Source: Lachnospiraceae bacterium (GTDB lineage Bacteria; Bacillota; Clostridia; Lachnospirales; Lachnospiraceae). From it: 64,000 bases of DNA. The stretch is taken from positions 1 through 64,000 of the forward strand of contig JAJQHZ010000140.1 of the NCBI GenBank assembly GCA_021199475.1, given 5' to 3'. The position numbers were made by a program, and so were the translations under genes. Shown here piece after piece: positions 1-64,000 of the stretch. Below the pieces are notes generated by a model that was not told the origin of the DNA, searched no databases, and saw only the letters and a list, made by a program, of their open reading frames with translations. How positions within the stretch are numbered: position 1 is the first letter of the stretch; every line of letters begins with the position of its first letter.

Positions 1-54
<54 letters not shown>

Positions 55-372
55 GGCTTGACGCTGTCCGGTTTTACTGCTTTTATTCTTTTATTATCAA
101 ATTACAAGGCGTGTTTCGCTCGCGGATGCTCCGCGGGCGTGATGCGCCTTGTTTTGCTTTACAGGAAACTTCGTTCTTATAAAGCAAAAACGCTTTGCGA
201 GGATGTTCTTTTGCCGGATGTGCAGGACCGGATAAGGAATTTTTCGGTTATCGGCAGACGCATGTGTATGCGGAACGAGTAAGTTATATACGGTAAGTTA
301 TATATGAGAAACGATTTTTCTCAATAACAATTGAGTGGAACGATAGATGACAGAATCAGAAAGGAGAAGATT
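55..372 (+). promoter_or_regulatory. Leader region of adhesin A with nested hairpin
   Basis: This 318-bp stretch has no convincing gene. A TTGACG at 58-63 is followed 17-18 bp later by a weak AT-rich -10 candidate. A nested palindrome spans 106-150: AAGGCG at 106-111 pairs with CGCCTT at 145-150, and inside it CGCGGA at 121-126 pairs with TCCGCG at 130-135. The ribosome site AAAGGAGAAG lies just before the ATG at 373. The promoter assignment is weak; the hairpin is plain in the sequence. Confidence 0.45.
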
Positions 373-3300
373 ATGAAGGGGAACAGAAGGTTATCAGGAA
401 AGCATTTTAGAAAGACATTAAGCGTGTTGCTGACGTTTTGTCTGCTGGCCGGGATGATTCCGGACGCCGCTTTCGCGCAGGATGAAACGAATGCGGTCAG
501 TGTGGAAACGGCTGCGGAGGCAGCGGCGACTTCGGAATCCGGCAGTGAGGCTGCCGCCGCATCGGAAGAGTCGGGGGCGGCGCAGACGACCGCGGCAGAA
601 GAGGCGCAGGCAGAAACGGAGACAGAGACGTCAAAGACGGAAACGGAAGCGTCGAAGGCAGAGACCGAAGCTACGGCGGAAACAACTCAGCCAGAAGCGG
701 CTCAGACGGAAACAGAGGCCGAGACGGAAGCGTCAAAGACGGAAACCGAAGCGGAGACAGATGCAGAGATCGATGCGTCGGCGACAGAGGCAGAATCCGA
801 GACCGGAGCAGCGGAAACCGAAACGGGAACGTCTGCAGAAGGGGCAGCAGCTGCGTCCGCGTCCGAGTCTGAAACGGGAACGGCAGAGGGAGCCGCGGAG
901 GAAGCGTCCGCAGAGGAGGCTAATGCACTCCTTACAAGCGCAGCGACACTCTGTGACCACGGCAACGACGCGGAGACCTGCGCGATCTGCGCGGTGGAGG
1001 CACTGATTGACACTTTGCCGACTGTGGATGAAATCGCTGAAATGGACACCGACGGGCAGAACGAGATTTATACAGATGCGTCGGAGATCTGCGATGCTTA
1101 TTACGCATTGTCCGAGGAAGATCAGGAGATGGTTTCCAATATTGATGCGCTGTGGGATGTGCTGGATTATTTCAGTGGTACGGTTTCCATGGCGGATGAG
1201 GAAGGGGAAACTGTAAGCGTTGATTATATAGATGAAAACGGGAGCACCCAGACCTGTTCTTCGTACACATCCATCACAGCGTCGGACACAGAATGGTCAG
1301 ACGGCTGGTATGTGGCAGACAGCACTGTAACAAACTCGAACAGAATTACCGTTAGCGGTACGGTATATCTAATCCTGGTGGACGACTGTACCCTCACTGC
1401 AAGCAGCGGCATTACCGTAAACAGCGGGGATACATTGGTCATTTATGGGCAATCAGGCGGCACAGGCGTCCTGAACGCATCTGCATCAACAGACTATTAT
1501 GCAGGAATTGGCGGCGGTGGCCAAAATCAATCCAGCGGTGTTATCACGATTAATGGCGGCAGCATTACAGCAGCCGGAGGAACAAGCGCTGCCGGAATCG
1601 GCGGCGGATACTATGGCGCTGGCCAAAATATCACGATCAACGGCGGAAATGTCACTGCAACCGGAGGCGAAAACGGAGCAGGTATTGGCGGCGGATATCA
1701 TGGTGCAGGTCAATATATCACAATAAACAGCGGCACAATCGTCGCGAATGGCGGCACAAGGGGTGCGGGAATTGGCGGTGGCATTTCCGGTGCGGGAAGC
1801 TATATTGAAATAAACGGCGGTGATGTCACTGCGACAGGTGGGTCATTTGCTACAGGAATCGGCGGCGGAGATACTGCCGCAGGCAGTTATATTACAATAA
1901 ACGGCGGTACGGTTACAGCAAAAGGACCAAACGGCGGTGCAGGAATCGGTGGCGGTGACGGCAGCAGTAATGGCACAGGCAGCAATATTACGATCACCGG
2001 CGGCTCAGTTACCGCGAGCAGCAATAGGGGTGCGGCAATCGGTGGCGGCATCGCTAAAGCCGGTACCGATATAACGATAAGCGGCGGTTATATTCTCGCT
2101 TCCTCCAATTCCGGCAGTGCAATCGGCGGCGGTGAAGGTGGCAGCTCATCCAATATCACCATCACCGGCGGCTATTTTGGCACAGGAGATACGAGTGCGG
2201 AAACCGTTTATAGTGTAAGCGTTGCTACAGGTTATGATGTAATCGATAATACGGAGAGTACACAGACTACCTGGCCGTATGTTGTCATTGAGGAGAATGG
2301 CACTTATAGCGTGACGCTGGAAACAAATGGCGGAACGATTGCAGAAGGCAGCGAATTGACTTCCTATACGTATGGCACAAGTGTGTCGCTTCCTGATTCT
2401 GAGACAATAACGAGGAACGGATATACCTTTATCGGATGGTATGAGGACAGTGATTTCTCCGGTGAGGCAGTTACCGAAATCAGTTCGACGGATTATGGTG
2501 ATAAGACCTTTTATGCCAAGTGGGAAGCAACGGATTTTGTTGTACAGGAAAGCACCGGAAGCTATACCTACACTGATAATTTGTTGACCATTACTTCTGG
2601 CGGTGATTTTACCATTTCTATGAACACAGATGAGGGCATCACCAGCACGGAGACTGACCGGATTCTGGTGAGCGCGGGCGATGATGTTACAATCACACTT
2701 GTCAGCGTGCAGAGTTCAAGCAGTAGCGCCTCTCCGTTTCAGGTCAATACAAGCTCAGCTGTGACCATCAAGCTCAGCGGCACGAATATCCTGACTTCCT
2801 CTGCCGACGGGTATGCGGGTCTGCAGAACACTGCTTCAGCCAGCCTGACTATTACCAGTGCGTCGGGCGACGGCAGCACAGAAGGTACCCTGACTGCCAC
2901 TGGCGGCAGCAACGGAGCAGGCATCGGCGGGGCAAATGGTAAAGCCGGTGGGATCATAATTATTAATGGCGGAACTATTACTGCCACTGGAAATGGCAAT
3001 GCTGCAGGCATCGGCGGCGGCAAAAGCGGCAACGGCGGAACAATTACCATTAACGGCGGCACTGTGACGGCCAATGGCGGTGGCAGCGCTGCAGGTATTG
3101 GCGGCGGACAAACAAAGAACGGAGGAACTATTACCGTTAACGGAGGTACTGTTACCGCACAGGGTGGCGATTGTGGTGCCGGTATCGGAGGCGGCAATAA
3201 CGGTGGCGGCGGTACAATTACCATCAACGGCGGCACAATTAATACCACCGGCGGCAACAGCGGTGCAGGCATCGGCAATGCCTATGAAAGCAGCGGCACC

Positions 3301-6300
3301 AAAGTTACCATCAGCGGAGGTACGATTACCGCCACCGGCGGCGAATATGCGGCGGGTATCGGAGACAGCATGAAATGTAGCGGCAGTACCGACATCACCA
3401 TCACTGGCGGCTCTGTCACTGCTAATGGTGGTACTGGTAAAAGCGGCGGTGCAGCAGGCATCGGAAGCGGTGTTAGCAGTAAAAGTACCCTTACCGTCAC
3501 TATTAACGGCGGTACGGTGACCGCCACAGGCGGCACGAATGGCGCAGGGATCGGCAGAGGCAACGGCAGCAGCAGTACTGCCACCATCTCCATTGATGGG
3601 TATGCTGAGGTGGCAGCTACCGGCAACGGAAACGGAGCAGGCATTGGAGGTAACAGCAGCACGTTCTCCGGCACTATCTCCATCACCGGTGGTACGGTGA
3701 CCGCCACCGGCGGCAGCAACGGAGCAGGAATTGGCGGCGGCAGTGGCTCTTTCAGCGGCTCCATTGTTATCGGTGAGGGCACTGTGACGGCTACCGGCGG
3801 CAGCAAGGGCGCAGGAATTGGCGGCGGTAGTGGTGCTTTCACCGGCACTCTTGAAATCAGCGGCGGCTATATTCTGGCAGAATCCGCCAGCTATGACCCG
3901 ATCGGCGGCGGAAGCGGCGGCGATGATGACAGTACTATTACGATCACCGGCGGCTATTATGGTGAAGGAACCTTGTATTCACAGGTTTATGACGTAGAGG
4001 TAGCGAATGGGTATGCGGTTGGCTATAATGCGGAAGAAGATTCAAAGGACGTTTATCCTTATGTCATAATTGAAGAAGGTACAGAACTCACGGTGTCTTT
4101 TGATGCTGGGGATGGTGAAAGCTGTGAGGACATCACTGTAACCTTCGGCAGCGCATACGGCGATGAACTTCCAACGCCTTCCCTCTATGGATATACTTTT
4201 AAGGGCTGGTATACGGAAGAGGACGGTGAAGGTGTTCTGATAGAGAGCGAAACAACGGTTTCTATTGCAGATGATCATACTCTGTATGTGCTCTATGAAC
4301 TGACTCCTGTGGATTATGTCGATGCCTCCGGAGCAACCCAGATATGTGAAGAATTTACAATCGTCACGGCAGATATGACTGAGTTGACAGATGAACTGAC
4401 CGACGGCTGGTATGCAGTAATCAGTGATGTAACCATCTCCGAGCGAATCACCGTTTCGGGCGAAGTACATCTGATCTTGGTGGACGGCCATACACTGACT
4501 GCAAGCGGCGGCATTGCCGTGAATGAAGGCAATATACTGAATATCTATGGGCAGTCCGAAAGTACGGGAAAACTGGCAGCATCGTCATCTACCAGTGGAA
4601 ATGCCGGGATCGGCGGCGACAGCGGTTACAGTGCAGGGACGATTATTATCAACGGCGGCGAGATTACAGCCAAAGGCGGCTATAATAGTGCAGGCATTGG
4701 CGGCGGCACCGGCGGCAATGGCGGAAGTATTACCATCAACAATGGCACAGTTACATCTACAGGCAACTATAACGGAGCCGGGATTGGTGGTGGTTATGAA
4801 GGCAGCAGCGGCGAAATCACGATTAATGGCGGTACGGTGACAGCGACAAGTACACATACCGGCGCAGGCATTGGCGGCGGTTACAAAGGAGCTGGAGAAA
4901 CCATTACAATTAACGGTGGGACAGTGACAGCTACGTCTTCCGATAACGGTGCCGGAATCGGCGGTGGAGGCAATTGTACCGGCGGAACAATTACAATCAG
5001 TGGGGGAACGGTAACTGCCGTGGCGCAAACTTTAACTTCTAGCCAAGGTTCTGCCGGGATTGGCGGCGGCGTCTTAGGCGATGGCGGAACGATTACGATC
5101 AGCGGAGGAACGGTTTCGGCCACCGGCTGCGGGAACGGAGCTGGAATTGGCGGCGGAGGCGGTAACGGTGATGGTGCTACTGGTGGAAGCGCCGGAAGTA
5201 TTAATATCAGCGGTGGCTATATAACAGCGTCCAGCTCAAAAGGCAGCATTATCGGCGCGGGCAGTAATTGCAGCGATGGCACGATCACAATCACCGGCGG
5301 CTACTTTGGCGATGGTACCCTGTATACCTATGCTTATGACGCAGAAGTGGCAACGGGCTATATGGTTACCAGTAACGAGGAAGAAGCTTCAAAGGTAGCT
5401 TATCCGTATGTTGTCACTGAAAGTGCAACCGCTACCGTGACTTTTGATACGAATGGCGGCACGTTATCAACAGAGACTAAGACAATGGAGGTAACGTTCC
5501 ATACTGCATATGGTACATTGCCTACGGCCACGAAGGACTGGTGTGTTTTTGACAGCTGGAATACAGCAGCGGATGGCAGTGGTGATGAAGTTACTTCCGA
5601 AAGTATTGTTTCCGTTTATGGAGACCACAATTTGTATGCTATTTATACACAGGTGGCTGTCGATTATGTTGATGAAGACGGAGAAACGCGGACCTGCGAA
5701 GAGTATACCCTGCTTACTTCTGACATGACGACCCTGTCTGCTGGCTGGTATGTCGTGGGCAATGATGTAACAATTTCTGACAGGATCATCATTTCCGGTG
5801 AAGTGCATTTGATTCTGGTGGATGACTATACGCTGGACGCTGACAGCGGCATCACCGTGAACAGCGGGAATACGCTGGTTATCTATGGGCAGGAAGAGAG
5901 CACCGGTACATTAAATGCGACCAGCAGCATTGAATATTATCCCGGAATTGGCGGCAGCGTAAGTGCTTCGGCAGGCACCATTACGATCAACGGTGGAGTT
6001 ATCAATGCTGAGGGTGCTAAAGGAGCCCCGGGTATCGGCAGCGGTGCCGGATTTAATTCAGCAATAAATACAAATGCCACAGTCATTACGATCAATAACG
6101 GCACCGTGACTGCGGTTGGCGGATCGGATGCAGCTGGAATCGGCGGCGGCCAGGAGAGCAATGGCGGCACGATCACGATCACAGGCGGCACGGTAAGCGC
6201 CACTGGCGGTAACTTTGGAGCAGGCATTGGCGGCGGCAGCGGCGGCGATAGTGACTCCGGGAATGGCGGCACAATCACCATTACAGGAGGCTTTATATAT

Positions 6301-9300
6301 GCAGCAAGCGGCAATACCTGTGGTGCAGGCATCGGTGGCGGGAACAAGAGCCCGGCAGGCACGGTTTCCATCAGTGGCGGGTATATCGTCACAAGCAGCA
6401 TTGGCGATGGCGACGGCTATACAGGCACGGACGACACGGTCACAATCACAGGCGGATGCTTTGGAGAAGGCGTGATCGCTGAAAGGACCGTATACAAAGT
6501 GACGGTTGCGGATGCCTATGGCGTAAGGAGCAATACCGAAGCGTCCACAAAGGCGACCTATCCGTACAGGGTTGTGGAGAAAACACCGATCACCGGTTCT
6601 GTCGTTATCAGTGGGTCTGCGGTATATGGGCAGACACTTACGGCAACGGCTTCCGATACCCCTGACGGGACGGAAAATTCGCTGGAGTACCAGTGGCAGC
6701 GGGATGGTGTAGCTATCAGTGGCGCAACCGCCAGCACCTATATCTTAACAGCGGATGATGTGGGATCTGTGATCACGGTTGTGGTCTCCCACCCAAGCTG
6801 CACCACCACCTTAACGGCCTCAACAAGCGCGGTAGCGAAGGCAACCTTAACTGCATCTATCGCCGGGACAACTACGAAAACCTATGACGGCACGACAGCT
6901 GTCTCCGATGGCGTATCCATCAGCTTAAGTGGAGCGGTAGGTGAGGACGAACCGACTGCCACAGCGGAAATTGCTTATGATTCTGCAAGCGTTGGGGATG
7001 ATAAGACCATCACAGCAAGTGGCATTACTTTAGGGTCATCCTGGGGTAGCTGTTATGTGCTTGGAAGTACGATGGCTACATGTGAAGGAGTTATCACAGC
7101 GAAATCCGTGACTGCTTCTATCAGCGGTACGACCACAAAAACCTACGACGGCACCACTGCTGTGACCGATGCGCAGGGCCTGTCCATCACGTTAGAGGGC
7201 GTTGTAGATGGCGATACAGTTAATGCAAGCGCAACGAGTTATGCTTACGACAGCGCGAATGTTGGGACGGACAAAACAATTACGGCCAGCGGCATTGCAT
7301 TAAGCGGTACGGATGCGGGCAATTATGAGCTTTCAGCTGCTACGGCGACTACAGAAGGGACAATCACTGCAAAGGACATCACCGTCACGATTACCGCAGG
7401 CGGCGGAACCTATGGAGGTACGATCACGGCGGCGACGGCGGAGCTGAGCGGCGTGGTCAACACAGATAACGTTAGTGTGACCCTGACCTACAGTGGCACG
7501 GCAAATGACGGGACAGAGTATAACAGCACAACCGCGCCGACATTGGCTGGCACCTATACGGTGACTGCCACGATCAGCGACAGCAACTACAGCCTGACCG
7601 GAACAACGGAGGCGAAGTTTGTGATTGCGAAGGCGATCTACGACATGAGCGGCGTAAGCTTTGCGGATGCGACCTACACCTATGACGGCACGGAGAAGAC
7701 GCTGATAATTACCGGAAGTGAGAGCCTGCCAGATGGCGTGACGGTGACGTATACGGAAAATACTCTGACGAATGTTGGCAGCATTGAAGTGACAGCAACC
7801 TTTACTGGAGATGCTGATAATTATGAGGCGATTGATTCAAAGAAAGCGACGTTGACCATTGTCAATGCGGATCTTACTGTAACGGTGAACGGATATGAAG
7901 GTGCGTATGATGGAGATGCGCACGGAATTACGGTAACCGTCGGGGAAGAAGATGCAGCTGTTACTTACAGTGTTGCGGAAGAAGGGGAATACTCCGAGGA
8001 TACTTATGCCTACATCGATACAGGAACCTATACGGTTTATTACAAGGTAAGCAAAGCAAATTATAATGGTGTGAGTGGTTCCGCTACGGTGAAGATCACT
8101 CAGAGGGCAGTCACTGTTACCATAGACAGTAAGAGCAGCACCTATGGAGACGAGATTGAAGAACTCACGGCTGAGGTTAAGGAAGGCAGTGTTGTGGAGG
8201 GAGATAAAGAGATTTATTCTCTCGCTACGGAAGCAACCAGTTCGTCCGCTGTCGGCTCATACGATATCACGGGCACGGCGGAAAATGACAATTACAGCAT
8301 TACCTTTGTAAATGAGGAAGGCGCGTATACAATCTCGGCTGCGGAGTTGGCCAATGTTACTGTATCGCAGGCTGAAACGCTCACCTACGACGGAACGGCG
8401 CAGACTGCCGAAGTCGCAGCCAGTGCGGAGACCGTGGATGGGACGGATGACGAAGTTACCTTTACCTACAGCACCTCGGAAGACGGAGACTATTCTACGG
8501 AGGTTCCTGCATTTACGGACGCCGGGACTTACACGGTTTACTACCGCGCAACGGCAGCTAACTATGAAACCGTAGAAGGCAGCTTTACGATAACCATTGC
8601 CGCAAAGGAAATCACAGCCACCATAACCGCAGCGGGCGGGACTTATGGAGGTACGATTACAGCGGCGACGGCGGAGCTGAATGATGTGGCTGACGCAGAC
8701 GCAGGCAGTGTGGAGGTGACTCTGACCTACACAGGCACAGCAAACGACGGCACCGTGTACAGCAGCACGGAGGTGCCGACACTGGCTGGTACCTACACGG
8801 TGACTGCCACGATCAGCGACAGCAACTACAGCCTGGCCGGAACGACGACGGCGGAATTTACCATCGCGAAGGCGACCTACGATATGAGCGGTGTGAGCTT
8901 CGCGGATGCGACAGTCGAATACGATGGAACGGAAAAGGCTCTGGAGATTAGCGGAACGCTTGCGGATGGCGTGACCGTGACGTATACGAGCAATACCCGG
9001 ACGGAAGCGGGCAGCGTGACGGCAACCGCGGCGTTCACCGGTGACTCGAACAATTATGAAACGATTGCGTCCATGACGGCGACACTGACCGTGACAGTTC
9101 TGGTGGAACTGCCGGAGCAGACCTTCCCGGATGAGGACGCGGAGCACAAGATCGAACTGATCGAGGGGATTTCTGAGGTGCCGGAGACGCTGAAGGACAA
9201 TACGGAACTGGATACCGTAGAAGAAATCAAGACAAGCCTGAAGACGATTGTCTGCGCGCAGACCGGCTATACAGAGGAAAACATTGTTTACTACGAAGTG

Positions 9301-9888
9301 ACTCTGATGATCAGCTTTGACGGCGGCAAGACATGGGTAAAGGCAACGGAAGAGAACTTCCCGGAGGAAGGACTCACGATTGTCCTGCCTTACCCGGATG
9401 GTACGAACAAAGACGAATATGACTTCTTCGTGACCCATATGTTCACAACGACCGCATTCGGACATACGCCGGGCGAGACGGAAAACCCGGCTGTCACAAA
9501 GACAGACACTGGCCTGCAGGTGACCCTGAGCGGCCTGTCGCCGATCGCTGTCGCATGGAAGCTCATCACGCAGTCGTCCGGTGAGACCGAGGCGCCCACT
9601 ACTCCTGAGACTGCGGCAACTGAAGCCACGACGCCTGAGACGACCGCAACCGAAGCGGCAACCGAGGCTGCAACGCCTGAGACCACCGCTACGGAGGCCG
9701 AGACGGAGACGACCGCAACCGAGGCTGAAACAGAGACCGAGACGACAACGGAAGCTGAGACGGAATCCGAGACGGAAGCGCCTGTACAGACCGGGGATGA
9801 CACGCCGCTTAGCATGTGGCTTACCCTGTTCCTGCTGTCGGCAGCGGTGCTGCTGATGATGGGAGAGCGGAAGCGCCAGAGAGGATAA
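373..9888 (+). CDS. Giant sortase-anchored modular adhesin (adhesin A)
   Basis: A secreted, wall-anchored surface protein of 3171 aa. ATG 373 is chosen because AAAGGAGAAG precedes it and a signal peptide follows (basic start, hydrophobic core, AFAQ cleavage region). Approximate order: Ala/Glu/Thr low-complexity stalk 36-195; Cys/His module beginning CDHGN, about 195-285; glycine-rich beta-helix blocks with repeats like TINGGTVTATGG...GAGIGGG at about 330-610, 730-1205, 1315-1650 and 1765-2035; InlB/Listeria-Bacteroides repeats between them (YTFIGWYEDSD, YTFKGWYTEEDG); an Ig-like domain near 2075-2150; YDG (KTYDGTTAV) and MBG repeats 2156-2905; a conserved terminal domain (LPEQTFPD) 2906-3066; a Thr/Glu linker; PVQTGDD, hydrophobic helix and RKRQRG tail. 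The beta-helix units resemble carbohydrate-binding Cthe_2159-type repeats. Ligand unknown. The 3' end is nearly identical to that of adhesin B. Confidence 0.93.
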   Translation: MKGNRRLSGKHFRKTLSVLLTFCLLAGMIPDAAFAQDETNAVSVETAAEAAATSESGSEAAAASEESGAAQTTAAEEAQAETETETSKTETEASKAETEATAETTQPEAAQTETEAETEASKTETEAETDAEIDASATEAESETGAAETETGTSAEGAAAASASESETGTAEGAAEEASAEEANALLTSAATLCDHGNDAETCAICAVEALIDTLPTVDEIAEMDTDGQNEIYTDASEICDAYYALSEEDQEMVSNIDALWDVLDYFSGTVSMADEEGETVSVDYIDENGSTQTCSSYTSITASDTEWSDGWYVADSTVTNSNRITVSGTVYLILVDDCTLTASSGITVNSGDTLVIYGQSGGTGVLNASASTDYYAGIGGGGQNQSSGVITINGGSITAAGGTSAAGIGGGYYGAGQNITINGGNVTATGGENGAGIGGGYHGAGQYITINSGTIVANGGTRGAGIGGGISGAGSYIEINGGDVTATGGSFATGIGGGDTAAGSYITINGGTVTAKGPNGGAGIGGGDGSSNGTGSNITITGGSVTASSNRGAAIGGGIAKAGTDITISGGYILASSNSGSAIGGGEGGSSSNITITGGYFGTGDTSAETVYSVSVATGYDVIDNTESTQTTWPYVVIEENGTYSVTLETNGGTIAEGSELTSYTYGTSVSLPDSETITRNGYTFIGWYEDSDFSGEAVTEISSTDYGDKTFYAKWEATDFVVQESTGSYTYTDNLLTITSGGDFTISMNTDEGITSTETDRILVSAGDDVTITLVSVQSSSSSASPFQVNTSSAVTIKLSGTNILTSSADGYAGLQNTASASLTITSASGDGSTEGTLTATGGSNGAGIGGANGKAGGIIIINGGTITATGNGNAAGIGGGKSGNGGTITINGGTVTANGGGSAAGIGGGQTKNGGTITVNGGTVTAQGGDCGAGIGGGNNGGGGTITINGGTINTTGGNSGAGIGNAYESSGTKVTISGGTITATGGEYAAGIGDSMKCSGSTDITITGGSVTANGGTGKSGGAAGIGSGVSSKSTLTVTINGGTVTATGGTNGAGIGRGNGSSSTATISIDGYAEVAATGNGNGAGIGGNSSTFSGTISITGGTVTATGGSNGAGIGGGSGSFSGSIVIGEGTVTATGGSKGAGIGGGSGAFTGTLEISGGYILAESASYDPIGGGSGGDDDSTITITGGYYGEGTLYSQVYDVEVANGYAVGYNAEEDSKDVYPYVIIEEGTELTVSFDAGDGESCEDITVTFGSAYGDELPTPSLYGYTFKGWYTEEDGEGVLIESETTVSIADDHTLYVLYELTPVDYVDASGATQICEEFTIVTADMTELTDELTDGWYAVISDVTISERITVSGEVHLILVDGHTLTASGGIAVNEGNILNIYGQSESTGKLAASSSTSGNAGIGGDSGYSAGTIIINGGEITAKGGYNSAGIGGGTGGNGGSITINNGTVTSTGNYNGAGIGGGYEGSSGEITINGGTVTATSTHTGAGIGGGYKGAGETITINGGTVTATSSDNGAGIGGGGNCTGGTITISGGTVTAVAQTLTSSQGSAGIGGGVLGDGGTITISGGTVSATGCGNGAGIGGGGGNGDGATGGSAGSINISGGYITASSSKGSIIGAGSNCSDGTITITGGYFGDGTLYTYAYDAEVATGYMVTSNEEEASKVAYPYVVTESATATVTFDTNGGTLSTETKTMEVTFHTAYGTLPTATKDWCVFDSWNTAADGSGDEVTSESIVSVYGDHNLYAIYTQVAVDYVDEDGETRTCEEYTLLTSDMTTLSAGWYVVGNDVTISDRIIISGEVHLILVDDYTLDADSGITVNSGNTLVIYGQEESTGTLNATSSIEYYPGIGGSVSASAGTITINGGVINAEGAKGAPGIGSGAGFNSAINTNATVITINNGTVTAVGGSDAAGIGGGQESNGGTITITGGTVSATGGNFGAGIGGGSGGDSDSGNGGTITITGGFIYAASGNTCGAGIGGGNKSPAGTVSISGGYIVTSSIGDGDGYTGTDDTVTITGGCFGEGVIAERTVYKVTVADAYGVRSNTEASTKATYPYRVVEKTPITGSVVISGSAVYGQTLTATASDTPDGTENSLEYQWQRDGVAISGATASTYILTADDVGSVITVVVSHPSCTTTLTASTSAVAKATLTASIAGTTTKTYDGTTAVSDGVSISLSGAVGEDEPTATAEIAYDSASVGDDKTITASGITLGSSWGSCYVLGSTMATCEGVITAKSVTASISGTTTKTYDGTTAVTDAQGLSITLEGVVDGDTVNASATSYAYDSANVGTDKTITASGIALSGTDAGNYELSAATATTEGTITAKDITVTITAGGGTYGGTITAATAELSGVVNTDNVSVTLTYSGTANDGTEYNSTTAPTLAGTYTVTATISDSNYSLTGTTEAKFVIAKAIYDMSGVSFADATYTYDGTEKTLIITGSESLPDGVTVTYTENTLTNVGSIEVTATFTGDADNYEAIDSKKATLTIVNADLTVTVNGYEGAYDGDAHGITVTVGEEDAAVTYSVAEEGEYSEDTYAYIDTGTYTVYYKVSKANYNGVSGSATVKITQRAVTVTIDSKSSTYGDEIEELTAEVKEGSVVEGDKEIYSLATEATSSSAVGSYDITGTAENDNYSITFVNEEGAYTISAAELANVTVSQAETLTYDGTAQTAEVAASAETVDGTDDEVTFTYSTSEDGDYSTEVPAFTDAGTYTVYYRATAANYETVEGSFTITIAAKEITATITAAGGTYGGTITAATAELNDVADADAGSVEVTLTYTGTANDGTVYSSTEVPTLAGTYTVTATISDSNYSLAGTTTAEFTIAKATYDMSGVSFADATVEYDGTEKALEISGTLADGVTVTYTSNTRTEAGSVTATAAFTGDSNNYETIASMTATLTVTVLVELPEQTFPDEDAEHKIELIEGISEVPETLKDNTELDTVEEIKTSLKTIVCAQTGYTEENIVYYEVTLMISFDGGKTWVKATEENFPEEGLTIVLPYPDGTNKDEYDFFVTHMFTTTAFGHTPGETENPAVTKTDTGLQVTLSGLSPIAVAWKLITQSSGETEAPTTPETAATEATTPETTATEAATEAATPETTATEAETETTATEAETETETTTEAETESETEAPVQTGDDTPLSMWLTLFLLSAAVLLMMGERKRQRG

Positions 9889-9954
9889 AAGCGCGGATGC
9901 GTCAGAGGTGATATAAGCGCTATTCAGACACAGCGTTATTTAGAGATGATGTAG

Positions 9955-9979
9955 AAAAAGCAGCTGCAAGGCTGCTTTT
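9955..9979 (+). terminator. Rho-independent terminator after adhesin A
   Basis: AAAAGCAGC pairs with GCTGCTTTT around the loop TGCAAG, 66 bp after the adhesin stop. The same structure recurs 7785 bp downstream after adhesin B. Confidence 0.8.
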
Positions 9980-10227
9980 CCTATGCGAGGAATGAAATCG
10001 GGCCTGCTGTTCTGAATAGTTCAAATGAAAGACTAATGTAAGGGGTTCAGGCGGCAGAGCAGGAAACTTTCGTTTATTATACGAATGCCTCCGCCCTATT
10101 GTATGAACAGTTGACTCGGAGGAGGAAGCTGAAGAGGAATAATTGAAAATAATGCGGAGAAAATACTGGCAAAATATGTGACATATATTATGTTTAAGAA
10201 ATGTTTGATATGATTATGAAATAATCG

Positions 10228-10288
10228 TTGACATCATTTGCGATTCGTGATAGAGTGAAAATGAACGGCGTAAGCTGGTCACTTACAC
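10228..10288 (+). promoter_or_regulatory. Promoter and leader hairpin of the broken Rpn copy
   Basis: TTGACA at 10228-10233 and TAGAGT at 10251-10256 are 17 bp apart. A hairpin (GTAAG, CTGGTCA loop, CTTAC) follows at 10268-10288. The segment is a copy of the one before the intact Rpn gene; here one outer stem pair is lost. It fills the gap between adhesin A and the Rpn remnant. Confidence 0.55.
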
Positions 10289-10318
10289 GTACATGACCCG
10301 GGGAAGTCAAAAATTCAT

Positions 10319-10793
10319 ATGAAATCAAAGGAAAAAAAGCCGATAGTGGCAGATACTTCGAAGAGTGAAACTCCGACGTATCTGGCTGCTGCACACTCTT
10401 CGGATGGGAAGATTGGAGGGCAGGGAAAGGAAAGAGAATGAGGATGCATTTTCCAATGTATCTGAGACAGCAGTTTGCGCGATCTCAGATCTGGCGCATT
10501 CAGCGGAGCTTGAAAAAATCCGAAAGACCAGTCATGTGATCAATGAAAGGGGAAATTATAATATGTGTCAGGCACTCAGAGAATGGATGGAAGACAGCAA
10601 AAAGGAAGGCCGGGATGAGGAAAAGGCTAATACAGAGCGGGAACGTTTGCGCGCAGATGCCGCAGAGAAGAAGATAAAAGAGGCCGAAGAGGAGAATGCC
10701 GTCCTTATGCGGAGGCTGAGTGATGCCATGGAGAAAATGCAGGAACTCTCGCAGGAAGTTACAAACCTGCGGAAGCAGATGAGGCTGGCATAG
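10319..10793 (+). pseudogene. Rpn-type nuclease, internal-deletion remnant
   Basis: This is a deleted copy of the gene at 18104-19351. From ATG 10319 the first 38 codons match the intact copy closely. Sequence then jumps, at about 10432, to the segment corresponding to about 18884 in the intact copy, removing roughly 670 bp that include the putative nuclease core. The deletion shifts the frame, so the N-terminal frame stops at 10441. The C-terminal coiled-coil half stays open in another frame and ends at 10793. The remnant also has one 21-bp ADAAE unit where the intact gene has six. A 142-aa ORF starting at 10365 could be translated but begins in the wrong frame. Confidence 0.85.
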
Positions 10794-10796
10794 ATA

Positions 10797-10859
10797 CCGT
10801 CAAGAATGTTCACAGTGCCAAATGTTCACAGTGCCAGACACTATGAACATTCTTGACGG
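10797..10859. repeat. Palindromic REP/MITE-like element
   Basis: CCGTCAAGAATGTTCA (10797-10812) is the exact reverse complement of 10844-10859. Between them the AATGTTCACAGTG motif is repeated and can pair with CACTATGAACATT. It lies just after the broken Rpn gene. A diverged counterpart follows the intact Rpn gene at 19376-19407. The remaining bases to 11063 hold no gene I can support. Confidence 0.7.
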
Positions 10860-11063
10860 GGACAAGACGAATATCCCATCAAATCTATTCTTTTGGATAC
10901 TTCCATTTCTAAAACGTATGTGCTAAAATACATCGGGTATTGTCTCGACATCCTTTCCTATGTTTCTGCTTGTCGGGATAATGAAATGAATGTCACAGGG
11001 CATGTATGAATGTGGGAAATGGCTGAATGAGGAAATAAGGCTCAGAGCTATCAGGAGGGGATT

Positions 11064-11726
11064 ATGAAAAACCGAAAAAGTAAGAAATCTCGAAAAGTGT
11101 TAAGTATCATGCTGTCAGCGGCCCTTTTGTTGTCGCTGGTGCCTTCCTCAACGCTTGCATCGGGCGCAGAAGAGACGATACAGACGACCGCGTCAGAGCT
11201 TGAATTGACCGAGTCGGTGACGGCAGAGCGCGGGGGATCTGCGTCTGTGCCGTCAGAAACCGGAACAACAGGTTCAGCCGCGGAGGAAGCGGCAGGGGCG
11301 GAGACTGGGACGACAGGTTTGGATGAGGAAGATACGGCGGCATCAGAATCCGAGACGACACAGTCTGAGACGATGCAGACGGATGCTGCGCAGACAGGAT
11401 CAGTGCAGTCTGAGACGACACAGTCTGAGACAGATCAGACAGGGCCGACGCAGTCGGAAACCACGCAGTCCGAGATGGCGGATTTGGACGCACCGGAATC
11501 CGGGTCGGCATCGTCGGATGCGGATTCAACGGAGGCTGGTGCCGGTACGGGAACATCCGAAACGGCGGATTCCGCATCGGCGGAGTCTGGGGCAGGAGAG
11601 ACCGTCGCGTCAGGCTCCGGGACGACAGGCTCTGAGACTGCGCAGCTTAGTTCTGCGCAGGGAGAGACGACGGAAGGGGAAACTACTGAATCTGGGGCCG
11701 ACGGGGGGGGTAAATTCCCAGAATGA
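11064..11726 (+). CDS. Adhesin B, part 1: signal peptide and stalk, ends at a frameshift
   Basis: The ATG follows a strong AGGAGGGG. The product begins with a basic, hydrophobic signal peptide ending near TLASGAEE, then a Thr/Ser/Glu/Ala-rich stalk with repeats such as TTQSETMQTD. In the given sequence the frame runs through eight G at 11703-11710 and stops at TGA 11724-11726 after 220 aa. Deleting one G joins this frame to the next part (GADGG-VNSQNDES). That makes it the 5' end of one long gene equivalent to adhesin A. As written it would release a secreted stalk without an anchor. Confidence 0.85.
   Translation: MKNRKSKKSRKVLSIMLSAALLLSLVPSSTLASGAEETIQTTASELELTESVTAERGGSASVPSETGTTGSAAEEAAGAETGTTGLDEEDTAASESETTQSETMQTDAAQTGSVQSETTQSETDQTGPTQSETTQSEMADLDAPESGSASSDADSTEAGAGTGTSETADSASAESGAGETVASGSGTTGSETAQLSSAQGETTEGETTESGADGGGKFPE
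11703..11710 (+). other. Poly-G(8) tract at the frameshift point
   Basis: Eight consecutive G lie where the open frame moves from the stalk to the Cys/His module. Seven G, or ten, would restore a continuous frame across the junction. Homopolymeric G runs inside surface-protein genes are classic slipped-strand phase-variation sites. A sequencing or assembly error is the alternative. Confidence 0.9.
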
Positions 11727-13650
11727 TGAATCGCTGATTCTCTGTGCGCATGGGAACAGCGCAGATGACTGTGTCATTTGTGATCTGGAGACGCAGATTG
11801 CGGGACTTCCGACTTTGGAGGAAGTCGAGACGATGGAGGGCGAGGAGTTAGACGCCATCTATGAGCTGACCTCTGCGCTTGCAGATATTTATTATGATGA
11901 ACTGACGGAGGAAGAGCAGGTTCAGGTGTCAAACATCGATGCGCTGTGGGAAATCCTCGATTATTTCAGCGGAGCAGTGATGGCGACAGCGTTCGCTTAT
12001 GATTCGGATGGGTTCTATACAAGCGGAGACACGACCTATTATCAGCCTGCCACTCTGTCGAACGGTGTATATCAGATTTCAAACGCCGGGCAGCTGTTCT
12101 GGTTGGCGTCGCTGGTAAATGGCGACACGACGCAGGAGGATATCACAGAGGCGGTGTCCGGTGCGAACGCAAAGCTGACTGCGAATATCAATCTGCAGAA
12201 TAAAACATGGGTGCCGATCGGCAGCTATTCCGGTACATTTGATGGAAACGGAAAGACCATTTCCGGTTTATACATAAACAGTACATCCGGATATCAGGGA
12301 TTCTTCAGTACGGTCAGCGGCGGAACTGTGAAAAGCCTGACCTTAAGCGGGAATGGAATCACCGGCGCGGGCAGCACTGGAAGCATTGCGGGGGCTCTGA
12401 CCAACGGAGGAACGATCGAAAGCTGCACAAACAATGTGCCGGTGACCGGAAGCGGATATTATGTGGGAGGCATTGTGGGATATGTAGCCAAAGGAAACAT
12501 TACATCCTGCACCAATAACGCGGCACTCTCTAATACCTCAGCGGATCTGGGCGGCATTGCCGGTTTTATAGAGAGCGGCTGTACGGTCAGCAGCTGCACC
12601 AATACCGGAACGGTATCAGGAAGCAGCAGCTATTTCGGAGGAATCGTCGGAAATTCCGGCACCAGCTCCGCGGGCGGCAACACAATCAGCAATTGTATCA
12701 ATAGCGGAGCCGTCAGCTGCAACAACAATGTCGGCGGAATTCTGGGGTATATGATGAACACCACGGCGGTGTCCGGCTGCGTGAACAGCGGAGCCGTTTC
12801 TGCTACCGGTGGCTGGGTCGGCGGTGTGGTTGGTAATATGACTACGGCCAGCAGCAGTAGTGTGAGCAGCTGCTCGAACAGCGGTACGGTGACTGGCGGC
12901 GGAGACTACACCGGCGGCGTAGTGGCCTACGCAGCAGGCAGTATTACCGGCTGCTCGAACAGCGGTGCGGTGACGGGCAGCGGAGACTACACCGGCGGCA
13001 TCATTGGGAGCGGGGCGATTGCGGTCAGCCAGTGTGCCAATACGGGGACTGTATCGGGCCCCAGACGAGTGGGCGGCATCATCGGCCGACTGAGCAGTGG
13101 AGGAACGGTAAGAAACTGTTACAATGCGGGGGCTGTTAGCTGCACCAATCAATATGCCGGCGGCATTGTGGGTGAGTCCTATGGAACCATCTACGTGAGC
13201 CACAATTATGGTAAAATTACGGGGACATCTGTGGGAGCCATTATCGGATATGTTAACAGCAGCGGAGCCATCAGTTCCGCATGGTATCTGAGCGACACAG
13301 GAAACAGCGTCTATGGCACCGGGAAAACGGTTGGTGCAAATGCCAGGACAACGGGTCAGTTTGCGTCCGGCTATGTGACGTATAGTATGCAGAATACAGC
13401 AGGATCCTCCCAGATCTGGGGACAGGATCTGACCTCCGCCACGCCGGATCCTTATCCGGTTTTGACGTCGGACAGTTCAAAAAAGGTGCTTCAGGTAACG
13501 ATCATACTGGTGGATGGCAGTTCCCAGACAACACTGGAGACCAGCTATACCAATTATGGAAAGACATTGCTGTCTTATCCGACCCTGACCGGTGATGATA
13601 CGTATGAATTTTATTCGGATTCTGCATGCACACAGAGTTGGGATACTTAG
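11703..13650 (+). CDS. Adhesin B, part 2: Cys/His module and GLUG repeats, ends at TAG
   Basis: The open frame after the G tract encodes LCAHGN...CVIC and the VSNIDALW..LDYFSG module shared with adhesin A. About twelve GLUG-type repeats follow (patterns such as GGIVGY, NSGAVS, CTNTGTVSG), typical of IgA-peptidase/adhesin passenger regions. Last comes the start of an InlB-like segment (YEFYSDSACTQSWDT) that meets TAG at 13648-13650. No ribosome site or start suits independent translation, so this part depends on frame restoration at the G tract. The middle differs completely from adhesin A, where beta-helix repeats occupy the same place. Confidence 0.8.
13648..13650 (+). other. In-frame amber codon inside adhesin B
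   Basis: After ...TQSWDT the frame has TAG and then continues without a shift as TVFYDNKTIYAV, the normal end of an InlB-like repeat. Glutamine (CAG) is the obvious ancestral codon, one transition away. No second stop follows until 17673. Confidence 0.9.
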
Positions 13651-13722
13651 ACCGTATTTTATGATAATAAGACAATTTATGCTGTAAAAGTATCGAAAAA
13701 TACATGGACGTCTGCACTGACT

Positions 13723-16700
13723 ATGTCGGGGTGGACATACGGCGGGAATGCGGTGGAGCCTGCTGCGTCTTCGGCGTATGGTATTGTGGAATATGCATAT
13801 TATACGGATTCCGACTGTACGGCTAAGACAACTTCGGATAACAGCGGCGCGTCTGAAGAGGGCGGAAAACCGGTTAATGCTGGTACTTATTATGTACAGG
13901 CTTCTGTAGCTGCGTCAGTTACTTATACCGGTCTGATATCGGATGCGGCGTCCTTTACCATTGGAAAAGCCTCGCTGACTATTACCGCAAATGCCAATAC
14001 GATTACCTATGGCGATGCACCCTCGGCGAATGGCGTGACCTACAGCGGCTTTGTAAATGAGGAGTCTGAGAGTACGAATGGCGTGCTGAGTGGGACGCTG
14101 ACGTATTCCTACAGCTACAGCCAGTACGGCGCTGTGGGTGAGTATACCATTACGCCGTCGGGATTGAGCGCAGCGAATTATGAGATCACTTACGCGGCCG
14201 GGAAGCTGACGGTCGAGCAGCGGACGGCTGTGCTGACATGGACGACACTCGCTGCAGATGAGCTTGTCTATGATGGAAACGAGAAGACTTTGACCGCGAC
14301 GGTCGGCAACAAGGCACAGGAGAATGATGAGATATCTGTGACGGTCGAATTGACGGCTGATTGTGATAATGTGAATGTGACGGCCAATGGATTTAGCTAC
14401 ACGGCGACGGGGTTGACCGGTGCGGCAAGTGGGAATTATAAACTGCCAGACAATACGGTTAGCGCGACTTATCGGATCACTGCTGCTGCGGTGACGATTA
14501 CTGCGGCGGATGCATCGAAAACCTATGGAGAGGCGGACCCGGCCTTTACCGTCACGGTGACTGGTACGGCGACGGAGGCTGATCGGACAGGATTAAAGGT
14601 CAGCTACAGCCGGGCGGAGGGCGAAAACGCCGGAACCTATACAATCACACCGTCCTATACGGGGAACAGCAACTACAGCGTAGAAGTTGTACCTGCAACC
14701 TTTACCATTTATAAAAAGGCAGTTACCGTCACGGCAGATGATAAGTCTTCCATCTATGGAAGTAATCTTGAGGAACTGACTTTTACCGTTCCGGAGGGAG
14801 CACTGGCAGGAGATGACAAAGGAAGTGATCTTTGTGTGAATCTCACAACAACGGCAGCCAAAGGTTCCGCGGTGGGGACATATGAGATTATTGGAACATC
14901 AACATCCGGAAATTATGAGGTGACTGTGGAACCAGCCGCTTATACGATAAAAAAAGCCTCGCTGACTATTACTGCAAAGGACAATACCATCACCTATGGC
15001 GATGCGCCCTCGGCGAATGGCGTGAGCTACAGCGGCTTTGTAAATGAGGAGTCTGAGAGTACGAATGGCGTGCTGAGTGGGACGCTGACGTATTCCTACA
15101 GCTATAGCAAGTATGGTTCTGTGGGTGAGTATGTCATTACGCCGTCGGGATTGAGCGCAGCGAATTATGAGATTACATATTCGGATGGGAAGCTGACGGT
15201 CGAGCAGCAGACGGCAGTGCTGACATGGACGACACTGGACATGAGTGACCTCATTTATGATGGCACGGCGAAGACGCTGTCGGCGACGGTCGGCAACAAG
15301 GCACAGGAGAACGATGAGATATCTGTGACGGTAGAACGGACGGCCGGTTGTGATAATGTGAATGTGACAACCGATGGATTTAGCTACACGGCGACGGGAT
15401 TGACCGGTGCGGCAAGTGGGAATTATAAACTGCCGGACAATACAGTCAGCACGACTTATCAGATCGTTGCTGCTGCGGTGACGATCACAGCGGCGGATGC
15501 ATCGAAAACCTATGGCGATGCGGATCCGACCCTGACCGGCACGGTGACTGGAACGGCGACGGAGGCTGATCTGGCAGGATTAAAGGTCAGCTACAGCCGG
15601 GCGGAAGGTGAAAACGCCGGAACCTATACCATCACACCGTCCTATACGGGGAACAGCAACTACAGTGTAGAAGTTGTACCTGCAACATTTACCATTTATA
15701 AAAAGGCAGTTACCGTTACGGCGGACGATAAGATATCAGTGTACGGCACTGCGCTTGAAACGCTCACGTTTACGATTCCGCAGGATGCTCTGGTGGCGGG
15801 AGATACCGAGGACGATCTTGCCGTGATTCTGACGAAAGCGACCGTTGCGGAGGATGTTGGCACAGACGAAACTGGGTCCGGCGATACGGATACAGATGAA
15901 GGCGGCACAGGCGGAACTGGGGCCGACGATACGGACACAGATGAAGGTGGTACAGGCGAATCGGGATCGGGTGACACCGACACGGACGGAAATGACATGG
16001 ATGGCGGTGTCACAGACGGAACCGATGCGGCCGGAGCAGATTTGGCAGGAAAAGATGTTGGAATCTACGCGATTACCGGAACATCGACGGCGGCCAATTA
16101 TGAGGTGACCGTGATACCTGCTACTTACACGATCACAAAGGCAGCTCTGACCATTACGGCGAATGATAATACCATCACCTATGGCGATGCCCCGTCGGAT
16201 ACTGGCGTAAGCTACAGTGGGTTTGTCTATGAGGAGTCTGAGGATACGGATGGCGTATTTGAAGGGGAACTGACTTATGCATTTGACTATAGCCAGTATG
16301 GTGATGTAGGGACTTACAGCATCACTCCGTCCGGTCTGACTTCCGCTAATTACGAGATTACCTATGAGACAGGAAGCTTGACGGTCGGGCAGAGGATCGT
16401 TGAACTGGATTGGTCGACACTCGCCGCAGACGAGCTTGTCTATGATGGAAACGCGAAGACCCTGACTGCGACGGTCGGTAACAAGGCACAGGAGAACGAT
16501 GATATAGCAGTGACGGTAGAACGGACGGCCGATTGTGATAATGTAAATGTTACAGCGGATGGGTTCAGCTACACGGCGACCGCCCTGACCGGCGCTGCCA
16601 GCGGCAATTATGCACTGCCGGAGAATACGGTCAGTGAGACGCACCAGATTACATCGGCTGCGGTGACAGTTACGGCGAATGATGTGGTCAGGAGCTATGG

Positions 16701-17673
16701 CGACGATAATCCGACCTTTGCATTTACAATTAGCGCGGGTGCGCTGGCGAGCGGCGATACAACGGATGATCTTGGTGTGACGCTCTCGACAACGGCGGAT
16801 AAGAATTCGGCGGCCGGGACTTACGCGATTACAGGTACCTCTACAAGCGTGAATTACGATGTGACTGTGGTCAGCGGCACTATGACCGTGGCGGAGCTGA
16901 CCGGGCTGCCGGAGCAGACCTTCCCGGATACAGATGCGGCACATAAGATCATTCTGCAGGTGGGTCTGTCTGAGGTGCCGGAAGCGCTGAAGGATAATCC
17001 GAACCTGAATACGGTGGAGAAAATTACGGCCATGCTGAAGACAACTGTTACCAAACAGAGCGGATATTCCGAGGAAAACGTGGTCGTCTATGATGTGACT
17101 TTGATGGTCAGCTTCGATGGAGGTGTGACATGGGAGAAAGCCACTGAGGAGAGCTTCCCGGTAAATGGTCTGACGCTTCTTCTGCCGTATCCGGATGGCA
17201 CAGGTAAGGATACCCATGATTTTGCTGTGACGCATATGTTCACGTCCGCCGCGCTTGGCAAGACGCCGGGCGAGATGGAAAGCCCGGCAGTGACAAAGAC
17301 AGCGGATGGTCTGCTTGTGACCGTGACAGGCCTGTCGCCGATCGCCGTCGCATGGAAGCTCATCACGCAGTCGTCCGGAGAGACGGCGCCCACGACGCCC
17401 GAAACTGCGGCGACCGAAGCCGCAACGCCTGAGACGACCGCAACCGAGGCTGCAACGCCTGAGACCACCGCTACAGAGGCGGAGACCAAGGCGACTGAGG
17501 CCGAGACGGAGACGACCGCGACAGAGTCTGAAACAGAGACAGAGACGGCTACTGAGACGGAAGCTCCGGTACAGACCGGGGACGACACGCCGCTTAGCAT
17601 GTGGCTTACCCTGTTCCTGCTATCGGCTGCGGTTCTGCTGATGATGGGAGAGCGGAAGCGCCAGAGAGGATAA
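13723..17673 (+). CDS. Adhesin B, part 3: MBG repeats and sortase signal
   Basis: This is the same frame as part 2 and is open from 13651; the first ATG is at 13723, with no good ribosome site. It encodes MBG/YDG-type repeats of about 80-90 aa (ITYGDAPSANGV, KTYGEADP, ENAGTYTITPSYTGNSNY), some nearly identical to each other. A Gly/Asp/Thr-rich insert lies near 15860-16030. The terminal LPEQTFPD domain, Thr/Glu linker, PVQTGDD, membrane helix and RKRQRG tail match adhesin A almost exactly. Without a start of its own it is best read as the 3' part of the interrupted adhesin B gene. A read-through product of all three parts would be about 2200 aa. Confidence 0.8.
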   Translation: MSGWTYGGNAVEPAASSAYGIVEYAYYTDSDCTAKTTSDNSGASEEGGKPVNAGTYYVQASVAASVTYTGLISDAASFTIGKASLTITANANTITYGDAPSANGVTYSGFVNEESESTNGVLSGTLTYSYSYSQYGAVGEYTITPSGLSAANYEITYAAGKLTVEQRTAVLTWTTLAADELVYDGNEKTLTATVGNKAQENDEISVTVELTADCDNVNVTANGFSYTATGLTGAASGNYKLPDNTVSATYRITAAAVTITAADASKTYGEADPAFTVTVTGTATEADRTGLKVSYSRAEGENAGTYTITPSYTGNSNYSVEVVPATFTIYKKAVTVTADDKSSIYGSNLEELTFTVPEGALAGDDKGSDLCVNLTTTAAKGSAVGTYEIIGTSTSGNYEVTVEPAAYTIKKASLTITAKDNTITYGDAPSANGVSYSGFVNEESESTNGVLSGTLTYSYSYSKYGSVGEYVITPSGLSAANYEITYSDGKLTVEQQTAVLTWTTLDMSDLIYDGTAKTLSATVGNKAQENDEISVTVERTAGCDNVNVTTDGFSYTATGLTGAASGNYKLPDNTVSTTYQIVAAAVTITAADASKTYGDADPTLTGTVTGTATEADLAGLKVSYSRAEGENAGTYTITPSYTGNSNYSVEVVPATFTIYKKAVTVTADDKISVYGTALETLTFTIPQDALVAGDTEDDLAVILTKATVAEDVGTDETGSGDTDTDEGGTGGTGADDTDTDEGGTGESGSGDTDTDGNDMDGGVTDGTDAAGADLAGKDVGIYAITGTSTAANYEVTVIPATYTITKAALTITANDNTITYGDAPSDTGVSYSGFVYEESEDTDGVFEGELTYAFDYSQYGDVGTYSITPSGLTSANYEITYETGSLTVGQRIVELDWSTLAADELVYDGNAKTLTATVGNKAQENDDIAVTVERTADCDNVNVTADGFSYTATALTGAASGNYALPENTVSETHQITSAAVTVTANDVVRSYGDDNPTFAFTISAGALASGDTTDDLGVTLSTTADKNSAAGTYAITGTSTSVNYDVTVVSGTMTVAELTGLPEQTFPDTDAAHKIILQVGLSEVPEALKDNPNLNTVEKITAMLKTTVTKQSGYSEENVVVYDVTLMVSFDGGVTWEKATEESFPVNGLTLLLPYPDGTGKDTHDFAVTHMFTSAALGKTPGEMESPAVTKTADGLLVTVTGLSPIAVAWKLITQSSGETAPTTPETAATEAATPETTATEAATPETTATEAETKATEAETETTATESETETETATETEAPVQTGDDTPLSMWLTLFLLSAAVLLMMGERKRQRG

Positions 17674-17739
17674 AAGCGCGGATGCGTCAGAGGTGATATA
17701 AGCGCTATTCAGACACAGCGTTATTTAGAGATGATGTAG

Positions 17740-17764
17740 AAAAAGCAGCTGCAAGGCTGCTTTT
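17740..17764 (+). terminator. Rho-independent terminator after adhesin B
   Basis: The same AAAAGCAGC/GCTGCTTTT hairpin as at 9955-9979, displaced by exactly 7785 bp. The whole gap 17674-18103 duplicates 9889-10318 with few changes. Confidence 0.8.
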
Positions 17765-18012
17765 CCTATGCGAGGAATGAAATCGGGCCTGCTGTTCTGA
17801 ATAGTTCAAATGAAAGACTAATGTAAGGGGTTCAGGCGGCAGAGCAGGAAACTTTCGTTTATTATACGAATGCCTCCGCCCTATTGTATGAACAGTTGAC
17901 TCGGAGGAGGAAGCTGAAGAGGAATAATTGAAAATAATGCGGAGAAAATACTGGCAAAATATGTGACATATATTATGTTTAAGAAATGTTTGAAATGATT
18001 ATGAAATAATCA

Positions 18013-18073
18013 TTGACATCATTTGCGATTCGTGATAGAGTGAAAATGAACGGTGTAAGCTGGTCACTTACAC
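18013..18073 (+). promoter_or_regulatory. Promoter and leader hairpin of the intact Rpn gene
   Basis: TTGACA 18013-18018, 17-bp spacer, TAGAGT 18036-18041, then a perfect 7-7-7 hairpin GTGTAAG/CTTACAC at 18053-18073. The ATG of the Rpn gene follows 30 bp later with a modest GGGGAAG ribosome site. The hairpin could modulate leader folding. Confidence 0.6.
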
Positions 18074-18103
18074 GTACATGACCCGGGGAAGTCAAAAATT
18101 TAT

Positions 18104-19351
18104 ATGAAATCAAGGGAAAAACAATCGATAGTGCCAGACATTTCAAAGAGTGAAGCTTCGATGTATCTGGCAGCTGCACATTCTTCGGATGGGAAGATTG
18201 GAGGGCAGGGAAAGGAGCAGGACTCGGCTTCGTTCCAGCTTTTTGGCAACAATGAAAATTTTGCTGACGTTTTTAACCATGCAGTCTTTAAGAAGGAGGC
18301 AGTCCTTGCATCGGATCTTTCCGCCGATGCTGCCAGAGAGACGGCTTCTCTGCGGGTGAAGCAGGGGACGCATACATCCGTCACGCAGTTCCGGGATCTC
18401 ATCAGAAAGCTGCAGAAGGGTCATGCTTTCGCAATTCTGGCGATCGAAAATCAGAACAGGGAGAGCTATCAGATGCCCTACCGAGTGATGGAGATGGATT
18501 TTCTCAATTATGCCAGGCAGGTTCGTATTATTTCAGATAAACATAAGCAGGAACGGATGAAGAAGAAGGACGGAGAAGTGTCAGACATGGGGCCATCTCT
18601 CTCCGGCGGAGAATATCTTGACCAGTTTTATAAGGAAGACCGGCTCATGCCCTGTATTACACTCGTGATTTACTGGGGAGAGGATCCCTGGCAGGGACCC
18701 CGGCGGCTGTCCGATATGTTTGCCGGGAGCGAGTGGGGAGCGTATGCGTCAGATTACACCATGCATTTTCTGGACGTCCACCGAATGAGCGAGCGAGATC
18801 TTAGCGAGTATGGAGACGAACTGCGGGTAGTATTTGGCTTTGTGAAATACGCGCGGCAGAAAGAACGCCTCCAGACTTTTATAGAAGAGAATGAGGATGC
18901 ATTTTCCAATGTATCCGAGACAGCAGTTTGCGCGATCTCAGATCTGGCGCATTCAGCGGAGCTTGAAAAAATCCGAAAGACCAGTCATGTGATCAATGAA
19001 AGGGGAAATTATAATATGTGTCAGGCACTCAGAGAATGGATGGAAGACAGCAAAAAGGAAGGCCGGGATGAGGAAAAGGCTAATACAGAGCGGGAACGTT
19101 TGCGCGCAGATGCCGCAGAGCAAAAGGCAGATGCCGCAGAACAAAAAGCCGATGCCGCAGAGCAAAGGGCCGATGCCGCAAAGCGAAAAGCGGATGTTGC
19201 AGAGCAAAAAGCAGATGCCGCAGAGAAGAAGATAAAAGAGGCCGAAGAGGAGAATGCCGTCCTTATGCGGAGGCTGAGTGATGCCATGGAGAAAATGCAG
19301 GAACTCTCGCAGGAAGTTACAAACCTGCGGAAGCAGATGAAGCTGGCATAG
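18104..19351 (+). CDS. Rpn-type PD-(D/E)XK nuclease with coiled-coil tail
   Basis: A 415-aa protein of the Rpn recombination-promoting nuclease/putative transposase family. The core shows NFADVFN near residue 53, then RDLIRKLQKGHAF followed by AILAIENQ, the E-x-Q form of the PD-(D/E)XK active site. YQMPYRVMEMDF and ITLVIYWGEDPW are further conserved parts of this clostridial subgroup. The tail (about 300-415) is a charged coiled coil built on six 21-bp units encoding ADAAEQK-type heptads. Members nick DNA and stimulate recombination in E. coli; a similar effect here is inference. It sits directly behind adhesin B, and its truncated twin sits behind adhesin A, so the adhesin-Rpn pair duplicated as a unit. 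Confidence 0.8.
   Translation: MKSREKQSIVPDISKSEASMYLAAAHSSDGKIGGQGKEQDSASFQLFGNNENFADVFNHAVFKKEAVLASDLSADAARETASLRVKQGTHTSVTQFRDLIRKLQKGHAFAILAIENQNRESYQMPYRVMEMDFLNYARQVRIISDKHKQERMKKKDGEVSDMGPSLSGGEYLDQFYKEDRLMPCITLVIYWGEDPWQGPRRLSDMFAGSEWGAYASDYTMHFLDVHRMSERDLSEYGDELRVVFGFVKYARQKERLQTFIEENEDAFSNVSETAVCAISDLAHSAELEKIRKTSHVINERGNYNMCQALREWMEDSKKEGRDEEKANTERERLRADAAEQKADAAEQKADAAEQRADAAKRKADVAEQKADAAEKKIKEAEEENAVLMRRLSDAMEKMQELSQEVTNLRKQMKLA
19106..19231 (+). repeat. 21-bp in-frame tandem repeat in the Rpn tail
   Basis: Six 21-bp units encode ADAAEQK, ADAAEQR, ADAAKRK, ADVAEQK and similar heptads. The deleted paralogue at 10.65 kb has a single unit, a difference of exactly 105 bp, so the array changes by whole units. 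Confidence 0.85.
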
Positions 19352-19375
19352 ATACCGATAACAGGTAAAGCACAG

Positions 19376-19407
19376 GAATGTTCACGGCGCCGGACGCCGT
19401 GCAATTC
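19376..19407. repeat. Palindromic element after intact Rpn gene
   Basis: CACGGCG (19383-19389) pairs with CGCCGTG (19395-19401) around CCGGA, flanked by GAATG and CAATTC. It occupies the place of the 10797-10859 palindrome and shares the AATGTTCAC start. A terminator role is possible, but no T run follows. Confidence 0.5.
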
Positions 19408-19456
19408 GACATAGCGATATTCTGAAATGAAACGAAAAATATGGAGGGTGTTAGCA

Positions 19457-20020
19457 ATGAAGGTTCTTGTTGTAGTAGACATGCAGAATGATTTTATTGA
19501 CGGGGCGCTTGGCACGAAGGAAGCGGTCGCGATTGTGGATAATGTGCGGAAAAAGGTGAATCAATATCTTGAAAATGGAGATACGGTATTATATACGCGG
19601 GATACGCACACGGAACAGTATCTTCAGACGCAGGAGGGACAGAAGCTTCCGGTGGTGCACTGCGTGAAGGGAACGTTCGGATGGGAAATTTCGGAAAAGG
19701 TCTATGCGGAAGGCTGCACCGTGGTGGATAAGCCGTCGTTTGGGTCGCTTGTGCTGCCGGATGTGGTGCGGGAGGCTGCGGAGCAGTGCGGCACAGCACA
19801 GAGCGGAAAAGCGGAGGCATCCGGTAATCCGGAGTCTATTGAACTAATCGGTCTTTGCACGGACATCTGTGTGATTTCGAATGCGATGATCCTAAAAGCG
19901 GCGTTTCCGGAGGTGCCGATTGTGGTGGACGCGTCGTGCTGCGCGGGGGTTACGCCGGAGAGTCATGAGAACGCGCTGAACGCGATGCGGATGTGCCAGA
20001 TTCAGATAACGGATTGTTAA
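19457..20020 (+). CDS. Nicotinamidase-like cysteine hydrolase (isochorismatase superfamily)
   Basis: A 187-aa cytosolic hydrolase, probably nicotinamide to nicotinate and ammonia in NAD salvage. The start at 19457 follows GGAGGG; an earlier in-frame start lacks one. Family residues are all present: Asp8 in VVVDMQNDF, Lys92 in DKPSFGS and nucleophile Cys138 in CTDICV. Metal ligands Asp49/His51 (RDTHTEQY) and His68 (VVHC) match nicotinamidases better than isochorismatases. A Gly/Ser/Ala-rich insert of about 15 residues (around 111-126, GTAQSGKAEASG) separates the helix before the Cys motif and is unusual. It stands alone between the Rpn gene and a terminator. Substrate not proven. Confidence 0.85.
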   Translation: MKVLVVVDMQNDFIDGALGTKEAVAIVDNVRKKVNQYLENGDTVLYTRDTHTEQYLQTQEGQKLPVVHCVKGTFGWEISEKVYAEGCTVVDKPSFGSLVLPDVVREAAEQCGTAQSGKAEASGNPESIELIGLCTDICVISNAMILKAAFPEVPIVVDASCCAGVTPESHENALNAMRMCQIQITDC

Positions 20021-20060
20021 AAACGGACCGAAAGTGAATTAATTTTGACGGGCAGATGAA

Positions 20061-20089
20061 AAACAGCGGTATTTTATGCCGCTGTTTTT
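20061..20089 (+). terminator. Terminator after the nicotinamidase-like gene
   Basis: AAACAGCGG and CCGCTGTTT pair around an AT-rich loop and run into TTTTTT. It lies 40 bp after the stop. Confidence 0.85.
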
Positions 20090-20100
20090 TCGTGAAGGGG

Positions 20101-20129
20101 TTGACTTTTTATATACCGAACGGTATAAT
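20101..20129 (+). promoter_or_regulatory. TetR gene promoter with embedded operator
   Basis: TTGACT (20101-20106) and TATAAT (20124-20129) are 17 bp apart. The spacer and -10 contain the perfect 16-bp palindrome TATACCGAACGGTATA (20112-20127), a typical TetR-family operator shape. It predicts negative autoregulation of the TetR gene at 20292. Confidence 0.85.
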
Positions 20130-20179
20130 CGTGAAATAGAGACTACATGTGTGGGGAGCACATCCTTTCCTTAATAACA

Positions 20180-20307
20180 GCGGCGTGAGGCATTAGTGGA
20201 AAACACGGACAGTGGCGTGAGGCATTAGTGGAAAACACGGACAGCGGCATGAGGCATTAGTGGAAAACACGGACAGCGAAATGGGGCGTTTATGGAAAAC
20301 ACGAACA
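20180..20307 (+). repeat. 32-bp tandem repeat reiterating the TetR start region
   Basis: Units at 20180-20211, 20212-20243 and 20244-20275 are nearly identical. A fourth, diverged unit (20276-20307) contains the TetR start codon. Units 1-3 carry GAGG, five bases, then GTG-GAA-AAC-ACG-GAC. The first two of these GTGs read as MENTDSGVRH or MENTDSGMRH and stop at a TAG that overlaps the next GTG. The third reads 17 codons and ends inside the TetR gene. Unit 4 replaces GTG by ATG and opens into the repressor. Confidence 0.9.
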
Positions 20308-20921
20308 GCATAATGGATGGCATGGAAACGATGGACAACCGGACCCGGCTTTTGGAATGCGCGAATGAGCTGTTTTATGAAAAGGGATATGATGCGGTCG
20401 GCGTGCAGGAGATTGTGGCCCGCGCGGGGCTGACGAAGCCAACGCTGTACTATTATTTTGGAAGCAAAAAGGGACTGCTGGAGGCTCTGGTCGCGGAGCG
20501 GTTTGAGCGGCTGCGGGGGATGTACCGGGCTCTGGATGAGCGAAGCAGGCGGAAGGATCTGCGGATTGAGGAGGCGCTGCACTGGCTGGCGGATATTTTC
20601 TGCGGATTTTTTGAGCAGGACCGGCATTTTTATATGCTGATGATGGCGTTGTTTTATTCTGCGAGGGGCAATGAGGCGTATCAGACGATTCAGCCTTACA
20701 TCGCGGAGTTCTACGGCATGGTGGTGCAGCTGTTTGACCGGTCGGCGGATCAGCTGGGCAATATGAACGGACGGCAGCAGCAGTTCGCGATTGGCTTTGC
20801 CGGGACGATCAGTTCGTATTTTCTGCTCCATTATGAGCATGACCCGGAGGAGCGGGACCGGGTGGACCGGCAGCAGATATCGGCGCTGGTGAAGCAATTT
20901 ATGTATGGAATTTTCTCGTGA
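20292..20921 (+). CDS. TetR/AcrR family transcriptional regulator
   Basis: A 209-aa regulator. The N-terminal helix-turn-helix is clear: RLLECANELFYEKGYDAVG, then QEIVARAGLTKPTLYYYFGSK at about 35-58, the canonical TetR signature. The rest is a helical ligand-binding domain, rich in aromatics (FMLM-type and YYF segments). ATG 20292 has a GGGG ribosome site, but in-frame ATGs follow at codons 8, 11 and 14, so the true start is not certain. The promoter holds a palindromic operator, so autorepression is likely. The next gene on the same strand is a GH13 amylase, 240 bp away; whether it is a target is unknown. Confidence 0.88.
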   Translation: MENTNSIMDGMETMDNRTRLLECANELFYEKGYDAVGVQEIVARAGLTKPTLYYYFGSKKGLLEALVAERFERLRGMYRALDERSRRKDLRIEEALHWLADIFCGFFEQDRHFYMLMMALFYSARGNEAYQTIQPYIAEFYGMVVQLFDRSADQLGNMNGRQQQFAIGFAGTISSYFLLHYEHDPEERDRVDRQQISALVKQFMYGIFS

Positions 20922-21037
20922 TAAAAGGAATGCGAAACGAAACGTGAGAAGTGCATGATCGCTCATGCCGGTGAATGGAAAACAGAAAGTAGCAGATAGA
21001 AAGCAATAAAAGAGACTGCATCATAAAGGCAGAATAT

Positions 21038-21083
21038 GACCTATCAGAAGAAAAGTGCGCTTGCGGACTTTTCTTGATAGGTC
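21038..21083 (+). repeat. Long hairpin between TetR and amylase genes
   Basis: GACCTATCAGAAGAAAAGT (21038-21056) pairs with ACTTTTCTTGATAGGTC (21067-21083), with a two-base bulge, around GCGCTTGCGG. It may terminate TetR transcription, although no T tract follows. It may also be a dispersed hairpin element. Confidence 0.6.
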
Positions 21084-21161
21084 AACGACAGAATCGCCAG
21101 ATTCTGGAGAATTATGCGAAGCGCTTTTCTTCGCTTAATATAATTACGGAGGTATGAGTTT

Positions 21162-22517
21162 ATGTCAGTCTGGTATGAGAACACGGTTTTTTATCATATG
21201 TATCCCCTGGGGATGAGCGGGGCGCCGTTTGAGAACCGCGAGGAGCAGGTGGTGCACCGGTTTGAGGAGCTGGAAGAATGGTTGCCGCATATTCATGATC
21301 TGGAGTGCGGGGCGATTTACATCGGACCGCTTTTTGAGTCGACGACGCATGGATATGACACGAGAGATTATAAGATGGTAGACCGTCGGCTTGGAGATAA
21401 TGAGGATTTCAAACGGTTTGTGAAGAAGGCGCACGAGCTGGGACTGAAGGTCGTGGTGGACGGCGTGTTTAACCACACAGGGCGCGAGTTCTTCGCATTT
21501 CAGGACATTCAGCGGAACCGTGAGGGATCGCGCTACTGCGGCTGGTATAAAGGGATCAATTTCTGGGGAAATAATCCGTACAACGATGGATTTGGATATG
21601 AGGCATGGCGGAACTGCTTTGAGCTGGTCAACCTGAATCTGCAGAACCGTGAAGTGAAGGATTACCTGCTCGATGTGATCCGCTTCTGGATTCGTGAGTT
21701 TGACATTGACGGGATCCGGCTGGACTGCGCGGATTGTCTGGATTTTGACTTTATGCGGGAAATGCGGTGGGTGACCGGCAATGAGAAGCAGGATTTCTGG
21801 CTGATGGGCGAGGTGATCCACGGGGATTATTCGCGCTGGGCGAATCCGGAGATGCTGCATTCGGTGACGAATTACGAATTGCATAAGGGACTGTATTCAG
21901 GGCATAATGACCATAATTATTTTGAGATTGAGCATACGATCCGGAGGCTTTTTGACGGGAACGGCGGACTCTGCCGCGGACGGGTGCTGTATTCGTTTGT
22001 AGACAATCACGATGTAGACCGGATTGTGTCGAAGCTGAATGATAAGAGACATTTGCGCTCGGTGTATACGCTGCTGTATACACTGCCCGGGGTTCCCTCG
22101 ATCTATTATGGCTCGGAGTGGGGCGTGGAGGGCAGGAAGTCGAACGGCGGAGATCCCGCGCTGCGGCCGCATCTGAGCCTTTCGGAGATGGAGGCGAACC
22201 CGCCGGTGCCGGGGCTGGAGGAATTTATTACCTTCCTTGGCAGATGCCGCCGGGAGCACCCGGTGATCGGTGAGGGAAGCTACCGGGAGCTGCTGCTGAC
22301 GACCCGGCAATACGCGTTTGCCCGGATCGGGCAGGAGGAGACGGCGCTGATCCTGGTGAACAATGATGAGAACACCGCGACGCATTCGGTGCCGCTGCCG
22401 TGCCACGCCGGGCGGATTGTGGATCTGGCGACCGGAGAAACGCTGCAGGCGGAGAACGGCAGGCTGACGGCGGAGGTCGCGCCGGGGGACGGACGGATTT
22501 TTATTGTGCAGGCGTAA
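21162..22517 (+). CDS. GH13 alpha-amylase family glycosidase
   Basis: A 451-aa cytoplasmic enzyme without signal peptide; it starts after ACGGAGGT. The (beta/alpha)8 barrel motifs run in order: VVVDGVFNHTG (region I), GIRLDCAD with nucleophile Asp188 (II), LMGEVIHGD with acid/base Glu217 (III) and FVDNHD with Asp284 (IV). A short C-terminal beta domain follows from about 370. Length and the compact B domain suit an intracellular maltodextrin or oligosaccharide hydrolase. The branching enzyme gene begins about 170 bp downstream, which suggests a role in storage or maltodextrin metabolism. The exact substrate cannot be read from sequence. Confidence 0.9.
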   Translation: MSVWYENTVFYHMYPLGMSGAPFENREEQVVHRFEELEEWLPHIHDLECGAIYIGPLFESTTHGYDTRDYKMVDRRLGDNEDFKRFVKKAHELGLKVVVDGVFNHTGREFFAFQDIQRNREGSRYCGWYKGINFWGNNPYNDGFGYEAWRNCFELVNLNLQNREVKDYLLDVIRFWIREFDIDGIRLDCADCLDFDFMREMRWVTGNEKQDFWLMGEVIHGDYSRWANPEMLHSVTNYELHKGLYSGHNDHNYFEIEHTIRRLFDGNGGLCRGRVLYSFVDNHDVDRIVSKLNDKRHLRSVYTLLYTLPGVPSIYYGSEWGVEGRKSNGGDPALRPHLSLSEMEANPPVPGLEEFITFLGRCRREHPVIGEGSYRELLLTTRQYAFARIGQEETALILVNNDENTATHSVPLPCHAGRIVDLATGETLQAENGRLTAEVAPGDGRIFIVQA

Positions 22518-22684
22518 AATATCCCGGTTATTATGGGGAGAATATAATTATTTTAAGAAATAAGAAAGGAGAAGCTGCGAAAAAGAGGCTACGGTGTGAT
22601 TGCCGGAAGCGTGTACAAAATTCAAAACATTCAAAACATACGAATATGCACGTTTGCAGCGATTTGAGCAGCGGAAAATGCGGT

Positions 22685-24661
22685 ATGGCAGAGAAAGCGA
22701 AAAATGCGGGGGCAGGGACGAAAGAGAAGCCGAAGACGGGTACGCGGGCAAAATCCGGGACGAAGAAGCAGGAGTTTATCACGGAGCTGGATCAGTATCT
22801 GTTCGGACAGGGCGCGCACTATGATATTTATAAAAAGCTCGGCGCGCACCCGATGACCTGGAAAGGGAGGCAGGGCACCTATTTTGCGGTATGGGCGCCG
22901 CACGCGGAGCGTGTGCAGCTGATTGGTTCGTTTAATGACTGGGATGAGTACAGCCATCCGATGGAGCGGCTGGAGCCGCTGGGCATTTACGCGCTGTTTG
23001 TGCCGGGCGTCGGAGCGGGAGAATTATATAAGTACCTGATTCTCACACCGGACGGCAGGAAGCTGTACAAGGCGGATCCGTTTGCAAATTATGCGGAATA
23101 TCGGCCGGGAACGGCGTCGCGGGTAGCGGATCTGACGACGATTAAATGGTCGGATTCCGTGTGGCAGGAGAACCGGAAGACCTTTGATCAGGACAAGAGC
23201 CCGATCGCGATTTATGAGGTGCATCCGGGCAGCTGGAAGCGCCATCCGCACGGCGAGGATGAGAGCGGCTATTATAATTACCGCGAGTTCGCGCATGAGC
23301 TGACGGCTTATGTGAAGGACATGGGTTACACCCATGTGGAGCTGATGGGGATTTCGGAGCATCCGTTTGACGGCTCCTGGGGCTATCAGGTGACGGGGTA
23401 TTTCGCGCCGACGTCGCGCTATGGGACGCCGGAGGATTTTGCATATTTTGTCAATTATCTGCACCGCAACAAAATCGGTGTGATTCTGGACTGGGTGCCG
23501 GCGCATTTTCCGCGCGACGCGCAGGGGCTTGCGGAGTTTGATGGCACCTGCCTGTATGAGTATGCGGATACGCGCAAGGGCGAGCATCCGGACTGGGGCA
23601 CGAAGGTGTTTGATTACAGCAAATATGAGGTGAAGAATTTCCTGATCGCGAGCGCGATTTACTGGATCAATGAGTTCCATGTGGATGGGCTGCGCGTGGA
23701 TGCGGTGGCTTCGATGCTGTATCTGGATTATGGAAGACAGAATGGCCAGTGGGTAGCAAATAAATACGGCGGCAATCAGAATCTGGAGGCGATTGAGTTT
23801 TTCAAGCATCTGAACAGTGTGCTGATTGGGCGCTATCCGGGCTTTATGATGATTGCGGAGGAGTCAACGGCCTGGCCGAAGGTGACTTCGAAGCCGGAGG
23901 ATGACGGACTTGGCTTCACGATGAAGTGGAACATGGGCTGGATGCATGATTTCCTGGAGTACATGAAGCTGGACCCGTATTTCCGCCAGTACAACCACAA
24001 TAAAATGACGTTCGCGATGACCTACGCATATTCGGAGAAGTACATCCTTCCGCTGTCGCACGACGAGGTGGTGCATCTGAAGTGTTCGATGGTCAACAAG
24101 ATGCCGGGGCTCTACGATGATAAATTTGAGAATCTGAAATGCGGTTATTCCTTTATGATCGGACATCCGGGCAAGAAGCTTCTGTTCATGGGGCAGGATT
24201 TCGGACAGCTCCGGGAGTGGAGCGAGGAGCGGGAGCTGGACTGGTTCCTGCTGTCGGAGCCGCGGCATGCGCAGATGCAGAATTTTACGCGCGCGCTGCT
24301 GAAGCTCTACCGCAAAAATGCCTGCCTGTATGAGCTGGACTGCGAGCCGGGCGGCTTTGAGTGGATTAACCCGGACGACAATTCCCGCAGCATTTTCAGC
24401 TTTGTGCGGCATTCCGCGAACGGGAAAAATAATCTGCTGTTTGTTATCAATTTTACGCCGGTAGACCGGCCGGATTACCGGGTCGGCGTGATGAGACGGA
24501 AGCAGTACAAGCTGGTGCTTGACGGGAACGCGGCCGAATTTGGCGGCACCGGCAAGGAGCAGCCGGAGGTTTACAAGGCTGTAAAGCAGGAATGCGACGG
24601 CAAGCCGTTCTCCTTTGCGTATGATCTGCCGAGATATGGGATTGCGATTTTTAAGTTTTAA
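22685..24661 (+). CDS. glgB: 1,4-alpha-glucan branching enzyme
   Basis: A 658-aa GH13 branching enzyme that makes alpha-1,6 branches in glycogen. Order: Lys/Gly-rich N-terminal tail (1-25); CBM48 domain with YFAVWAPHAERVQLIGSFNDW; catalytic barrel with GVILDWVPAHF, GLRVDAVASM (nucleophile Asp339), MIAEEST (Glu392) and LSHDEVVH (Asp460); C-terminal beta domain. It lacks the extra N1 domain of the E. coli enzyme. The start is uncertain: ATG 22685 and an in-frame ATG at 22646 both lack strong ribosome sites. It probably forms a unit with the GH13 gene upstream. No glgC, glgA or glgP lies nearby. Confidence 0.92.
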   Translation: MAEKAKNAGAGTKEKPKTGTRAKSGTKKQEFITELDQYLFGQGAHYDIYKKLGAHPMTWKGRQGTYFAVWAPHAERVQLIGSFNDWDEYSHPMERLEPLGIYALFVPGVGAGELYKYLILTPDGRKLYKADPFANYAEYRPGTASRVADLTTIKWSDSVWQENRKTFDQDKSPIAIYEVHPGSWKRHPHGEDESGYYNYREFAHELTAYVKDMGYTHVELMGISEHPFDGSWGYQVTGYFAPTSRYGTPEDFAYFVNYLHRNKIGVILDWVPAHFPRDAQGLAEFDGTCLYEYADTRKGEHPDWGTKVFDYSKYEVKNFLIASAIYWINEFHVDGLRVDAVASMLYLDYGRQNGQWVANKYGGNQNLEAIEFFKHLNSVLIGRYPGFMMIAEESTAWPKVTSKPEDDGLGFTMKWNMGWMHDFLEYMKLDPYFRQYNHNKMTFAMTYAYSEKYILPLSHDEVVHLKCSMVNKMPGLYDDKFENLKCGYSFMIGHPGKKLLFMGQDFGQLREWSEERELDWFLLSEPRHAQMQNFTRALLKLYRKNACLYELDCEPGGFEWINPDDNSRSIFSFVRHSANGKNNLLFVINFTPVDRPDYRVGVMRRKQYKLVLDGNAAEFGGTGKEQPEVYKAVKQECDGKPFSFAYDLPRYGIAIFKF

Positions 24662-24680
24662 AAGTTAGAAAATCTGGTTC

Positions 24681-24709
24681 TTGTCAAAAGTCATGAAATA
24701 AGATATTAT
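24681..24709 (+). promoter_or_regulatory. Promoter of the CdaR/PucR-type regulator
   Basis: TTGTCA (24681-24686), 17 bp, TATTAT (24704-24709), about 105 bp before the ATG at 24814. Confidence 0.65.
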
Positions 24710-24813
24710 GGTGGCAGTAAGAATGATGATGGGGAGAAAACGGAAAGTCTGGAAAAAGGGACTTTCCCCGGGATATCCCGATTTGCACAGCACAAAGAAA
24801 AGGAAGATGACTT

Positions 24814-25899
24814 ATGATTTCGAGCCAGATTTTACAGAATACGATCGAAGAGCTGCATACGATTACGCATGTGGATTTCCGGATTACGGATACGGACGGC
24901 AATGAGGTGGCGGCGACTGTGGGCGCGGCGGAGGTTTCGCCGGAGGCGGTGGCTCAGTTCGTAGATTCGCCGGCGGACAGCCAGGTGGTGCAGGATACAC
25001 ATTTTTTCAAGGTGTTTGATGATAAGAAGCTGGAGTATATTCTGATCTCGGGCGGCAAGACGGAGGATGCCTATATGATGGGGCGCGTGGCGGTCAGCCA
25101 TGTGCAGAACCTGATCGTGGCGTACCGGGAGCGTTATGACCGGAATAATTTCATCCAGAACCTTCTGCTGGACAATATGCTGCTTGTGGATGTATACAAT
25201 CGCGCTAAAAAGCTTCATATTGATACAGAGGCGCGTCGGATCGTGTATCTGATAGAGACGAAGACAGAAAAGGACAGCACCGCGAAGGAGATCGTGAAGG
25301 GGCTGTTTGGCAGCCAGCCGCAGGATTTTGTCACGGAGGTCGATGAGAAGAGTATCATTCTGGTGCAGGAGCTCGGTGAGAAGGATACGTATGAAGACGT
25401 GGAGCGCACGGCGAAGATGCTGCGCGATATGCTGAATACGGAAGCGATGTCGAACGTGAAGATTGCCTACGGCACAATCGTGAAGGAGATTCGTCAGGTA
25501 TCGCGCTCTTATAAGGAAGCGAAGATGGCGCTTGACGTCGGCAAGATTTTTTATGAGGAAAAACAGATCGTCGCGTATAATACGCTGGGCATTGGCCGCC
25601 TGATCTATCAGCTTCCGATTCCGCTCTGCCAGATGTTTATGCGGGAAGTGTTTGGGGAGGAGACGCCGGACACCTTTGACGAGGAGATTATTACCACCAT
25701 TAATAAATTTTTCGAGAACAATCTGAATGTATCGGAGACGGCCCGCCAGCTCTATATCCACAGGAATACGCTGGTGTACCGGCTGGAGAAGCTGCAGAAG
25801 AGCACAGGACTGGATATCCGCGTGTTTGATGATGCACTGACCTTCAAGATTGCGATGATGGTCGTGAGCTATATGCGGTATATGGACAGGGAATCCTGA
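24814..25899 (+). CDS. CdaR/PucR-type transcriptional regulator
   Basis: A 361-aa regulator. The N-terminal third (about 1-110) looks like a sugar-diacid-recognition-type sensor (VDFRITDTDGNEVAATVG). A middle segment of GGDEF-like fold follows. The C-terminal PucR-type helix-turn-helix (about 285-345) shows FFENNLNVSETARQLYIHRN and TLVYRLEKLQKSTGLDIRVF, the hallmark of CdaR/PucR/AdeR regulators. The start follows AAAGGAAG. The gene has its own promoter and terminator and so is monocistronic. Such proteins often activate metabolic genes nearby; glgB upstream is the closest, but no link can be shown. Confidence 0.82.
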   Translation: MISSQILQNTIEELHTITHVDFRITDTDGNEVAATVGAAEVSPEAVAQFVDSPADSQVVQDTHFFKVFDDKKLEYILISGGKTEDAYMMGRVAVSHVQNLIVAYRERYDRNNFIQNLLLDNMLLVDVYNRAKKLHIDTEARRIVYLIETKTEKDSTAKEIVKGLFGSQPQDFVTEVDEKSIILVQELGEKDTYEDVERTAKMLRDMLNTEAMSNVKIAYGTIVKEIRQVSRSYKEAKMALDVGKIFYEEKQIVAYNTLGIGRLIYQLPIPLCQMFMREVFGEETPDTFDEEIITTINKFFENNLNVSETARQLYIHRNTLVYRLEKLQKSTGLDIRVFDDALTFKIAMMVVSYMRYMDRES

Positions 25900-25983
25900 G
25901 ACGGAGTTTCTGCATCTGGTGCAGTGCCGACGGCGCGCATGAAGGAAGAGAATGTCACAAAATCGATAATAATCTATTTTAAC

Positions 25984-26014
25984 AAAAACCGGGGCTGGTT
26001 TGGCCTCGGTTTTT
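25984..26014 (+). terminator. Terminator after the CdaR/PucR-type regulator
   Basis: AAAAACCGGGGC pairs with GGCCTCGGTTTTTT around TGGTTT and ends in a T run. Confidence 0.85.
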
Positions 26015-26040
26015 TGTTCGTTTCTACGAAAATTTAAAAT

Positions 26041-26084
26041 TAGCGCGCTAACACTATTTACAAATCAAAATCGTGTGATATAAT
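26041..26084 (+). promoter_or_regulatory. Promoter with palindrome ahead of prepilin peptidase
   Basis: TTTACA (26057-26062), 16 bp, TATAAT (26079-26084). The perfect palindrome TAGCGCGCTA (26041-26050) lies directly upstream of the -35. A leader of about 200 bp follows before the gene at 26292. I recognise no riboswitch in it. Confidence 0.6.
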
Positions 26085-26291
26085 AATTTTGAATCAAAAC
26101 ATAAGTATGATTTAAATATCAAAACATATTTACGGATACCGAAAATGTCTGAAAGAGTCTATCGGTTATGATATCACCGGGCTGAAGTGAAATTGATTGT
26201 CTGTAATGAAATTGAGCGAGTGTTTGACGAGCCTTCGATCGTGCAAGCCTGAAAATGGTGCCGGATAGGGGGCTTGGGAAGGGAGGCAGTT

Positions 26292-26795
26292 ATGTACAGA
26301 GAGATTCAGGTGATTTCCCTGGTTGGCATCGCGATGACGGCGGTGCTCTGTGATTTGTGGTCGGGACGGATCCCGAATGCGGTGATTGCGGTCGGCCTGG
26401 CGATGGGGCTGATTTGCCATTTCTTTGCGGAGGGCGCGATCGGGGTGATTCTGTCCCTGGGCGGCATGTGCCTCCCGATGCTGCTTTTTGGAGTACTTTA
26501 TTATTTTCGGATGATCGGGGCGGGAGACATCAAGCTGCTCTGCGTGGCCGGCAGCTTTTTGGGGCCGACCGGCGTTCTTTCCTGCATCGTACGGACTCTG
26601 TTTGTCGCAGCTGTATTTTCGATTGTGATTCTATATCGGAAGCATTCGCTGGGAAAACGGCTGGCTTATCTGCGGAGGTATGTCTGTGACTATGCAGAAA
26701 GCGGGAAGTGGCAGCCATATATAGAGCAGGCAGGAGAGGACGCAAAGTTCTGTTTTTCCGTGCCGGTGCTGATCGGGATTCTGATGGGAATTTGA
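26292..26795 (+). CDS. A24 family prepilin peptidase (TadV/CpaA-like)
   Basis: A 167-aa polytopic membrane aspartic protease that would cleave class III signal peptides of prepilin-like proteins. ATG 26292 follows GGGAGG; an upstream in-frame TTG is less likely. The two catalytic aspartates are Asp21 in CDLWSGRIPN and Asp79 in GAGDIKLL, the GxGD motif. About five hydrophobic helices precede a hydrophilic segment and a last helix. It lacks the N-terminal methylase domain of PilD, as in the minimal TadV/CpaA class. No pilin, ATPase or other Tad/Flp gene lies in the window, so it is an orphan here. Confidence 0.85.
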   Translation: MYREIQVISLVGIAMTAVLCDLWSGRIPNAVIAVGLAMGLICHFFAEGAIGVILSLGGMCLPMLLFGVLYYFRMIGAGDIKLLCVAGSFLGPTGVLSCIVRTLFVAAVFSIVILYRKHSLGKRLAYLRRYVCDYAESGKWQPYIEQAGEDAKFCFSVPVLIGILMGI

Positions 26796-27058
26796 GAGAT
26801 GGGAAGCCAAATATTGTTGCGGAGGTAGAGTTTTCATGGTAAAGTATAAAAAGGCAGATATCTTATGAATAAGCAAATAGATAAGGAAAACTATATCTTT
26901 ACGATCTTTTAAGAATAAAAAAAGAAACGAGCATGCCGCTTGAGCATTAGCTGTACGGTCGTAAAACTCATCTCTTTTATACAAATTATAAACTGATTTT
27001 TTTTTTGTCAACTATGAATTTATAATTGCTAAATACCAAATGCAGGTGAAAGGTGAAA

Positions 27059-28300
27059 ATGATGAACAACTGGTTTACGGGAATGGATTTGTCCACGCTT
27101 CAGGCGGTGGAGGCAAATGGCGGCAAATTTTATGATAAGGGGCAGCAGGGCGATGCGATGGAGATTCTGCGCGCCTATGGCATGAATCTGGTGCGGCTGC
27201 GCCTCTGGAATGACCCGTTTGATGAAGATGGATGCTCTTACGGCGCGGGGGACTGTGATATTGAGACGGTGCTGGTGCTGGCGAAGCGGGCAAAGCGGCT
27301 GGGCGTTGGCTGGCTGCTGGATTTTCACTACAGCGATTTCTGGGCGGATCCCGGCAAGCAGCGGGTACCGAAGGCGTGGCGGGGGATGAATGCGAAAGAG
27401 CTGGAGCAGGCGGTGTACGATTATACCGCGGAGGTGCTGGAGCGCTGTCGCCGGGAGGATGTTGTGCCGCAGATGGTGGCGGTCGGAAATGAACTGTCGA
27501 ACGGGCTGTTGTGGCCGTTGGGGCAGCTGTCGCCGGGAGGTACCATTTCCGATACATATAAAAATGTTGCCGCGTTCGTGAGCGCGGGAATCCGCGCGGT
27601 ACGAGACTTTGAGAGAAGAATAAATACCGGAACGATTGGGACTGACCGTTCGCATTTTGTGCCGGATTTCGGTTTACCGGTCAGGGAAGAGCCTTCGGAC
27701 GGCGCTATGGATGGTGACTCCTGCAAAATTCCGGTCATGATTCACCTTGACAACGGCGGCAACAATGAGCTCTACCGCAGATGGTTCGATCAGTATTTTG
27801 CGAATGGCGGCGCAGATTTTGAGTATATTGGGCTGTCCTATTATCCGTTCTGGCATGGGACCCTGGAGATGCTGGAGGCGAATATGAACGATATTGCGCT
27901 GCGGTATGGAAAGAGGCTGATCGTAGCGGAGGTGTCGATGGGATTTACGATGGAGGATTACGCTGCGTATGAGCAGCTTTCGCCGAAGGAGCGCAAGGGC
28001 ATGGCGACAAAGCCGGAGATCGCGGCGGCGGTGCCATATCCGATGTCGCCGCAGGGCCAGGCAGATTTTATGCGCGACCTGATCTGTGTGATAAAGAAAG
28101 TGCCGAACGGTCTTGGCTGCGGATTTGTTTACTGGGAAGCAGCGTGGCTTCCGGTGCCGAATGTCGGCTGGGCGAACGCGGAGTCCTGCGCGTACATTCA
28201 GGAGCCCGGGCCTTATGGAAACGAGTGGGCGAACCAGGCGCTGTTTGACTATGATGGGAACGCGCTGCCGGCGCTGGAGGCGATAGCACTTTCGATATAG
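27059..28300 (+). CDS. GH53 arabinogalactan endo-beta-1,4-galactanase, cytoplasmic
   Basis: A 413-aa GH53 enzyme that cleaves beta-1,4-galactan chains or oligosaccharides. Hallmarks: FTGMDLSTLQAVEANGGKF at the start, NLVRLRLWNDP, LLDFHYSDFWADPGKQ, acid/base Glu145 in AVGNELSNG, and nucleophile Glu291 in IVAEVSMGF. Ends with GFVYWEAAWLP. There is no signal peptide, so it should act on imported oligosaccharides. Start is ATG 27059 or 27062 after AAAGGTG. It heads the galactan locus (AraC regulator, ABC importer, LacZ, GalT within 12 kb). Its last 52 bp overlap the convergent gene at 28249-28755. Confidence 0.92.
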   Translation: MMNNWFTGMDLSTLQAVEANGGKFYDKGQQGDAMEILRAYGMNLVRLRLWNDPFDEDGCSYGAGDCDIETVLVLAKRAKRLGVGWLLDFHYSDFWADPGKQRVPKAWRGMNAKELEQAVYDYTAEVLERCRREDVVPQMVAVGNELSNGLLWPLGQLSPGGTISDTYKNVAAFVSAGIRAVRDFERRINTGTIGTDRSHFVPDFGLPVREEPSDGAMDGDSCKIPVMIHLDNGGNNELYRRWFDQYFANGGADFEYIGLSYYPFWHGTLEMLEANMNDIALRYGKRLIVAEVSMGFTMEDYAAYEQLSPKERKGMATKPEIAAAVPYPMSPQGQADFMRDLICVIKKVPNGLGCGFVYWEAAWLPVPNVGWANAESCAYIQEPGPYGNEWANQALFDYDGNALPALEAIALSI

Positions 28301-28755
28301 TTCTGAAGCTTTCCGAATGCGCCCTTGTAGATGACAGAAAGCAGCTTGTCGGTCCGGCGCAGGGCGCGCTGCATCTGTTCCGGTGTGATCAGGTGGTCGC
28401 GCACCGCGTCCGCGAGCTCGTCGAGGTCGACGACACGCACGAAGCCGTCCGGATAGACGATGACATCCACAAGAAGATCGGTGAAGATATAGGCGTTTTC
28501 GCTTTCCTTATACTCATATTCAATGATATCGCAGTACCAGCTGATCAGATTGTCTTCGTGGTCGTAAAATTTGCTGACCTTGTACCCGCGCTCCATAAAA
28601 TAGCAGGAGTAGCCGTGATGCAGAGTCTTTTTGGGATGAATGGTATGCCATTTCGTAATGATGACCTCGTTGTCTGCATACAGGATGATGTCGTCGTCAA
28701 GCAGAAGGCATTCATCAGGGATGATTCGTTTGCGATACAGCCGGATTTCGTTCAT
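28249..28755 (-). CDS. DUF402 family protein
   Basis: A 168-aa protein that resembles the DUF402 family, which includes nucleoside tri/diphosphatases of Gram-positives. ATG at 28755 follows AAGGAGAACGACT; upstream in-frame starts lack such a site. Visible conservation: GYSCYFMERGYKVSKFYD, WYCDIIEYEY, YIFTDLLVDVIVYPDG and VVDLDELADA, the acidic residues that bind metal in this fold. Its 3' end overlaps the GH53 gene tail-to-tail by 52 bp, so the two transcripts run through each other. A functional link to galactan use is not implied. Confidence 0.75.
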   Translation of the reverse strand: MNEIRLYRKRIIPDECLLLDDDIILYADNEVIITKWHTIHPKKTLHHGYSCYFMERGYKVSKFYDHEDNLISWYCDIIEYEYKESENAYIFTDLLVDVIVYPDGFVRVVDLDELADAVRDHLITPEQMQRALRRTDKLLSVIYKGAFGKLQNYIESAIASSAGSAFPS

Positions 28756-28877
28756 AGTCGTTCTCCTTGCGGTTTCGTGTCTGGGCAGCTCATATCGTAA
28801 TTTCATGTGCATTCAGCGAATTTTGCACAAGCCCGCTCTTACGATACAGTCTGCTGGTTTCCGCTTTTTCGTTGGTT

Positions 28878-29828
28878 TCAGGACCACCCTTCGCGGATCA
28901 GAATGTTTTTGTCGGACAGCCTCCGCTCGTAGGCTTCCGGGGATTTGCGCCATTCATTTGGCGTGCTTCCTATATATTTTCGGAAATTGCGGTCAAATGT
29001 GGAAAGACTGCAGAATCCGCATTTTTCAGCAATGTCTGCAATCGGGGTGTTGCTTTTTCTCAGAAGCTCGCATGCCGCGTGGATGCGAACCTGATTGATA
29101 TATTCGAGTGGAGAAACACCCATGCATTTTACGAAAACGCGGCGAAAATGCGGCTCGCTCATATGACAGACCTCAGCCAGGTCTTCGACGCGCAGGGGTC
29201 GGGAAAAGTGGTCACCGACGTATTCCAGCGACCGGAAAATCTGGGTGGAATCCGGATTTTGCGGCGCCGGGGATGCGTTTTCGATGAAAGCCGGCTGGTG
29301 CCGTGATATTTCGACGAACAGGGTTCGCAGCAGACCGTTTACTGCGTCTGCGTAGAGTTCTCTGTGTTCGGACATTTCCCGCAGAATGTTCTGAATCAGG
29401 ATGGAGAGAGACGGAGCTTCTTCGGCGGTCGTGCAGAATGCGTTTCGGTATATGCGCGTAAGCAGGAACTGTGCCTGACGGCTATCGTCCGGATAAAAGG
29501 ACGACAATGCTTTTTCTGCATCGATAAACAGGTACTCCCAGTGATTGTTGGTGCGGTCAACGCCGTTTGTCGTATGCGGATAATTCTTCGGGATTACGGT
29601 AATCGTTCCGGGACCGTATTCGAGCGTCTCATCCTCCAGCACGATGCTGCCCTTTCCCTCGAAGCAGTAGCCGACCTCCATCAGGTTGTGAAAGTGGAGG
29701 TTGGAGAGCGGCTGTCCGTCACCGTCGTAGCCGTAGGGGCGCACCCAGACGTCGCCAAACAACGCAAGCAGAGGTTCGCCATGGGGAATCTCGTAGTACC
29801 GAAATTCCAGATTTCCTTTTTTGCGCAT
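28878..29828 (-). CDS. AraC family regulator with cupin sensor domain
   Basis: A 316-aa regulator, start at 29828 behind AGGAGG. Residues about 40-100 form a cupin-like sugar-sensing domain (NLHFHNLMEVGYCFEGKG, GTITVIPKNYPHT). The C-terminal 100 residues hold two helix-turn-helix motifs (LRVEDLAEVCHMSEPHFRRV and TPIADIAEKCGFCSLSTFDR, then FRKYIGSTPNEWR). It lies between the GH53 gene and the sugar ABC operon. It is the natural candidate for induction of both by galacto-oligosaccharides, perhaps through the direct repeats at 30799-30837. The assignment of targets is inference. Confidence 0.88.
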   Translation of the reverse strand: MRKKGNLEFRYYEIPHGEPLLALFGDVWVRPYGYDGDGQPLSNLHFHNLMEVGYCFEGKGSIVLEDETLEYGPGTITVIPKNYPHTTNGVDRTNNHWEYLFIDAEKALSSFYPDDSRQAQFLLTRIYRNAFCTTAEEAPSLSILIQNILREMSEHRELYADAVNGLLRTLFVEISRHQPAFIENASPAPQNPDSTQIFRSLEYVGDHFSRPLRVEDLAEVCHMSEPHFRRVFVKCMGVSPLEYINQVRIHAACELLRKSNTPIADIAEKCGFCSLSTFDRNFRKYIGSTPNEWRKSPEAYERRLSDKNILIREGWS

Positions 29829-30116
29829 AAATGCGCCTCCTTCTCAGAACTCTTTTTGCGGCTTTTGCCATGTGACTTTAGCGGCAAAAAGATATGATAC
29901 TGCGGAGTGCCCCGTGCTTTGCATGATACATTTCCTATCGCACTGACCGGTGGAATACCCGCGCGAAATGTGGGAAGCCGTCCGGCCAGAACAAAACGCA
30001 TTGCGGCCGGCGCGCAGCACCTTTGTATCATCATAACAGAAACAGAAGAAAAAATAAACAGAAAATAAAAGTTTTGTGTAAATGCTTTTGTGTAAATGTC
30101 AGGAAGGAATGAAATT

Positions 30117-30701
30117 ATGTTTGAAACGGTAATACAGGTGACAAGAAAAAGGAAACTGTTTACGAAGACGTTAAGGGTTCTCATGCTTGCGTTTGGAATT
30201 CTCTTTATTTTAATGGCGATTATTTTTACGACGGGACTGATGCTTCCGGGAGCGTGCATGATCCTGCTGTATTATGTGTACGGGCTGCTGAGCCGGAAGG
30301 AATATGAATATCATTTTTCCGGCAGCGAGCTCTCGATTTTTGTGATTTCGGGAGGGCAGATCCGCAGACAGGCGCAGGAGCTGGATCTGGGCGGCATGGA
30401 GGTTGTTGCGCCGAACTGGCATGAGGCGGTATCGAACTATAAGAAGAAATATGGCAGCGTGAAGTTGAAAAAGTATGACTATACATCTTATGATGATGCG
30501 ATTCCGTACTATACGATGATTATTATGGATGCGCCTCCCGGCCAGGGAGCGGCAGAGCTCGCCGAAGACCGGAAAATCGCGGAGCGCTCCGGAGGAGCAG
30601 GTAAAAGCAAAAATAAAAAGAAGATCAAGCTTCTGCTGGATCTGGATGAGGAGACGCTGCGGAAGCTGAAGAATATTTATCCGGACCGGGTGTATATTTG
30701 A
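30117..30701 (+). CDS. Membrane protein of unknown function
   Basis: A 194-aa protein that I do not assign to a characterised family. ATG 30117 follows AGGAAGG. Residues about 20-62 form two adjacent membrane helices (VLMLAFGILFILMAIIF, MLPGACMILLYYVYGLL). A cytoplasmic domain follows with YEYHFSGSELSIFVI and DLGGMEVVAPNW. A Lys/Gly-rich stretch (GGAGKSKNKKKIKLL) precedes a final LDLDEETLRKLKNIYPDRVYI, similar to the end of small bacterial PH-like membrane proteins. It is divergent from the AraC gene with a 288-bp gap. That gap holds no other gene I can support. Confidence 0.65.
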   Translation: MFETVIQVTRKRKLFTKTLRVLMLAFGILFILMAIIFTTGLMLPGACMILLYYVYGLLSRKEYEYHFSGSELSIFVISGGQIRRQAQELDLGGMEVVAPNWHEAVSNYKKKYGSVKLKKYDYTSYDDAIPYYTMIIMDAPPGQGAAELAEDRKIAERSGGAGKSKNKKKIKLLLDLDEETLRKLKNIYPDRVYI

Positions 30702-30798
30702 GGAAACAGGAGCTGGAGCGCTGCGGGAATACTGGATGCCGGGGGGACAGAGAATTCCGCGAAGCTACTGCTGATGCGATATGATTCATCGGGGGAAA

Positions 30799-30884
30799 TT
30801 GCACAAATTGTCGATAAAAATAATCGAATTTGCACAATCTATGGTTGAAAATGAGCACACTACAAGGCTCTGTAGTAGTATAAT
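30799..30884 (+). promoter_or_regulatory. Control region of the galactan ABC operon
   Basis: TTGCACAA occurs twice, at 30799-30806 and 30830-30837, exactly 31 bp apart (three helical turns), the spacing expected for an AraC-family dimer. A -10 TATAAT lies at 30879-30884 with no good -35, as in activator-dependent promoters. An inverted repeat CTACA/TGTAG (30860-30875) sits between. The binding-protein gene starts 85 bp after the -10. Confidence 0.6.
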
Positions 30885-30968
30885 CTGTATAGCAAATGCG
30901 GAAAAAACAAAAAAAATATACAAATTAACCAGAAACCTGCTTTTCCGCATAGAATAGGAGGCTATATA

Positions 30969-32279
30969 ATGAACAGAAAGTTACTTGCAGTTTTACTCTC
31001 AGGCGCAATGGTCTGCTCTCTGGGCGCTTCTTTCACGGCTGCCGCAGACGAAAGTGAGAGCCATACTCTTACCGTATACGCATGGGACGCTTCTTTCAAC
31101 ATCCCGGCACTCGAGGCAGCGGCTTTGGACTATCAGACCAATGTAGATCCGGATTTCGTACTCGACATCGTAGAGCAGTCCGGCTCTTCCGACATTGAGA
31201 CCCTGATCACAAACGTTGCTTCCGCAGGCGAGAGCGCGTATGATCAGCTCCCGGATATCGTTCTTTTCCAGGATCACTATTTTGAGCAGTACCTGACCAA
31301 CTATCCGGACGTATGGCAGAATGTAGACGATGCTGACATTGTCTGGGACAATTTCGCACAGGAGAAGCTTTCCTTCTCCACGATTGACGGCGTTCATTAC
31401 GGCGTACCGGTAGACGGCGGCACCTGCATCGCGGCTTACAGAGTGGACCTTCTCGAAGAGGCCGGCTATACGATCGATGATCTGACCGGCATCACATGGT
31501 CAGAGTTTATCGACATCGGCGAAGCAGTTTACAATGCGACCGGCAAGTATCTTCTTTGCTTCAACTCTGACGGCAACGACCTGATCTATATCATGCTTCA
31601 GGAGGAAGGCGTATCTCAGTTCCAGGACGGCGAGCCGTACATCGCTGAGAACGAGACTCTTGTAGAAGTTGTGAATCTGATCGTAGAGATGGTACAGCGC
31701 AATGTCCTGAGCCTGTCCAACAGCTGGGATGATTATACCAATACCCAGATCCAGGGCGACCAGGTAGCGGGCGTGATCAACGGCAACTGGATCATCCCGA
31801 CCATCCAGAATGTGACAGACAACTCCGGACTGTGGGAGATCACTTCTCTTCCGACCCTCAGCGGCGAAGAAGGATATGCTTCCAACGGCGGTTCTTCCCT
31901 GTACATCACAGCGAACTGCGCAGATGTTGAACTCGCGAAGGATTTCCTTGCATACACCTTCGGCGGCGGCTCCTATGAGGAGACCGGCACATCCATCACC
32001 TATGACGATGCTCTGACCAACGGCGGTGTGGTTACGACCTATGCACCGGCAGGTGAGTCAGATGTTTATTCACAGGGTGTTGCGTACTGGAACGATACGG
32101 CGATCTATCAGCAGATCGCAGCGATGACCGCTGAGGTTATTCCGGTAGAGCAGAGTGCTTATCACTATACGGCACGTGAGTATCTTGGCGCGGCGATTAT
32201 CAATATCCTCAATGGTTCTGATACCGAGACGGAGCTGGCAGGTGCAGAAGAGCAGATCCGCTTCGCGATGGGCCTGTAA
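30969..32279 (+). CDS. ABC sugar transporter substrate-binding protein
   Basis: A 436-aa family 1 extracellular solute-binding protein. ATG follows AGGAGG. A signal peptide (MNRKLLAVLLSGAMVCSLG to about residue 26, AAADE) is clear. The mature N-terminus LTVYAWDASFNIP, DIVLFQDHYFEQYL and GVPVDGGTCIAAYRVDLLEEAGY are typical of oligosaccharide binders. No lipobox cysteine lies at the cleavage site; Cys16 is in the hydrophobic core with a poor context, which is odd for a Gram-positive binding protein. Two permeases follow on the same strand after a strong hairpin. Predicted ligand: galacto-oligosaccharides, from context only. Confidence 0.9.
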   Translation: MNRKLLAVLLSGAMVCSLGASFTAAADESESHTLTVYAWDASFNIPALEAAALDYQTNVDPDFVLDIVEQSGSSDIETLITNVASAGESAYDQLPDIVLFQDHYFEQYLTNYPDVWQNVDDADIVWDNFAQEKLSFSTIDGVHYGVPVDGGTCIAAYRVDLLEEAGYTIDDLTGITWSEFIDIGEAVYNATGKYLLCFNSDGNDLIYIMLQEEGVSQFQDGEPYIAENETLVEVVNLIVEMVQRNVLSLSNSWDDYTNTQIQGDQVAGVINGNWIIPTIQNVTDNSGLWEITSLPTLSGEEGYASNGGSSLYITANCADVELAKDFLAYTFGGGSYEETGTSITYDDALTNGGVVTTYAPAGESDVYSQGVAYWNDTAIYQQIAAMTAEVIPVEQSAYHYTAREYLGAAIINILNGSDTETELAGAEEQIRFAMGL

Positions 32280-32379
32280 TCCGGCTCAGATAATGAGCGG
32301 CGGTATGCTTCCGGCGGAACGCCGCCTGAAAAGGGAATGACCGAAAACATTCTCTCGGCAATATAGTATTAGACTGATA

Positions 32380-32406
32380 CGGGGAAACGGTTCTTCCGTT
32401 TCCCCG
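32380..32406 (+). promoter_or_regulatory. Intercistronic hairpin between binding protein and permeases
   Basis: CGGGGAAACGG and CCGTTTCCCCG form a perfect 11-bp stem around TTCTT. No T tract follows. Such stems after binding-protein genes stabilise the upstream mRNA or partly stop transcription, giving more binding protein than permease. Confidence 0.75.
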
Positions 32407-32596
32407 ATTCTTAGCTTTTGAAGATTTGTTTTTGAAAAGTTAGTTGCATTTAAAGACCGGTTTTTTGAAGAGTTACCTGTCGGATTCTCTGGAATGCAGA
32501 TGTGTATGATACAGGCTTTTACAGACAGGAAAATCATTTGGGTGATTCGCAGCGCGCCTGCCGGTGCGGCCGATGACAAAAGGAGGGAAACTTGCT

Positions 32597-33496
32597 TTGA
32601 AAAAAAAGAAGAGATTTGGTCTGCTGACAAAGCAGTCCATTGCCGGATGGATATGGCTGACTCCGGCGACTGTTTTGATTGCAATCATGAGTTTTTATCC
32701 CATGGTGCAGGCATTCATCACATCCCTGAAGACGGGGTCGAGCGCCAATATGACATGGGCGGAACCGATTCTTTATAACTATACACGTATGTTTAAGGAT
32801 CAGACGTTCATGCGCTCGGTGGGAAATACATTCTTTTATCTGATCATTCAGGTGCCGATCATGCTGATCCTGGCAATGCTGCTGGCTCAGCTGCTGAACA
32901 ACAAGGACCTGAAATTCAGAGGCGTTTTTCGAACCTGCGTGTTCCTTCCATGTGCGATGTCACTGGTTTCCTATTCGGTTATCTTCAAGTCCCTGTTTGC
33001 GACAGAAGGACTGATCAATACTGTGCTGGTGAACCTTGGCATTCTGCAGACCGGGTATAATTTCCTGGGGAATTCCGGGAGCGCGAAAATAATTATTATC
33101 GTTGCCCTGATCTGGAGATGGACCGGTTATAATATGGTATTTTTCCTCGCAGGCCTGCAGACGATTGAATATTCGGTCTACGAGGCGGCGAAGATTGACG
33201 GTGCAAGCTCCTGGAAAACGTTCTGGGGAATTACGGTTCCGCTTTTGAGGCCGACGATTGTTATGACGGCGATCATGTCGATCAACGGTACGCTGCAGCT
33301 GTTCGATGAGTCGGTCAACCTGACCAACGGCGGCCCGGCATTCAGTACCATCACCATGTCGCATTACATTTATAACAATGCGTTTGGTACCGGTGTGGCG
33401 AATTTCGGCTATGCTTCTGCCATGTCGTTCTTCATATTTATCCTCGTGGCGATCCTGTCCATGATCCAGATGAAAGTAGGTGATACACGTGACTAA
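32597..33496 (+). CDS. ABC sugar transporter permease 1 (MalF/UgpA-like)
   Basis: A 299-aa inner-membrane permease with six predicted helices. TTG 32597 is chosen because AGGAGGG lies nine bases before it; upstream in-frame ATG and GTG codons would include that site. The cytoplasmic EAA loop reads YEAAKIDGASSWKTFWGITVP, close to its C-terminus. It pairs with the next gene, whose GTG start overlaps its last 8 bases. No ATPase gene lies in the locus; a shared MsiK-type ATPase elsewhere would be expected. Confidence 0.92.
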   Translation: MKKKKRFGLLTKQSIAGWIWLTPATVLIAIMSFYPMVQAFITSLKTGSSANMTWAEPILYNYTRMFKDQTFMRSVGNTFFYLIIQVPIMLILAMLLAQLLNNKDLKFRGVFRTCVFLPCAMSLVSYSVIFKSLFATEGLINTVLVNLGILQTGYNFLGNSGSAKIIIIVALIWRWTGYNMVFFLAGLQTIEYSVYEAAKIDGASSWKTFWGITVPLLRPTIVMTAIMSINGTLQLFDESVNLTNGGPAFSTITMSHYIYNNAFGTGVANFGYASAMSFFIFILVAILSMIQMKVGDTRD

Positions 33497-34316
33497 AAAG
33501 AATAAATCTGCAGTTCAGCGCAGGCTGATCCCAACCTATATATTTTTAACGATTGTTGCATTTATCTCCGTGTTTCCGTTTTACTGGATGATTTCAGCGG
33601 CCACGAATACCTCTCTGGACGTAGCCCGCGGGCGGATTATCCCCGGCACCTATTTTATCCAGAACTTCACGAATCTGGTCACACAGCAGAATCTGTGGGG
33701 CGCGATGTGGAATTCTCTGTTTTATACGGTCGTACAGACCGTTCTGGCTCTGTTTATCTGTTCGCTGGCTGGCTTTGGCTTTGAGCTTTATCACACCAAA
33801 GGCAAGGATATTTTGTTCTCCATCCTGCTGCTTGCCATGATGGTTCCGGGCGTGGCGACCATGATTCCGCTGTTTAAGATGATGGCATCCGCAGGCTTCC
33901 TGAATTCTGTATGGGGATTTATTCTTCCGTCGATTGCGACGCCGTTCCTTGTCATGTTCTTCCGGCAGAATTCCAGAAACTTCCCGCCGGAGACGATGGA
34001 GGCGGCCCGCATGGACGGTCTGAGTGAGATTGGCATTTATTTTCGCATGTATATGCCGATGATGAAGTCTACCTATGCTGCTGCGGGCGTGATCACGTTC
34101 ATGAACACGTGGAACTCCTATCTGTGGCCGAAGGTTGTATTGACCTCAACGGATGCGCAGACGATGCCGATGCTGATTGCCAACCTTTCAAGCGGATATC
34201 TGATTGATTATGGCGTGCTGATGACGGCCGTTTTGTTCTGCTCGCTTCCGACGATGATCGTGTTCTTCGTGCTGCAGAAGCAGTTCACGGAAGGCATGAC
34301 CGGTGCGGTGAAGTAG
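33489..34316 (+). CDS. ABC sugar transporter permease 2 (MalG/UgpE-like)
   Basis: A 275-aa permease, GTG start at 33489 overlapping the preceding gene, with AGGTGA as ribosome site. Six helices; the EAA loop is MEAARMDGLSEIGIYFRMYMP and NTWNSYLWP is typical of the carbohydrate uptake-1 (CUT1) family. With permease 1 it forms the heterodimeric channel of the importer for the binding protein at 30969. Hairpins follow before lacZ. Confidence 0.92.
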   Translation: MTKKNKSAVQRRLIPTYIFLTIVAFISVFPFYWMISAATNTSLDVARGRIIPGTYFIQNFTNLVTQQNLWGAMWNSLFYTVVQTVLALFICSLAGFGFELYHTKGKDILFSILLLAMMVPGVATMIPLFKMMASAGFLNSVWGFILPSIATPFLVMFFRQNSRNFPPETMEAARMDGLSEIGIYFRMYMPMMKSTYAAAGVITFMNTWNSYLWPKVVLTSTDAQTMPMLIANLSSGYLIDYGVLMTAVLFCSLPTMIVFFVLQKQFTEGMTGAVK

Positions 34317-34330
34317 TGCTGACAAGAGCG

Positions 34331-34473
34331 GTTCCTGTATTTGCAGGAACGTACGTGAAGACAGCGGCTGCAGCAATGCGGATACAAAATGAAAATTGAT
34401 ATCAGGTAAGAATGAAGTAGGAATGAAAAGCCGGAGAACCGTAACTGAAATAGTTTACTGCGTTTCCGGCTTT
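34331..34473 (+). terminator. Two hairpins between permease 2 and lacZ
   Basis: GTTCCTG/CAGGAAC forms a hairpin at 34331-34350. A longer stem pairs AAAGCCGGA (34427-34435) with TCCGGCTTT (34465-34473), followed by CCTTCTT. They may end or attenuate the transporter transcript. The rest of the 432-bp gap to lacZ shows no gene. Confidence 0.55.
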
Positions 34474-34631
34474 CCTTCTTGACGAAGAGGAGTGCGCTTT
34501 GTAAAATGTAGTAGATCCTTTTTGACTCCAGGGCGCGGGGAAACCATACGGAGCGAAGGGAGATTGATAGCGCTGTTAAGGAAGGAAATTGCAAGAGATG
34601 GGAGCGGAATTGTGAAAAGCCGTTTGGTTAA

Positions 34632-38510
<3,879 letters not shown>

Positions 38511-38661
38511 AAAATGCCATAAGGGGAATTGCGAGTGACGAATGAAATCGCTGCACTGGAGTATTATTGCGGATGCAGCGTTGGATGCAGCGTTTGAGGG
38601 GCTGCCAATATAGTCAAAACCGCTCAAAGAAGCGCAGCACATATAAAAGGAGGAAACTGAC

Positions 38662-40326
38662 ATGATTCAAAAAGAAATTGCCCGTCTGGTGAAGTATGGT
38701 CTGGCGACCGGTTTGATTCGGGCAGAGGACGCGGTTTACACGGCAAACCGCATTCTGGAGCTGCTGAAAATCGATGCGCTGGAGGAAGGTGCGGAGAAGG
38801 AAATTGTTGAGGCGGCAGAGGCCGTGAAGGACGTCTCAATGGCAGCGGAGAAGGAAGGCTGCGTCAAGGAAACCTGCACTGGCGCACAGAAACGATCGGA
38901 AGGCGAAGAAGAGATAGTTTCCGAACTGCCTGACATTCTCGGCGCGATCTGTGATTACGCGTACGAGGCTGGAATTCTGGAGGAGAATTCCGTTGGATAC
39001 CGTGATTTGTTCGACACGAAGGTGATGGGGCTGCTGGTGGACCGCCCGTCGCATGTCATCCGGCATTTTTGGGAGCTGTATGAGCAGGACCCGAAGCTGG
39101 CGACGGATGCGCATTACAAATTCAGTCAGGATACGGACTACATCCGCCGGTACCGCATCGCGCGTGACCGGAAATGGGTCGCGCCGACCGAGTACGGCGA
39201 TCTGGACATTACCATCAACCTTTCCAAACCGGAGAAGGATCCGAAGGCGATCGCAGCAGCACGGAACGCGAAGCAGTCTGCCTACCCGAAATGCCAGCTT
39301 TGTATGGAAAATGAAGGCTATGCGGGGCGCCTGAACCACCCGGCCCGTCAGAACCACCGTATCATTCCGGTGACGATCAATGGCAGCGAGTGGTACTTCC
39401 AGTATTCCCCGTATGTTTACTATAATGAACACTGCATCGTGTTTAATAAGCAGCATGTGCCGATGAAAATCGAGCGTGCGACGTTTGCGAAGCTGCTGGA
39501 TTTCGTGCGGCAGTTCCCGCATTATTTTGTCGGGTCGAACGCGGATCTGCCAATCGTCGGCGGATCGATCCTGAGCCACGACCATTTCCAGGGCGGCTGC
39601 TATGAATTTGCAATGGCAAAAGCGCCGGTAGAGAAACCGCTTACCTTCGCTGGTTATGAGGATGTGGAGGCGGGCATCGTGAAATGGCCGATGTCTGTCA
39701 TCCGGATTCGCAGCGAAAAGTCGGAGCGTCTGATTGATCTGGCGGATAAAATCCTGCTGGCATGGCGCGGGTATACGGACGAGGACGCGTTTATTTTCGC
39801 GGAAACGATTGTGGATGGCGTCCGGGAGCCGCACAATACTATTACGCCGATTGCCCGAAAACGCGATGGTAAGTTCGAATTGGATCTGGTGCTGCGCAAC
39901 AACATCACAACCGAGGAGCATCCGCTCGGCGTGTACCACCCGCATGCGGAGCTTCATCACATTAAAAAGGAGAACATCGGCCTGATTGAGGTCATGGGAC
40001 TTGCAGTGCTTCCGGCGCGCCTGAAGGATGAGCTGGAGCACCTGAAGACGGCGATGGTCGAGGGACGCGACATTTCGGGGGACGAGGAGCTCGCAAAACA
40101 CGCGGACTGGGTAGAGGAGCTGAAGCTGAAATATCGTAATAGTACAAGCACCACCGGCGGTGTTGATGAACCGCTGCGCTTTACGGCGGACTCGATCGAC
40201 CGGATTATCGAAGATGAGGTTGGTCTGGTATTCAGCAAGGTGCTGGAGCACGCAGGCGTTTACAAGCGCACAGCAGAAGGGCAGGCGGCATTTCTGCGGT
40301 TCGTGGAGAGTGTGAATGTAAATTGA
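38662..40326 (+). CDS. galT: UDP-glucose--hexose-1-phosphate uridylyltransferase, type 2
   Basis: A 554-aa GalT of the Gram-positive class: galactose-1-phosphate plus UDP-glucose gives UDP-galactose plus glucose-1-phosphate. ATG follows AAAAGGAGG. The active-site H-x-H is His306/His308 in SILSHDHFQGG. Other family segments: DFSQDTDYIRRYRIARDRKW-like N-domain (residues about 154-172), CQLCMENEGYAGR, and GVYHPHAELHHIKKENIGLIE. An acidic insert of about 35-40 aa (residues about 38-90) is unlike the compact family N-terminus. It lies 150 bp after lacZ. No galK or galE is in the window. Confidence 0.93.
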   Translation: MIQKEIARLVKYGLATGLIRAEDAVYTANRILELLKIDALEEGAEKEIVEAAEAVKDVSMAAEKEGCVKETCTGAQKRSEGEEEIVSELPDILGAICDYAYEAGILEENSVGYRDLFDTKVMGLLVDRPSHVIRHFWELYEQDPKLATDAHYKFSQDTDYIRRYRIARDRKWVAPTEYGDLDITINLSKPEKDPKAIAAARNAKQSAYPKCQLCMENEGYAGRLNHPARQNHRIIPVTINGSEWYFQYSPYVYYNEHCIVFNKQHVPMKIERATFAKLLDFVRQFPHYFVGSNADLPIVGGSILSHDHFQGGCYEFAMAKAPVEKPLTFAGYEDVEAGIVKWPMSVIRIRSEKSERLIDLADKILLAWRGYTDEDAFIFAETIVDGVREPHNTITPIARKRDGKFELDLVLRNNITTEEHPLGVYHPHAELHHIKKENIGLIEVMGLAVLPARLKDELEHLKTAMVEGRDISGDEELAKHADWVEELKLKYRNSTSTTGGVDEPLRFTADSIDRIIEDEVGLVFSKVLEHAGVYKRTAEGQAAFLRFVESVNVN

Positions 40327-40441
40327 TACGTCCATATCTGTCTGCCGTCAGTTTGCGGATTCCTCAGTCTGCGCCGGGGTTTATGATCGGTGAATCGCGC
40401 AACAGGCGGTGCATGATCTGGCGATGAGGAACGAAAATTAA

Positions 40442-40470
40442 TTGACAAACAGCCCTGCGGGTTGTAAGCT
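40442..40470 (+). promoter_or_regulatory. Possible cysK promoter
   Basis: TTGACA (40442-40447) is consensus. A weak TAAGCT (40465-40470) lies 17 bp downstream. No CymR box is obvious to me. Confidence 0.4.
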
Positions 40471-40515
40471 GTCTATATCCCAAGAAAACAGATTGAGAAA
40501 GTGTGGAATGTGAAG

Positions 40516-41451
40516 ATGAGCAGAATATTTGACAGCGTTACAGAGCTGATTGGCGGTACGCCGCTTTTGAACCTGCATCGGTTCGCAAAGGAAAATGGGC
40601 TGGAGGCAACGCTTCTGGCAAAGCTGGAGTATCTGAACCCGTCCGGAAGCGCAAAGGACCGGATCGCGAAGTCCATGATTGAAGATGCGGAGGAGAAAGG
40701 CCTGCTCCGGGAAGGAAGCACGATCATAGAGCCTACCTCGGGCAATACCGGTATTGGACTGGCGGCCATCGCGGCGTCAAAGGGCTATCGGGTGATTCTG
40801 ACGATGCCGGAGACGATGAGTGTCGAGCGGCGGAATATCCTGAAAGCATACGGCGCGGAGGTGGTGCTGACGGACGGCCTGAAGGGAATGAAGGGCGCGA
40901 TCGAGAAGGCGGCGCAGCTCGCTGAGGAGATTGAGGGCAGCTTTATCCCGGAACAGTTTGAGAATCCGGCGAACCCGGCGGAGCATCGGCGCACGACCGG
41001 CCCGGAGATCTGGAGAGATACCGACGGACAGGTCGATATTTTCGTCGCGAGTGTCGGGACTGGCGGGACGATCAAGGGTACCGGTGAGTATCTGAAGTCA
41101 CAGAACCCGGATATCCGTGTAGTGGCGGTGGAGCCGGCCACCTCAGCGGTTCTCTCCGGCGGAAAACCCGGCGCGCATAAGATTCAGGGAATCGGTGCGG
41201 GCTTTGTGCCGGGGACCCTGAACACAGAGGTTTATGACGAGGTGATTCCGATTGGAAATGAGGAATGCTTTGAGGCGGGCAAAGAACTGGGAAGGACGGA
41301 GGGAATCCTGACCGGTATTTCCTCCGGGGCGACGCTGTGTGCGGCGGTTCAGCTGGCAAAACGGCCGGAGAATAAAGGGAAGACCATCGTGGTACTGCTG
41401 CCGGATGGCGGCGACCGGTATTATTCGACGCCGCTGTACGTGGGGAAGTAA
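40516..41451 (+). CDS. cysK: Cysteine synthase (O-acetylserine sulfhydrylase)
   Basis: A 311-aa PLP enzyme making cysteine from O-acetylserine and sulfide. Start ATG 40516 fits family N-termini; a GTG at 40501 is also in frame. PLP-lysine is Lys47 in NPSGSAKDRIA. The substrate loop PTSGNTGIGLA and the phosphate loop GTGGTIKGTGEYL are intact. GISSGAT and LLPDGGDRYYST close the fold. The neighbour 68 bp downstream is an Rrf2 regulator. In Bacillus and Staphylococcus, CysK and CymR form a regulatory complex, so the pairing is meaningful. Confidence 0.94.
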   Translation: MSRIFDSVTELIGGTPLLNLHRFAKENGLEATLLAKLEYLNPSGSAKDRIAKSMIEDAEEKGLLREGSTIIEPTSGNTGIGLAAIAASKGYRVILTMPETMSVERRNILKAYGAEVVLTDGLKGMKGAIEKAAQLAEEIEGSFIPEQFENPANPAEHRRTTGPEIWRDTDGQVDIFVASVGTGGTIKGTGEYLKSQNPDIRVVAVEPATSAVLSGGKPGAHKIQGIGAGFVPGTLNTEVYDEVIPIGNEECFEAGKELGRTEGILTGISSGATLCAAVQLAKRPENKGKTIVVLLPDGGDRYYSTPLYVGK

Positions 41452-41518
41452 AATGACAGATTTCTGAGCGATCAAGAGCAGAAGAAAACAAGAATACAAG
41501 AATACAGGAAAAACCATC

Positions 41519-41944
41519 ATGAGAATTTCATCAAAGGGGCGGTACGCGCTTCGCCTGATGCTGGATCTGGCCATCAACGATTCCGGGGAGCCGATCCGGC
41601 TGAAGGACGCGGCCCGCAGACAGAATATTTCAGAAAAATATCTGGAGCAGATTATAGCGATTTTGAACCGGGCCGGGTATGTGCGAAGCGTCCGCGGTCC
41701 GCAGGGCGGCTATGTGCTGGCGAACCGTCCGTCCGAGTATACAGCCGGTATGATTCTGCGGCTGACGGAAGGCAGTCTTATCCCGGTGGAATACGCCGAG
41801 GACGGCTCGGACGGTGAGGCCGACTGTGCGACGTCGATTCTGTGGGACCGTCTGAAGGATGCCATCAATGATGTCGTCGACCACGTGACGCTGGAGGATC
41901 TGCTCGAATGGCAGATGGCGAAGGCAGACTCGTATGTCATCTGA
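41519..41944 (+). CDS. cymR: Rrf2 family regulator, CymR-like
   Basis: A 141-aa winged-helix regulator. MRISSKGRYALRLMLDLA and QNISEKYLEQIIAILNRAGY followed by VRSVRGPQGGYVLA are the Rrf2 signature. It has a single cysteine (about residue 102), not the three-Cys cluster of IscR, so it should not carry an Fe-S cluster and fits CymR, the cysteine-metabolism repressor. Position after cysK supports this. The gene symbol is assigned by similarity and context. Confidence 0.8.
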   Translation: MRISSKGRYALRLMLDLAINDSGEPIRLKDAARRQNISEKYLEQIIAILNRAGYVRSVRGPQGGYVLANRPSEYTAGMILRLTEGSLIPVEYAEDGSDGEADCATSILWDRLKDAINDVVDHVTLEDLLEWQMAKADSYVI

Positions 41945-42007
41945 GGAACCGTCACGAAATAATGCATGCATTCTGCTGCGCCTGACGCGCGAGGCGCAGG
42001 CCGTAAA
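41943..42007 (+). repeat. Dispersed repeat family R1, copy 1
   Basis: Begins at the cymR stop: GAGGAACCGTCACGAAATAA, then a GC-rich part with GACGCGCGAGGCGCAGGCC. It matches copies at 44341-44424 and, inverted, 49382-49465 in order and spacing of blocks. Confidence 0.6.
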
Positions 42008-42043
42008 GGGGCAGCGAAGAGAGATGGTCGGACAGTCGGAACT

Positions 42044-42074
42044 GGAAAAGGGAGCCGGAAAACGGCTCTTTTCC
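42044..42074 (+). terminator. Terminator after cymR
   Basis: GGAAAA-GG-GAGCCG pairs with CGGCTC-TTTTCC around GAAAA, ending in a T-rich stretch. Confidence 0.7.
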
Positions 42075-42193
42075 TTTGTAAACACTGGGCTGACAGGATT
42101 CATGTGTTTTGAAAATCGGGATGTAATCTATGAAATAATATGCTAAAATTAATTGCCTGATTTGCCGATAGAAAGGGATTCTGGTGAGAGAAA

Positions 42194-42979
42194 ATGAACC
42201 ACTATATGAAAGCAAATTATCACACCCATACCATCCGCTGCAAGCATGCGGAGGATTCGGAGCGCGACTATATTGAGACAGCGATTTCCATGGGAATGGA
42301 GGTCCTCGGTTTTTCGGACCATATCCCCTGTCCGTTCTCGGATGGCTTTGTTTCGACCATTCGGATGGACATGGAGCAGGCGGACGAATATGTGCAAACG
42401 ATTCGTTCCCTTGCGCGCGAGTATGAAGGGAAAATCCGTCTGTTCGTGGGTTTCGAGGCGGAGTACATACCGGAGTTTTTTGAGGCGCAGATGGAAATGC
42501 TGCACCGGGTACATGCCGACTACCTGATTATGGGGCAGCACTTTCTGGTGCGCGAGCCGGACGCGGTCTATACCGGTGCGCCCACACAAAGCGAAGCCTT
42601 CCTGAAGGACTACGTCGATTCCGTCATCGCCGGGATGGAGACCGGAGCGTTTCTTTACCTGGCGCACCCGGACCTGATCCATTTTGAAGGACCGGATGCC
42701 GTGTATGAGCGGGAGATGACACGTCTCTGCGAGGCCTTGTACGACCTCCGTATTCCGCTGGAAATCAACCTTCTGGGGCTCATGCAGCAGCGCCACTACC
42801 CCAGAGAGCGCTTCTGGCAGATCCCGGGGCGGATCGGGAACCGGGTGGTGCTGGGCGTAGACGCCCACAAGGCATCGCAGATTTGCTCGTCCGAGGCGTA
42901 TGAGCAGGCGATGAAAATGGCGGAAAAATATGGGTTGAGGGTGGAAGAGAAGCTGGAGGGATTCCTACATGACGATTAA
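42194..42979 (+). CDS. PHP-domain phosphatase, histidinol-phosphatase type
   Basis: A 261-aa metal-dependent phosphoesterase of the PHP family. Metal-binding motifs: NYHTHTIRCKHAED near the start, GFSDHIPCPF, FVGFEAEYIPEF, DYLIMGQHF, YLAHPDLIHF and the closing GVDAHKASQI. This arrangement is that of HisK-type histidinol-phosphatases. No other his gene lies nearby, so the true substrate may differ. It overlaps the next gene by 11 bases and is likely co-transcribed with it. Confidence 0.85.
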   Translation: MNHYMKANYHTHTIRCKHAEDSERDYIETAISMGMEVLGFSDHIPCPFSDGFVSTIRMDMEQADEYVQTIRSLAREYEGKIRLFVGFEAEYIPEFFEAQMEMLHRVHADYLIMGQHFLVREPDAVYTGAPTQSEAFLKDYVDSVIAGMETGAFLYLAHPDLIHFEGPDAVYEREMTRLCEALYDLRIPLEINLLGLMQQRHYPRERFWQIPGRIGNRVVLGVDAHKASQICSSEAYEQAMKMAEKYGLRVEEKLEGFLHDD

Positions 42980-43328
42980 TGAATATCAGAGCATGGCGAT
43001 GAGAACACTGAATCCCAAACTGGAGAAAAAGGACATTTTGCTCAATGGCGTGATGGGGCTGTGCGGAGAGTCGGGAGAGGTCATCGATCTCGTAAAAAAG
43101 CATCTGGCGCAGGGTCACGAGCTCAATACGGAACGTCTGGCCATGGAGCTGGGTGATGTGGCCTGGTATCTGGCGGAGACGGCCATGGCAATCGGGTATC
43201 CGCTGGAAGACATCCTGAAAATGAATATTGACAAACTAAAAGAGCGGTATCCGGATGGGTTTGAGGTCGAAAAATCCGTGACTAGAAAGGAAAATAAAAA
43301 GCCTGAAGATGCGGGAAAATTTGTCTGA
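42969..43328 (+). CDS. MazG-like nucleotide pyrophosphohydrolase
   Basis: A 119-aa all-alpha NTP pyrophosphohydrolase. GGAGGG inside the preceding gene serves as ribosome site. The metal-binding ExxE and ExxD pairs are seen in GESGEVIDLVKK and MELGDVAWYLAE. Such proteins remove non-canonical nucleotides or act on dNTPs as house-cleaning enzymes. Length fits single-domain MazG-like proteins; the Lys-rich tail is unstructured. Confidence 0.85.
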   Translation: MTINEYQSMAMRTLNPKLEKKDILLNGVMGLCGESGEVIDLVKKHLAQGHELNTERLAMELGDVAWYLAETAMAIGYPLEDILKMNIDKLKERYPDGFEVEKSVTRKENKKPEDAGKFV

Positions 43329-43447
43329 TGGAATTTATCCGCATTGGAGAATGCTTCTGAACGTGCAGGCCAGGCAGAGAAGACGGACAATGGATGAATC
43401 TTCTTGGCAGATAAGGGAACCGAAAGAATATAATAATAGGGTGAGCA

Positions 43448-44185
43448 ATGCAGATAAGGCTGGATAAATTCCTGGCGGATGCCGGAATCGGGACGAGGAG
43501 CGAAGTAAAAAGCATTATAAAAAGGAAAGCGGTCACCATTAACGGTGCCTGTGCCGCAAAGCCGGAGATAAAGATCAGCCCGGAGACCGATGAGATTGCC
43601 GTAAATGGAACCATTGTGGCAATGCGCGGTTCCGTAACCTATCTATTGCACAAGCCGGCCGGCTACGTCTGCGCAGTAAAGGATGACCGTTTTCCCACGG
43701 TGATGGAGCTGGTGCCGCAAAACCGGGATCTGTTCCCGGTGGGCAGACTGGACAAGGATACGGAAGGGCTGCTTCTGATTACCAATGACGGCGGGATGGC
43801 ACACCGCATGCTTTCCCCGCGCAGCCATGTGGATAAAACCTATCTTGCTGTGCTCGGCCGTCCGGCCGAAGAAGCGTATGCGGATCTTTTCTCTGTAGGT
43901 GTGGATATTGGCGATGATACGCCGACACTTCCTGCCGGATTGGTGATCTGCGATGACGGCAGCCGGGAGTGTGAATATTTGCCGGAGGAATACCGTACGT
44001 ACGCCGGCTCAGGACGCGTGGCTCTTCTGACGATTCAGGAGGGGCGGTATCATCAGGTAAAGCGGATGTTTCACGCGGTGGGAAATGAGGTTATCTACTT
44101 GAAGCGGCTGTCATTTGGGGCACTGGTGCTGCCGCTGCCTTTGAAAAAGGGCGAGGCTATTCTCTGCGATCCGCAGATTAATTAA
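43448..44185 (+). CDS. Pseudouridine synthase, RsuA/RluB family
   Basis: A 245-aa rRNA modification enzyme. The N-terminal S4 domain (MQIRLDKFLADAGIGTRSEV, KAVTINGACAA) binds RNA. The catalytic domain has VGRLDKDTEGLLLITNDG with nucleophile Asp102, and HRMLSPRSHVDKTYLA. YHQVKRMFHAVGNEVIYLKR is the C-terminal signature. The short form fits RsuA, which makes pseudouridine 516 in 16S rRNA. Immediately after the stop, the last 38 bases are repeated in diverged form. Confidence 0.9.
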   Translation: MQIRLDKFLADAGIGTRSEVKSIIKRKAVTINGACAAKPEIKISPETDEIAVNGTIVAMRGSVTYLLHKPAGYVCAVKDDRFPTVMELVPQNRDLFPVGRLDKDTEGLLLITNDGGMAHRMLSPRSHVDKTYLAVLGRPAEEAYADLFSVGVDIGDDTPTLPAGLVICDDGSRECEYLPEEYRTYAGSGRVALLTIQEGRYHQVKRMFHAVGNEVIYLKRLSFGALVLPLPLKKGEAILCDPQIN

Positions 44186-44223
44186 AAAAAAGCGAGGCCG
44201 TTCTCTGTGGCCCACACGATTAA
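44147..44223 (+). repeat. Diverged tandem duplication of the pseudouridine synthase gene 3' end
   Basis: AAAGGGCGAGGCTATTCTCT...CAGATTAAT at the gene end is followed at once by AAAAGCGAGGCCGTTCTCT...CACGATTAAT. The second copy lies after the stop codon and carries about eight substitutions. Confidence 0.8.
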
Positions 44224-44229
44224 TGGATT

Positions 44230-44296
44230 TTTCTATGCAAGGCGGAGGAAAGAGGCGTACCGAGGTACGTCGATTGACGACAACGCAGTATAGAAA
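44230..44296. repeat. 67-bp palindrome-bounded element
   Basis: TTTCTAT (44230-44236) and ATAGAAA (44290-44296) are inverted ends. Inside, TACC/GGTA (CGTACCGAGGTACG) forms a small hairpin. It looks like a small MITE-type intergenic element. Confidence 0.55.
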
Positions 44297-44340
44297 GATT
44301 TAGACAAGTCAGAGGTAAAGATTAATTCTTTAACAGGTCC

Positions 44341-44424
44341 TTAGGAACTACCGCGAAATAATTTGCCCATCTCGCACCGTCTAACGCGCAAATCGCCGGC
44401 CATAAAAGCCTTGACGCAGTTTAT
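44341..44424 (+). repeat. Dispersed repeat family R1, copy 2
   Basis: TTAGGAACTACCGCGAAATAA, CACCGTCTAACGCGCAAATC and AAAAGCCTTGACGCAGTTT match, in inverted orientation, 49382-49465. Together with the two elements before it, it fills the 360-bp gap before the Fic gene. Confidence 0.75.
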
Positions 44425-44496
44425 CCGGACCAGGCAGCGATTCGAAATAAAATTGCCGAAAACGGCAAAAATGTGGAATTTTAATGGCAACTCAAA

Positions 44497-44525
44497 TTGA
44501 AATTCTGCCGATAATGCGGTATACT
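44497..44525 (+). promoter_or_regulatory. Promoter of the Fic gene
   Basis: TTGAAA (44497-44502), 17 bp, TATACT (44520-44525). Transcription should start only a few bases before the CGGAGGA ribosome site. This excludes the longer reading frame from 44484. Confidence 0.75.
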
Positions 44526-44546
44526 GACATTCGGAGGATGCATCAC

Positions 44547-45443
44547 ATGAAATATTTGTCAGTTGCCGAGGTGGCAAAGAAATGGAATCTATCGGAGAGA
44601 AGCGTCAGAAACTACTGTGCCGAAGGGCGTATTCCTGATGCTTTTTTGACTGGAAAAACCTGGAATATTCCCGAGACGGCCGCAAAACCGATGCGGGCGA
44701 ATGCACATAAGGAAGAACTGAAAACACTGCTTGAATTCTTAAAAAATGAGAAACAGAGTAAGAAGAAAGGCGGCATTTACCATAAGGTTCAGATTGAACT
44801 GACCTATAACTCTAATCACATAGAAGGGAGCAGGCTTACTCACGATCAGACCCGGTATATTTATGAAACAAATACCGTTTGCACGGATTCGGATGGAATA
44901 AATGTGGATGATATTCTGGAAACAGCCAACCATTTTCGCTGTATAGACCTGATCATCGATCAGGCGCATTTACAGGTATCGGAGAAGCTGATCAAGCAGC
45001 TGCATTCCATTCTCAAAACCGGTACCAGCGACAGTCGTAAGGACTGGTTTGCGGTCGGCGATTACAAGCGGCTTCCCAATGAGGTGGGGGGAAACGAGAC
45101 AGCAGCTCCGGAAGAAGTCTCTGCAAAAATGAAGCGCCTGCTTGCCGATTACAATACTTCTAAAACGCAAACCTTTGAGGAAATACTGGATTTTCATTAC
45201 AGGTTTGAACGCATTCATCCCTTTCAGGACGGAAACGGCCGTGTTGGGCGGTTAATCATGTTCAAGGAATGTCTGCGAAATGACATTGTACCGCTTATCA
45301 TTGAGGATGATCTGAAGATGTTTTATTATCGTGGCTTATCTACATGGAAGACCGAGAAAGGGTATCTCCGGGATACCTGCCTGACGGCGCAGGATCGATT
45401 CAAGAGCTGGCTTGATTATTTCCGGATCGGATATCGCGAGTAA
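44547..45443 (+). CDS. Fic domain protein with N-terminal helix-turn-helix
   Basis: A 298-aa protein. ATG 44547 is nine bases after CGGAGGA. Residues 1-50 form a MerR/excisionase-like helix-turn-helix (YLSVAEVAKKWNLSERSVRN). Residues about 88-95 hold the inhibitory motif SNHIEG (S-x-x-x-E-G, Glu93). The catalytic Fic motif HPFQDGNGRVGR has His224. Fic enzymes transfer AMP or related groups to target proteins. The intact inhibitory helix in the same chain indicates a self-restrained class II Fic. No antitoxin-like partner is next to it, so a classical Fic toxin pair is unlikely. Targets unknown. Confidence 0.9.
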   Translation: MKYLSVAEVAKKWNLSERSVRNYCAEGRIPDAFLTGKTWNIPETAAKPMRANAHKEELKTLLEFLKNEKQSKKKGGIYHKVQIELTYNSNHIEGSRLTHDQTRYIYETNTVCTDSDGINVDDILETANHFRCIDLIIDQAHLQVSEKLIKQLHSILKTGTSDSRKDWFAVGDYKRLPNEVGGNETAAPEEVSAKMKRLLADYNTSKTQTFEEILDFHYRFERIHPFQDGNGRVGRLIMFKECLRNDIVPLIIEDDLKMFYYRGLSTWKTEKGYLRDTCLTAQDRFKSWLDYFRIGYRE

Positions 45444-45501
45444 AAATGGCGGATTTGCGGAAAAGTACAGGAATCATTGTGAAGGGTGGAAAGGAACGAT
45501 T

Positions 45502-46401
45502 ATGATCAAAACAGTTGGAATTGTGGGACTGGGCGCGCTGGGCGTGCTCTACGGGAGCCTGCTTCTGGAGAAAATGGACCGGGAGGATCTGCTGATTATC
45601 GCGGATGAGGACCGCATCCGCCGGTATCAGGCGGAAGGGGTATATGCAAACGGAAAGAAGTGCGATTTCCGCTATGTGGCACCCGGCGAGGGCAGGGAGG
45701 TGGACCTGCTCATTTTTACTACGAAATATATGGCGCTGGAAGATGCGGCGAAGATGGCGCGGCCCTTTTGCGGGGAGCAGACGATTGTGATGTCGTTTTT
45801 AAATGGGATCTCCTCGGAGCAGATGCTTGCGGAGATTCTGAAGCCGAAGCGGCTGCTGTACTCCTGCGTTCAGGGAATGGACGCGACCAGAGTGGACCGG
45901 CAGGTCACATACAGCAAATCGGGCTACATCGCGTTCGGCGAAAAGGATTCTTCGCGAAGCGAGGCTGTTTGCGAGGTGGAGGAGTTTCTGAGCCGGACCG
46001 GTCTGGCGTATCAGATACCGGAGGATATCCGCCATCAGCTTTACAGCAAGTGGATGCTGAATGTGGGCGTGAACCAGACCTGTGCAGCTTTTGACGTGGA
46101 TTACGGCGGAGTGCAGAAGCCAGGAAAACTCAGGGATATCATGGTGGCTGCGATGGAAGAGGCTAAAAATGTTGCCACAGCGGAGGGAATCCCGCTTTCA
46201 GAGGAAGAATTGTGGTACTGGGTGGATATCATCGATGGCCTTTCCGCCAACGGTCAGCCTTCGATGCGGCAGGATGTCCTGGCCGGGCGGCCGACGGAGG
46301 TGGAGCTGTTTGCCGGGACCGTGTGCGCCATGGGGCGTAAGCACGGCATTCCCGTCCCGCAAAACGAGGAGTTTTACCGGCTGCTAAAAGGTAATAATTG
46401 A
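45502..46401 (+). CDS. Ketopantoate reductase family protein
   Basis: A 299-aa NADPH-dependent dehydrogenase of the PanE/ApbA family. ATG 45502 follows GGAAAGGAA. The Rossmann start VGIVGLGALGVLYGSLL is clear. LLIFTTKYMALEDA and the C-terminal SKWMLNVGVNQTCAAFDVDYG (catalytic Lys, Asn) with PSMRQDVLAGRPTEVELFAG match PanE. It would reduce 2-dehydropantoate to pantoate for coenzyme A. No panB or panC is near, and paralogues with other 2-keto substrates are common in clostridia, so function is tentative. It ends 17 bp before the GH120 gene. Confidence 0.85.
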   Translation: MIKTVGIVGLGALGVLYGSLLLEKMDREDLLIIADEDRIRRYQAEGVYANGKKCDFRYVAPGEGREVDLLIFTTKYMALEDAAKMARPFCGEQTIVMSFLNGISSEQMLAEILKPKRLLYSCVQGMDATRVDRQVTYSKSGYIAFGEKDSSRSEAVCEVEEFLSRTGLAYQIPEDIRHQLYSKWMLNVGVNQTCAAFDVDYGGVQKPGKLRDIMVAAMEEAKNVATAEGIPLSEEELWYWVDIIDGLSANGQPSMRQDVLAGRPTEVELFAGTVCAMGRKHGIPVPQNEEFYRLLKGNN

Positions 46402-46418
46402 TTTTCAAGGAGGAAGCT

Positions 46419-48416
46419 ATGATTATTTATGTCAAGGCCGGAGCAGACCGGGATGGAAATGGGACGAAGGAGCGTCCGTTTAAGCACATGAACGATGCGG
46501 CGAAAATTGCCCGGCCGGGGGATGAGGTTGTAGTTGCACCGGGAATTTACCGGGAGTATGTGGATCCGATGTACGCGGGAACGGAGGACGCGCGGATTGT
46601 ATACCGCAGTGAGGAGCCGCTTGCCGCTGTGATTACCGGTGCAGAGCAGATAAAAAGCTGGGAGCCGTATGAAGGAACGGTCTGGACGGCGCGGGTGAAA
46701 AACAGCATCTTTGGCGAATACAATCCGTACACGACCTATGTGTATGGCGATTGGTATTTTGCGAAGGCGGATAAGCATACTGGGTGCGTTTATCTGAATG
46801 ACCGGGCAATGTACGAGACCGCGTCTCTTGAGGAGTGCATTCGGGGTGACGTGTACGAATGCAGCTGGGTGCCGGAGGAGTCGGTTTATAAATGGTACAC
46901 CAGGCAGGATGAAGAGACAGATGAAACGGTTCTCTACGCAAATTTTCAGGGAAAGAATCCGAATGGGGAGCGGGTGGAAATCAATGTGAGGCGGGAGTGC
47001 TTTTTCCCGTCGAAGACCGGCGTAGGGTATATTACTGTCCGGGGCTTCCGCATCAATAAGGCTGCGACGACCTGGGCGCCGCCCGCCGCGTTTCAGGATG
47101 GGATGATCGGCCCGCACTGGAGCAGGGGCTGGATCATTGAGGACTGTGAGATTTCCGACAGCAAGTGCGCGGGCATTTCTCTGGGCAAATATCTGGATCC
47201 TGAAAATGACCATTATTTTACGTATAAGCAGGTAAAAAGTCCGACGCAGATGGAGCGCGACGCGGTGTGCCGCGGGCAGTATCACGGCTGGCTGAAGGAG
47301 AAGATCGGAAGCCATATCATCCGGCGCAACAACATTCATCACTGTGAGCAGGGCGGCATCATTGGACGCATGGGCGGCGTGTTCAGCGTGATTGAGGACA
47401 ACCACATTCATCATATCAATAACATGATGGAGCTGGGCGGGGCGGAAATCGCCGGAATCAAAATGCACGCTGCAATCGATGTCATCATGCGCCGCAATCA
47501 CATCCACCACTGTACGATGGGCATCTGGTGCGACTGGGAGGCGCAGGGGACGCGTCTGACGCAGAACCTGCTGCATGACAACCAGCGGCCATCCTTTGCA
47601 AAAAACCTGAAAGGCGGCATGATGTCTCAGGATATTTTCGTGGAGGTGGGGCATGGCCCAACCCTGATTGATAACAACATTCTGCTCTCCGATGTATCCC
47701 TGCGGTTTGCGACCCAGGGCGTGGCGCTGGTTCATAACCTGATCTGCGGGGCATTCACCTGCGTCGGGGACGGCACCGGCTGGCGCTATACGCCGTACCA
47801 TATCCCGCACCGCACGGAGGTTATGGGCTTCATGACCATCCTGCACGGGGACGACCGCTTCTATAACAATATTTTTGTTCAGAAATGGCCCGCTGCGGAT
47901 GCGATTGTCGAGCGTGATTCTACGGAAGGCTTCGACCCGGAGAATCGCGCGGCCGGTACCTGGATGTTTGAGGAATATCCGACCTATGATGAGTGGCTGG
48001 CGCAGTTTGACTTTACGAAGCCCGCGGATATGGCAAAATGCGAGCCGGCGCATTTCGGACATCTCCCGGTATGGGCAGAGGGCAATGTGTATCTCGGCGG
48101 TGCAAAGGCGTGCAGACACGACAAGAGCGGTCTTGTAGTTGAAAACGACCGCGGCGACATCCGCATCGAGCTTGCCGAGAGAGACGGGAAGCTTTATCTG
48201 GATACCAATATCTATGAAATGCTGGAAGGATTTACGGCGGAAATGATTCACACCGAAATGCTCGGAAAAGCCTTTGAACCGGAGCAGGCGTACGAAAATC
48301 CGGATGGAACGGCCATCCGGTTTGACTCTGATTATCTGGGAGAGCACCGCGGCGCCGATGTGATTCCGGGACCATTCGCGAGCGCCGCGGATGCGAAAAA
48401 GGCGGTTTTTGCCTGA
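46419..48416 (+). CDS. GH120 beta-xylosidase (right-handed beta-helix)
   Basis: A 665-aa cytoplasmic exo-glycosidase that would release xylose from xylo-oligosaccharides. ATG 46419 follows AAGGAGG. It matches the Thermoanaerobacterium XylC type throughout from memory: KAGADRDGNGTKERPF, FGEYNPYTTYVYGDW, VEINVRRECFFPSKTGV, TTWAPPAAFQDGMIGPHWS, HAAIDVIMRRN. The family's catalytic Asp and Glu are visible as Asp372 in CDWEAQGTR and Glu409 in FVEVGHGP. Length is close to the family (about 640). No transporter adjoins; a carbohydrate esterase follows on the same strand after a divergent TetR gene, which suggests use of acetylated xylo-oligosaccharides. Confidence 0.88.
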   Translation: MIIYVKAGADRDGNGTKERPFKHMNDAAKIARPGDEVVVAPGIYREYVDPMYAGTEDARIVYRSEEPLAAVITGAEQIKSWEPYEGTVWTARVKNSIFGEYNPYTTYVYGDWYFAKADKHTGCVYLNDRAMYETASLEECIRGDVYECSWVPEESVYKWYTRQDEETDETVLYANFQGKNPNGERVEINVRRECFFPSKTGVGYITVRGFRINKAATTWAPPAAFQDGMIGPHWSRGWIIEDCEISDSKCAGISLGKYLDPENDHYFTYKQVKSPTQMERDAVCRGQYHGWLKEKIGSHIIRRNNIHHCEQGGIIGRMGGVFSVIEDNHIHHINNMMELGGAEIAGIKMHAAIDVIMRRNHIHHCTMGIWCDWEAQGTRLTQNLLHDNQRPSFAKNLKGGMMSQDIFVEVGHGPTLIDNNILLSDVSLRFATQGVALVHNLICGAFTCVGDGTGWRYTPYHIPHRTEVMGFMTILHGDDRFYNNIFVQKWPAADAIVERDSTEGFDPENRAAGTWMFEEYPTYDEWLAQFDFTKPADMAKCEPAHFGHLPVWAEGNVYLGGAKACRHDKSGLVVENDRGDIRIELAERDGKLYLDTNIYEMLEGFTAEMIHTEMLGKAFEPEQAYENPDGTAIRFDSDYLGEHRGADVIPGPFASAADAKKAVFA

Positions 48417-48517
48417 TTCATCAGGAGTTCTTATAAGCCGCAAACTGTTTTTCAAAGGTCTCCTCACGGTAGGACTCATTTGAGGTGATTCGGATGAATG
48501 AGTGTTATACAGAATAA

Positions 48518-49156
48518 CTACGATTTCAGATAAAGCACAGTGACTCGGATCGTCTGTTCAATGAATCGTTGGATGACTTTTTCCAACTCTGGATCCTGCG
48601 TATTGGCACTCAGCCCAATATACTGAACCAACGCGGTATTTGTCTGTGAGATAAAAACAAATGCATCATCGACGCTGAGATTATCACTCAGTTCACCCTG
48701 AGATTTCATTTCGCTCAGCAAAGCGTTTATACGCTCCGCCCATTTTTCCTGATAGATTCTGATATGTTCATCAACAGGGGTCTTCCCGCTGTTATTTTGC
48801 GTATAAATCTGAAATAAAAGTAAAAGAGACAGGTCTCGTCTTTCTTTTAACATCGTACCATAAAAATCCCGCAATTGCTGTAAAAATACAGCAGTTGGGC
48901 TCTCCGCATGAGCGGGCGGCTGCATATAAAGCTTCTCTGTAAGATTTGTAACGATCTGCACCCCCAGCTCCTGCATGATATCATCCATATTTTTAAAGTA
49001 TTTATAGAGGGTAACGGTTGATACATCCAGATTCTTTGCAAGCTGCTGCATACTGAAGGCCGCTATTCCCTCCTCAAGAAACATTTCCTTCGCCGATGCC
49101 AGAATTTCATTTTTCCGGCGATCGCGCATCTGCTCAAAATAAGCTGTCTTATCCAT
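48518..49156 (-). CDS. TetR/AcrR family transcriptional regulator
   Basis: A 212-aa regulator. The helix-turn-helix reads ILASAKEMFLEEGIAAFSMQ then LAKNLDVSTVTLYKYFKNMD. The C-terminal part is a helical effector domain. Base composition is more AT-rich than the flanking enzymes. It has a good minus-strand promoter at 49192-49220 and an inverted repeat at 49243-49269. It is convergent with the GH120 gene and divergent from the esterase gene at 49565, so the esterase is a candidate target. Effector unknown. Confidence 0.85.
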   Translation of the reverse strand: MDKTAYFEQMRDRRKNEILASAKEMFLEEGIAAFSMQQLAKNLDVSTVTLYKYFKNMDDIMQELGVQIVTNLTEKLYMQPPAHAESPTAVFLQQLRDFYGTMLKERRDLSLLLLFQIYTQNNSGKTPVDEHIRIYQEKWAERINALLSEMKSQGELSDNLSVDDAFVFISQTNTALVQYIGLSANTQDPELEKVIQRFIEQTIRVTVLYLKS

Positions 49157-49191
49157 AGGATTCCTTTCTTTCCATATCTGAATCAGCTTCT

Positions 49192-49220
49192 ATTTTACCG
49201 ATGCCTTTTTGAAGAGTCAA
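49192..49220 (-). promoter_or_regulatory. Promoter of the second TetR gene
   Basis: On the minus strand TTGACT (49220-49215) and TAAAAT (49197-49192) are separated by 17 bp. Confidence 0.75.
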
Positions 49221-49242
49221 ATAGCAATTTTCACAAATCAGG

Positions 49243-49269
49243 GATGTGATATTTGGTAATTATCACATC
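49243..49269. promoter_or_regulatory. Candidate operator, perfect 9-9-9 inverted repeat
   Basis: GATGTGATA (49243-49251) and TATCACATC (49261-49269) are exact inverted repeats around TTTGGTAAT. Placed upstream of the TetR promoter and ahead of the divergent esterase gene, it suits a TetR dimer. Confidence 0.65.
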
Positions 49270-49381
49270 TTGCTTTTTTGAATATTTAGAGTTAATATCG
49301 TGTTAATTCAACTTACATTAAATAAACGCAATGCATGGAATGGAATGCGTGGAACACTCTGTAGAATCATGTTCTTTTACA

Positions 49382-49465
49382 GTAACTGCGTCGAGGCTTT
49401 TATAGCCTGCGATTCGCGCGTTAGACGGTGCAAGATGCACAAGTTATTTCGTAACAGTTCCTAAA
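49382..49465 (-). repeat. Dispersed repeat family R1, copy 3
   Basis: Read on the minus strand it begins TTAGGAACTGTTACGAAATA and contains CACCGTCTAACGCGCGAATC and AGGCTATAAAAGCCT, a short palindrome. It matches 44341-44424 in opposite orientation. The rest of the 408-bp gap holds the TetR promoter and operator. Confidence 0.8.
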
Positions 49466-49564
49466 TTCAGGATGGAGAGCCACGCCAGGAAAAATCGCTT
49501 TATGATGGGCACGTCCTGTCAAAAATCAATTTGGGACATAAAAACGACAAGGAGGAATTTCGAG

Positions 49565-51199
49565 ATGCTGCAGTTAGCGACAATTTTTCAGGATGGAATG
49601 ATTCTGCAAAGGGAAAAACCGGTCACAGTATGGGGGACGGGCACTCCGGGAGCGACTGTAACCGCGGAGATTCAGGGAAAATGTGCCGGAGTGATTACGG
49701 ATGAACAGGGAAAATGGCGTGTGGTTTTGCCTGCGCTTTCGGCTTCGGAAGAGGAGCAGCTTGTGATTGGCTCGGGAGAAGAGACAATTATCTGCCGGGA
49801 TGTCGCGGTCGGGGAAGTCTGGGTCGCAGGCGGACAGTCCAATATGGAATTTCATATGCGTTATGAAAAGCACTTAAAAGAAGCGCTGAAAGCCTGCCCG
49901 AACCGGCGCGTCCGGTTCTTTGACGTGCCGGAGGTTTGCTATGAAGGCCAGATGGAGGAGTTTGACTACAGCCGTCAGAACATCTGGCGCTGTGCTACCG
50001 CAGAAGATCTGGAGTATTTCAGCGCAGTTGGCTACTATTTTGAAAAAGCAATCTGTGATGCACTGAATGTCCCGGTCGGAATCCTCGGGTGCAACTGGGG
50101 TGGAACAATCGCTGCCGCCTGGATGAATCCGGAGACCGTGAAAAAATGCGGTCTGCCCTGGATGCTGGACTATGAGAAGCGGCTTTCAGAGATGGATGTA
50201 GATGTTTATTGGAAAAAGCAGCACCATAATCCGATGAACGACCGGGGAAATCTGTTTGCCGATCCGTTCACAGAATATTTTATGCCGCGTACTCCGTCTG
50301 AGGAGGAAATCCGGGAGTTTTTCACTCATACGCCGGATGGACTGAGTGATTATCTGGAAATGATGCAGCCGCAGGAGATTCCCGGCAGCCTTTACGAGCA
50401 TATGCTCAAAACGATTGCACCGTATGCGATCCGGGGATTTTTGTGGTATCAGGGAGAGAGCGACGACGTCCCGGGGAAAAATATATTATACAAGGATATG
50501 CTGACCGGCCTGATCGGCGACTGGAGAGAGCTCTGGAAGGGGGCAGATATTCCGTTCCTCCTTGTACAGCTGCCAGGTTATGACCGCTGGCTTTTGGAAA
50601 CCGAAGAAAACCACTATCCAATAATCCGCGAGTGCCAGGAGCAGGTCGCAGATACGGTAAATAATGTTTATCTTTGCTCCATATCGGATGTAGGGGAAGA
50701 AAAAGACATTCATCCGAAAAATAAAAAGACGGTCGGCGAGCGCCTGGCTCTGCTCGCGAGAGGACATGTATATAGCGCAGAAGCAGGATCAGAAGAGCTT
50801 CTGTGCGATGCACCCCGCGCCATTTCCGCAGAGAGGAATGAAGATGAGATTACGCTCACGTTCTGCTATGCCGGAGATGGCCTGCGGATTGCCGGAGATT
50901 CCATTGATGCGCTGAAGCTGTATAATGATGCAGGAAAAGAACTGCCCTATGTTTTCCGGGCAGAGGGTGACCGGCTGGTGCTTAGGCTTGCTGAAGCAGA
51001 AGCACACTTGGGCTCATCAACAGAACGAGATGCAGAGGTAGAAATGATTTCGCAGTTAAATGGCGATGCGGAAAAATCCGCTTGTGCAACAGTAACTCCG
51101 GAAAGAATACAGATAAAGTTCGCCCAGACCCCCTGGTTCCTCGTGAACGTTTACAATTCGGCAGGAATACCGGCTGTTCCATTTGAATTTGTATGCTGA
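49565..51199 (+). CDS. Sialate O-acetylesterase-type carbohydrate esterase
   Basis: A 544-aa SASA/SGNH-fold acetylesterase, cytoplasmic. ATG 49565 follows AAGGAGGAATTT; an earlier in-frame start is less likely. A beta-sandwich N-domain (FQDGMILQREKPVTVWGTG) precedes GEVWVAGGQSNMEF with nucleophile Ser92. WYQGESD and the catalytic pair Asp381/His383 in DIHPKNK are present. A final beta domain contains Ser/Glu-rich loops. Related enzymes deacetylate sialic acids or acetylated plant oligosaccharides. Next to a GH120 beta-xylosidase, acetyl-xylo-oligosaccharides are the more likely substrate. Confidence 0.87.
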   Translation: MLQLATIFQDGMILQREKPVTVWGTGTPGATVTAEIQGKCAGVITDEQGKWRVVLPALSASEEEQLVIGSGEETIICRDVAVGEVWVAGGQSNMEFHMRYEKHLKEALKACPNRRVRFFDVPEVCYEGQMEEFDYSRQNIWRCATAEDLEYFSAVGYYFEKAICDALNVPVGILGCNWGGTIAAAWMNPETVKKCGLPWMLDYEKRLSEMDVDVYWKKQHHNPMNDRGNLFADPFTEYFMPRTPSEEEIREFFTHTPDGLSDYLEMMQPQEIPGSLYEHMLKTIAPYAIRGFLWYQGESDDVPGKNILYKDMLTGLIGDWRELWKGADIPFLLVQLPGYDRWLLETEENHYPIIRECQEQVADTVNNVYLCSISDVGEEKDIHPKNKKTVGERLALLARGHVYSAEAGSEELLCDAPRAISAERNEDEITLTFCYAGDGLRIAGDSIDALKLYNDAGKELPYVFRAEGDRLVLRLAEAEAHLGSSTERDAEVEMISQLNGDAEKSACATVTPERIQIKFAQTPWFLVNVYNSAGIPAVPFEFVC

Positions 51200-51200
51200 A

Positions 51201-51440
51201 AAGAATGGAAGAGCGACGGATCAGGAAGCGTATCTCGAAGTGATTACCTGTCATTTGGTCTCGTAGACACATGAGCTTGCCGTGCAGGAGGAAGTATGCC
51301 TTGCCGACACCTATGCCGTCTGGGAAGCTTATGAAGCAGCCGGCTATCCGGTAAAAGCACTTCTGGCCAACGGAATGAACCATCCGTCGAAGACGGGGCA
51401 TGAGATGTATGCCCGCGTGCTGATGAAGCTGATGGAGTAG
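51201..51440 (+). pseudogene. Remnant of an SGNH/GDSL esterase C-terminus
   Basis: One frame reads ATDQEAYLEVI, hits TAG at 51264, and continues as ELAVQEEVCLADTYAVWEAY and NGMNHPSKTGHEMYARVLM to a natural stop at 51440. This is the C-terminal part of an SGNH hydrolase, including the usual NxxH block. No N-terminal half, start or ribosome site remains. It lies just after the esterase gene and is likely the tail of a lost neighbour. Confidence 0.65.
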
Positions 51441-51661
51441 AGGAAAAAGAAAATCGAAACTGTGCGGAAAACGGGGAGAAGCTGTGAGAAATTATTACTT
51501 GTGATAGCAGTAAAGGGACTGTTGATAGCGGTAAAGGTGCTGTGTATGGTTGACGTACGGCACCTTTGTATGTACAGAGCCGGACAATGTGTTTTGCGGC
51601 TAAAGACGCAACCGGCCCTCTTGCATCATAGAAATGCAGGAACAGAAGGGAAACGAGGAAA

Positions 51662-51986
51662 ATGAGTCAGTGGATCTGGCACTTTGGTGAGCTTGAAATA
51701 TATCACAACATGATGCTTCATACCAGAAGGATGGAATACGGGCATCCGGAACCGCCGGTCTGGAAGGTGTACGCCCCGGAGCCGGTCATCCTGTTTTCAA
51801 AAAAGGGCATAACGGACGGCGGTTGCGTGCGGTGGGGACGATCTGATCAACCGGATCTGGGAGATGGCGGCCTATACCTTCCATCTGAACAGCAGGGAAT
51901 TTTTCCTGTGGTGGGTAAGTAAGCCGGTGGTGGCCTGCTTCAGCAATGCGGCGAACATTTTTGCGCGGCAACCGTGGCTCCGCTGA
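51662..51986 (+). pseudogene. Remnant of an alpha-rhamnosidase-like glycosidase
   Basis: ATG 51662 begins MSQWIWHFGELEIYHNMML and PPVWKVYAPEPVILFSKK, the N-terminus of GH78-type rhamnosidases. Sequence then jumps frame: from 51837 it reads DDLINRIWEMAAYTFHLNSR and EFFL, a block normally hundreds of residues later. A few unrelated codons lead to a stop at 51986. Two deletions and a frameshift have destroyed the gene. The flanks 51441-51661 and 51987-52102 show nothing else I can support. Confidence 0.6.
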
Positions 51987-52102
51987 CTATAGTACTTAAA
52001 AATCCGGTTGAATTGAGGTAAATATCGTGGTAATCTACAGCTATAGAAAAGTATAAATTCGTATACGCTCAGGTGAATCCGGCAAAATGAGGAGGTGCAG
52101 GG

Positions 52103-53713
52103 ATGGGGTATTATCTGAACCCGGAAGATGTCATTGATATTTACAGAAGAGAAATCGTAAAACCATATTTTGTAGATAAAACAGAAATGCTAAATGAATT
52201 AATCCCCCTTGTAGAGCAGCAGGGGAGTTATATTTCTGTCACCAGGCCGCGAAGATTTGGGAAATCCGTGGTAGCAGCGATGATAGGATCCTTCTTTGGC
52301 AAGGGCGTAGACAGCAGCGAGGTGTTTTCCCATCTGAGGATTGCCGGAAATGATGGTTATGCGAAGCACATGAACCGGCATAACCTGATTTATATTGATT
52401 TCAGCAGGGCTGTGGAGGAGTGCGAATCCTACAGGGAATATATCAGAACCATTAAAATGCGATTGTTTGATGACTTAAGAGAAGCATATCCAAATGCGAA
52501 AATCCGGGAAGAGGATTCGCTGGGAGCTGCTTTGCGGATCGTATCACTTGCAAATCATAATGAAAAATTCATATTTATATTTGATGAGTGGGATTATGTT
52601 TTTCATAAGGATTATTTCACCGATGCGGACAGAGGAAAGTTCACTGCTTTTCTTGGAGGAATGACAAAGGGGATGGCTTATGTAGAATTGGCATATCTGA
52701 CTGGCGTCCTTCCAATTAAAAAGTATTCCGCCAGCGACACAATGAATCATTTTGATGAATATAATATGGCGAATAGCAGTATGTATGATGAATACTTTGG
52801 ATTTACCAACGAAGAGGTAGATGAACTGTATCAACGCTATCGAAGGAATCATGTCAGGCCGGAATTTTCACGGGAGGATCTGGCCAGATGGTATGATGGA
52901 TATCAGAGAAAAAACGGCAGCAGCATATATAACCCGAATTCGGTTGTACGTGCCCTCACACGTGATGCGCTCAATAATTACTGGGCGAAAGCGGGTGAGT
53001 ATGACGAACTGAAAGATTATGTGCTGAATGATGTGGATGGCGTACGGGAGGCGGTGATGCTGCTTGTCGCCGGTGAACAGGTAGAAGCAGATATATCCGA
53101 ATATGCCACCACGGCTCCGGTTCTTGAAAAACGGGATGAAATTCTGTCTGCCATGGTCGTGTATGGATATTTAAATTATTATGATGGCTGTGTGCGTATA
53201 CCGAACAAAGAACTTGAAATCGAGTTCGACAGGATTATACGGACAGAGCCGAAATACAGCTATATGCGGGAACTGGAAAAGGAGTCCGCGCGCATCCTGC
53301 AGGCGACGTATGACGGGGATGAGGAAACGGTTGGAAAGGTATTGGCTATCGTACACACAACAGAATCGCCTTTAAAAGCGTATAATGACGAAGCAGAATT
53401 ATCAGGAAGCGTGAAGCTTGCATACATCGCAGCGAGAAACACGTATGATATTCAGCGCGAGGATCAGGCAGGAATCGGGTACGTAGATTATATCTTTTAT
53501 CCTCATAACCGATCGGATGACGGCATTATTATTGAACTGAAGGTAGATGATTCCCCGGAGACAGCTTTACAGCAGATCAAGGATAAAAACTACGCCCTGA
53601 AGTTTCAGGGGAAGATCGGCGAACAGCCGAAAACGACTGGGAGAATTATTCTGGTCGGGATCGGGTATAATCGCAAGGATAAAGTACATCGGTGCAGGAT
53701 AGAGGTCGTATAG
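52103..53713 (+). CDS. AAA-ATPase-like protein with PD-(D/E)XK C-terminus
   Basis: A 536-aa protein of the AAA-ATPase-like/DUF1703 family common in gut anaerobes. The N-terminal ATPase has YFVDKTEMLNELI, Walker A as VTRPRRFGKS (Lys54) and Walker B as FIFIFDEWDY. Helices with WYDGYQRKNGSSIYNPNSV follow. The C-terminal domain has GYVDYIFYP then DDGIIIELKVD, the D...ExK form of a restriction-like nuclease fold. Function is unknown; such genes multiply in genomes like mobile or defence-linked elements. ATG follows GAGGAGGTG. A terminator follows it. It stands alone in a gene-decay zone. Confidence 0.8.
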   Translation: MGYYLNPEDVIDIYRREIVKPYFVDKTEMLNELIPLVEQQGSYISVTRPRRFGKSVVAAMIGSFFGKGVDSSEVFSHLRIAGNDGYAKHMNRHNLIYIDFSRAVEECESYREYIRTIKMRLFDDLREAYPNAKIREEDSLGAALRIVSLANHNEKFIFIFDEWDYVFHKDYFTDADRGKFTAFLGGMTKGMAYVELAYLTGVLPIKKYSASDTMNHFDEYNMANSSMYDEYFGFTNEEVDELYQRYRRNHVRPEFSREDLARWYDGYQRKNGSSIYNPNSVVRALTRDALNNYWAKAGEYDELKDYVLNDVDGVREAVMLLVAGEQVEADISEYATTAPVLEKRDEILSAMVVYGYLNYYDGCVRIPNKELEIEFDRIIRTEPKYSYMRELEKESARILQATYDGDEETVGKVLAIVHTTESPLKAYNDEAELSGSVKLAYIAARNTYDIQREDQAGIGYVDYIFYPHNRSDDGIIIELKVDDSPETALQQIKDKNYALKFQGKIGEQPKTTGRIILVGIGYNRKDKVHRCRIEVV

Positions 53714-53763
53714 AAAACGGATTCGGAGGATGATTTCCTGTTCTTCTTTGTTAAAATGCAGGT

Positions 53764-53805
53764 CGCGTTACGTTCACAGAGGACTCGTGGGCGTAACGCG
53801 TTTTT
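53764..53805 (+). terminator. Terminator after the AAA-ATPase-like gene
   Basis: CGCGTTACG (53764-53772) and CGTAACGCG (53792-53800) form a perfect stem followed by TTTTT. Confidence 0.8.
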
Positions 53806-53879
53806 ATGCGCAGGGCTGCGTAAGGAATTTTTTCGGCTGAAACAGCCGGATAAAAATCGGTGATGAAATCCGGCCTGCC

Positions 53880-53908
53880 TTTACATTTTCCGGAAAGTAT
53901 CGTATAAT
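53880..53908 (+). promoter_or_regulatory. Promoter of the dehydratase-like operon
   Basis: TTTACA (53880-53885), 17 bp, TATAAT (53903-53908). Confidence 0.75.
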
Positions 53909-54030
53909 GCGCAGGGAAATTGAGAAAAAACATACGCCGGGAATTTGTGTCGTGTTTTCAGCGAAACAGGCAGGATACGCATGGAATGAAGAGGTTTATT
54001 GGTGCTGCCCGGCAGGGAGGATTAACGATT

Positions 54031-55293
54031 TTGCAGGTTATTGAGACTTTTGGGCATTATATTGAAAAAATGAGTGAGACCAGGCCGGCGCAGGCGCGGC
54101 GGCTTTTGAAGACCGGCTGGCAGGCACAGAACCTGAAGAACCGGTTTGCGCCGGAGAAGGAGCTGCTTCCGGCGGATCAGTATCTGGCGCGGCTGATGAT
54201 GGATATGATGCTGATGCCGCTGAAGAAGCCGGACCAGAGTGTGCTGGTCAGCGTGTTTACGCCGTGCGAGCTGATGCAGGAGGCCGGGCTTTTCCCTTAT
54301 AATGTGGAAGCCTTCTCCTGCTATCTTTCTGCTTCGAAAGCGGAGCGGGCGCTTTTGCAGACGGCGGAGGATTTTGGCATTTCTGAGACGCTGTGCAGCT
54401 ATCATAAGACGTTTATTGGTGCGGCCAGGAGGGGACTTCTTCCTGCGCCGCGCTGCATTGTCTATACAAGTCTGGCCTGCGATGCGAACCTTCTGACGTT
54501 TAAGGAGATGGCGGACTTTTACCAGGTGCCGTGCTTTGCGATTGACGTTCCGGCGGGGCATACGCAGGCGGATATCGCCTACGTAGCCGACCAGTTCCGT
54601 GATTTGAAGCAGTTTCTGGAAAAACAGACGGGCAAAACGATTGATGACGGGCGGCTTGGCGAACGGCTGAAGCGCAGCCGCCGGACGCTGGATAATTATG
54701 ACCGGTTCCAGAAGGGACGGGTGGATAAATACATTCCGGCGGATCTGGTAACGCCGCTGTACAGCGGGATGACGAATAACATTCTGCTGGGTACAGAAGA
54801 GGAGGAACGCTATACGGCGCGCCTGCTTGCGGATATGGAAACGGCCGGTCCCGCGCGGGGAAAGCGCATTTACTGGATGCATACGCTCCCATTCTGGTCA
54901 CAAGCGGTGAAGGATGCATTTCTGCTCAAAGAGAGCGCGCAGATTGTGGGGTGCGAGCTGGCGCAGGTCTCGGATCTGGAGCATCATTCGGACGACCCCT
55001 ACGAGGATATGGAGATGCGTCTGGTGTACAATTCGCTCAATGGCAGCATCACGCGGCGCATTGACGCGGGCAGCCGGCATGCGAAGGAGACGAAGGCGGA
55101 CGGCGTGATCTGGTTCAATCACTGGGGCTGTAAGCATACGCTCGGCGGCTCGCAGCTTGCGAAGAGAAAATTTGAGGCGGAAGGGATTCCGACGCTGATC
55201 CTGGACGGGGACGGCTGCGACCGGAGCCACGGCGGCGAGGGACAGACCTCCACGCGGCTGGGGGCGTTTCTGGAGATGCTTGCCGAGGGGTAA
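54031..55293 (+). CDS. 2-hydroxyacyl-CoA dehydratase subunit-like protein (HgdB/BcrC superfamily)
   Basis: About 420 aa. TTG 54031 is chosen because GGGAGG lies ten bases before it; an in-frame ATG at 53986 is possible and would add 15 residues. Cysteines that could hold an iron-sulfur cluster are in FTPCELMQEAG, LCSYHKTFIGAA, TSLACDANLL and NHWGCKHTLGGSQLAKRKFE. ILDGDGCDRSHGGEGQTSTR is the family C-terminus. HgdB-type subunits carry out radical dehydration or reduction of CoA esters; the related double-cubane cluster proteins reduce small molecules. The next gene, 100 bp on, supplies a second such domain and its ATP-driven activase. No CoA-transferase or other fermentation gene is nearby, so the substrate is open. 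Confidence 0.78.
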   Translation: MQVIETFGHYIEKMSETRPAQARRLLKTGWQAQNLKNRFAPEKELLPADQYLARLMMDMMLMPLKKPDQSVLVSVFTPCELMQEAGLFPYNVEAFSCYLSASKAERALLQTAEDFGISETLCSYHKTFIGAARRGLLPAPRCIVYTSLACDANLLTFKEMADFYQVPCFAIDVPAGHTQADIAYVADQFRDLKQFLEKQTGKTIDDGRLGERLKRSRRTLDNYDRFQKGRVDKYIPADLVTPLYSGMTNNILLGTEEEERYTARLLADMETAGPARGKRIYWMHTLPFWSQAVKDAFLLKESAQIVGCELAQVSDLEHHSDDPYEDMEMRLVYNSLNGSITRRIDAGSRHAKETKADGVIWFNHWGCKHTLGGSQLAKRKFEAEGIPTLILDGDGCDRSHGGEGQTSTRLGAFLEMLAEG

Positions 55294-55393
55294 ACGATGG
55301 ATAATGAAGTGCAGCAATGCGGAGGAATCGCCCAGGCAATCGATGTAATGTGGATAGGTTTAGTGATGCAGGTGACAAGGTGAGGGAACTGTT

Positions 55394-57643
55394 TTGGGAA
55401 AGACATATTATGTTTGTAAATATACACCGCTGGAGCTGCTCGCAGCGTTTGGCGGTGAGTGTGAGAATCTGAATCATATGCCGGAGGGATTTGATTTTGC
55501 GGATCAGATTGCGCATCCGAATCTCTGCGGTTTTGGAAAATCCGTCCTGGAGGCGGTGCTCGCCGGAGAGGTGAGGGAGCTGGTGCTGGTCAACTGCTGC
55601 GATACGATCCGCAGCGTTTATGATCTGCTGAAGGATATGTTTCCCGGCGCAGTGCGGGGGCAGGCGGATGAGGTGCCGGAACGAAAGAATCATGCGGGCG
55701 GCGGTCAGCTGGAGTTTCTCTACAGGGTGGACGCGCTCCACTGCGGAAATGCCTGCAGCCGGGAGCGCATGGCGGCGCAGCTCGCGGATCTGGCAAAGAA
55801 ATACGGGGAATATAAGGGAAAGTCATTTGATTATGAGGCGTTTCGCAGCGCATTTTCTCCGCAGCAGCGCATGACGATGCCGCATATTGCGGTTCTCGGT
55901 GCCCGGATGGGCGAGGAGCTGTTTGAGATGACGGCTCAGAATATGCCGCTTCCGGTCGTAAACGAGACCTGCGTGCACAACCGTTCGGTGGCGTGGACGT
56001 ATCCGGAGGAGGAATTCCAGGCTGGCTCGGATGGTGTGCGACCGGATGGACATTCGGATACGGGAGCAAATGCCGGTGAAAGCAATCGAAGTGGAAGCGG
56101 AATTAGAAACTCCGATGTAAGTAATGTACAGCGTGATGGCTGTGCTTGCGGTAATGGAGCGCATGGGGAAGGAGAGGGAACCGCAAAGGCAGATTTCAGC
56201 GCCCTCATGGACTGGTACGCGGGCGAGCTGCTTGGGCAGATTCCATGCATGCGGATGCTGGATGCCACCGGACGCAAGCAGCTGTATCAGGATCCCTCTT
56301 TGAAGGGAATCATCTATCATACGGTGAAATTCTGTGATTTCTACAGCTTTGAATATGCCGATATCAAGTCGCACACGGACGTGCCGCTTCTGAAAATTGA
56401 GTCGGACTATACGGTGCAGAGCAGCGGACAGCTGCTGACCAGGTTGGAGGCGTTTGCGGAGAGCCTGAGCCTGAATCCACAGCGCCGGTCCAATGCGCAG
56501 CATTCTCCAATTGACCGGCGCGACCTGCCGCCGGTGCTGCCTGCCAGTGGCAGGCGTTTAGCACCGACCGAAGCGGTAGCTGAGACCTTCAGCGAGGGGG
56601 CATTTCCACAAATTGTGGGAGAGATCCGCGCGGCGCAGGAGAATCCGGGCGCGGTACCCGGCGGGGGTTACGGAAGCAATGGCTGCAGCGGTTGTGCAGG
56701 TCAATCTGACGGGGCGAACTGTGCAGGTCAATCTGGCGGAGCGGACTGGGCGAATAAAACCGGAATGGCAGGAATGAGTGGAGAATTTGCGGCATCCGGC
56801 GGCGGAATGACGGTCAGCAATGGGTTGTCCGCAGGACAATATGGAAGGAGAACACCTCACATGGGGAAGGGATATTTTGCGGGGATTGACAGTGGCTCGA
56901 CGAGTACGGACGTTGTGATTTTAAATAAAAAGAAAGAAATCGTGGCGAGCATTATCCTGCCGACCGGTGCGGGCGCGGCGATCGGGGCGGAGCGTGCGCT
57001 GGAGCAGGCGCTGCAGGAGGCAAAGCTTGAGCGGGAGGACATCGATTCCGTCGTCACGACGGGCTATGGCCGCACGGCGATCCAGGTAGGAGACAAGAGC
57101 ATTACGGAAATCACCTGTCACGCGAGAGGAGCGCATTTCCTCGACCCGCGGGTACGGACGGTAGTGGACATCGGCGGGCAGGACAGCAAGGTCATCCGGC
57201 TTGACGAGGACGGCTCAGTGAAGAATTTTGTCATGAACGACAAATGCGCGGCGGGCACCGGCCGCTTCCTGGAAATGATGGCGCGGACGATGGAGATGAG
57301 CCTGGACGAGATCGGAAAGGCTGGCCTCTCTTACGAGGAGGATATCACGATTTCCAGTATGTGCACGGTATTCGCGGAGTCGGAGGTGGTTTCGCTGATC
57401 GCACAGAACAAGAAGCCGGACGACATCGTACACGGCCTGAATAAGGCGGTCGCAGCGAAAACGGCGGCGCTCGTGAAACGCGTCGGCGGCGCGGAAGCCT
57501 ACATGATGACCGGCGGCGTGGCGCAGAACCAGGGTCTTGTGAAGACGCTCGAGGAGCGGCTTGGCACAAAGCTGATTATCAGCGACAAGGCGCAGCTGTG
57601 CGGGGCGCTCGGCGCGGCTCTGTACGCGGCGGATATGGGATGA
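55394..57643 (+). CDS. Fusion of HgdB/BcrC-like domain with CoA-dehydratase activase
   Basis: A 749-aa protein, TTG start behind TGAGGGA. Residues 1-360 are a second HgdB/BcrC-like domain (HPNLCGFGKSVLEAVL, LVNCCDTIRSVYDLL, ALHCGNACSRERM). Residues 490-749 are a complete activase of the HgdC/BadF type: YFAGIDSGSTSTDVVI (ATP site), NDKCAAGTGRFLE and SSMCTVFAESEV (the two Cys that bridge a [4Fe-4S] cluster between subunits), MMTGGVAQNQG. Linkers at about 210-266 and 360-489 are Gly/Ser/Ala/Asn-rich. An AAGGAG followed by ATG at 56861 lies exactly at the start of the activase domain, so separate translation is possible. With the gene upstream it would form a self-contained reductase system. Confidence 0.82.
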   Translation: MGKTYYVCKYTPLELLAAFGGECENLNHMPEGFDFADQIAHPNLCGFGKSVLEAVLAGEVRELVLVNCCDTIRSVYDLLKDMFPGAVRGQADEVPERKNHAGGGQLEFLYRVDALHCGNACSRERMAAQLADLAKKYGEYKGKSFDYEAFRSAFSPQQRMTMPHIAVLGARMGEELFEMTAQNMPLPVVNETCVHNRSVAWTYPEEEFQAGSDGVRPDGHSDTGANAGESNRSGSGIRNSDVSNVQRDGCACGNGAHGEGEGTAKADFSALMDWYAGELLGQIPCMRMLDATGRKQLYQDPSLKGIIYHTVKFCDFYSFEYADIKSHTDVPLLKIESDYTVQSSGQLLTRLEAFAESLSLNPQRRSNAQHSPIDRRDLPPVLPASGRRLAPTEAVAETFSEGAFPQIVGEIRAAQENPGAVPGGGYGSNGCSGCAGQSDGANCAGQSGGADWANKTGMAGMSGEFAASGGGMTVSNGLSAGQYGRRTPHMGKGYFAGIDSGSTSTDVVILNKKKEIVASIILPTGAGAAIGAERALEQALQEAKLEREDIDSVVTTGYGRTAIQVGDKSITEITCHARGAHFLDPRVRTVVDIGGQDSKVIRLDEDGSVKNFVMNDKCAAGTGRFLEMMARTMEMSLDEIGKAGLSYEEDITISSMCTVFAESEVVSLIAQNKKPDDIVHGLNKAVAAKTAALVKRVGGAEAYMMTGGVAQNQGLVKTLEERLGTKLIISDKAQLCGALGAALYAADMG

Positions 57644-57685
57644 ATTTGTTTTTTGACACTTGCTTTTCCTGAGAAAAAGATGTAA

Positions 57686-57723
57686 TATAATGTTAAATCT
57701 AAATTTACTTAATTTGGATTTAA
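57686..57723 (+). promoter_or_regulatory. -10 box and inverted repeat before the DUF234-type ATPase
   Basis: TATAAT lies at 57686-57691 without a well-spaced -35 (TTGACA at 57653 is 27 bp away). Directly after it, TTAAATCTAAATT (57693-57705) and AATTTGGATTTAA (57711-57723) form a 13-5-13 inverted repeat with one mismatch, covering the likely transcription start. Confidence 0.55.
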
Positions 57724-57751
57724 TAGTAGCGACGCTGAAGGGAGGCGTCAT

Positions 57752-59227
57752 ATGTTCATTGGACGGGAAAAAGAGTTAAAGTTTCTTGAAGATCATTATG
57801 CCCGGAAAAACGGACAGATGATTGTTCTTTATGGCAGACGGCGGATTGGAAAAACGGAGACGCTCAGAGAATTTTGCAAAAACAAGCCGCATTTTTTCTA
57901 TTCTTGTACGCAAAGCACGGATTCGATACAGCTGGCTCGTTTTTCTGCACAACTGTTAAAGGAAGAAATACCGGCAAAACGATACATCAGCGGATTCCCA
58001 GATTGGGAGCGCGCGCTTCGCGCTATTTGTGATCTGCCGTTTGGGGAAAAGAAAAAGCTGGTGGTATTGGATGAATTCCCGTATATGTGCCGGGCAAATA
58101 GCAGCATTCCTTCTATACTGCAGAATCTCTGGGATGCGGAGTTGAAAGACAGCAATTTGATGTTGATTCTCTGCGGAAGCGCCATGAGCTTTATCGAAAA
58201 GGAACTTTTGGCCGAAAAGAATCCCCTGTATGGGAGAGCGACGGGAATCTTTAAGATGACAGAAATGGGGTTTTACGATGTTGTAAAATTTTTCCCCGAT
58301 TATTCGAACCGTGATAAAGTGATTACCTATGCAGTGCTTGGCGGGGTGCCGCATTATCTGAGGCAATGGGATGCGGAACTGTCGGTTGCAGAAAATATTA
58401 AGCAAAACATTTTGACAAAAGGCTGTGTTCTTTATAGCGAAGTGGAATTTTTGCTTCATCAGGAGCTTCGGGAGACGCCGATTTATAATTCTATTATCGA
58501 GACGGTAGCACATGGCAGTACAAAACTAAACGAAATCAGCCAGAAATCGTTAATCAATGATACGTCAAAAACCTGTGTTTATCTGCGAAACCTGATGGAG
58601 CTTGGAATTGTGGAACGCGAATTTTCAGTAGATTCTCAGATAAAGGAGACAGCAAACGCGAAAAGAGGAATTTATCGGCTGACCGATCATTTTTTTCGTT
58701 TCTGGTATCGATTTGGCTTTGCAAATCTGTCTCAGCTTGAGGATGGTGATGTAGAAGGGGTTTATGAATATTCGGTGGCACCGGAATTGTCTGATTTTTC
58801 TGCCTTTCCTTTTGAGGATATATGCAGGGAATTTGTAAAAGAACTGCAAAAGAAGGGAAAATTGCCGTTTCGGTATGCAAAGATGGGGCGTTGGTGGGGA
58901 AAAACGACTATGCGTAATACGGATGGTGTAAAGCTTGCGGAAAGCGAAATTGACCTGCTTGCCATCGATCGGGAAGCCGGGAATTACCTGGTGGGAGAAT
59001 GCAAATTTAAAAATGCTCCATTTCGATATTCAGAATATCTTGATACAAAAGCCAAGCTTGGCTCTGAAAAGAAACGGGCAAATTTTTATTATGTACTGTT
59101 TTCAGCAGAGGGATTTGATGAAAAAATCAACATGGAAGCCGATGGACATATATTGCAGCTTTATACACTGGACGAAATAGTGAAAGGAGCTGATGCGGTA
59201 AAAAGTATGCTTTTTGAAGTCTTATAG
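57752..59227 (+). CDS. ATPase_2/DUF234 family protein
   Basis: A 491-aa protein of the DEXX-box ATPase family with a C-terminal DUF234 domain, widespread in archaea and clostridia. ATG follows GGGAGG. Walker A is LYGRRRIGKTE (Lys34); Walker B is KLVVLDEFPYM. LILCGSAMSFIEKELL and LGGVPHYLRQWD are family signatures. A winged-helix stretch (LNEISQKSL...TCVYLRNLMELGIVER) follows. The end holds a PD-(D/E)XK-like core, EIDLLAID then LVGECKFK. Cellular role is not known. Composition is more AT-rich than the neighbours, consistent with transfer. It is unrelated in sequence to the ATPase at 52103 but has the same ATPase-plus-nuclease layout. Confidence 0.83.
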   Translation: MFIGREKELKFLEDHYARKNGQMIVLYGRRRIGKTETLREFCKNKPHFFYSCTQSTDSIQLARFSAQLLKEEIPAKRYISGFPDWERALRAICDLPFGEKKKLVVLDEFPYMCRANSSIPSILQNLWDAELKDSNLMLILCGSAMSFIEKELLAEKNPLYGRATGIFKMTEMGFYDVVKFFPDYSNRDKVITYAVLGGVPHYLRQWDAELSVAENIKQNILTKGCVLYSEVEFLLHQELRETPIYNSIIETVAHGSTKLNEISQKSLINDTSKTCVYLRNLMELGIVEREFSVDSQIKETANAKRGIYRLTDHFFRFWYRFGFANLSQLEDGDVEGVYEYSVAPELSDFSAFPFEDICREFVKELQKKGKLPFRYAKMGRWWGKTTMRNTDGVKLAESEIDLLAIDREAGNYLVGECKFKNAPFRYSEYLDTKAKLGSEKKRANFYYVLFSAEGFDEKINMEADGHILQLYTLDEIVKGADAVKSMLFEVL

Positions 59228-59322
59228 GTCTGCGAGTAAGAGAAGCATACTTTTTTAGAAATCCTGTGGCAATGAATCCGGTTTTATAGTAGAATAGGGA
59301 AAAACAGGAAAAGGAGACTATC

Positions 59323-59673
59323 ATGGCGAAACGAGGCGGTTTTCAGGGCGGAATGCCCGGCAATATGAACAATCTGATGAAGCAGGCACAGAAGATGCAG
59401 AAGCAGATGGAGGAGAATCAGAAGGCGCTCGAGGAAAAGGAATTCACTGCGGCGGCCGGCGGCGGCGCGGTTGAGGTGACGATTTCCGGCAAGCGTGAGG
59501 TGACGAAGGTGAAGCTCTCGGAGGAGGTCGTGGACCCGGATGACATCGAGATGCTTGAGGATCTGGTTGTAGCTGCAACCAATGAGGCGCTGCGCAAGGT
59601 CGATGAAGAGGCGGCTGCCGCGATGTCGAAGTTTACCGGTGGTATGGGCGGACTTGGAGGATTCGGATTCTGA
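59323..59673 (+). CDS. ybaB: YbaB/EbfC family nucleoid-associated protein
   Basis: A 116-aa DNA-binding protein. ATG follows AAAAGGAGA. The family core [20 protein letters not shown] and [20 protein letters not shown] is intact, and Gly-rich ends frame it. It forms a dimer with a pincer shape that binds DNA. Its TGA overlaps the ATG of recR (TGATG), so the two are translationally coupled. In many genomes dnaX comes first; here the gene upstream is the DUF234-type ATPase. Confidence 0.93.
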
Positions 59674-60269
59674 TGGATTACTATGGAAAACGGATGTCGA
59701 AGCTGATCGAGCAGCTCTCCGCGTTGCCGGGCATCGGGAACAAGTCCGCGCAGCGGCTGGCGTTTCACATCATCCATATGCCGCAGGAGCGGGTGAAGCA
59801 GCTGACGGACGCGATCACGGATGCGCGGGAAAACATCCGCTACTGTAAGGAGTGCTGTACGCTGACGGATCAGGAAATCTGCCCGATCTGCAGCAACCCG
59901 GCGCGGGATAAAAAGACCATCATGGTGGTCGAGACGACCCGGGATCTGGCGGCATATGAGAAGACCGGCAAATACGAGGGTGTGTACCATGTGCTGCACG
60001 GCGCGATTTCTCCGATGCTCGGGGTCGGGCCTGGCGACATCCGCCTGAAAGAGCTGATCAAGCGCCTCGAGGGAGATGTGGAGGAAGTCATTATCGCGAC
60101 AAACTCCAGCCTCGAGGGTGAGACGACCGCGATGTACATCAGCAAGCTGATTAAACCGACCGGCATCAAGGTCACCCGCATTGCAAGCGGCGTTCCGGTC
60201 GGCGGAGACCTCGAGTATATTGACGAAATGACCCTGCTGCGCGCACTCGAAGGGCGGGTAGAGCTCTAG
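59673..60269 (+). CDS. recR: Recombination protein RecR
   Basis: A 198-aa recombination mediator of the RecFOR pathway. The N-terminal helix-hairpin-helix is [19 protein letters not shown]. The zinc finger is [20 protein letters not shown]. The Toprim domain has [13 protein letters not shown] and [16 protein letters not shown]. The C-terminal Walker B-like region ends in [20 protein letters not shown]. Length matches the family. Its stop overlaps the stop of the convergent yyaC by four bases (CTAG). Confidence 0.96.
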
Positions 60270-60907
60270 CCGCACGCATCTACAATGCATGCGCAGATTT
60301 CCTCTGCCATTGCCATAATCAGTGACAGGCGCGCAGTCTGCAGAGTGAGGTAGGGTTGATTACCCCGTGCACCTGCGATTCCGGTGATGGAGATATCACC
60401 TGCGGCAGGCAGATTTTTGCTGACACCCATACCGGGCTTTATACTGCCGGGGTGGATAAATACAGACCCAATCTTATTTTCCTGACCAAGAGAAGCATCC
60501 ACAGCGATAATTGCACTGTGTGGGTGCTCTTTTTTTATCTGGCGGAGTGTTTTTTCCAGATTACAGGCATGGACGGTGGAGGAGAGCGTGCCGTAAACAA
60601 AAAACGATGCACCGTTGTATTTTTCCAGCAAACTGCCGGTAAGCGGGCCCAGACTGTCGCCAATGATCCGGTCAGTGCCGATGCACAGAACGACGGGTTT
60701 TTCTGTATTGGCGTATATACGCGCGCTTTTCAGAAGCTGGGCGAGGTAGATGGAATGAAGCGGCAGGGGGTCAGCGAAATCCGCATTCGCGGGTGCTTCC
60801 TGTATGTCAGGCTGATTCTGTTTATTCCCGCGAAGCAGCGAGCCTGGCAGCCGTGCTTGCATGGATAGTTGACTTTGAAATGCTCTCACAGGATGAAGAA
60901 GACGCAT
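60266..60907 (-). CDS. yyaC: Sporulation protein YyaC-like (DUF1256)
   Basis: A 213-aa protein, start at 60907 with AAAGGAA five bases before. The first 60 residues are variable. The conserved domain reads [61 protein letters not shown] and [19 protein letters not shown]. The fold is of the germination-protease/hydrogenase-maturation phosphorylase-like type. YyaC is a spore-former marker gene, which supports a sporulating host. The gene is convergent with recR. Confidence 0.87.
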
Positions 60908-61148
60908 ATTCGTTCCTTTCTGCAGGCAGATTTTATTCTAAGTTTATCCGGGTTGAAACGAAATATTCATGAGGCCTGCAGTCCGCACTGTAATTCTATG
61001 CGTATTCTGCCGGCCTGTTTCTTGCAGTCTCTCAAAATAAATTGGCACTGCCTGAAAAAAGGATCCGATGCTGCGATTCGCGTTTTTACGGTGCCAGATC
61101 AAAACAGGAATGCTCGGTGCCCGGAATCGGAGAAAATACTTAGGTACC

Positions 61149-61177
61149 TTGACGATACTAATTTGCTGTGCTATAAT
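61149..61177 (+). promoter_or_regulatory. Promoter of the MarR-ABC exporter operon
   Basis: TTGACG (61149-61154), 17 bp, TATAAT (61172-61177), 160 bp before the MarR ATG. The rest of the 432-bp gap 60908-61339 has no gene I can support. Confidence 0.8.
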
Positions 61178-61339
61178 CATGCCCGCCGAATTGTTTGAAG
61201 CTGTTTTGAATGCCGGCATCAGAAAATGCAGGTACACGCGATCACATGCAGAGTGGCTGCTTTGCAGTCTTGCGTCTTTGCTGGCGCTTTCTGTAGATTG
61301 CGACGTGGTTTTCTGGATAATGATAGTAATGGGAAGTGA

Positions 61340-61795
61340 ATGAGAGTGAAAAGGGAAAAAGTAAGAGAAGGGTGCCATCGCCCGGAACCGAAAACGAAGC
61401 TGGAACTGCTGGATGCACGGCTGCACCAGTGCGGTCATTATCTGTATCACCATACGGCGGGGCCGCGGCAGATGACGGTGCTGCAGCTGCTGCAGAAAAA
61501 TGGGCCGATGAGCCAGCAGGATATTCAGGAGGCGCTGGATATTCAGGCCGGGTCGGTGAGTGAACTGATTTCCAAGCTCGAGAGCAAGGGATTTCTTCTG
61601 CGTAAAAGAGAGGAATCGGACCGGCGCAGGGTCGTGATTTCTCTGACGGACCGGGGGCTTGCGCTGGAGACGAAGCCGCAGGAGGAGATCCTTTCCGGGC
61701 GGTACCGGGCTCTGGAGGAGGCGGAGCAGGAGCAGCTTGCCGGTCTGCTTGAAAAGCTCCTGGATGACTGGGAGATGGGAGGAAGCGGACGATGA
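61340..61795 (+). CDS. MarR family transcriptional regulator
   Basis: A 151-aa winged-helix regulator. ATG follows GGGAAGTGA. The DNA-binding region is MTVLQLLQKNGPMSQQDIQE, then LDIQAGSVSELISKLESKGF and the wing RKREESDRRRVVISLTDRG. The N-terminus is Lys/Arg-rich and the dimerisation helix ends the chain. Its stop overlaps the ATG of the exporter gene (ATGA), so it is the first gene of that operon and probably its autoregulated repressor. Confidence 0.9.
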   Translation: MRVKREKVREGCHRPEPKTKLELLDARLHQCGHYLYHHTAGPRQMTVLQLLQKNGPMSQQDIQEALDIQAGSVSELISKLESKGFLLRKREESDRRRVVISLTDRGLALETKPQEEILSGRYRALEEAEQEQLAGLLEKLLDDWEMGGSGR

Positions 61796-63573
61796 AATTC
61801 ATGCTTTCTTACCTGAAGCGTTATCGATGGCTGGTGGCTGCCTGCATGAGCCTGAAGCTGCTCGGCACGATTCTGGAGCTGCTGATTCCGTATGTGCTGG
61901 AGTACATGATCGACGAAGTGGCTCCGACGAAGCAGATGAAGCTGGTTCTGCTCTGGGGCGCCGTGATGCTGGCTCTGGCCGCTCTGACCCGCTTTACCAA
62001 TGTCGCCGCGAACCGGCTCAGTGTGAAAAGCGCCCGAAACGCCACATATGAGATTCGCCGGGATCTGTTCTGGCATTCGCTGAATCTGTCCGGCAGTCAG
62101 ACGGACGTGTTTGGACTGCCGTCTCTGACGAGCCGGATGACCTCGGACTCCTATAATGTACAGAGTTTTCTGCAGTCCGGTCAGGCGCTTGGCGTCCGTG
62201 CGCCGATTATGCTGGTCGGCGGTATCGCCATTACGATGACGATGGACGCAGGGCTGTCCGCTATTTTGTGCGTGATGGCACCGATTATGCTGGTTGTGAC
62301 GGTCGCGGTCTCCCTGTGGGGAATTCCGCTGTATGATAAAGTACAGCAGAGCGTTGACGAGATTGTCCGGATTATGCGGGAAAATATTACCGGCATCCGG
62401 GTCGTAAAGGCGCTGTCCAAGGAGGATTATGAACGGCGCCGCTTCCAAGCCGCGAATGAAACGATGACCCGGCGGGAGCGGAAGGCCGGAGTCGTTATGG
62501 CTCTGCCGGGGCCGCTGATGACGATGGCACTGAATATCGGCCTGACACTGGTGGTCGTCATCGGAGCGATCCGCGTGAACAACGGCGTCACAAAGCCGGG
62601 CGTTATCCTGGCGTTCCTGACCTATTTTAATATGATTCTGATGGGCGTCATGGGTCTGAACCGGGTGTTCATGATGATGTCGAAGGCAAACGCCTCCGCC
62701 CGTAGAATCAAAGAGGTCATTGACCAGCCGGAGGGTCTCGCTGCAATTCCGGAAGCGCAGGCGGCCCATACCGATCAGGATGGGTTTATCATTTTTGACC
62801 ATGTATCGTTTCGTTATGGAGGAGCGGAGGGAAAACCATCTTCCGATGCTCAGAAGATATCTGACTCGAAGAACGATGCGGAAAGCATCCAGATGTCTCT
62901 CTCGGAGCTTTCCTTTACAATGAAAAGAGGCGGCTCGCTGGGGATTATCGGCGCCACGGGCTGCGGCAAGACGACGGTCATCAATCTGCTGATGCGGTTC
63001 TATGATCCGACCGGGGGCCATGTTTTTGTGGACGGGAAGGATGTGCGCACCTATGAAAAGGATGACCTGCGGCGGAAATTCGGCGTGGTGTTCCAGAATG
63101 ATGTGATTTTTGCCGAGTCGCTGGCGAAAAATATTGATTTCGGCCGGGGCGTGGATGCGGAAGGAATCCGCACGGCCGCCGCAAATGCGCGTGCGCAGGA
63201 GTTTATCGAAGCCTACGACGATGGCTACCAGCATCCGGCGGCCATTCACGGCGCGAACCTGTCGGGCGGCCAGCGCCAGCGCGTCCTGATTGCGCGCGCA
63301 CTGGCGGCACATCCGGAGATATTGATACTGGACGATGCATCGAGCGCGCTCGATTATAAGACGGACGCCGCGCTGCGGAAGGTCATCCGGGAAGAATACC
63401 GGGATACGACCACGATCGTGGTGGCGCAGAGAATCAGCTCGATCATGAGCCTGAACGACATTATCATGCTGGACGAGGGGGATGTCATCGGCCATGGCAC
63501 ACACGAGGAACTGATGGCGACGTGTCCGAAGTACAGGGAAATCTATCATACGCAGATGGGGGAGGGGAGATAA
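61792..63573 (+). CDS. ABC exporter half-transporter 1, degenerate ATP site
   Basis: A 593-aa type IV exporter subunit: six-helix membrane domain (1-320), then ATPase. Walker A is GATGCGKTT and the signature LSGGQRQR is intact. Walker B reads LILDDASSALD, with Asp in place of the catalytic Glu. The switch region reads VVAQRISS, with Gln in place of His. This is the pattern of the inactive-site subunit in heterodimeric exporters such as TM287/288 and LmrCD. A Ser/Asp-rich insert of about 20 residues (near 346-366, GKPSSDAQKISDSKND) splits the ATPase N-terminus. The partner gene starts 3 bp downstream. Likely drug or peptide export. Confidence 0.93.
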   Translation: MKFMLSYLKRYRWLVAACMSLKLLGTILELLIPYVLEYMIDEVAPTKQMKLVLLWGAVMLALAALTRFTNVAANRLSVKSARNATYEIRRDLFWHSLNLSGSQTDVFGLPSLTSRMTSDSYNVQSFLQSGQALGVRAPIMLVGGIAITMTMDAGLSAILCVMAPIMLVVTVAVSLWGIPLYDKVQQSVDEIVRIMRENITGIRVVKALSKEDYERRRFQAANETMTRRERKAGVVMALPGPLMTMALNIGLTLVVVIGAIRVNNGVTKPGVILAFLTYFNMILMGVMGLNRVFMMMSKANASARRIKEVIDQPEGLAAIPEAQAAHTDQDGFIIFDHVSFRYGGAEGKPSSDAQKISDSKNDAESIQMSLSELSFTMKRGGSLGIIGATGCGKTTVINLLMRFYDPTGGHVFVDGKDVRTYEKDDLRRKFGVVFQNDVIFAESLAKNIDFGRGVDAEGIRTAAANARAQEFIEAYDDGYQHPAAIHGANLSGGQRQRVLIARALAAHPEILILDDASSALDYKTDAALRKVIREEYRDTTTIVVAQRISSIMSLNDIIMLDEGDVIGHGTHEELMATCPKYREIYHTQMGEGR

Positions 63574-63576
63574 GCC

Positions 63577-64000
63577 ATGCCGGCAAATGCTACCGTGATG
63601 AAAAAACCAAAGGATACCGGCGGCACACTCCGCCGCCTGATCCGCTATATGGCCGTGTACAAATGGATCCTGCTGCTGGTTCTGATCCTCTGTCTGGTAT
63701 CCAATATTCTGTCCCTGCTGGGACCAAGCCTTGCGGGCTCCGCCATTAATGAAGCCGCTGCCGGAGCAGGGAAGGTCAATTTTGAGCGGGTCTATTATTT
63801 TGCAGAGCGGATGCTGATCTGCTATGTCTGCTCGTCTCTTCTGACCATCGCGATTAATGTGATCATGATGTACGTCAGCAAATGGATCGCCCGGAAAATG
63901 CGAACGGACGTCTTTGACAAGCTGATGCGGATTCCGGTGGGATATTTTGACCGGAACCAGGCCGGGGATATCATCAGCCGCGTGAGCTACGATATTGATG
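63577..64000 (+). CDS. ABC exporter half-transporter 2, N-terminal part (cut by window end)
   Basis: Only the first 141 codons are visible. ATG 63577 follows GGAGGGGAGA. After a polar start (MPANATVMKKPKDTGGTLRR) come helix 1 (WILLLVLILCLVSNILSLL), LAGSAINEA, helix 2 and the intracellular loop MRTDVFDKLMRIPVGYFDRN then QAGDIISRVSYDID, the coupling-helix signature of type IV exporters. It should be the catalytically competent partner of the preceding subunit; its ATPase domain lies outside the window. Confidence 0.92.
   Translation, partial: MPANATVMKKPKDTGGTLRRLIRYMAVYKWILLLVLILCLVSNILSLLGPSLAGSAINEAAAGAGKVNFERVYYFAERMLICYVCSSLLTIAINVIMMYVSKWIARKMRTDVFDKLMRIPVGYFDRNQAGDIISRVSYDID

Follow-up and report, generated by a model that had tools for sequence, protein, structure and literature searches.

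The question raised by this locus is whether the run of eight G residues within the gene of adhesin B, a predicted surface protein, serves as a slipped-strand switch, or whether it marks a gene in decay or an error of assembly. We addressed this question in a window of 64 kb (the whole stretch of DNA that was analysed), which belongs to contig C123; the genome comprises 3.8 Mb in 165 contigs. Direct counting confirmed the eight G reported in the first-pass annotation, and reading of the open frames bore out its further statement that the stalk frame and the Cys/His-GLUG frame diverge exactly at this run. The gene comprises the following features:

11064..11726, + strand, N-terminal piece of adhesin B, with signal peptide and Thr/Glu/Ser-rich stalk
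11703..11710, + strand, poly-G tract (G8) at the junction of stalk and Cys/His domain
11710..13650, + strand, middle piece, with the Cys/His domain at 11734-11979 and then GLUG repeats
13648..13650, + strand, second in-frame stop (TAG)
13651..17673, + strand, C-terminal piece, with MBG_2 repeats and a QTGDD-type anchor

A ribosome-binding site (11053-11058) lies 5' of the ATG at 11064, and the frame from this ATG enters the G8 and ends in a stop at 11726, 16 bases past the tract. The Cys/His-GLUG piece is read in a different frame from the stalk, open from the tract to 13650, and the G8 is the point where tract length sets the reading frame of this surface gene. The signal peptide was called by a simple hydrophobicity rule. 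At the C-terminus we observed a QTGDD motif followed by a hydrophobic segment and a basic tail, for which no match to Pfam Gram_pos_anchor was reported at E 0.01. No promoter or terminator pattern was found in the region 5' of the gene (10790-11120).

The second stop complicates the interpretation of the tract. Past the TAG the same frame stays open to 17673, and the homologue L081 has an open frame over the stretch that matches the TAG region. Because of this TAG, tract length alone cannot give a wall-anchored protein from the present copy of adhesin B, which is not a gene otherwise intact and may be decaying. The first-pass annotation did not contain the TAG; it had described the gene as OFF-phase and had named further decay beforehand as evidence against a switch. 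A second in-frame stop is present, and an OFF phase in the sense of a simple reversible state of adhesin B is not established. The TAG favors the alternative that adhesin B is a decaying pseudogene in which the G8 arose as one lesion by ordinary slippage and the TAG as another, and no switching occurs, an explanation that we consider unlikely, if deserving of serious weight. Against such decay, the open frames span 6.6 kb with two breaks only.

The window also contains a paralogue for comparison:

373..9888, + strand, adhesin A, the intact paralogue, with the Cys/His domain from 952 and a C-terminal anchor nearly as in adhesin B

The first-pass annotation held that adhesin B, after loss of one G, has the same module order as adhesin A. 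The two proteins do have in common a signal peptide and a stalk, the Cys/His domain and the C-terminal anchor, but they differ in their bodies, where the Pfam matches are not the same (Beta_helix_3, Flg_new, YDG and MBG_3 in adhesin A; Glug and MBG_2 in adhesin B). Over the C-terminal 260 codons the two genes differ at 40, 30 and 99 sites in codon positions 1, 2 and 3, respectively, and this preponderance of third-position differences suggests that constraint acted on the two copies through most of the time that they diverged. The 3' ends of the two genes and the DNA behind them (9510-10431 and 17307-18216) share about 91% identity over a length of 925 bases. A gene 3' of adhesin B (18104-19351) matches Transposase_31 (YhgA-like), and a nearly identical, shorter copy of this DNA lies behind adhesin A (10432-10799).

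The number of G8 runs in the window was rejected as evidence, as one was seen and a mean of 3.46 was expected from shuffling. The whole genome contains 139 G6, 18 G7, 4 G8, 5 G9, 2 G10 and 1 G11 runs. With an expectation for long runs extrapolated from the decay between G6 and G7, runs of at least 9 G were in clear excess (8 seen vs. 0.35 expected, Poisson P ~4e-9), and this excess persisted at a lenient decay ratio of 0.25 (P = 2e-4). The G8 class, with 4 seen vs. 2.3 expected, was unremarkable. The evidence for the adhesin B tract lies in its position and in its companion tracts rather than in the bare run.

We evaluated position by a rule for split genes. On the 5' side, this rule takes a start codon with a ribosome-binding site and a signal peptide (called by a simple hydrophobicity test, not by a trained predictor) whose frame enters the tract and meets a stop within 75 bases; on the 3' side, it takes another frame that stays open for 450 bases or more past the tract. 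Such an arrangement was found at 5 of the 12 tracts of at least 8 G in this genome, at 0 of 18 G7 tracts and at 0 of 30 G6 tracts, the last being a sample fetched from the 139 (Fisher P = 1.5e-4). The five split genes are:

Adhesin B, G8, signal peptide and stalk parted from the Cys/His-GLUG body
L025, G9, stalk, then an open stretch of 1811 residues without a Pfam match
L026, G9, SpaA/LPXTG pilin
L029, G8, LPGTG end
L032, G9, transglutaminase, LRR_5 and Big_2 domains

That four other genes are split at a like position argues against a pseudogene, all the more as no second stop was seen before a plausible end in L026, L029 or L032, as far as they were read. L025 points the other way: its body, like that of adhesin B, is interrupted by a second in-frame stop (L025:10364-10366), with the frame open beyond it. 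Such a stop would be expected of genes that accumulate damage during long periods in the off state, and equally of genes that are simply dying. The five tracts behind signal peptides are all out of frame, a pattern with a chance of about 0.13 that also fits plain loss of function, and none of the 12 runs of at least 8 G in this genome is an in-frame tract behind a signal peptide. An in-frame G7 was observed in the same genome within the stalk of a secreted protein (L129).

The frame offset is identical in four of the five split genes, which would be expected if the full protein were made from the existing tract by transcriptional slippage, or by programmed ribosomal frameshifting, at the G run. 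The fifth, L032, has the other offset, and this mixture weakens the case for programmed frameshifting; moreover, L122, L129 and L078 need no shift, and in adhesin B the TAG would still stop the product. We therefore regard this mechanism as highly improbable.

The seven remaining tracts of at least 8 G, which did not split a gene by this rule, were L022, L023, L024, L027, L028, L030 and L031. The tract of L027 lies 23 bases off a contig end, that of L028 is intergenic, between two genes, and that of L030 is near the start of a 206-codon frame. In L024 a G9 (7479-7487) is located just 5' of a TATAAT ahead of a relative of the adhesins of 4695 residues, and in genome G013 a G10 (L107) occupies a similar site, with a TATAAT/TACAAT box, before a related adhesin gene. 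It is possible that these two tracts are promoter-spacer switches.

In the 46 other genomes of the genus we found no close orthologue of adhesin B, the best matches being 69-72% identical over about 230 bases; this, too, is what a pseudogene might show. Two relatives are about equally near to the middle piece, and they differ at the junction. The first (L006/L078; 72% DNA identity over 229 bases and 39% identity over 630 residues) has a G7 that begins 25 bases 5' of the domain's first Cys codon; the G8 of adhesin B begins 31 bases 5' of that codon. Its frame is open through the G7 from the stalk to an anchor-like end, over about 1730 codons, and its contig begins inside the stalk, so that no secretion signal is visible. 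An in-frame tract at the same junction speaks against decay of adhesin B as the whole explanation. The second relative (L007/L080; 69% DNA identity over 232 bases and 46% identity over 366 residues) has an open frame and no run of 7 or more G at the matching junction, which agrees better with a chance lesion in adhesin B.

A clearer variation in tract length was observed in the family of the L026 pilin, which gave 12 matches in 8 of 46 genomes (own genome included). Four of these matches carry a tract in the signal peptide and the other eight have none. The tract is a G9 and out of frame in this genome, in G021 and in G008, and a G7 and in frame in G011, and the flanks in G008 and G011 are nearly the same sequence. 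Relatives thus differ in tract length, in and out of frame, in the pilin family; for adhesin B itself this holds weakly, with an in-frame G7 in one distant relative and no tract in another. Taken as a type, the slipped-strand switch that the first-pass annotation had proposed was supported by the five genes split at G8-G9 between signal peptide and body, and by an in-frame G7 at the same kind of place in one near relative of adhesin B as well as in one pilin relative.

Tract lengths also differed between genomes at other matching sites (G9 and G11 in L036 and L037; G9 and G10 in L045 and L091), and a run of at least 9 G was present in at least 40 of 46 genomes of the genus (own genome included) among the matches listed. 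When the rule for split genes was applied to 40 tracts of at least 9 G in relatives, among those listed and with runs at contig ends included, two agreed with it: L095, which is the G008 pilin already counted, and L046, suggesting that relatives have their tracts at diverse positions. In L046, of relative G012, a G9 splits a gene that reads like a cytoplasmic enzyme, its start presumably that of a nucleotide-sugar dehydrogenase, which indicates that the rule is not fully specific. Two contigs of relatives (L094 and L108) end in runs of 30 and 52 G, which are probably sequencing artefacts.

These artefacts bear on a further explanation, which is that the tract length in adhesin B is a consensus error, as the assembly, with its 165 contigs, resembles a draft from short reads, and G runs are hard to count. 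The Cys/His domain is common to 17 named loci, all from metagenome-assembled genomes (15 Lachnospiraceae, 1 Clostridiales and 1 Oscillospiraceae), and the study of Bifidobacterium breve pili warns, in the excerpts used here, that annotated lengths of G tracts can be wrong (PMC9187656). However, even if its length were miscounted, the run would remain an unusual G tract, with tracts placed alike in several genes and genomes, and miscounting does not explain the TAG at 13648-13650. We consider an error of this kind improbable.

Of the explanations weighed, we favor slipped-strand switching as the best reading of the adhesin B tract, with moderate confidence. The G8 would be a slip-prone contingency tract in which the number of G changes during replication, and this number would decide whether a ribosome that starts at 11064 goes on to translate the Cys/His-GLUG body or terminates 16 bases past the tract. 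At least five genes of this genome, adhesin B among them, would carry a tract of this kind where the signal peptide is parted from the body. The present copy, assembled out of frame and with an in-frame TAG, would be no more than a switch whose downstream half is damaged: slippage could connect the secretion signal with the GLUG part, though not with the wall anchor. It is from the arrangement of the gene and its companions that we infer slippage, its reversibility, surface display and adhesion.

Slippage switches have been described mostly in pathogens. Among gut bacteria they are described in bifidobacterial pili, and the sortase-dependent pili of B. breve UCC2003 (bbr_0113 and bbr_1889) were found by experiment to have a poly-G switch that acts by replication slippage (PMC9187656; this and the following comparisons draw on excerpts of the papers cited). 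In these pili a G tract separates two open reading frames, one with the Sec signal and one with the LPXTG motif; the annotation has them out of frame, and trouble in Illumina sequencing of G tracts was noted (PMC9187656). We regard this switch as the closest precedent for adhesin B, since both concern a gut Gram-positive organism and a tract, out of frame, between the open reading frame with the secretion signal and the frame that leads to the anchor, which in adhesin B is putative. The two differ in that the tracts described here occur in relatives known as Lachnospiraceae metagenome-assembled genomes and in several unrelated genes, that the adhesin B tract follows a long stalk and is accompanied by an extra stop, and that the B. 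breve switch is known from experiments, whereas the putative switch in adhesin B is known here from assembled sequences. Homopolymer slippage also alters the expression of surface proteins in group A Streptococcus, through a poly-C tract of Mga, but that tract sits in a regulator gene and that of adhesin B in the surface gene itself (PMC10330708). We found no paper on poly-G or repeat switches in Lachnospiraceae in the open-access literature; one candidate, PMC6437147, was set aside, as it deals, in the excerpts used, with AB5 toxins and Campylobacter.

A second kind of repeat was observed 5' of adhesin A, with the following features:

1..54, + strand, (AGAC)13.5 array at the contig edge, 5' of adhesin A
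105..151, + strand, terminator-like hairpin of the adhesin A leader (-36.3 kcal/mol vs. -17.2 in shuffles, z -7.1), then TTTT

The same repeat is found at the edge of contig C119, where a ribosome-binding site and an ATG come before it on that strand, which suggests that the window contig and C119 probably meet there and that the array is probably part of a leader open reading frame that starts on C119. Arrays of at least 5 units were present in at least 14 of 46 genomes of the genus (own genome included), among the matches listed. We examined 19 distinct arrays, 13 of them from the listed array places, leaving out L207, which is the same locus as L077. A leader start with a ribosome-binding site was found 15-35 bases 5' of the array in 15 of 17 testable cases (17 of 309 random points), and a terminator-like hairpin within about 140 bases 3' of the array in 14 of 18 (1 of 309 random points). 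A gene start that passes the signal-peptide rule followed in 16 of 20 rows, in which L077 is counted twice; at least one downstream gene, that of L212, seems to encode a membrane protein and not an adhesin. In some loci the leader stops short of the hairpin, and in others its end falls within the hairpin or past it.

The loci with the array in a short leader, followed by the hairpin in most of them, are the window (1-155), L033, L034, L074, L075, L077, L082 and L201-L214. In L070 and L071, with leaders of 81 and 21 codons, a G8 and a G7, respectively, stand in the leader at the place of the GACA array, about 610 and 710 bases 5' of the Cys/His domain, and one copy of the GACA unit is left. One or two copies of CACGAATGG were seen by eye near a TATAAT-like box 5' of the leaders in L033, L035, L070, L071 and L077; this element is possibly a regulator site.

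The pil1 locus of Streptococcus gallolyticus has a leader-peptide attenuator with GCAGA repeats, the number of which alters leader length (PMC3894217, again from excerpts). Adhesin A and its kin, but not adhesin B, resemble it in having repeats in a short leader open reading frame (putative for adhesin A), a terminator-like hairpin and then the gene (PMC3894217). They differ from pil1 in their repeat unit, which is GACA in the adhesin A type and is replaced by a G tract in L070 and L071, and in standing before many genes in several genomes. The GACA cassette, as read from its sequence, may represent a novel form of leader attenuator.

These observations admit a broader reading, which we hold to be evenly balanced between right and wrong: that an uncultured gut lineage of Lachnospiraceae runs its surface proteome by two slippage systems, one of poly-G tracts in or before surface genes (adhesin B, the pilins and the promoter spacer of the giant adhesin) and the other a portable leader-peptide/terminator cassette with (GACA)n that precedes adhesin A as well as many other exported proteins, with each cell carrying its own random combination. 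The GACA leader cassette, if real, would extend a mechanism described for one streptococcal pilus, in the excerpts used of PMC3894217, to many genes and genomes. If the broader reading is true, an uncultured gut lineage would possess a repertoire of slippage switches, and strain-level surface diversity would partly be made within each host.
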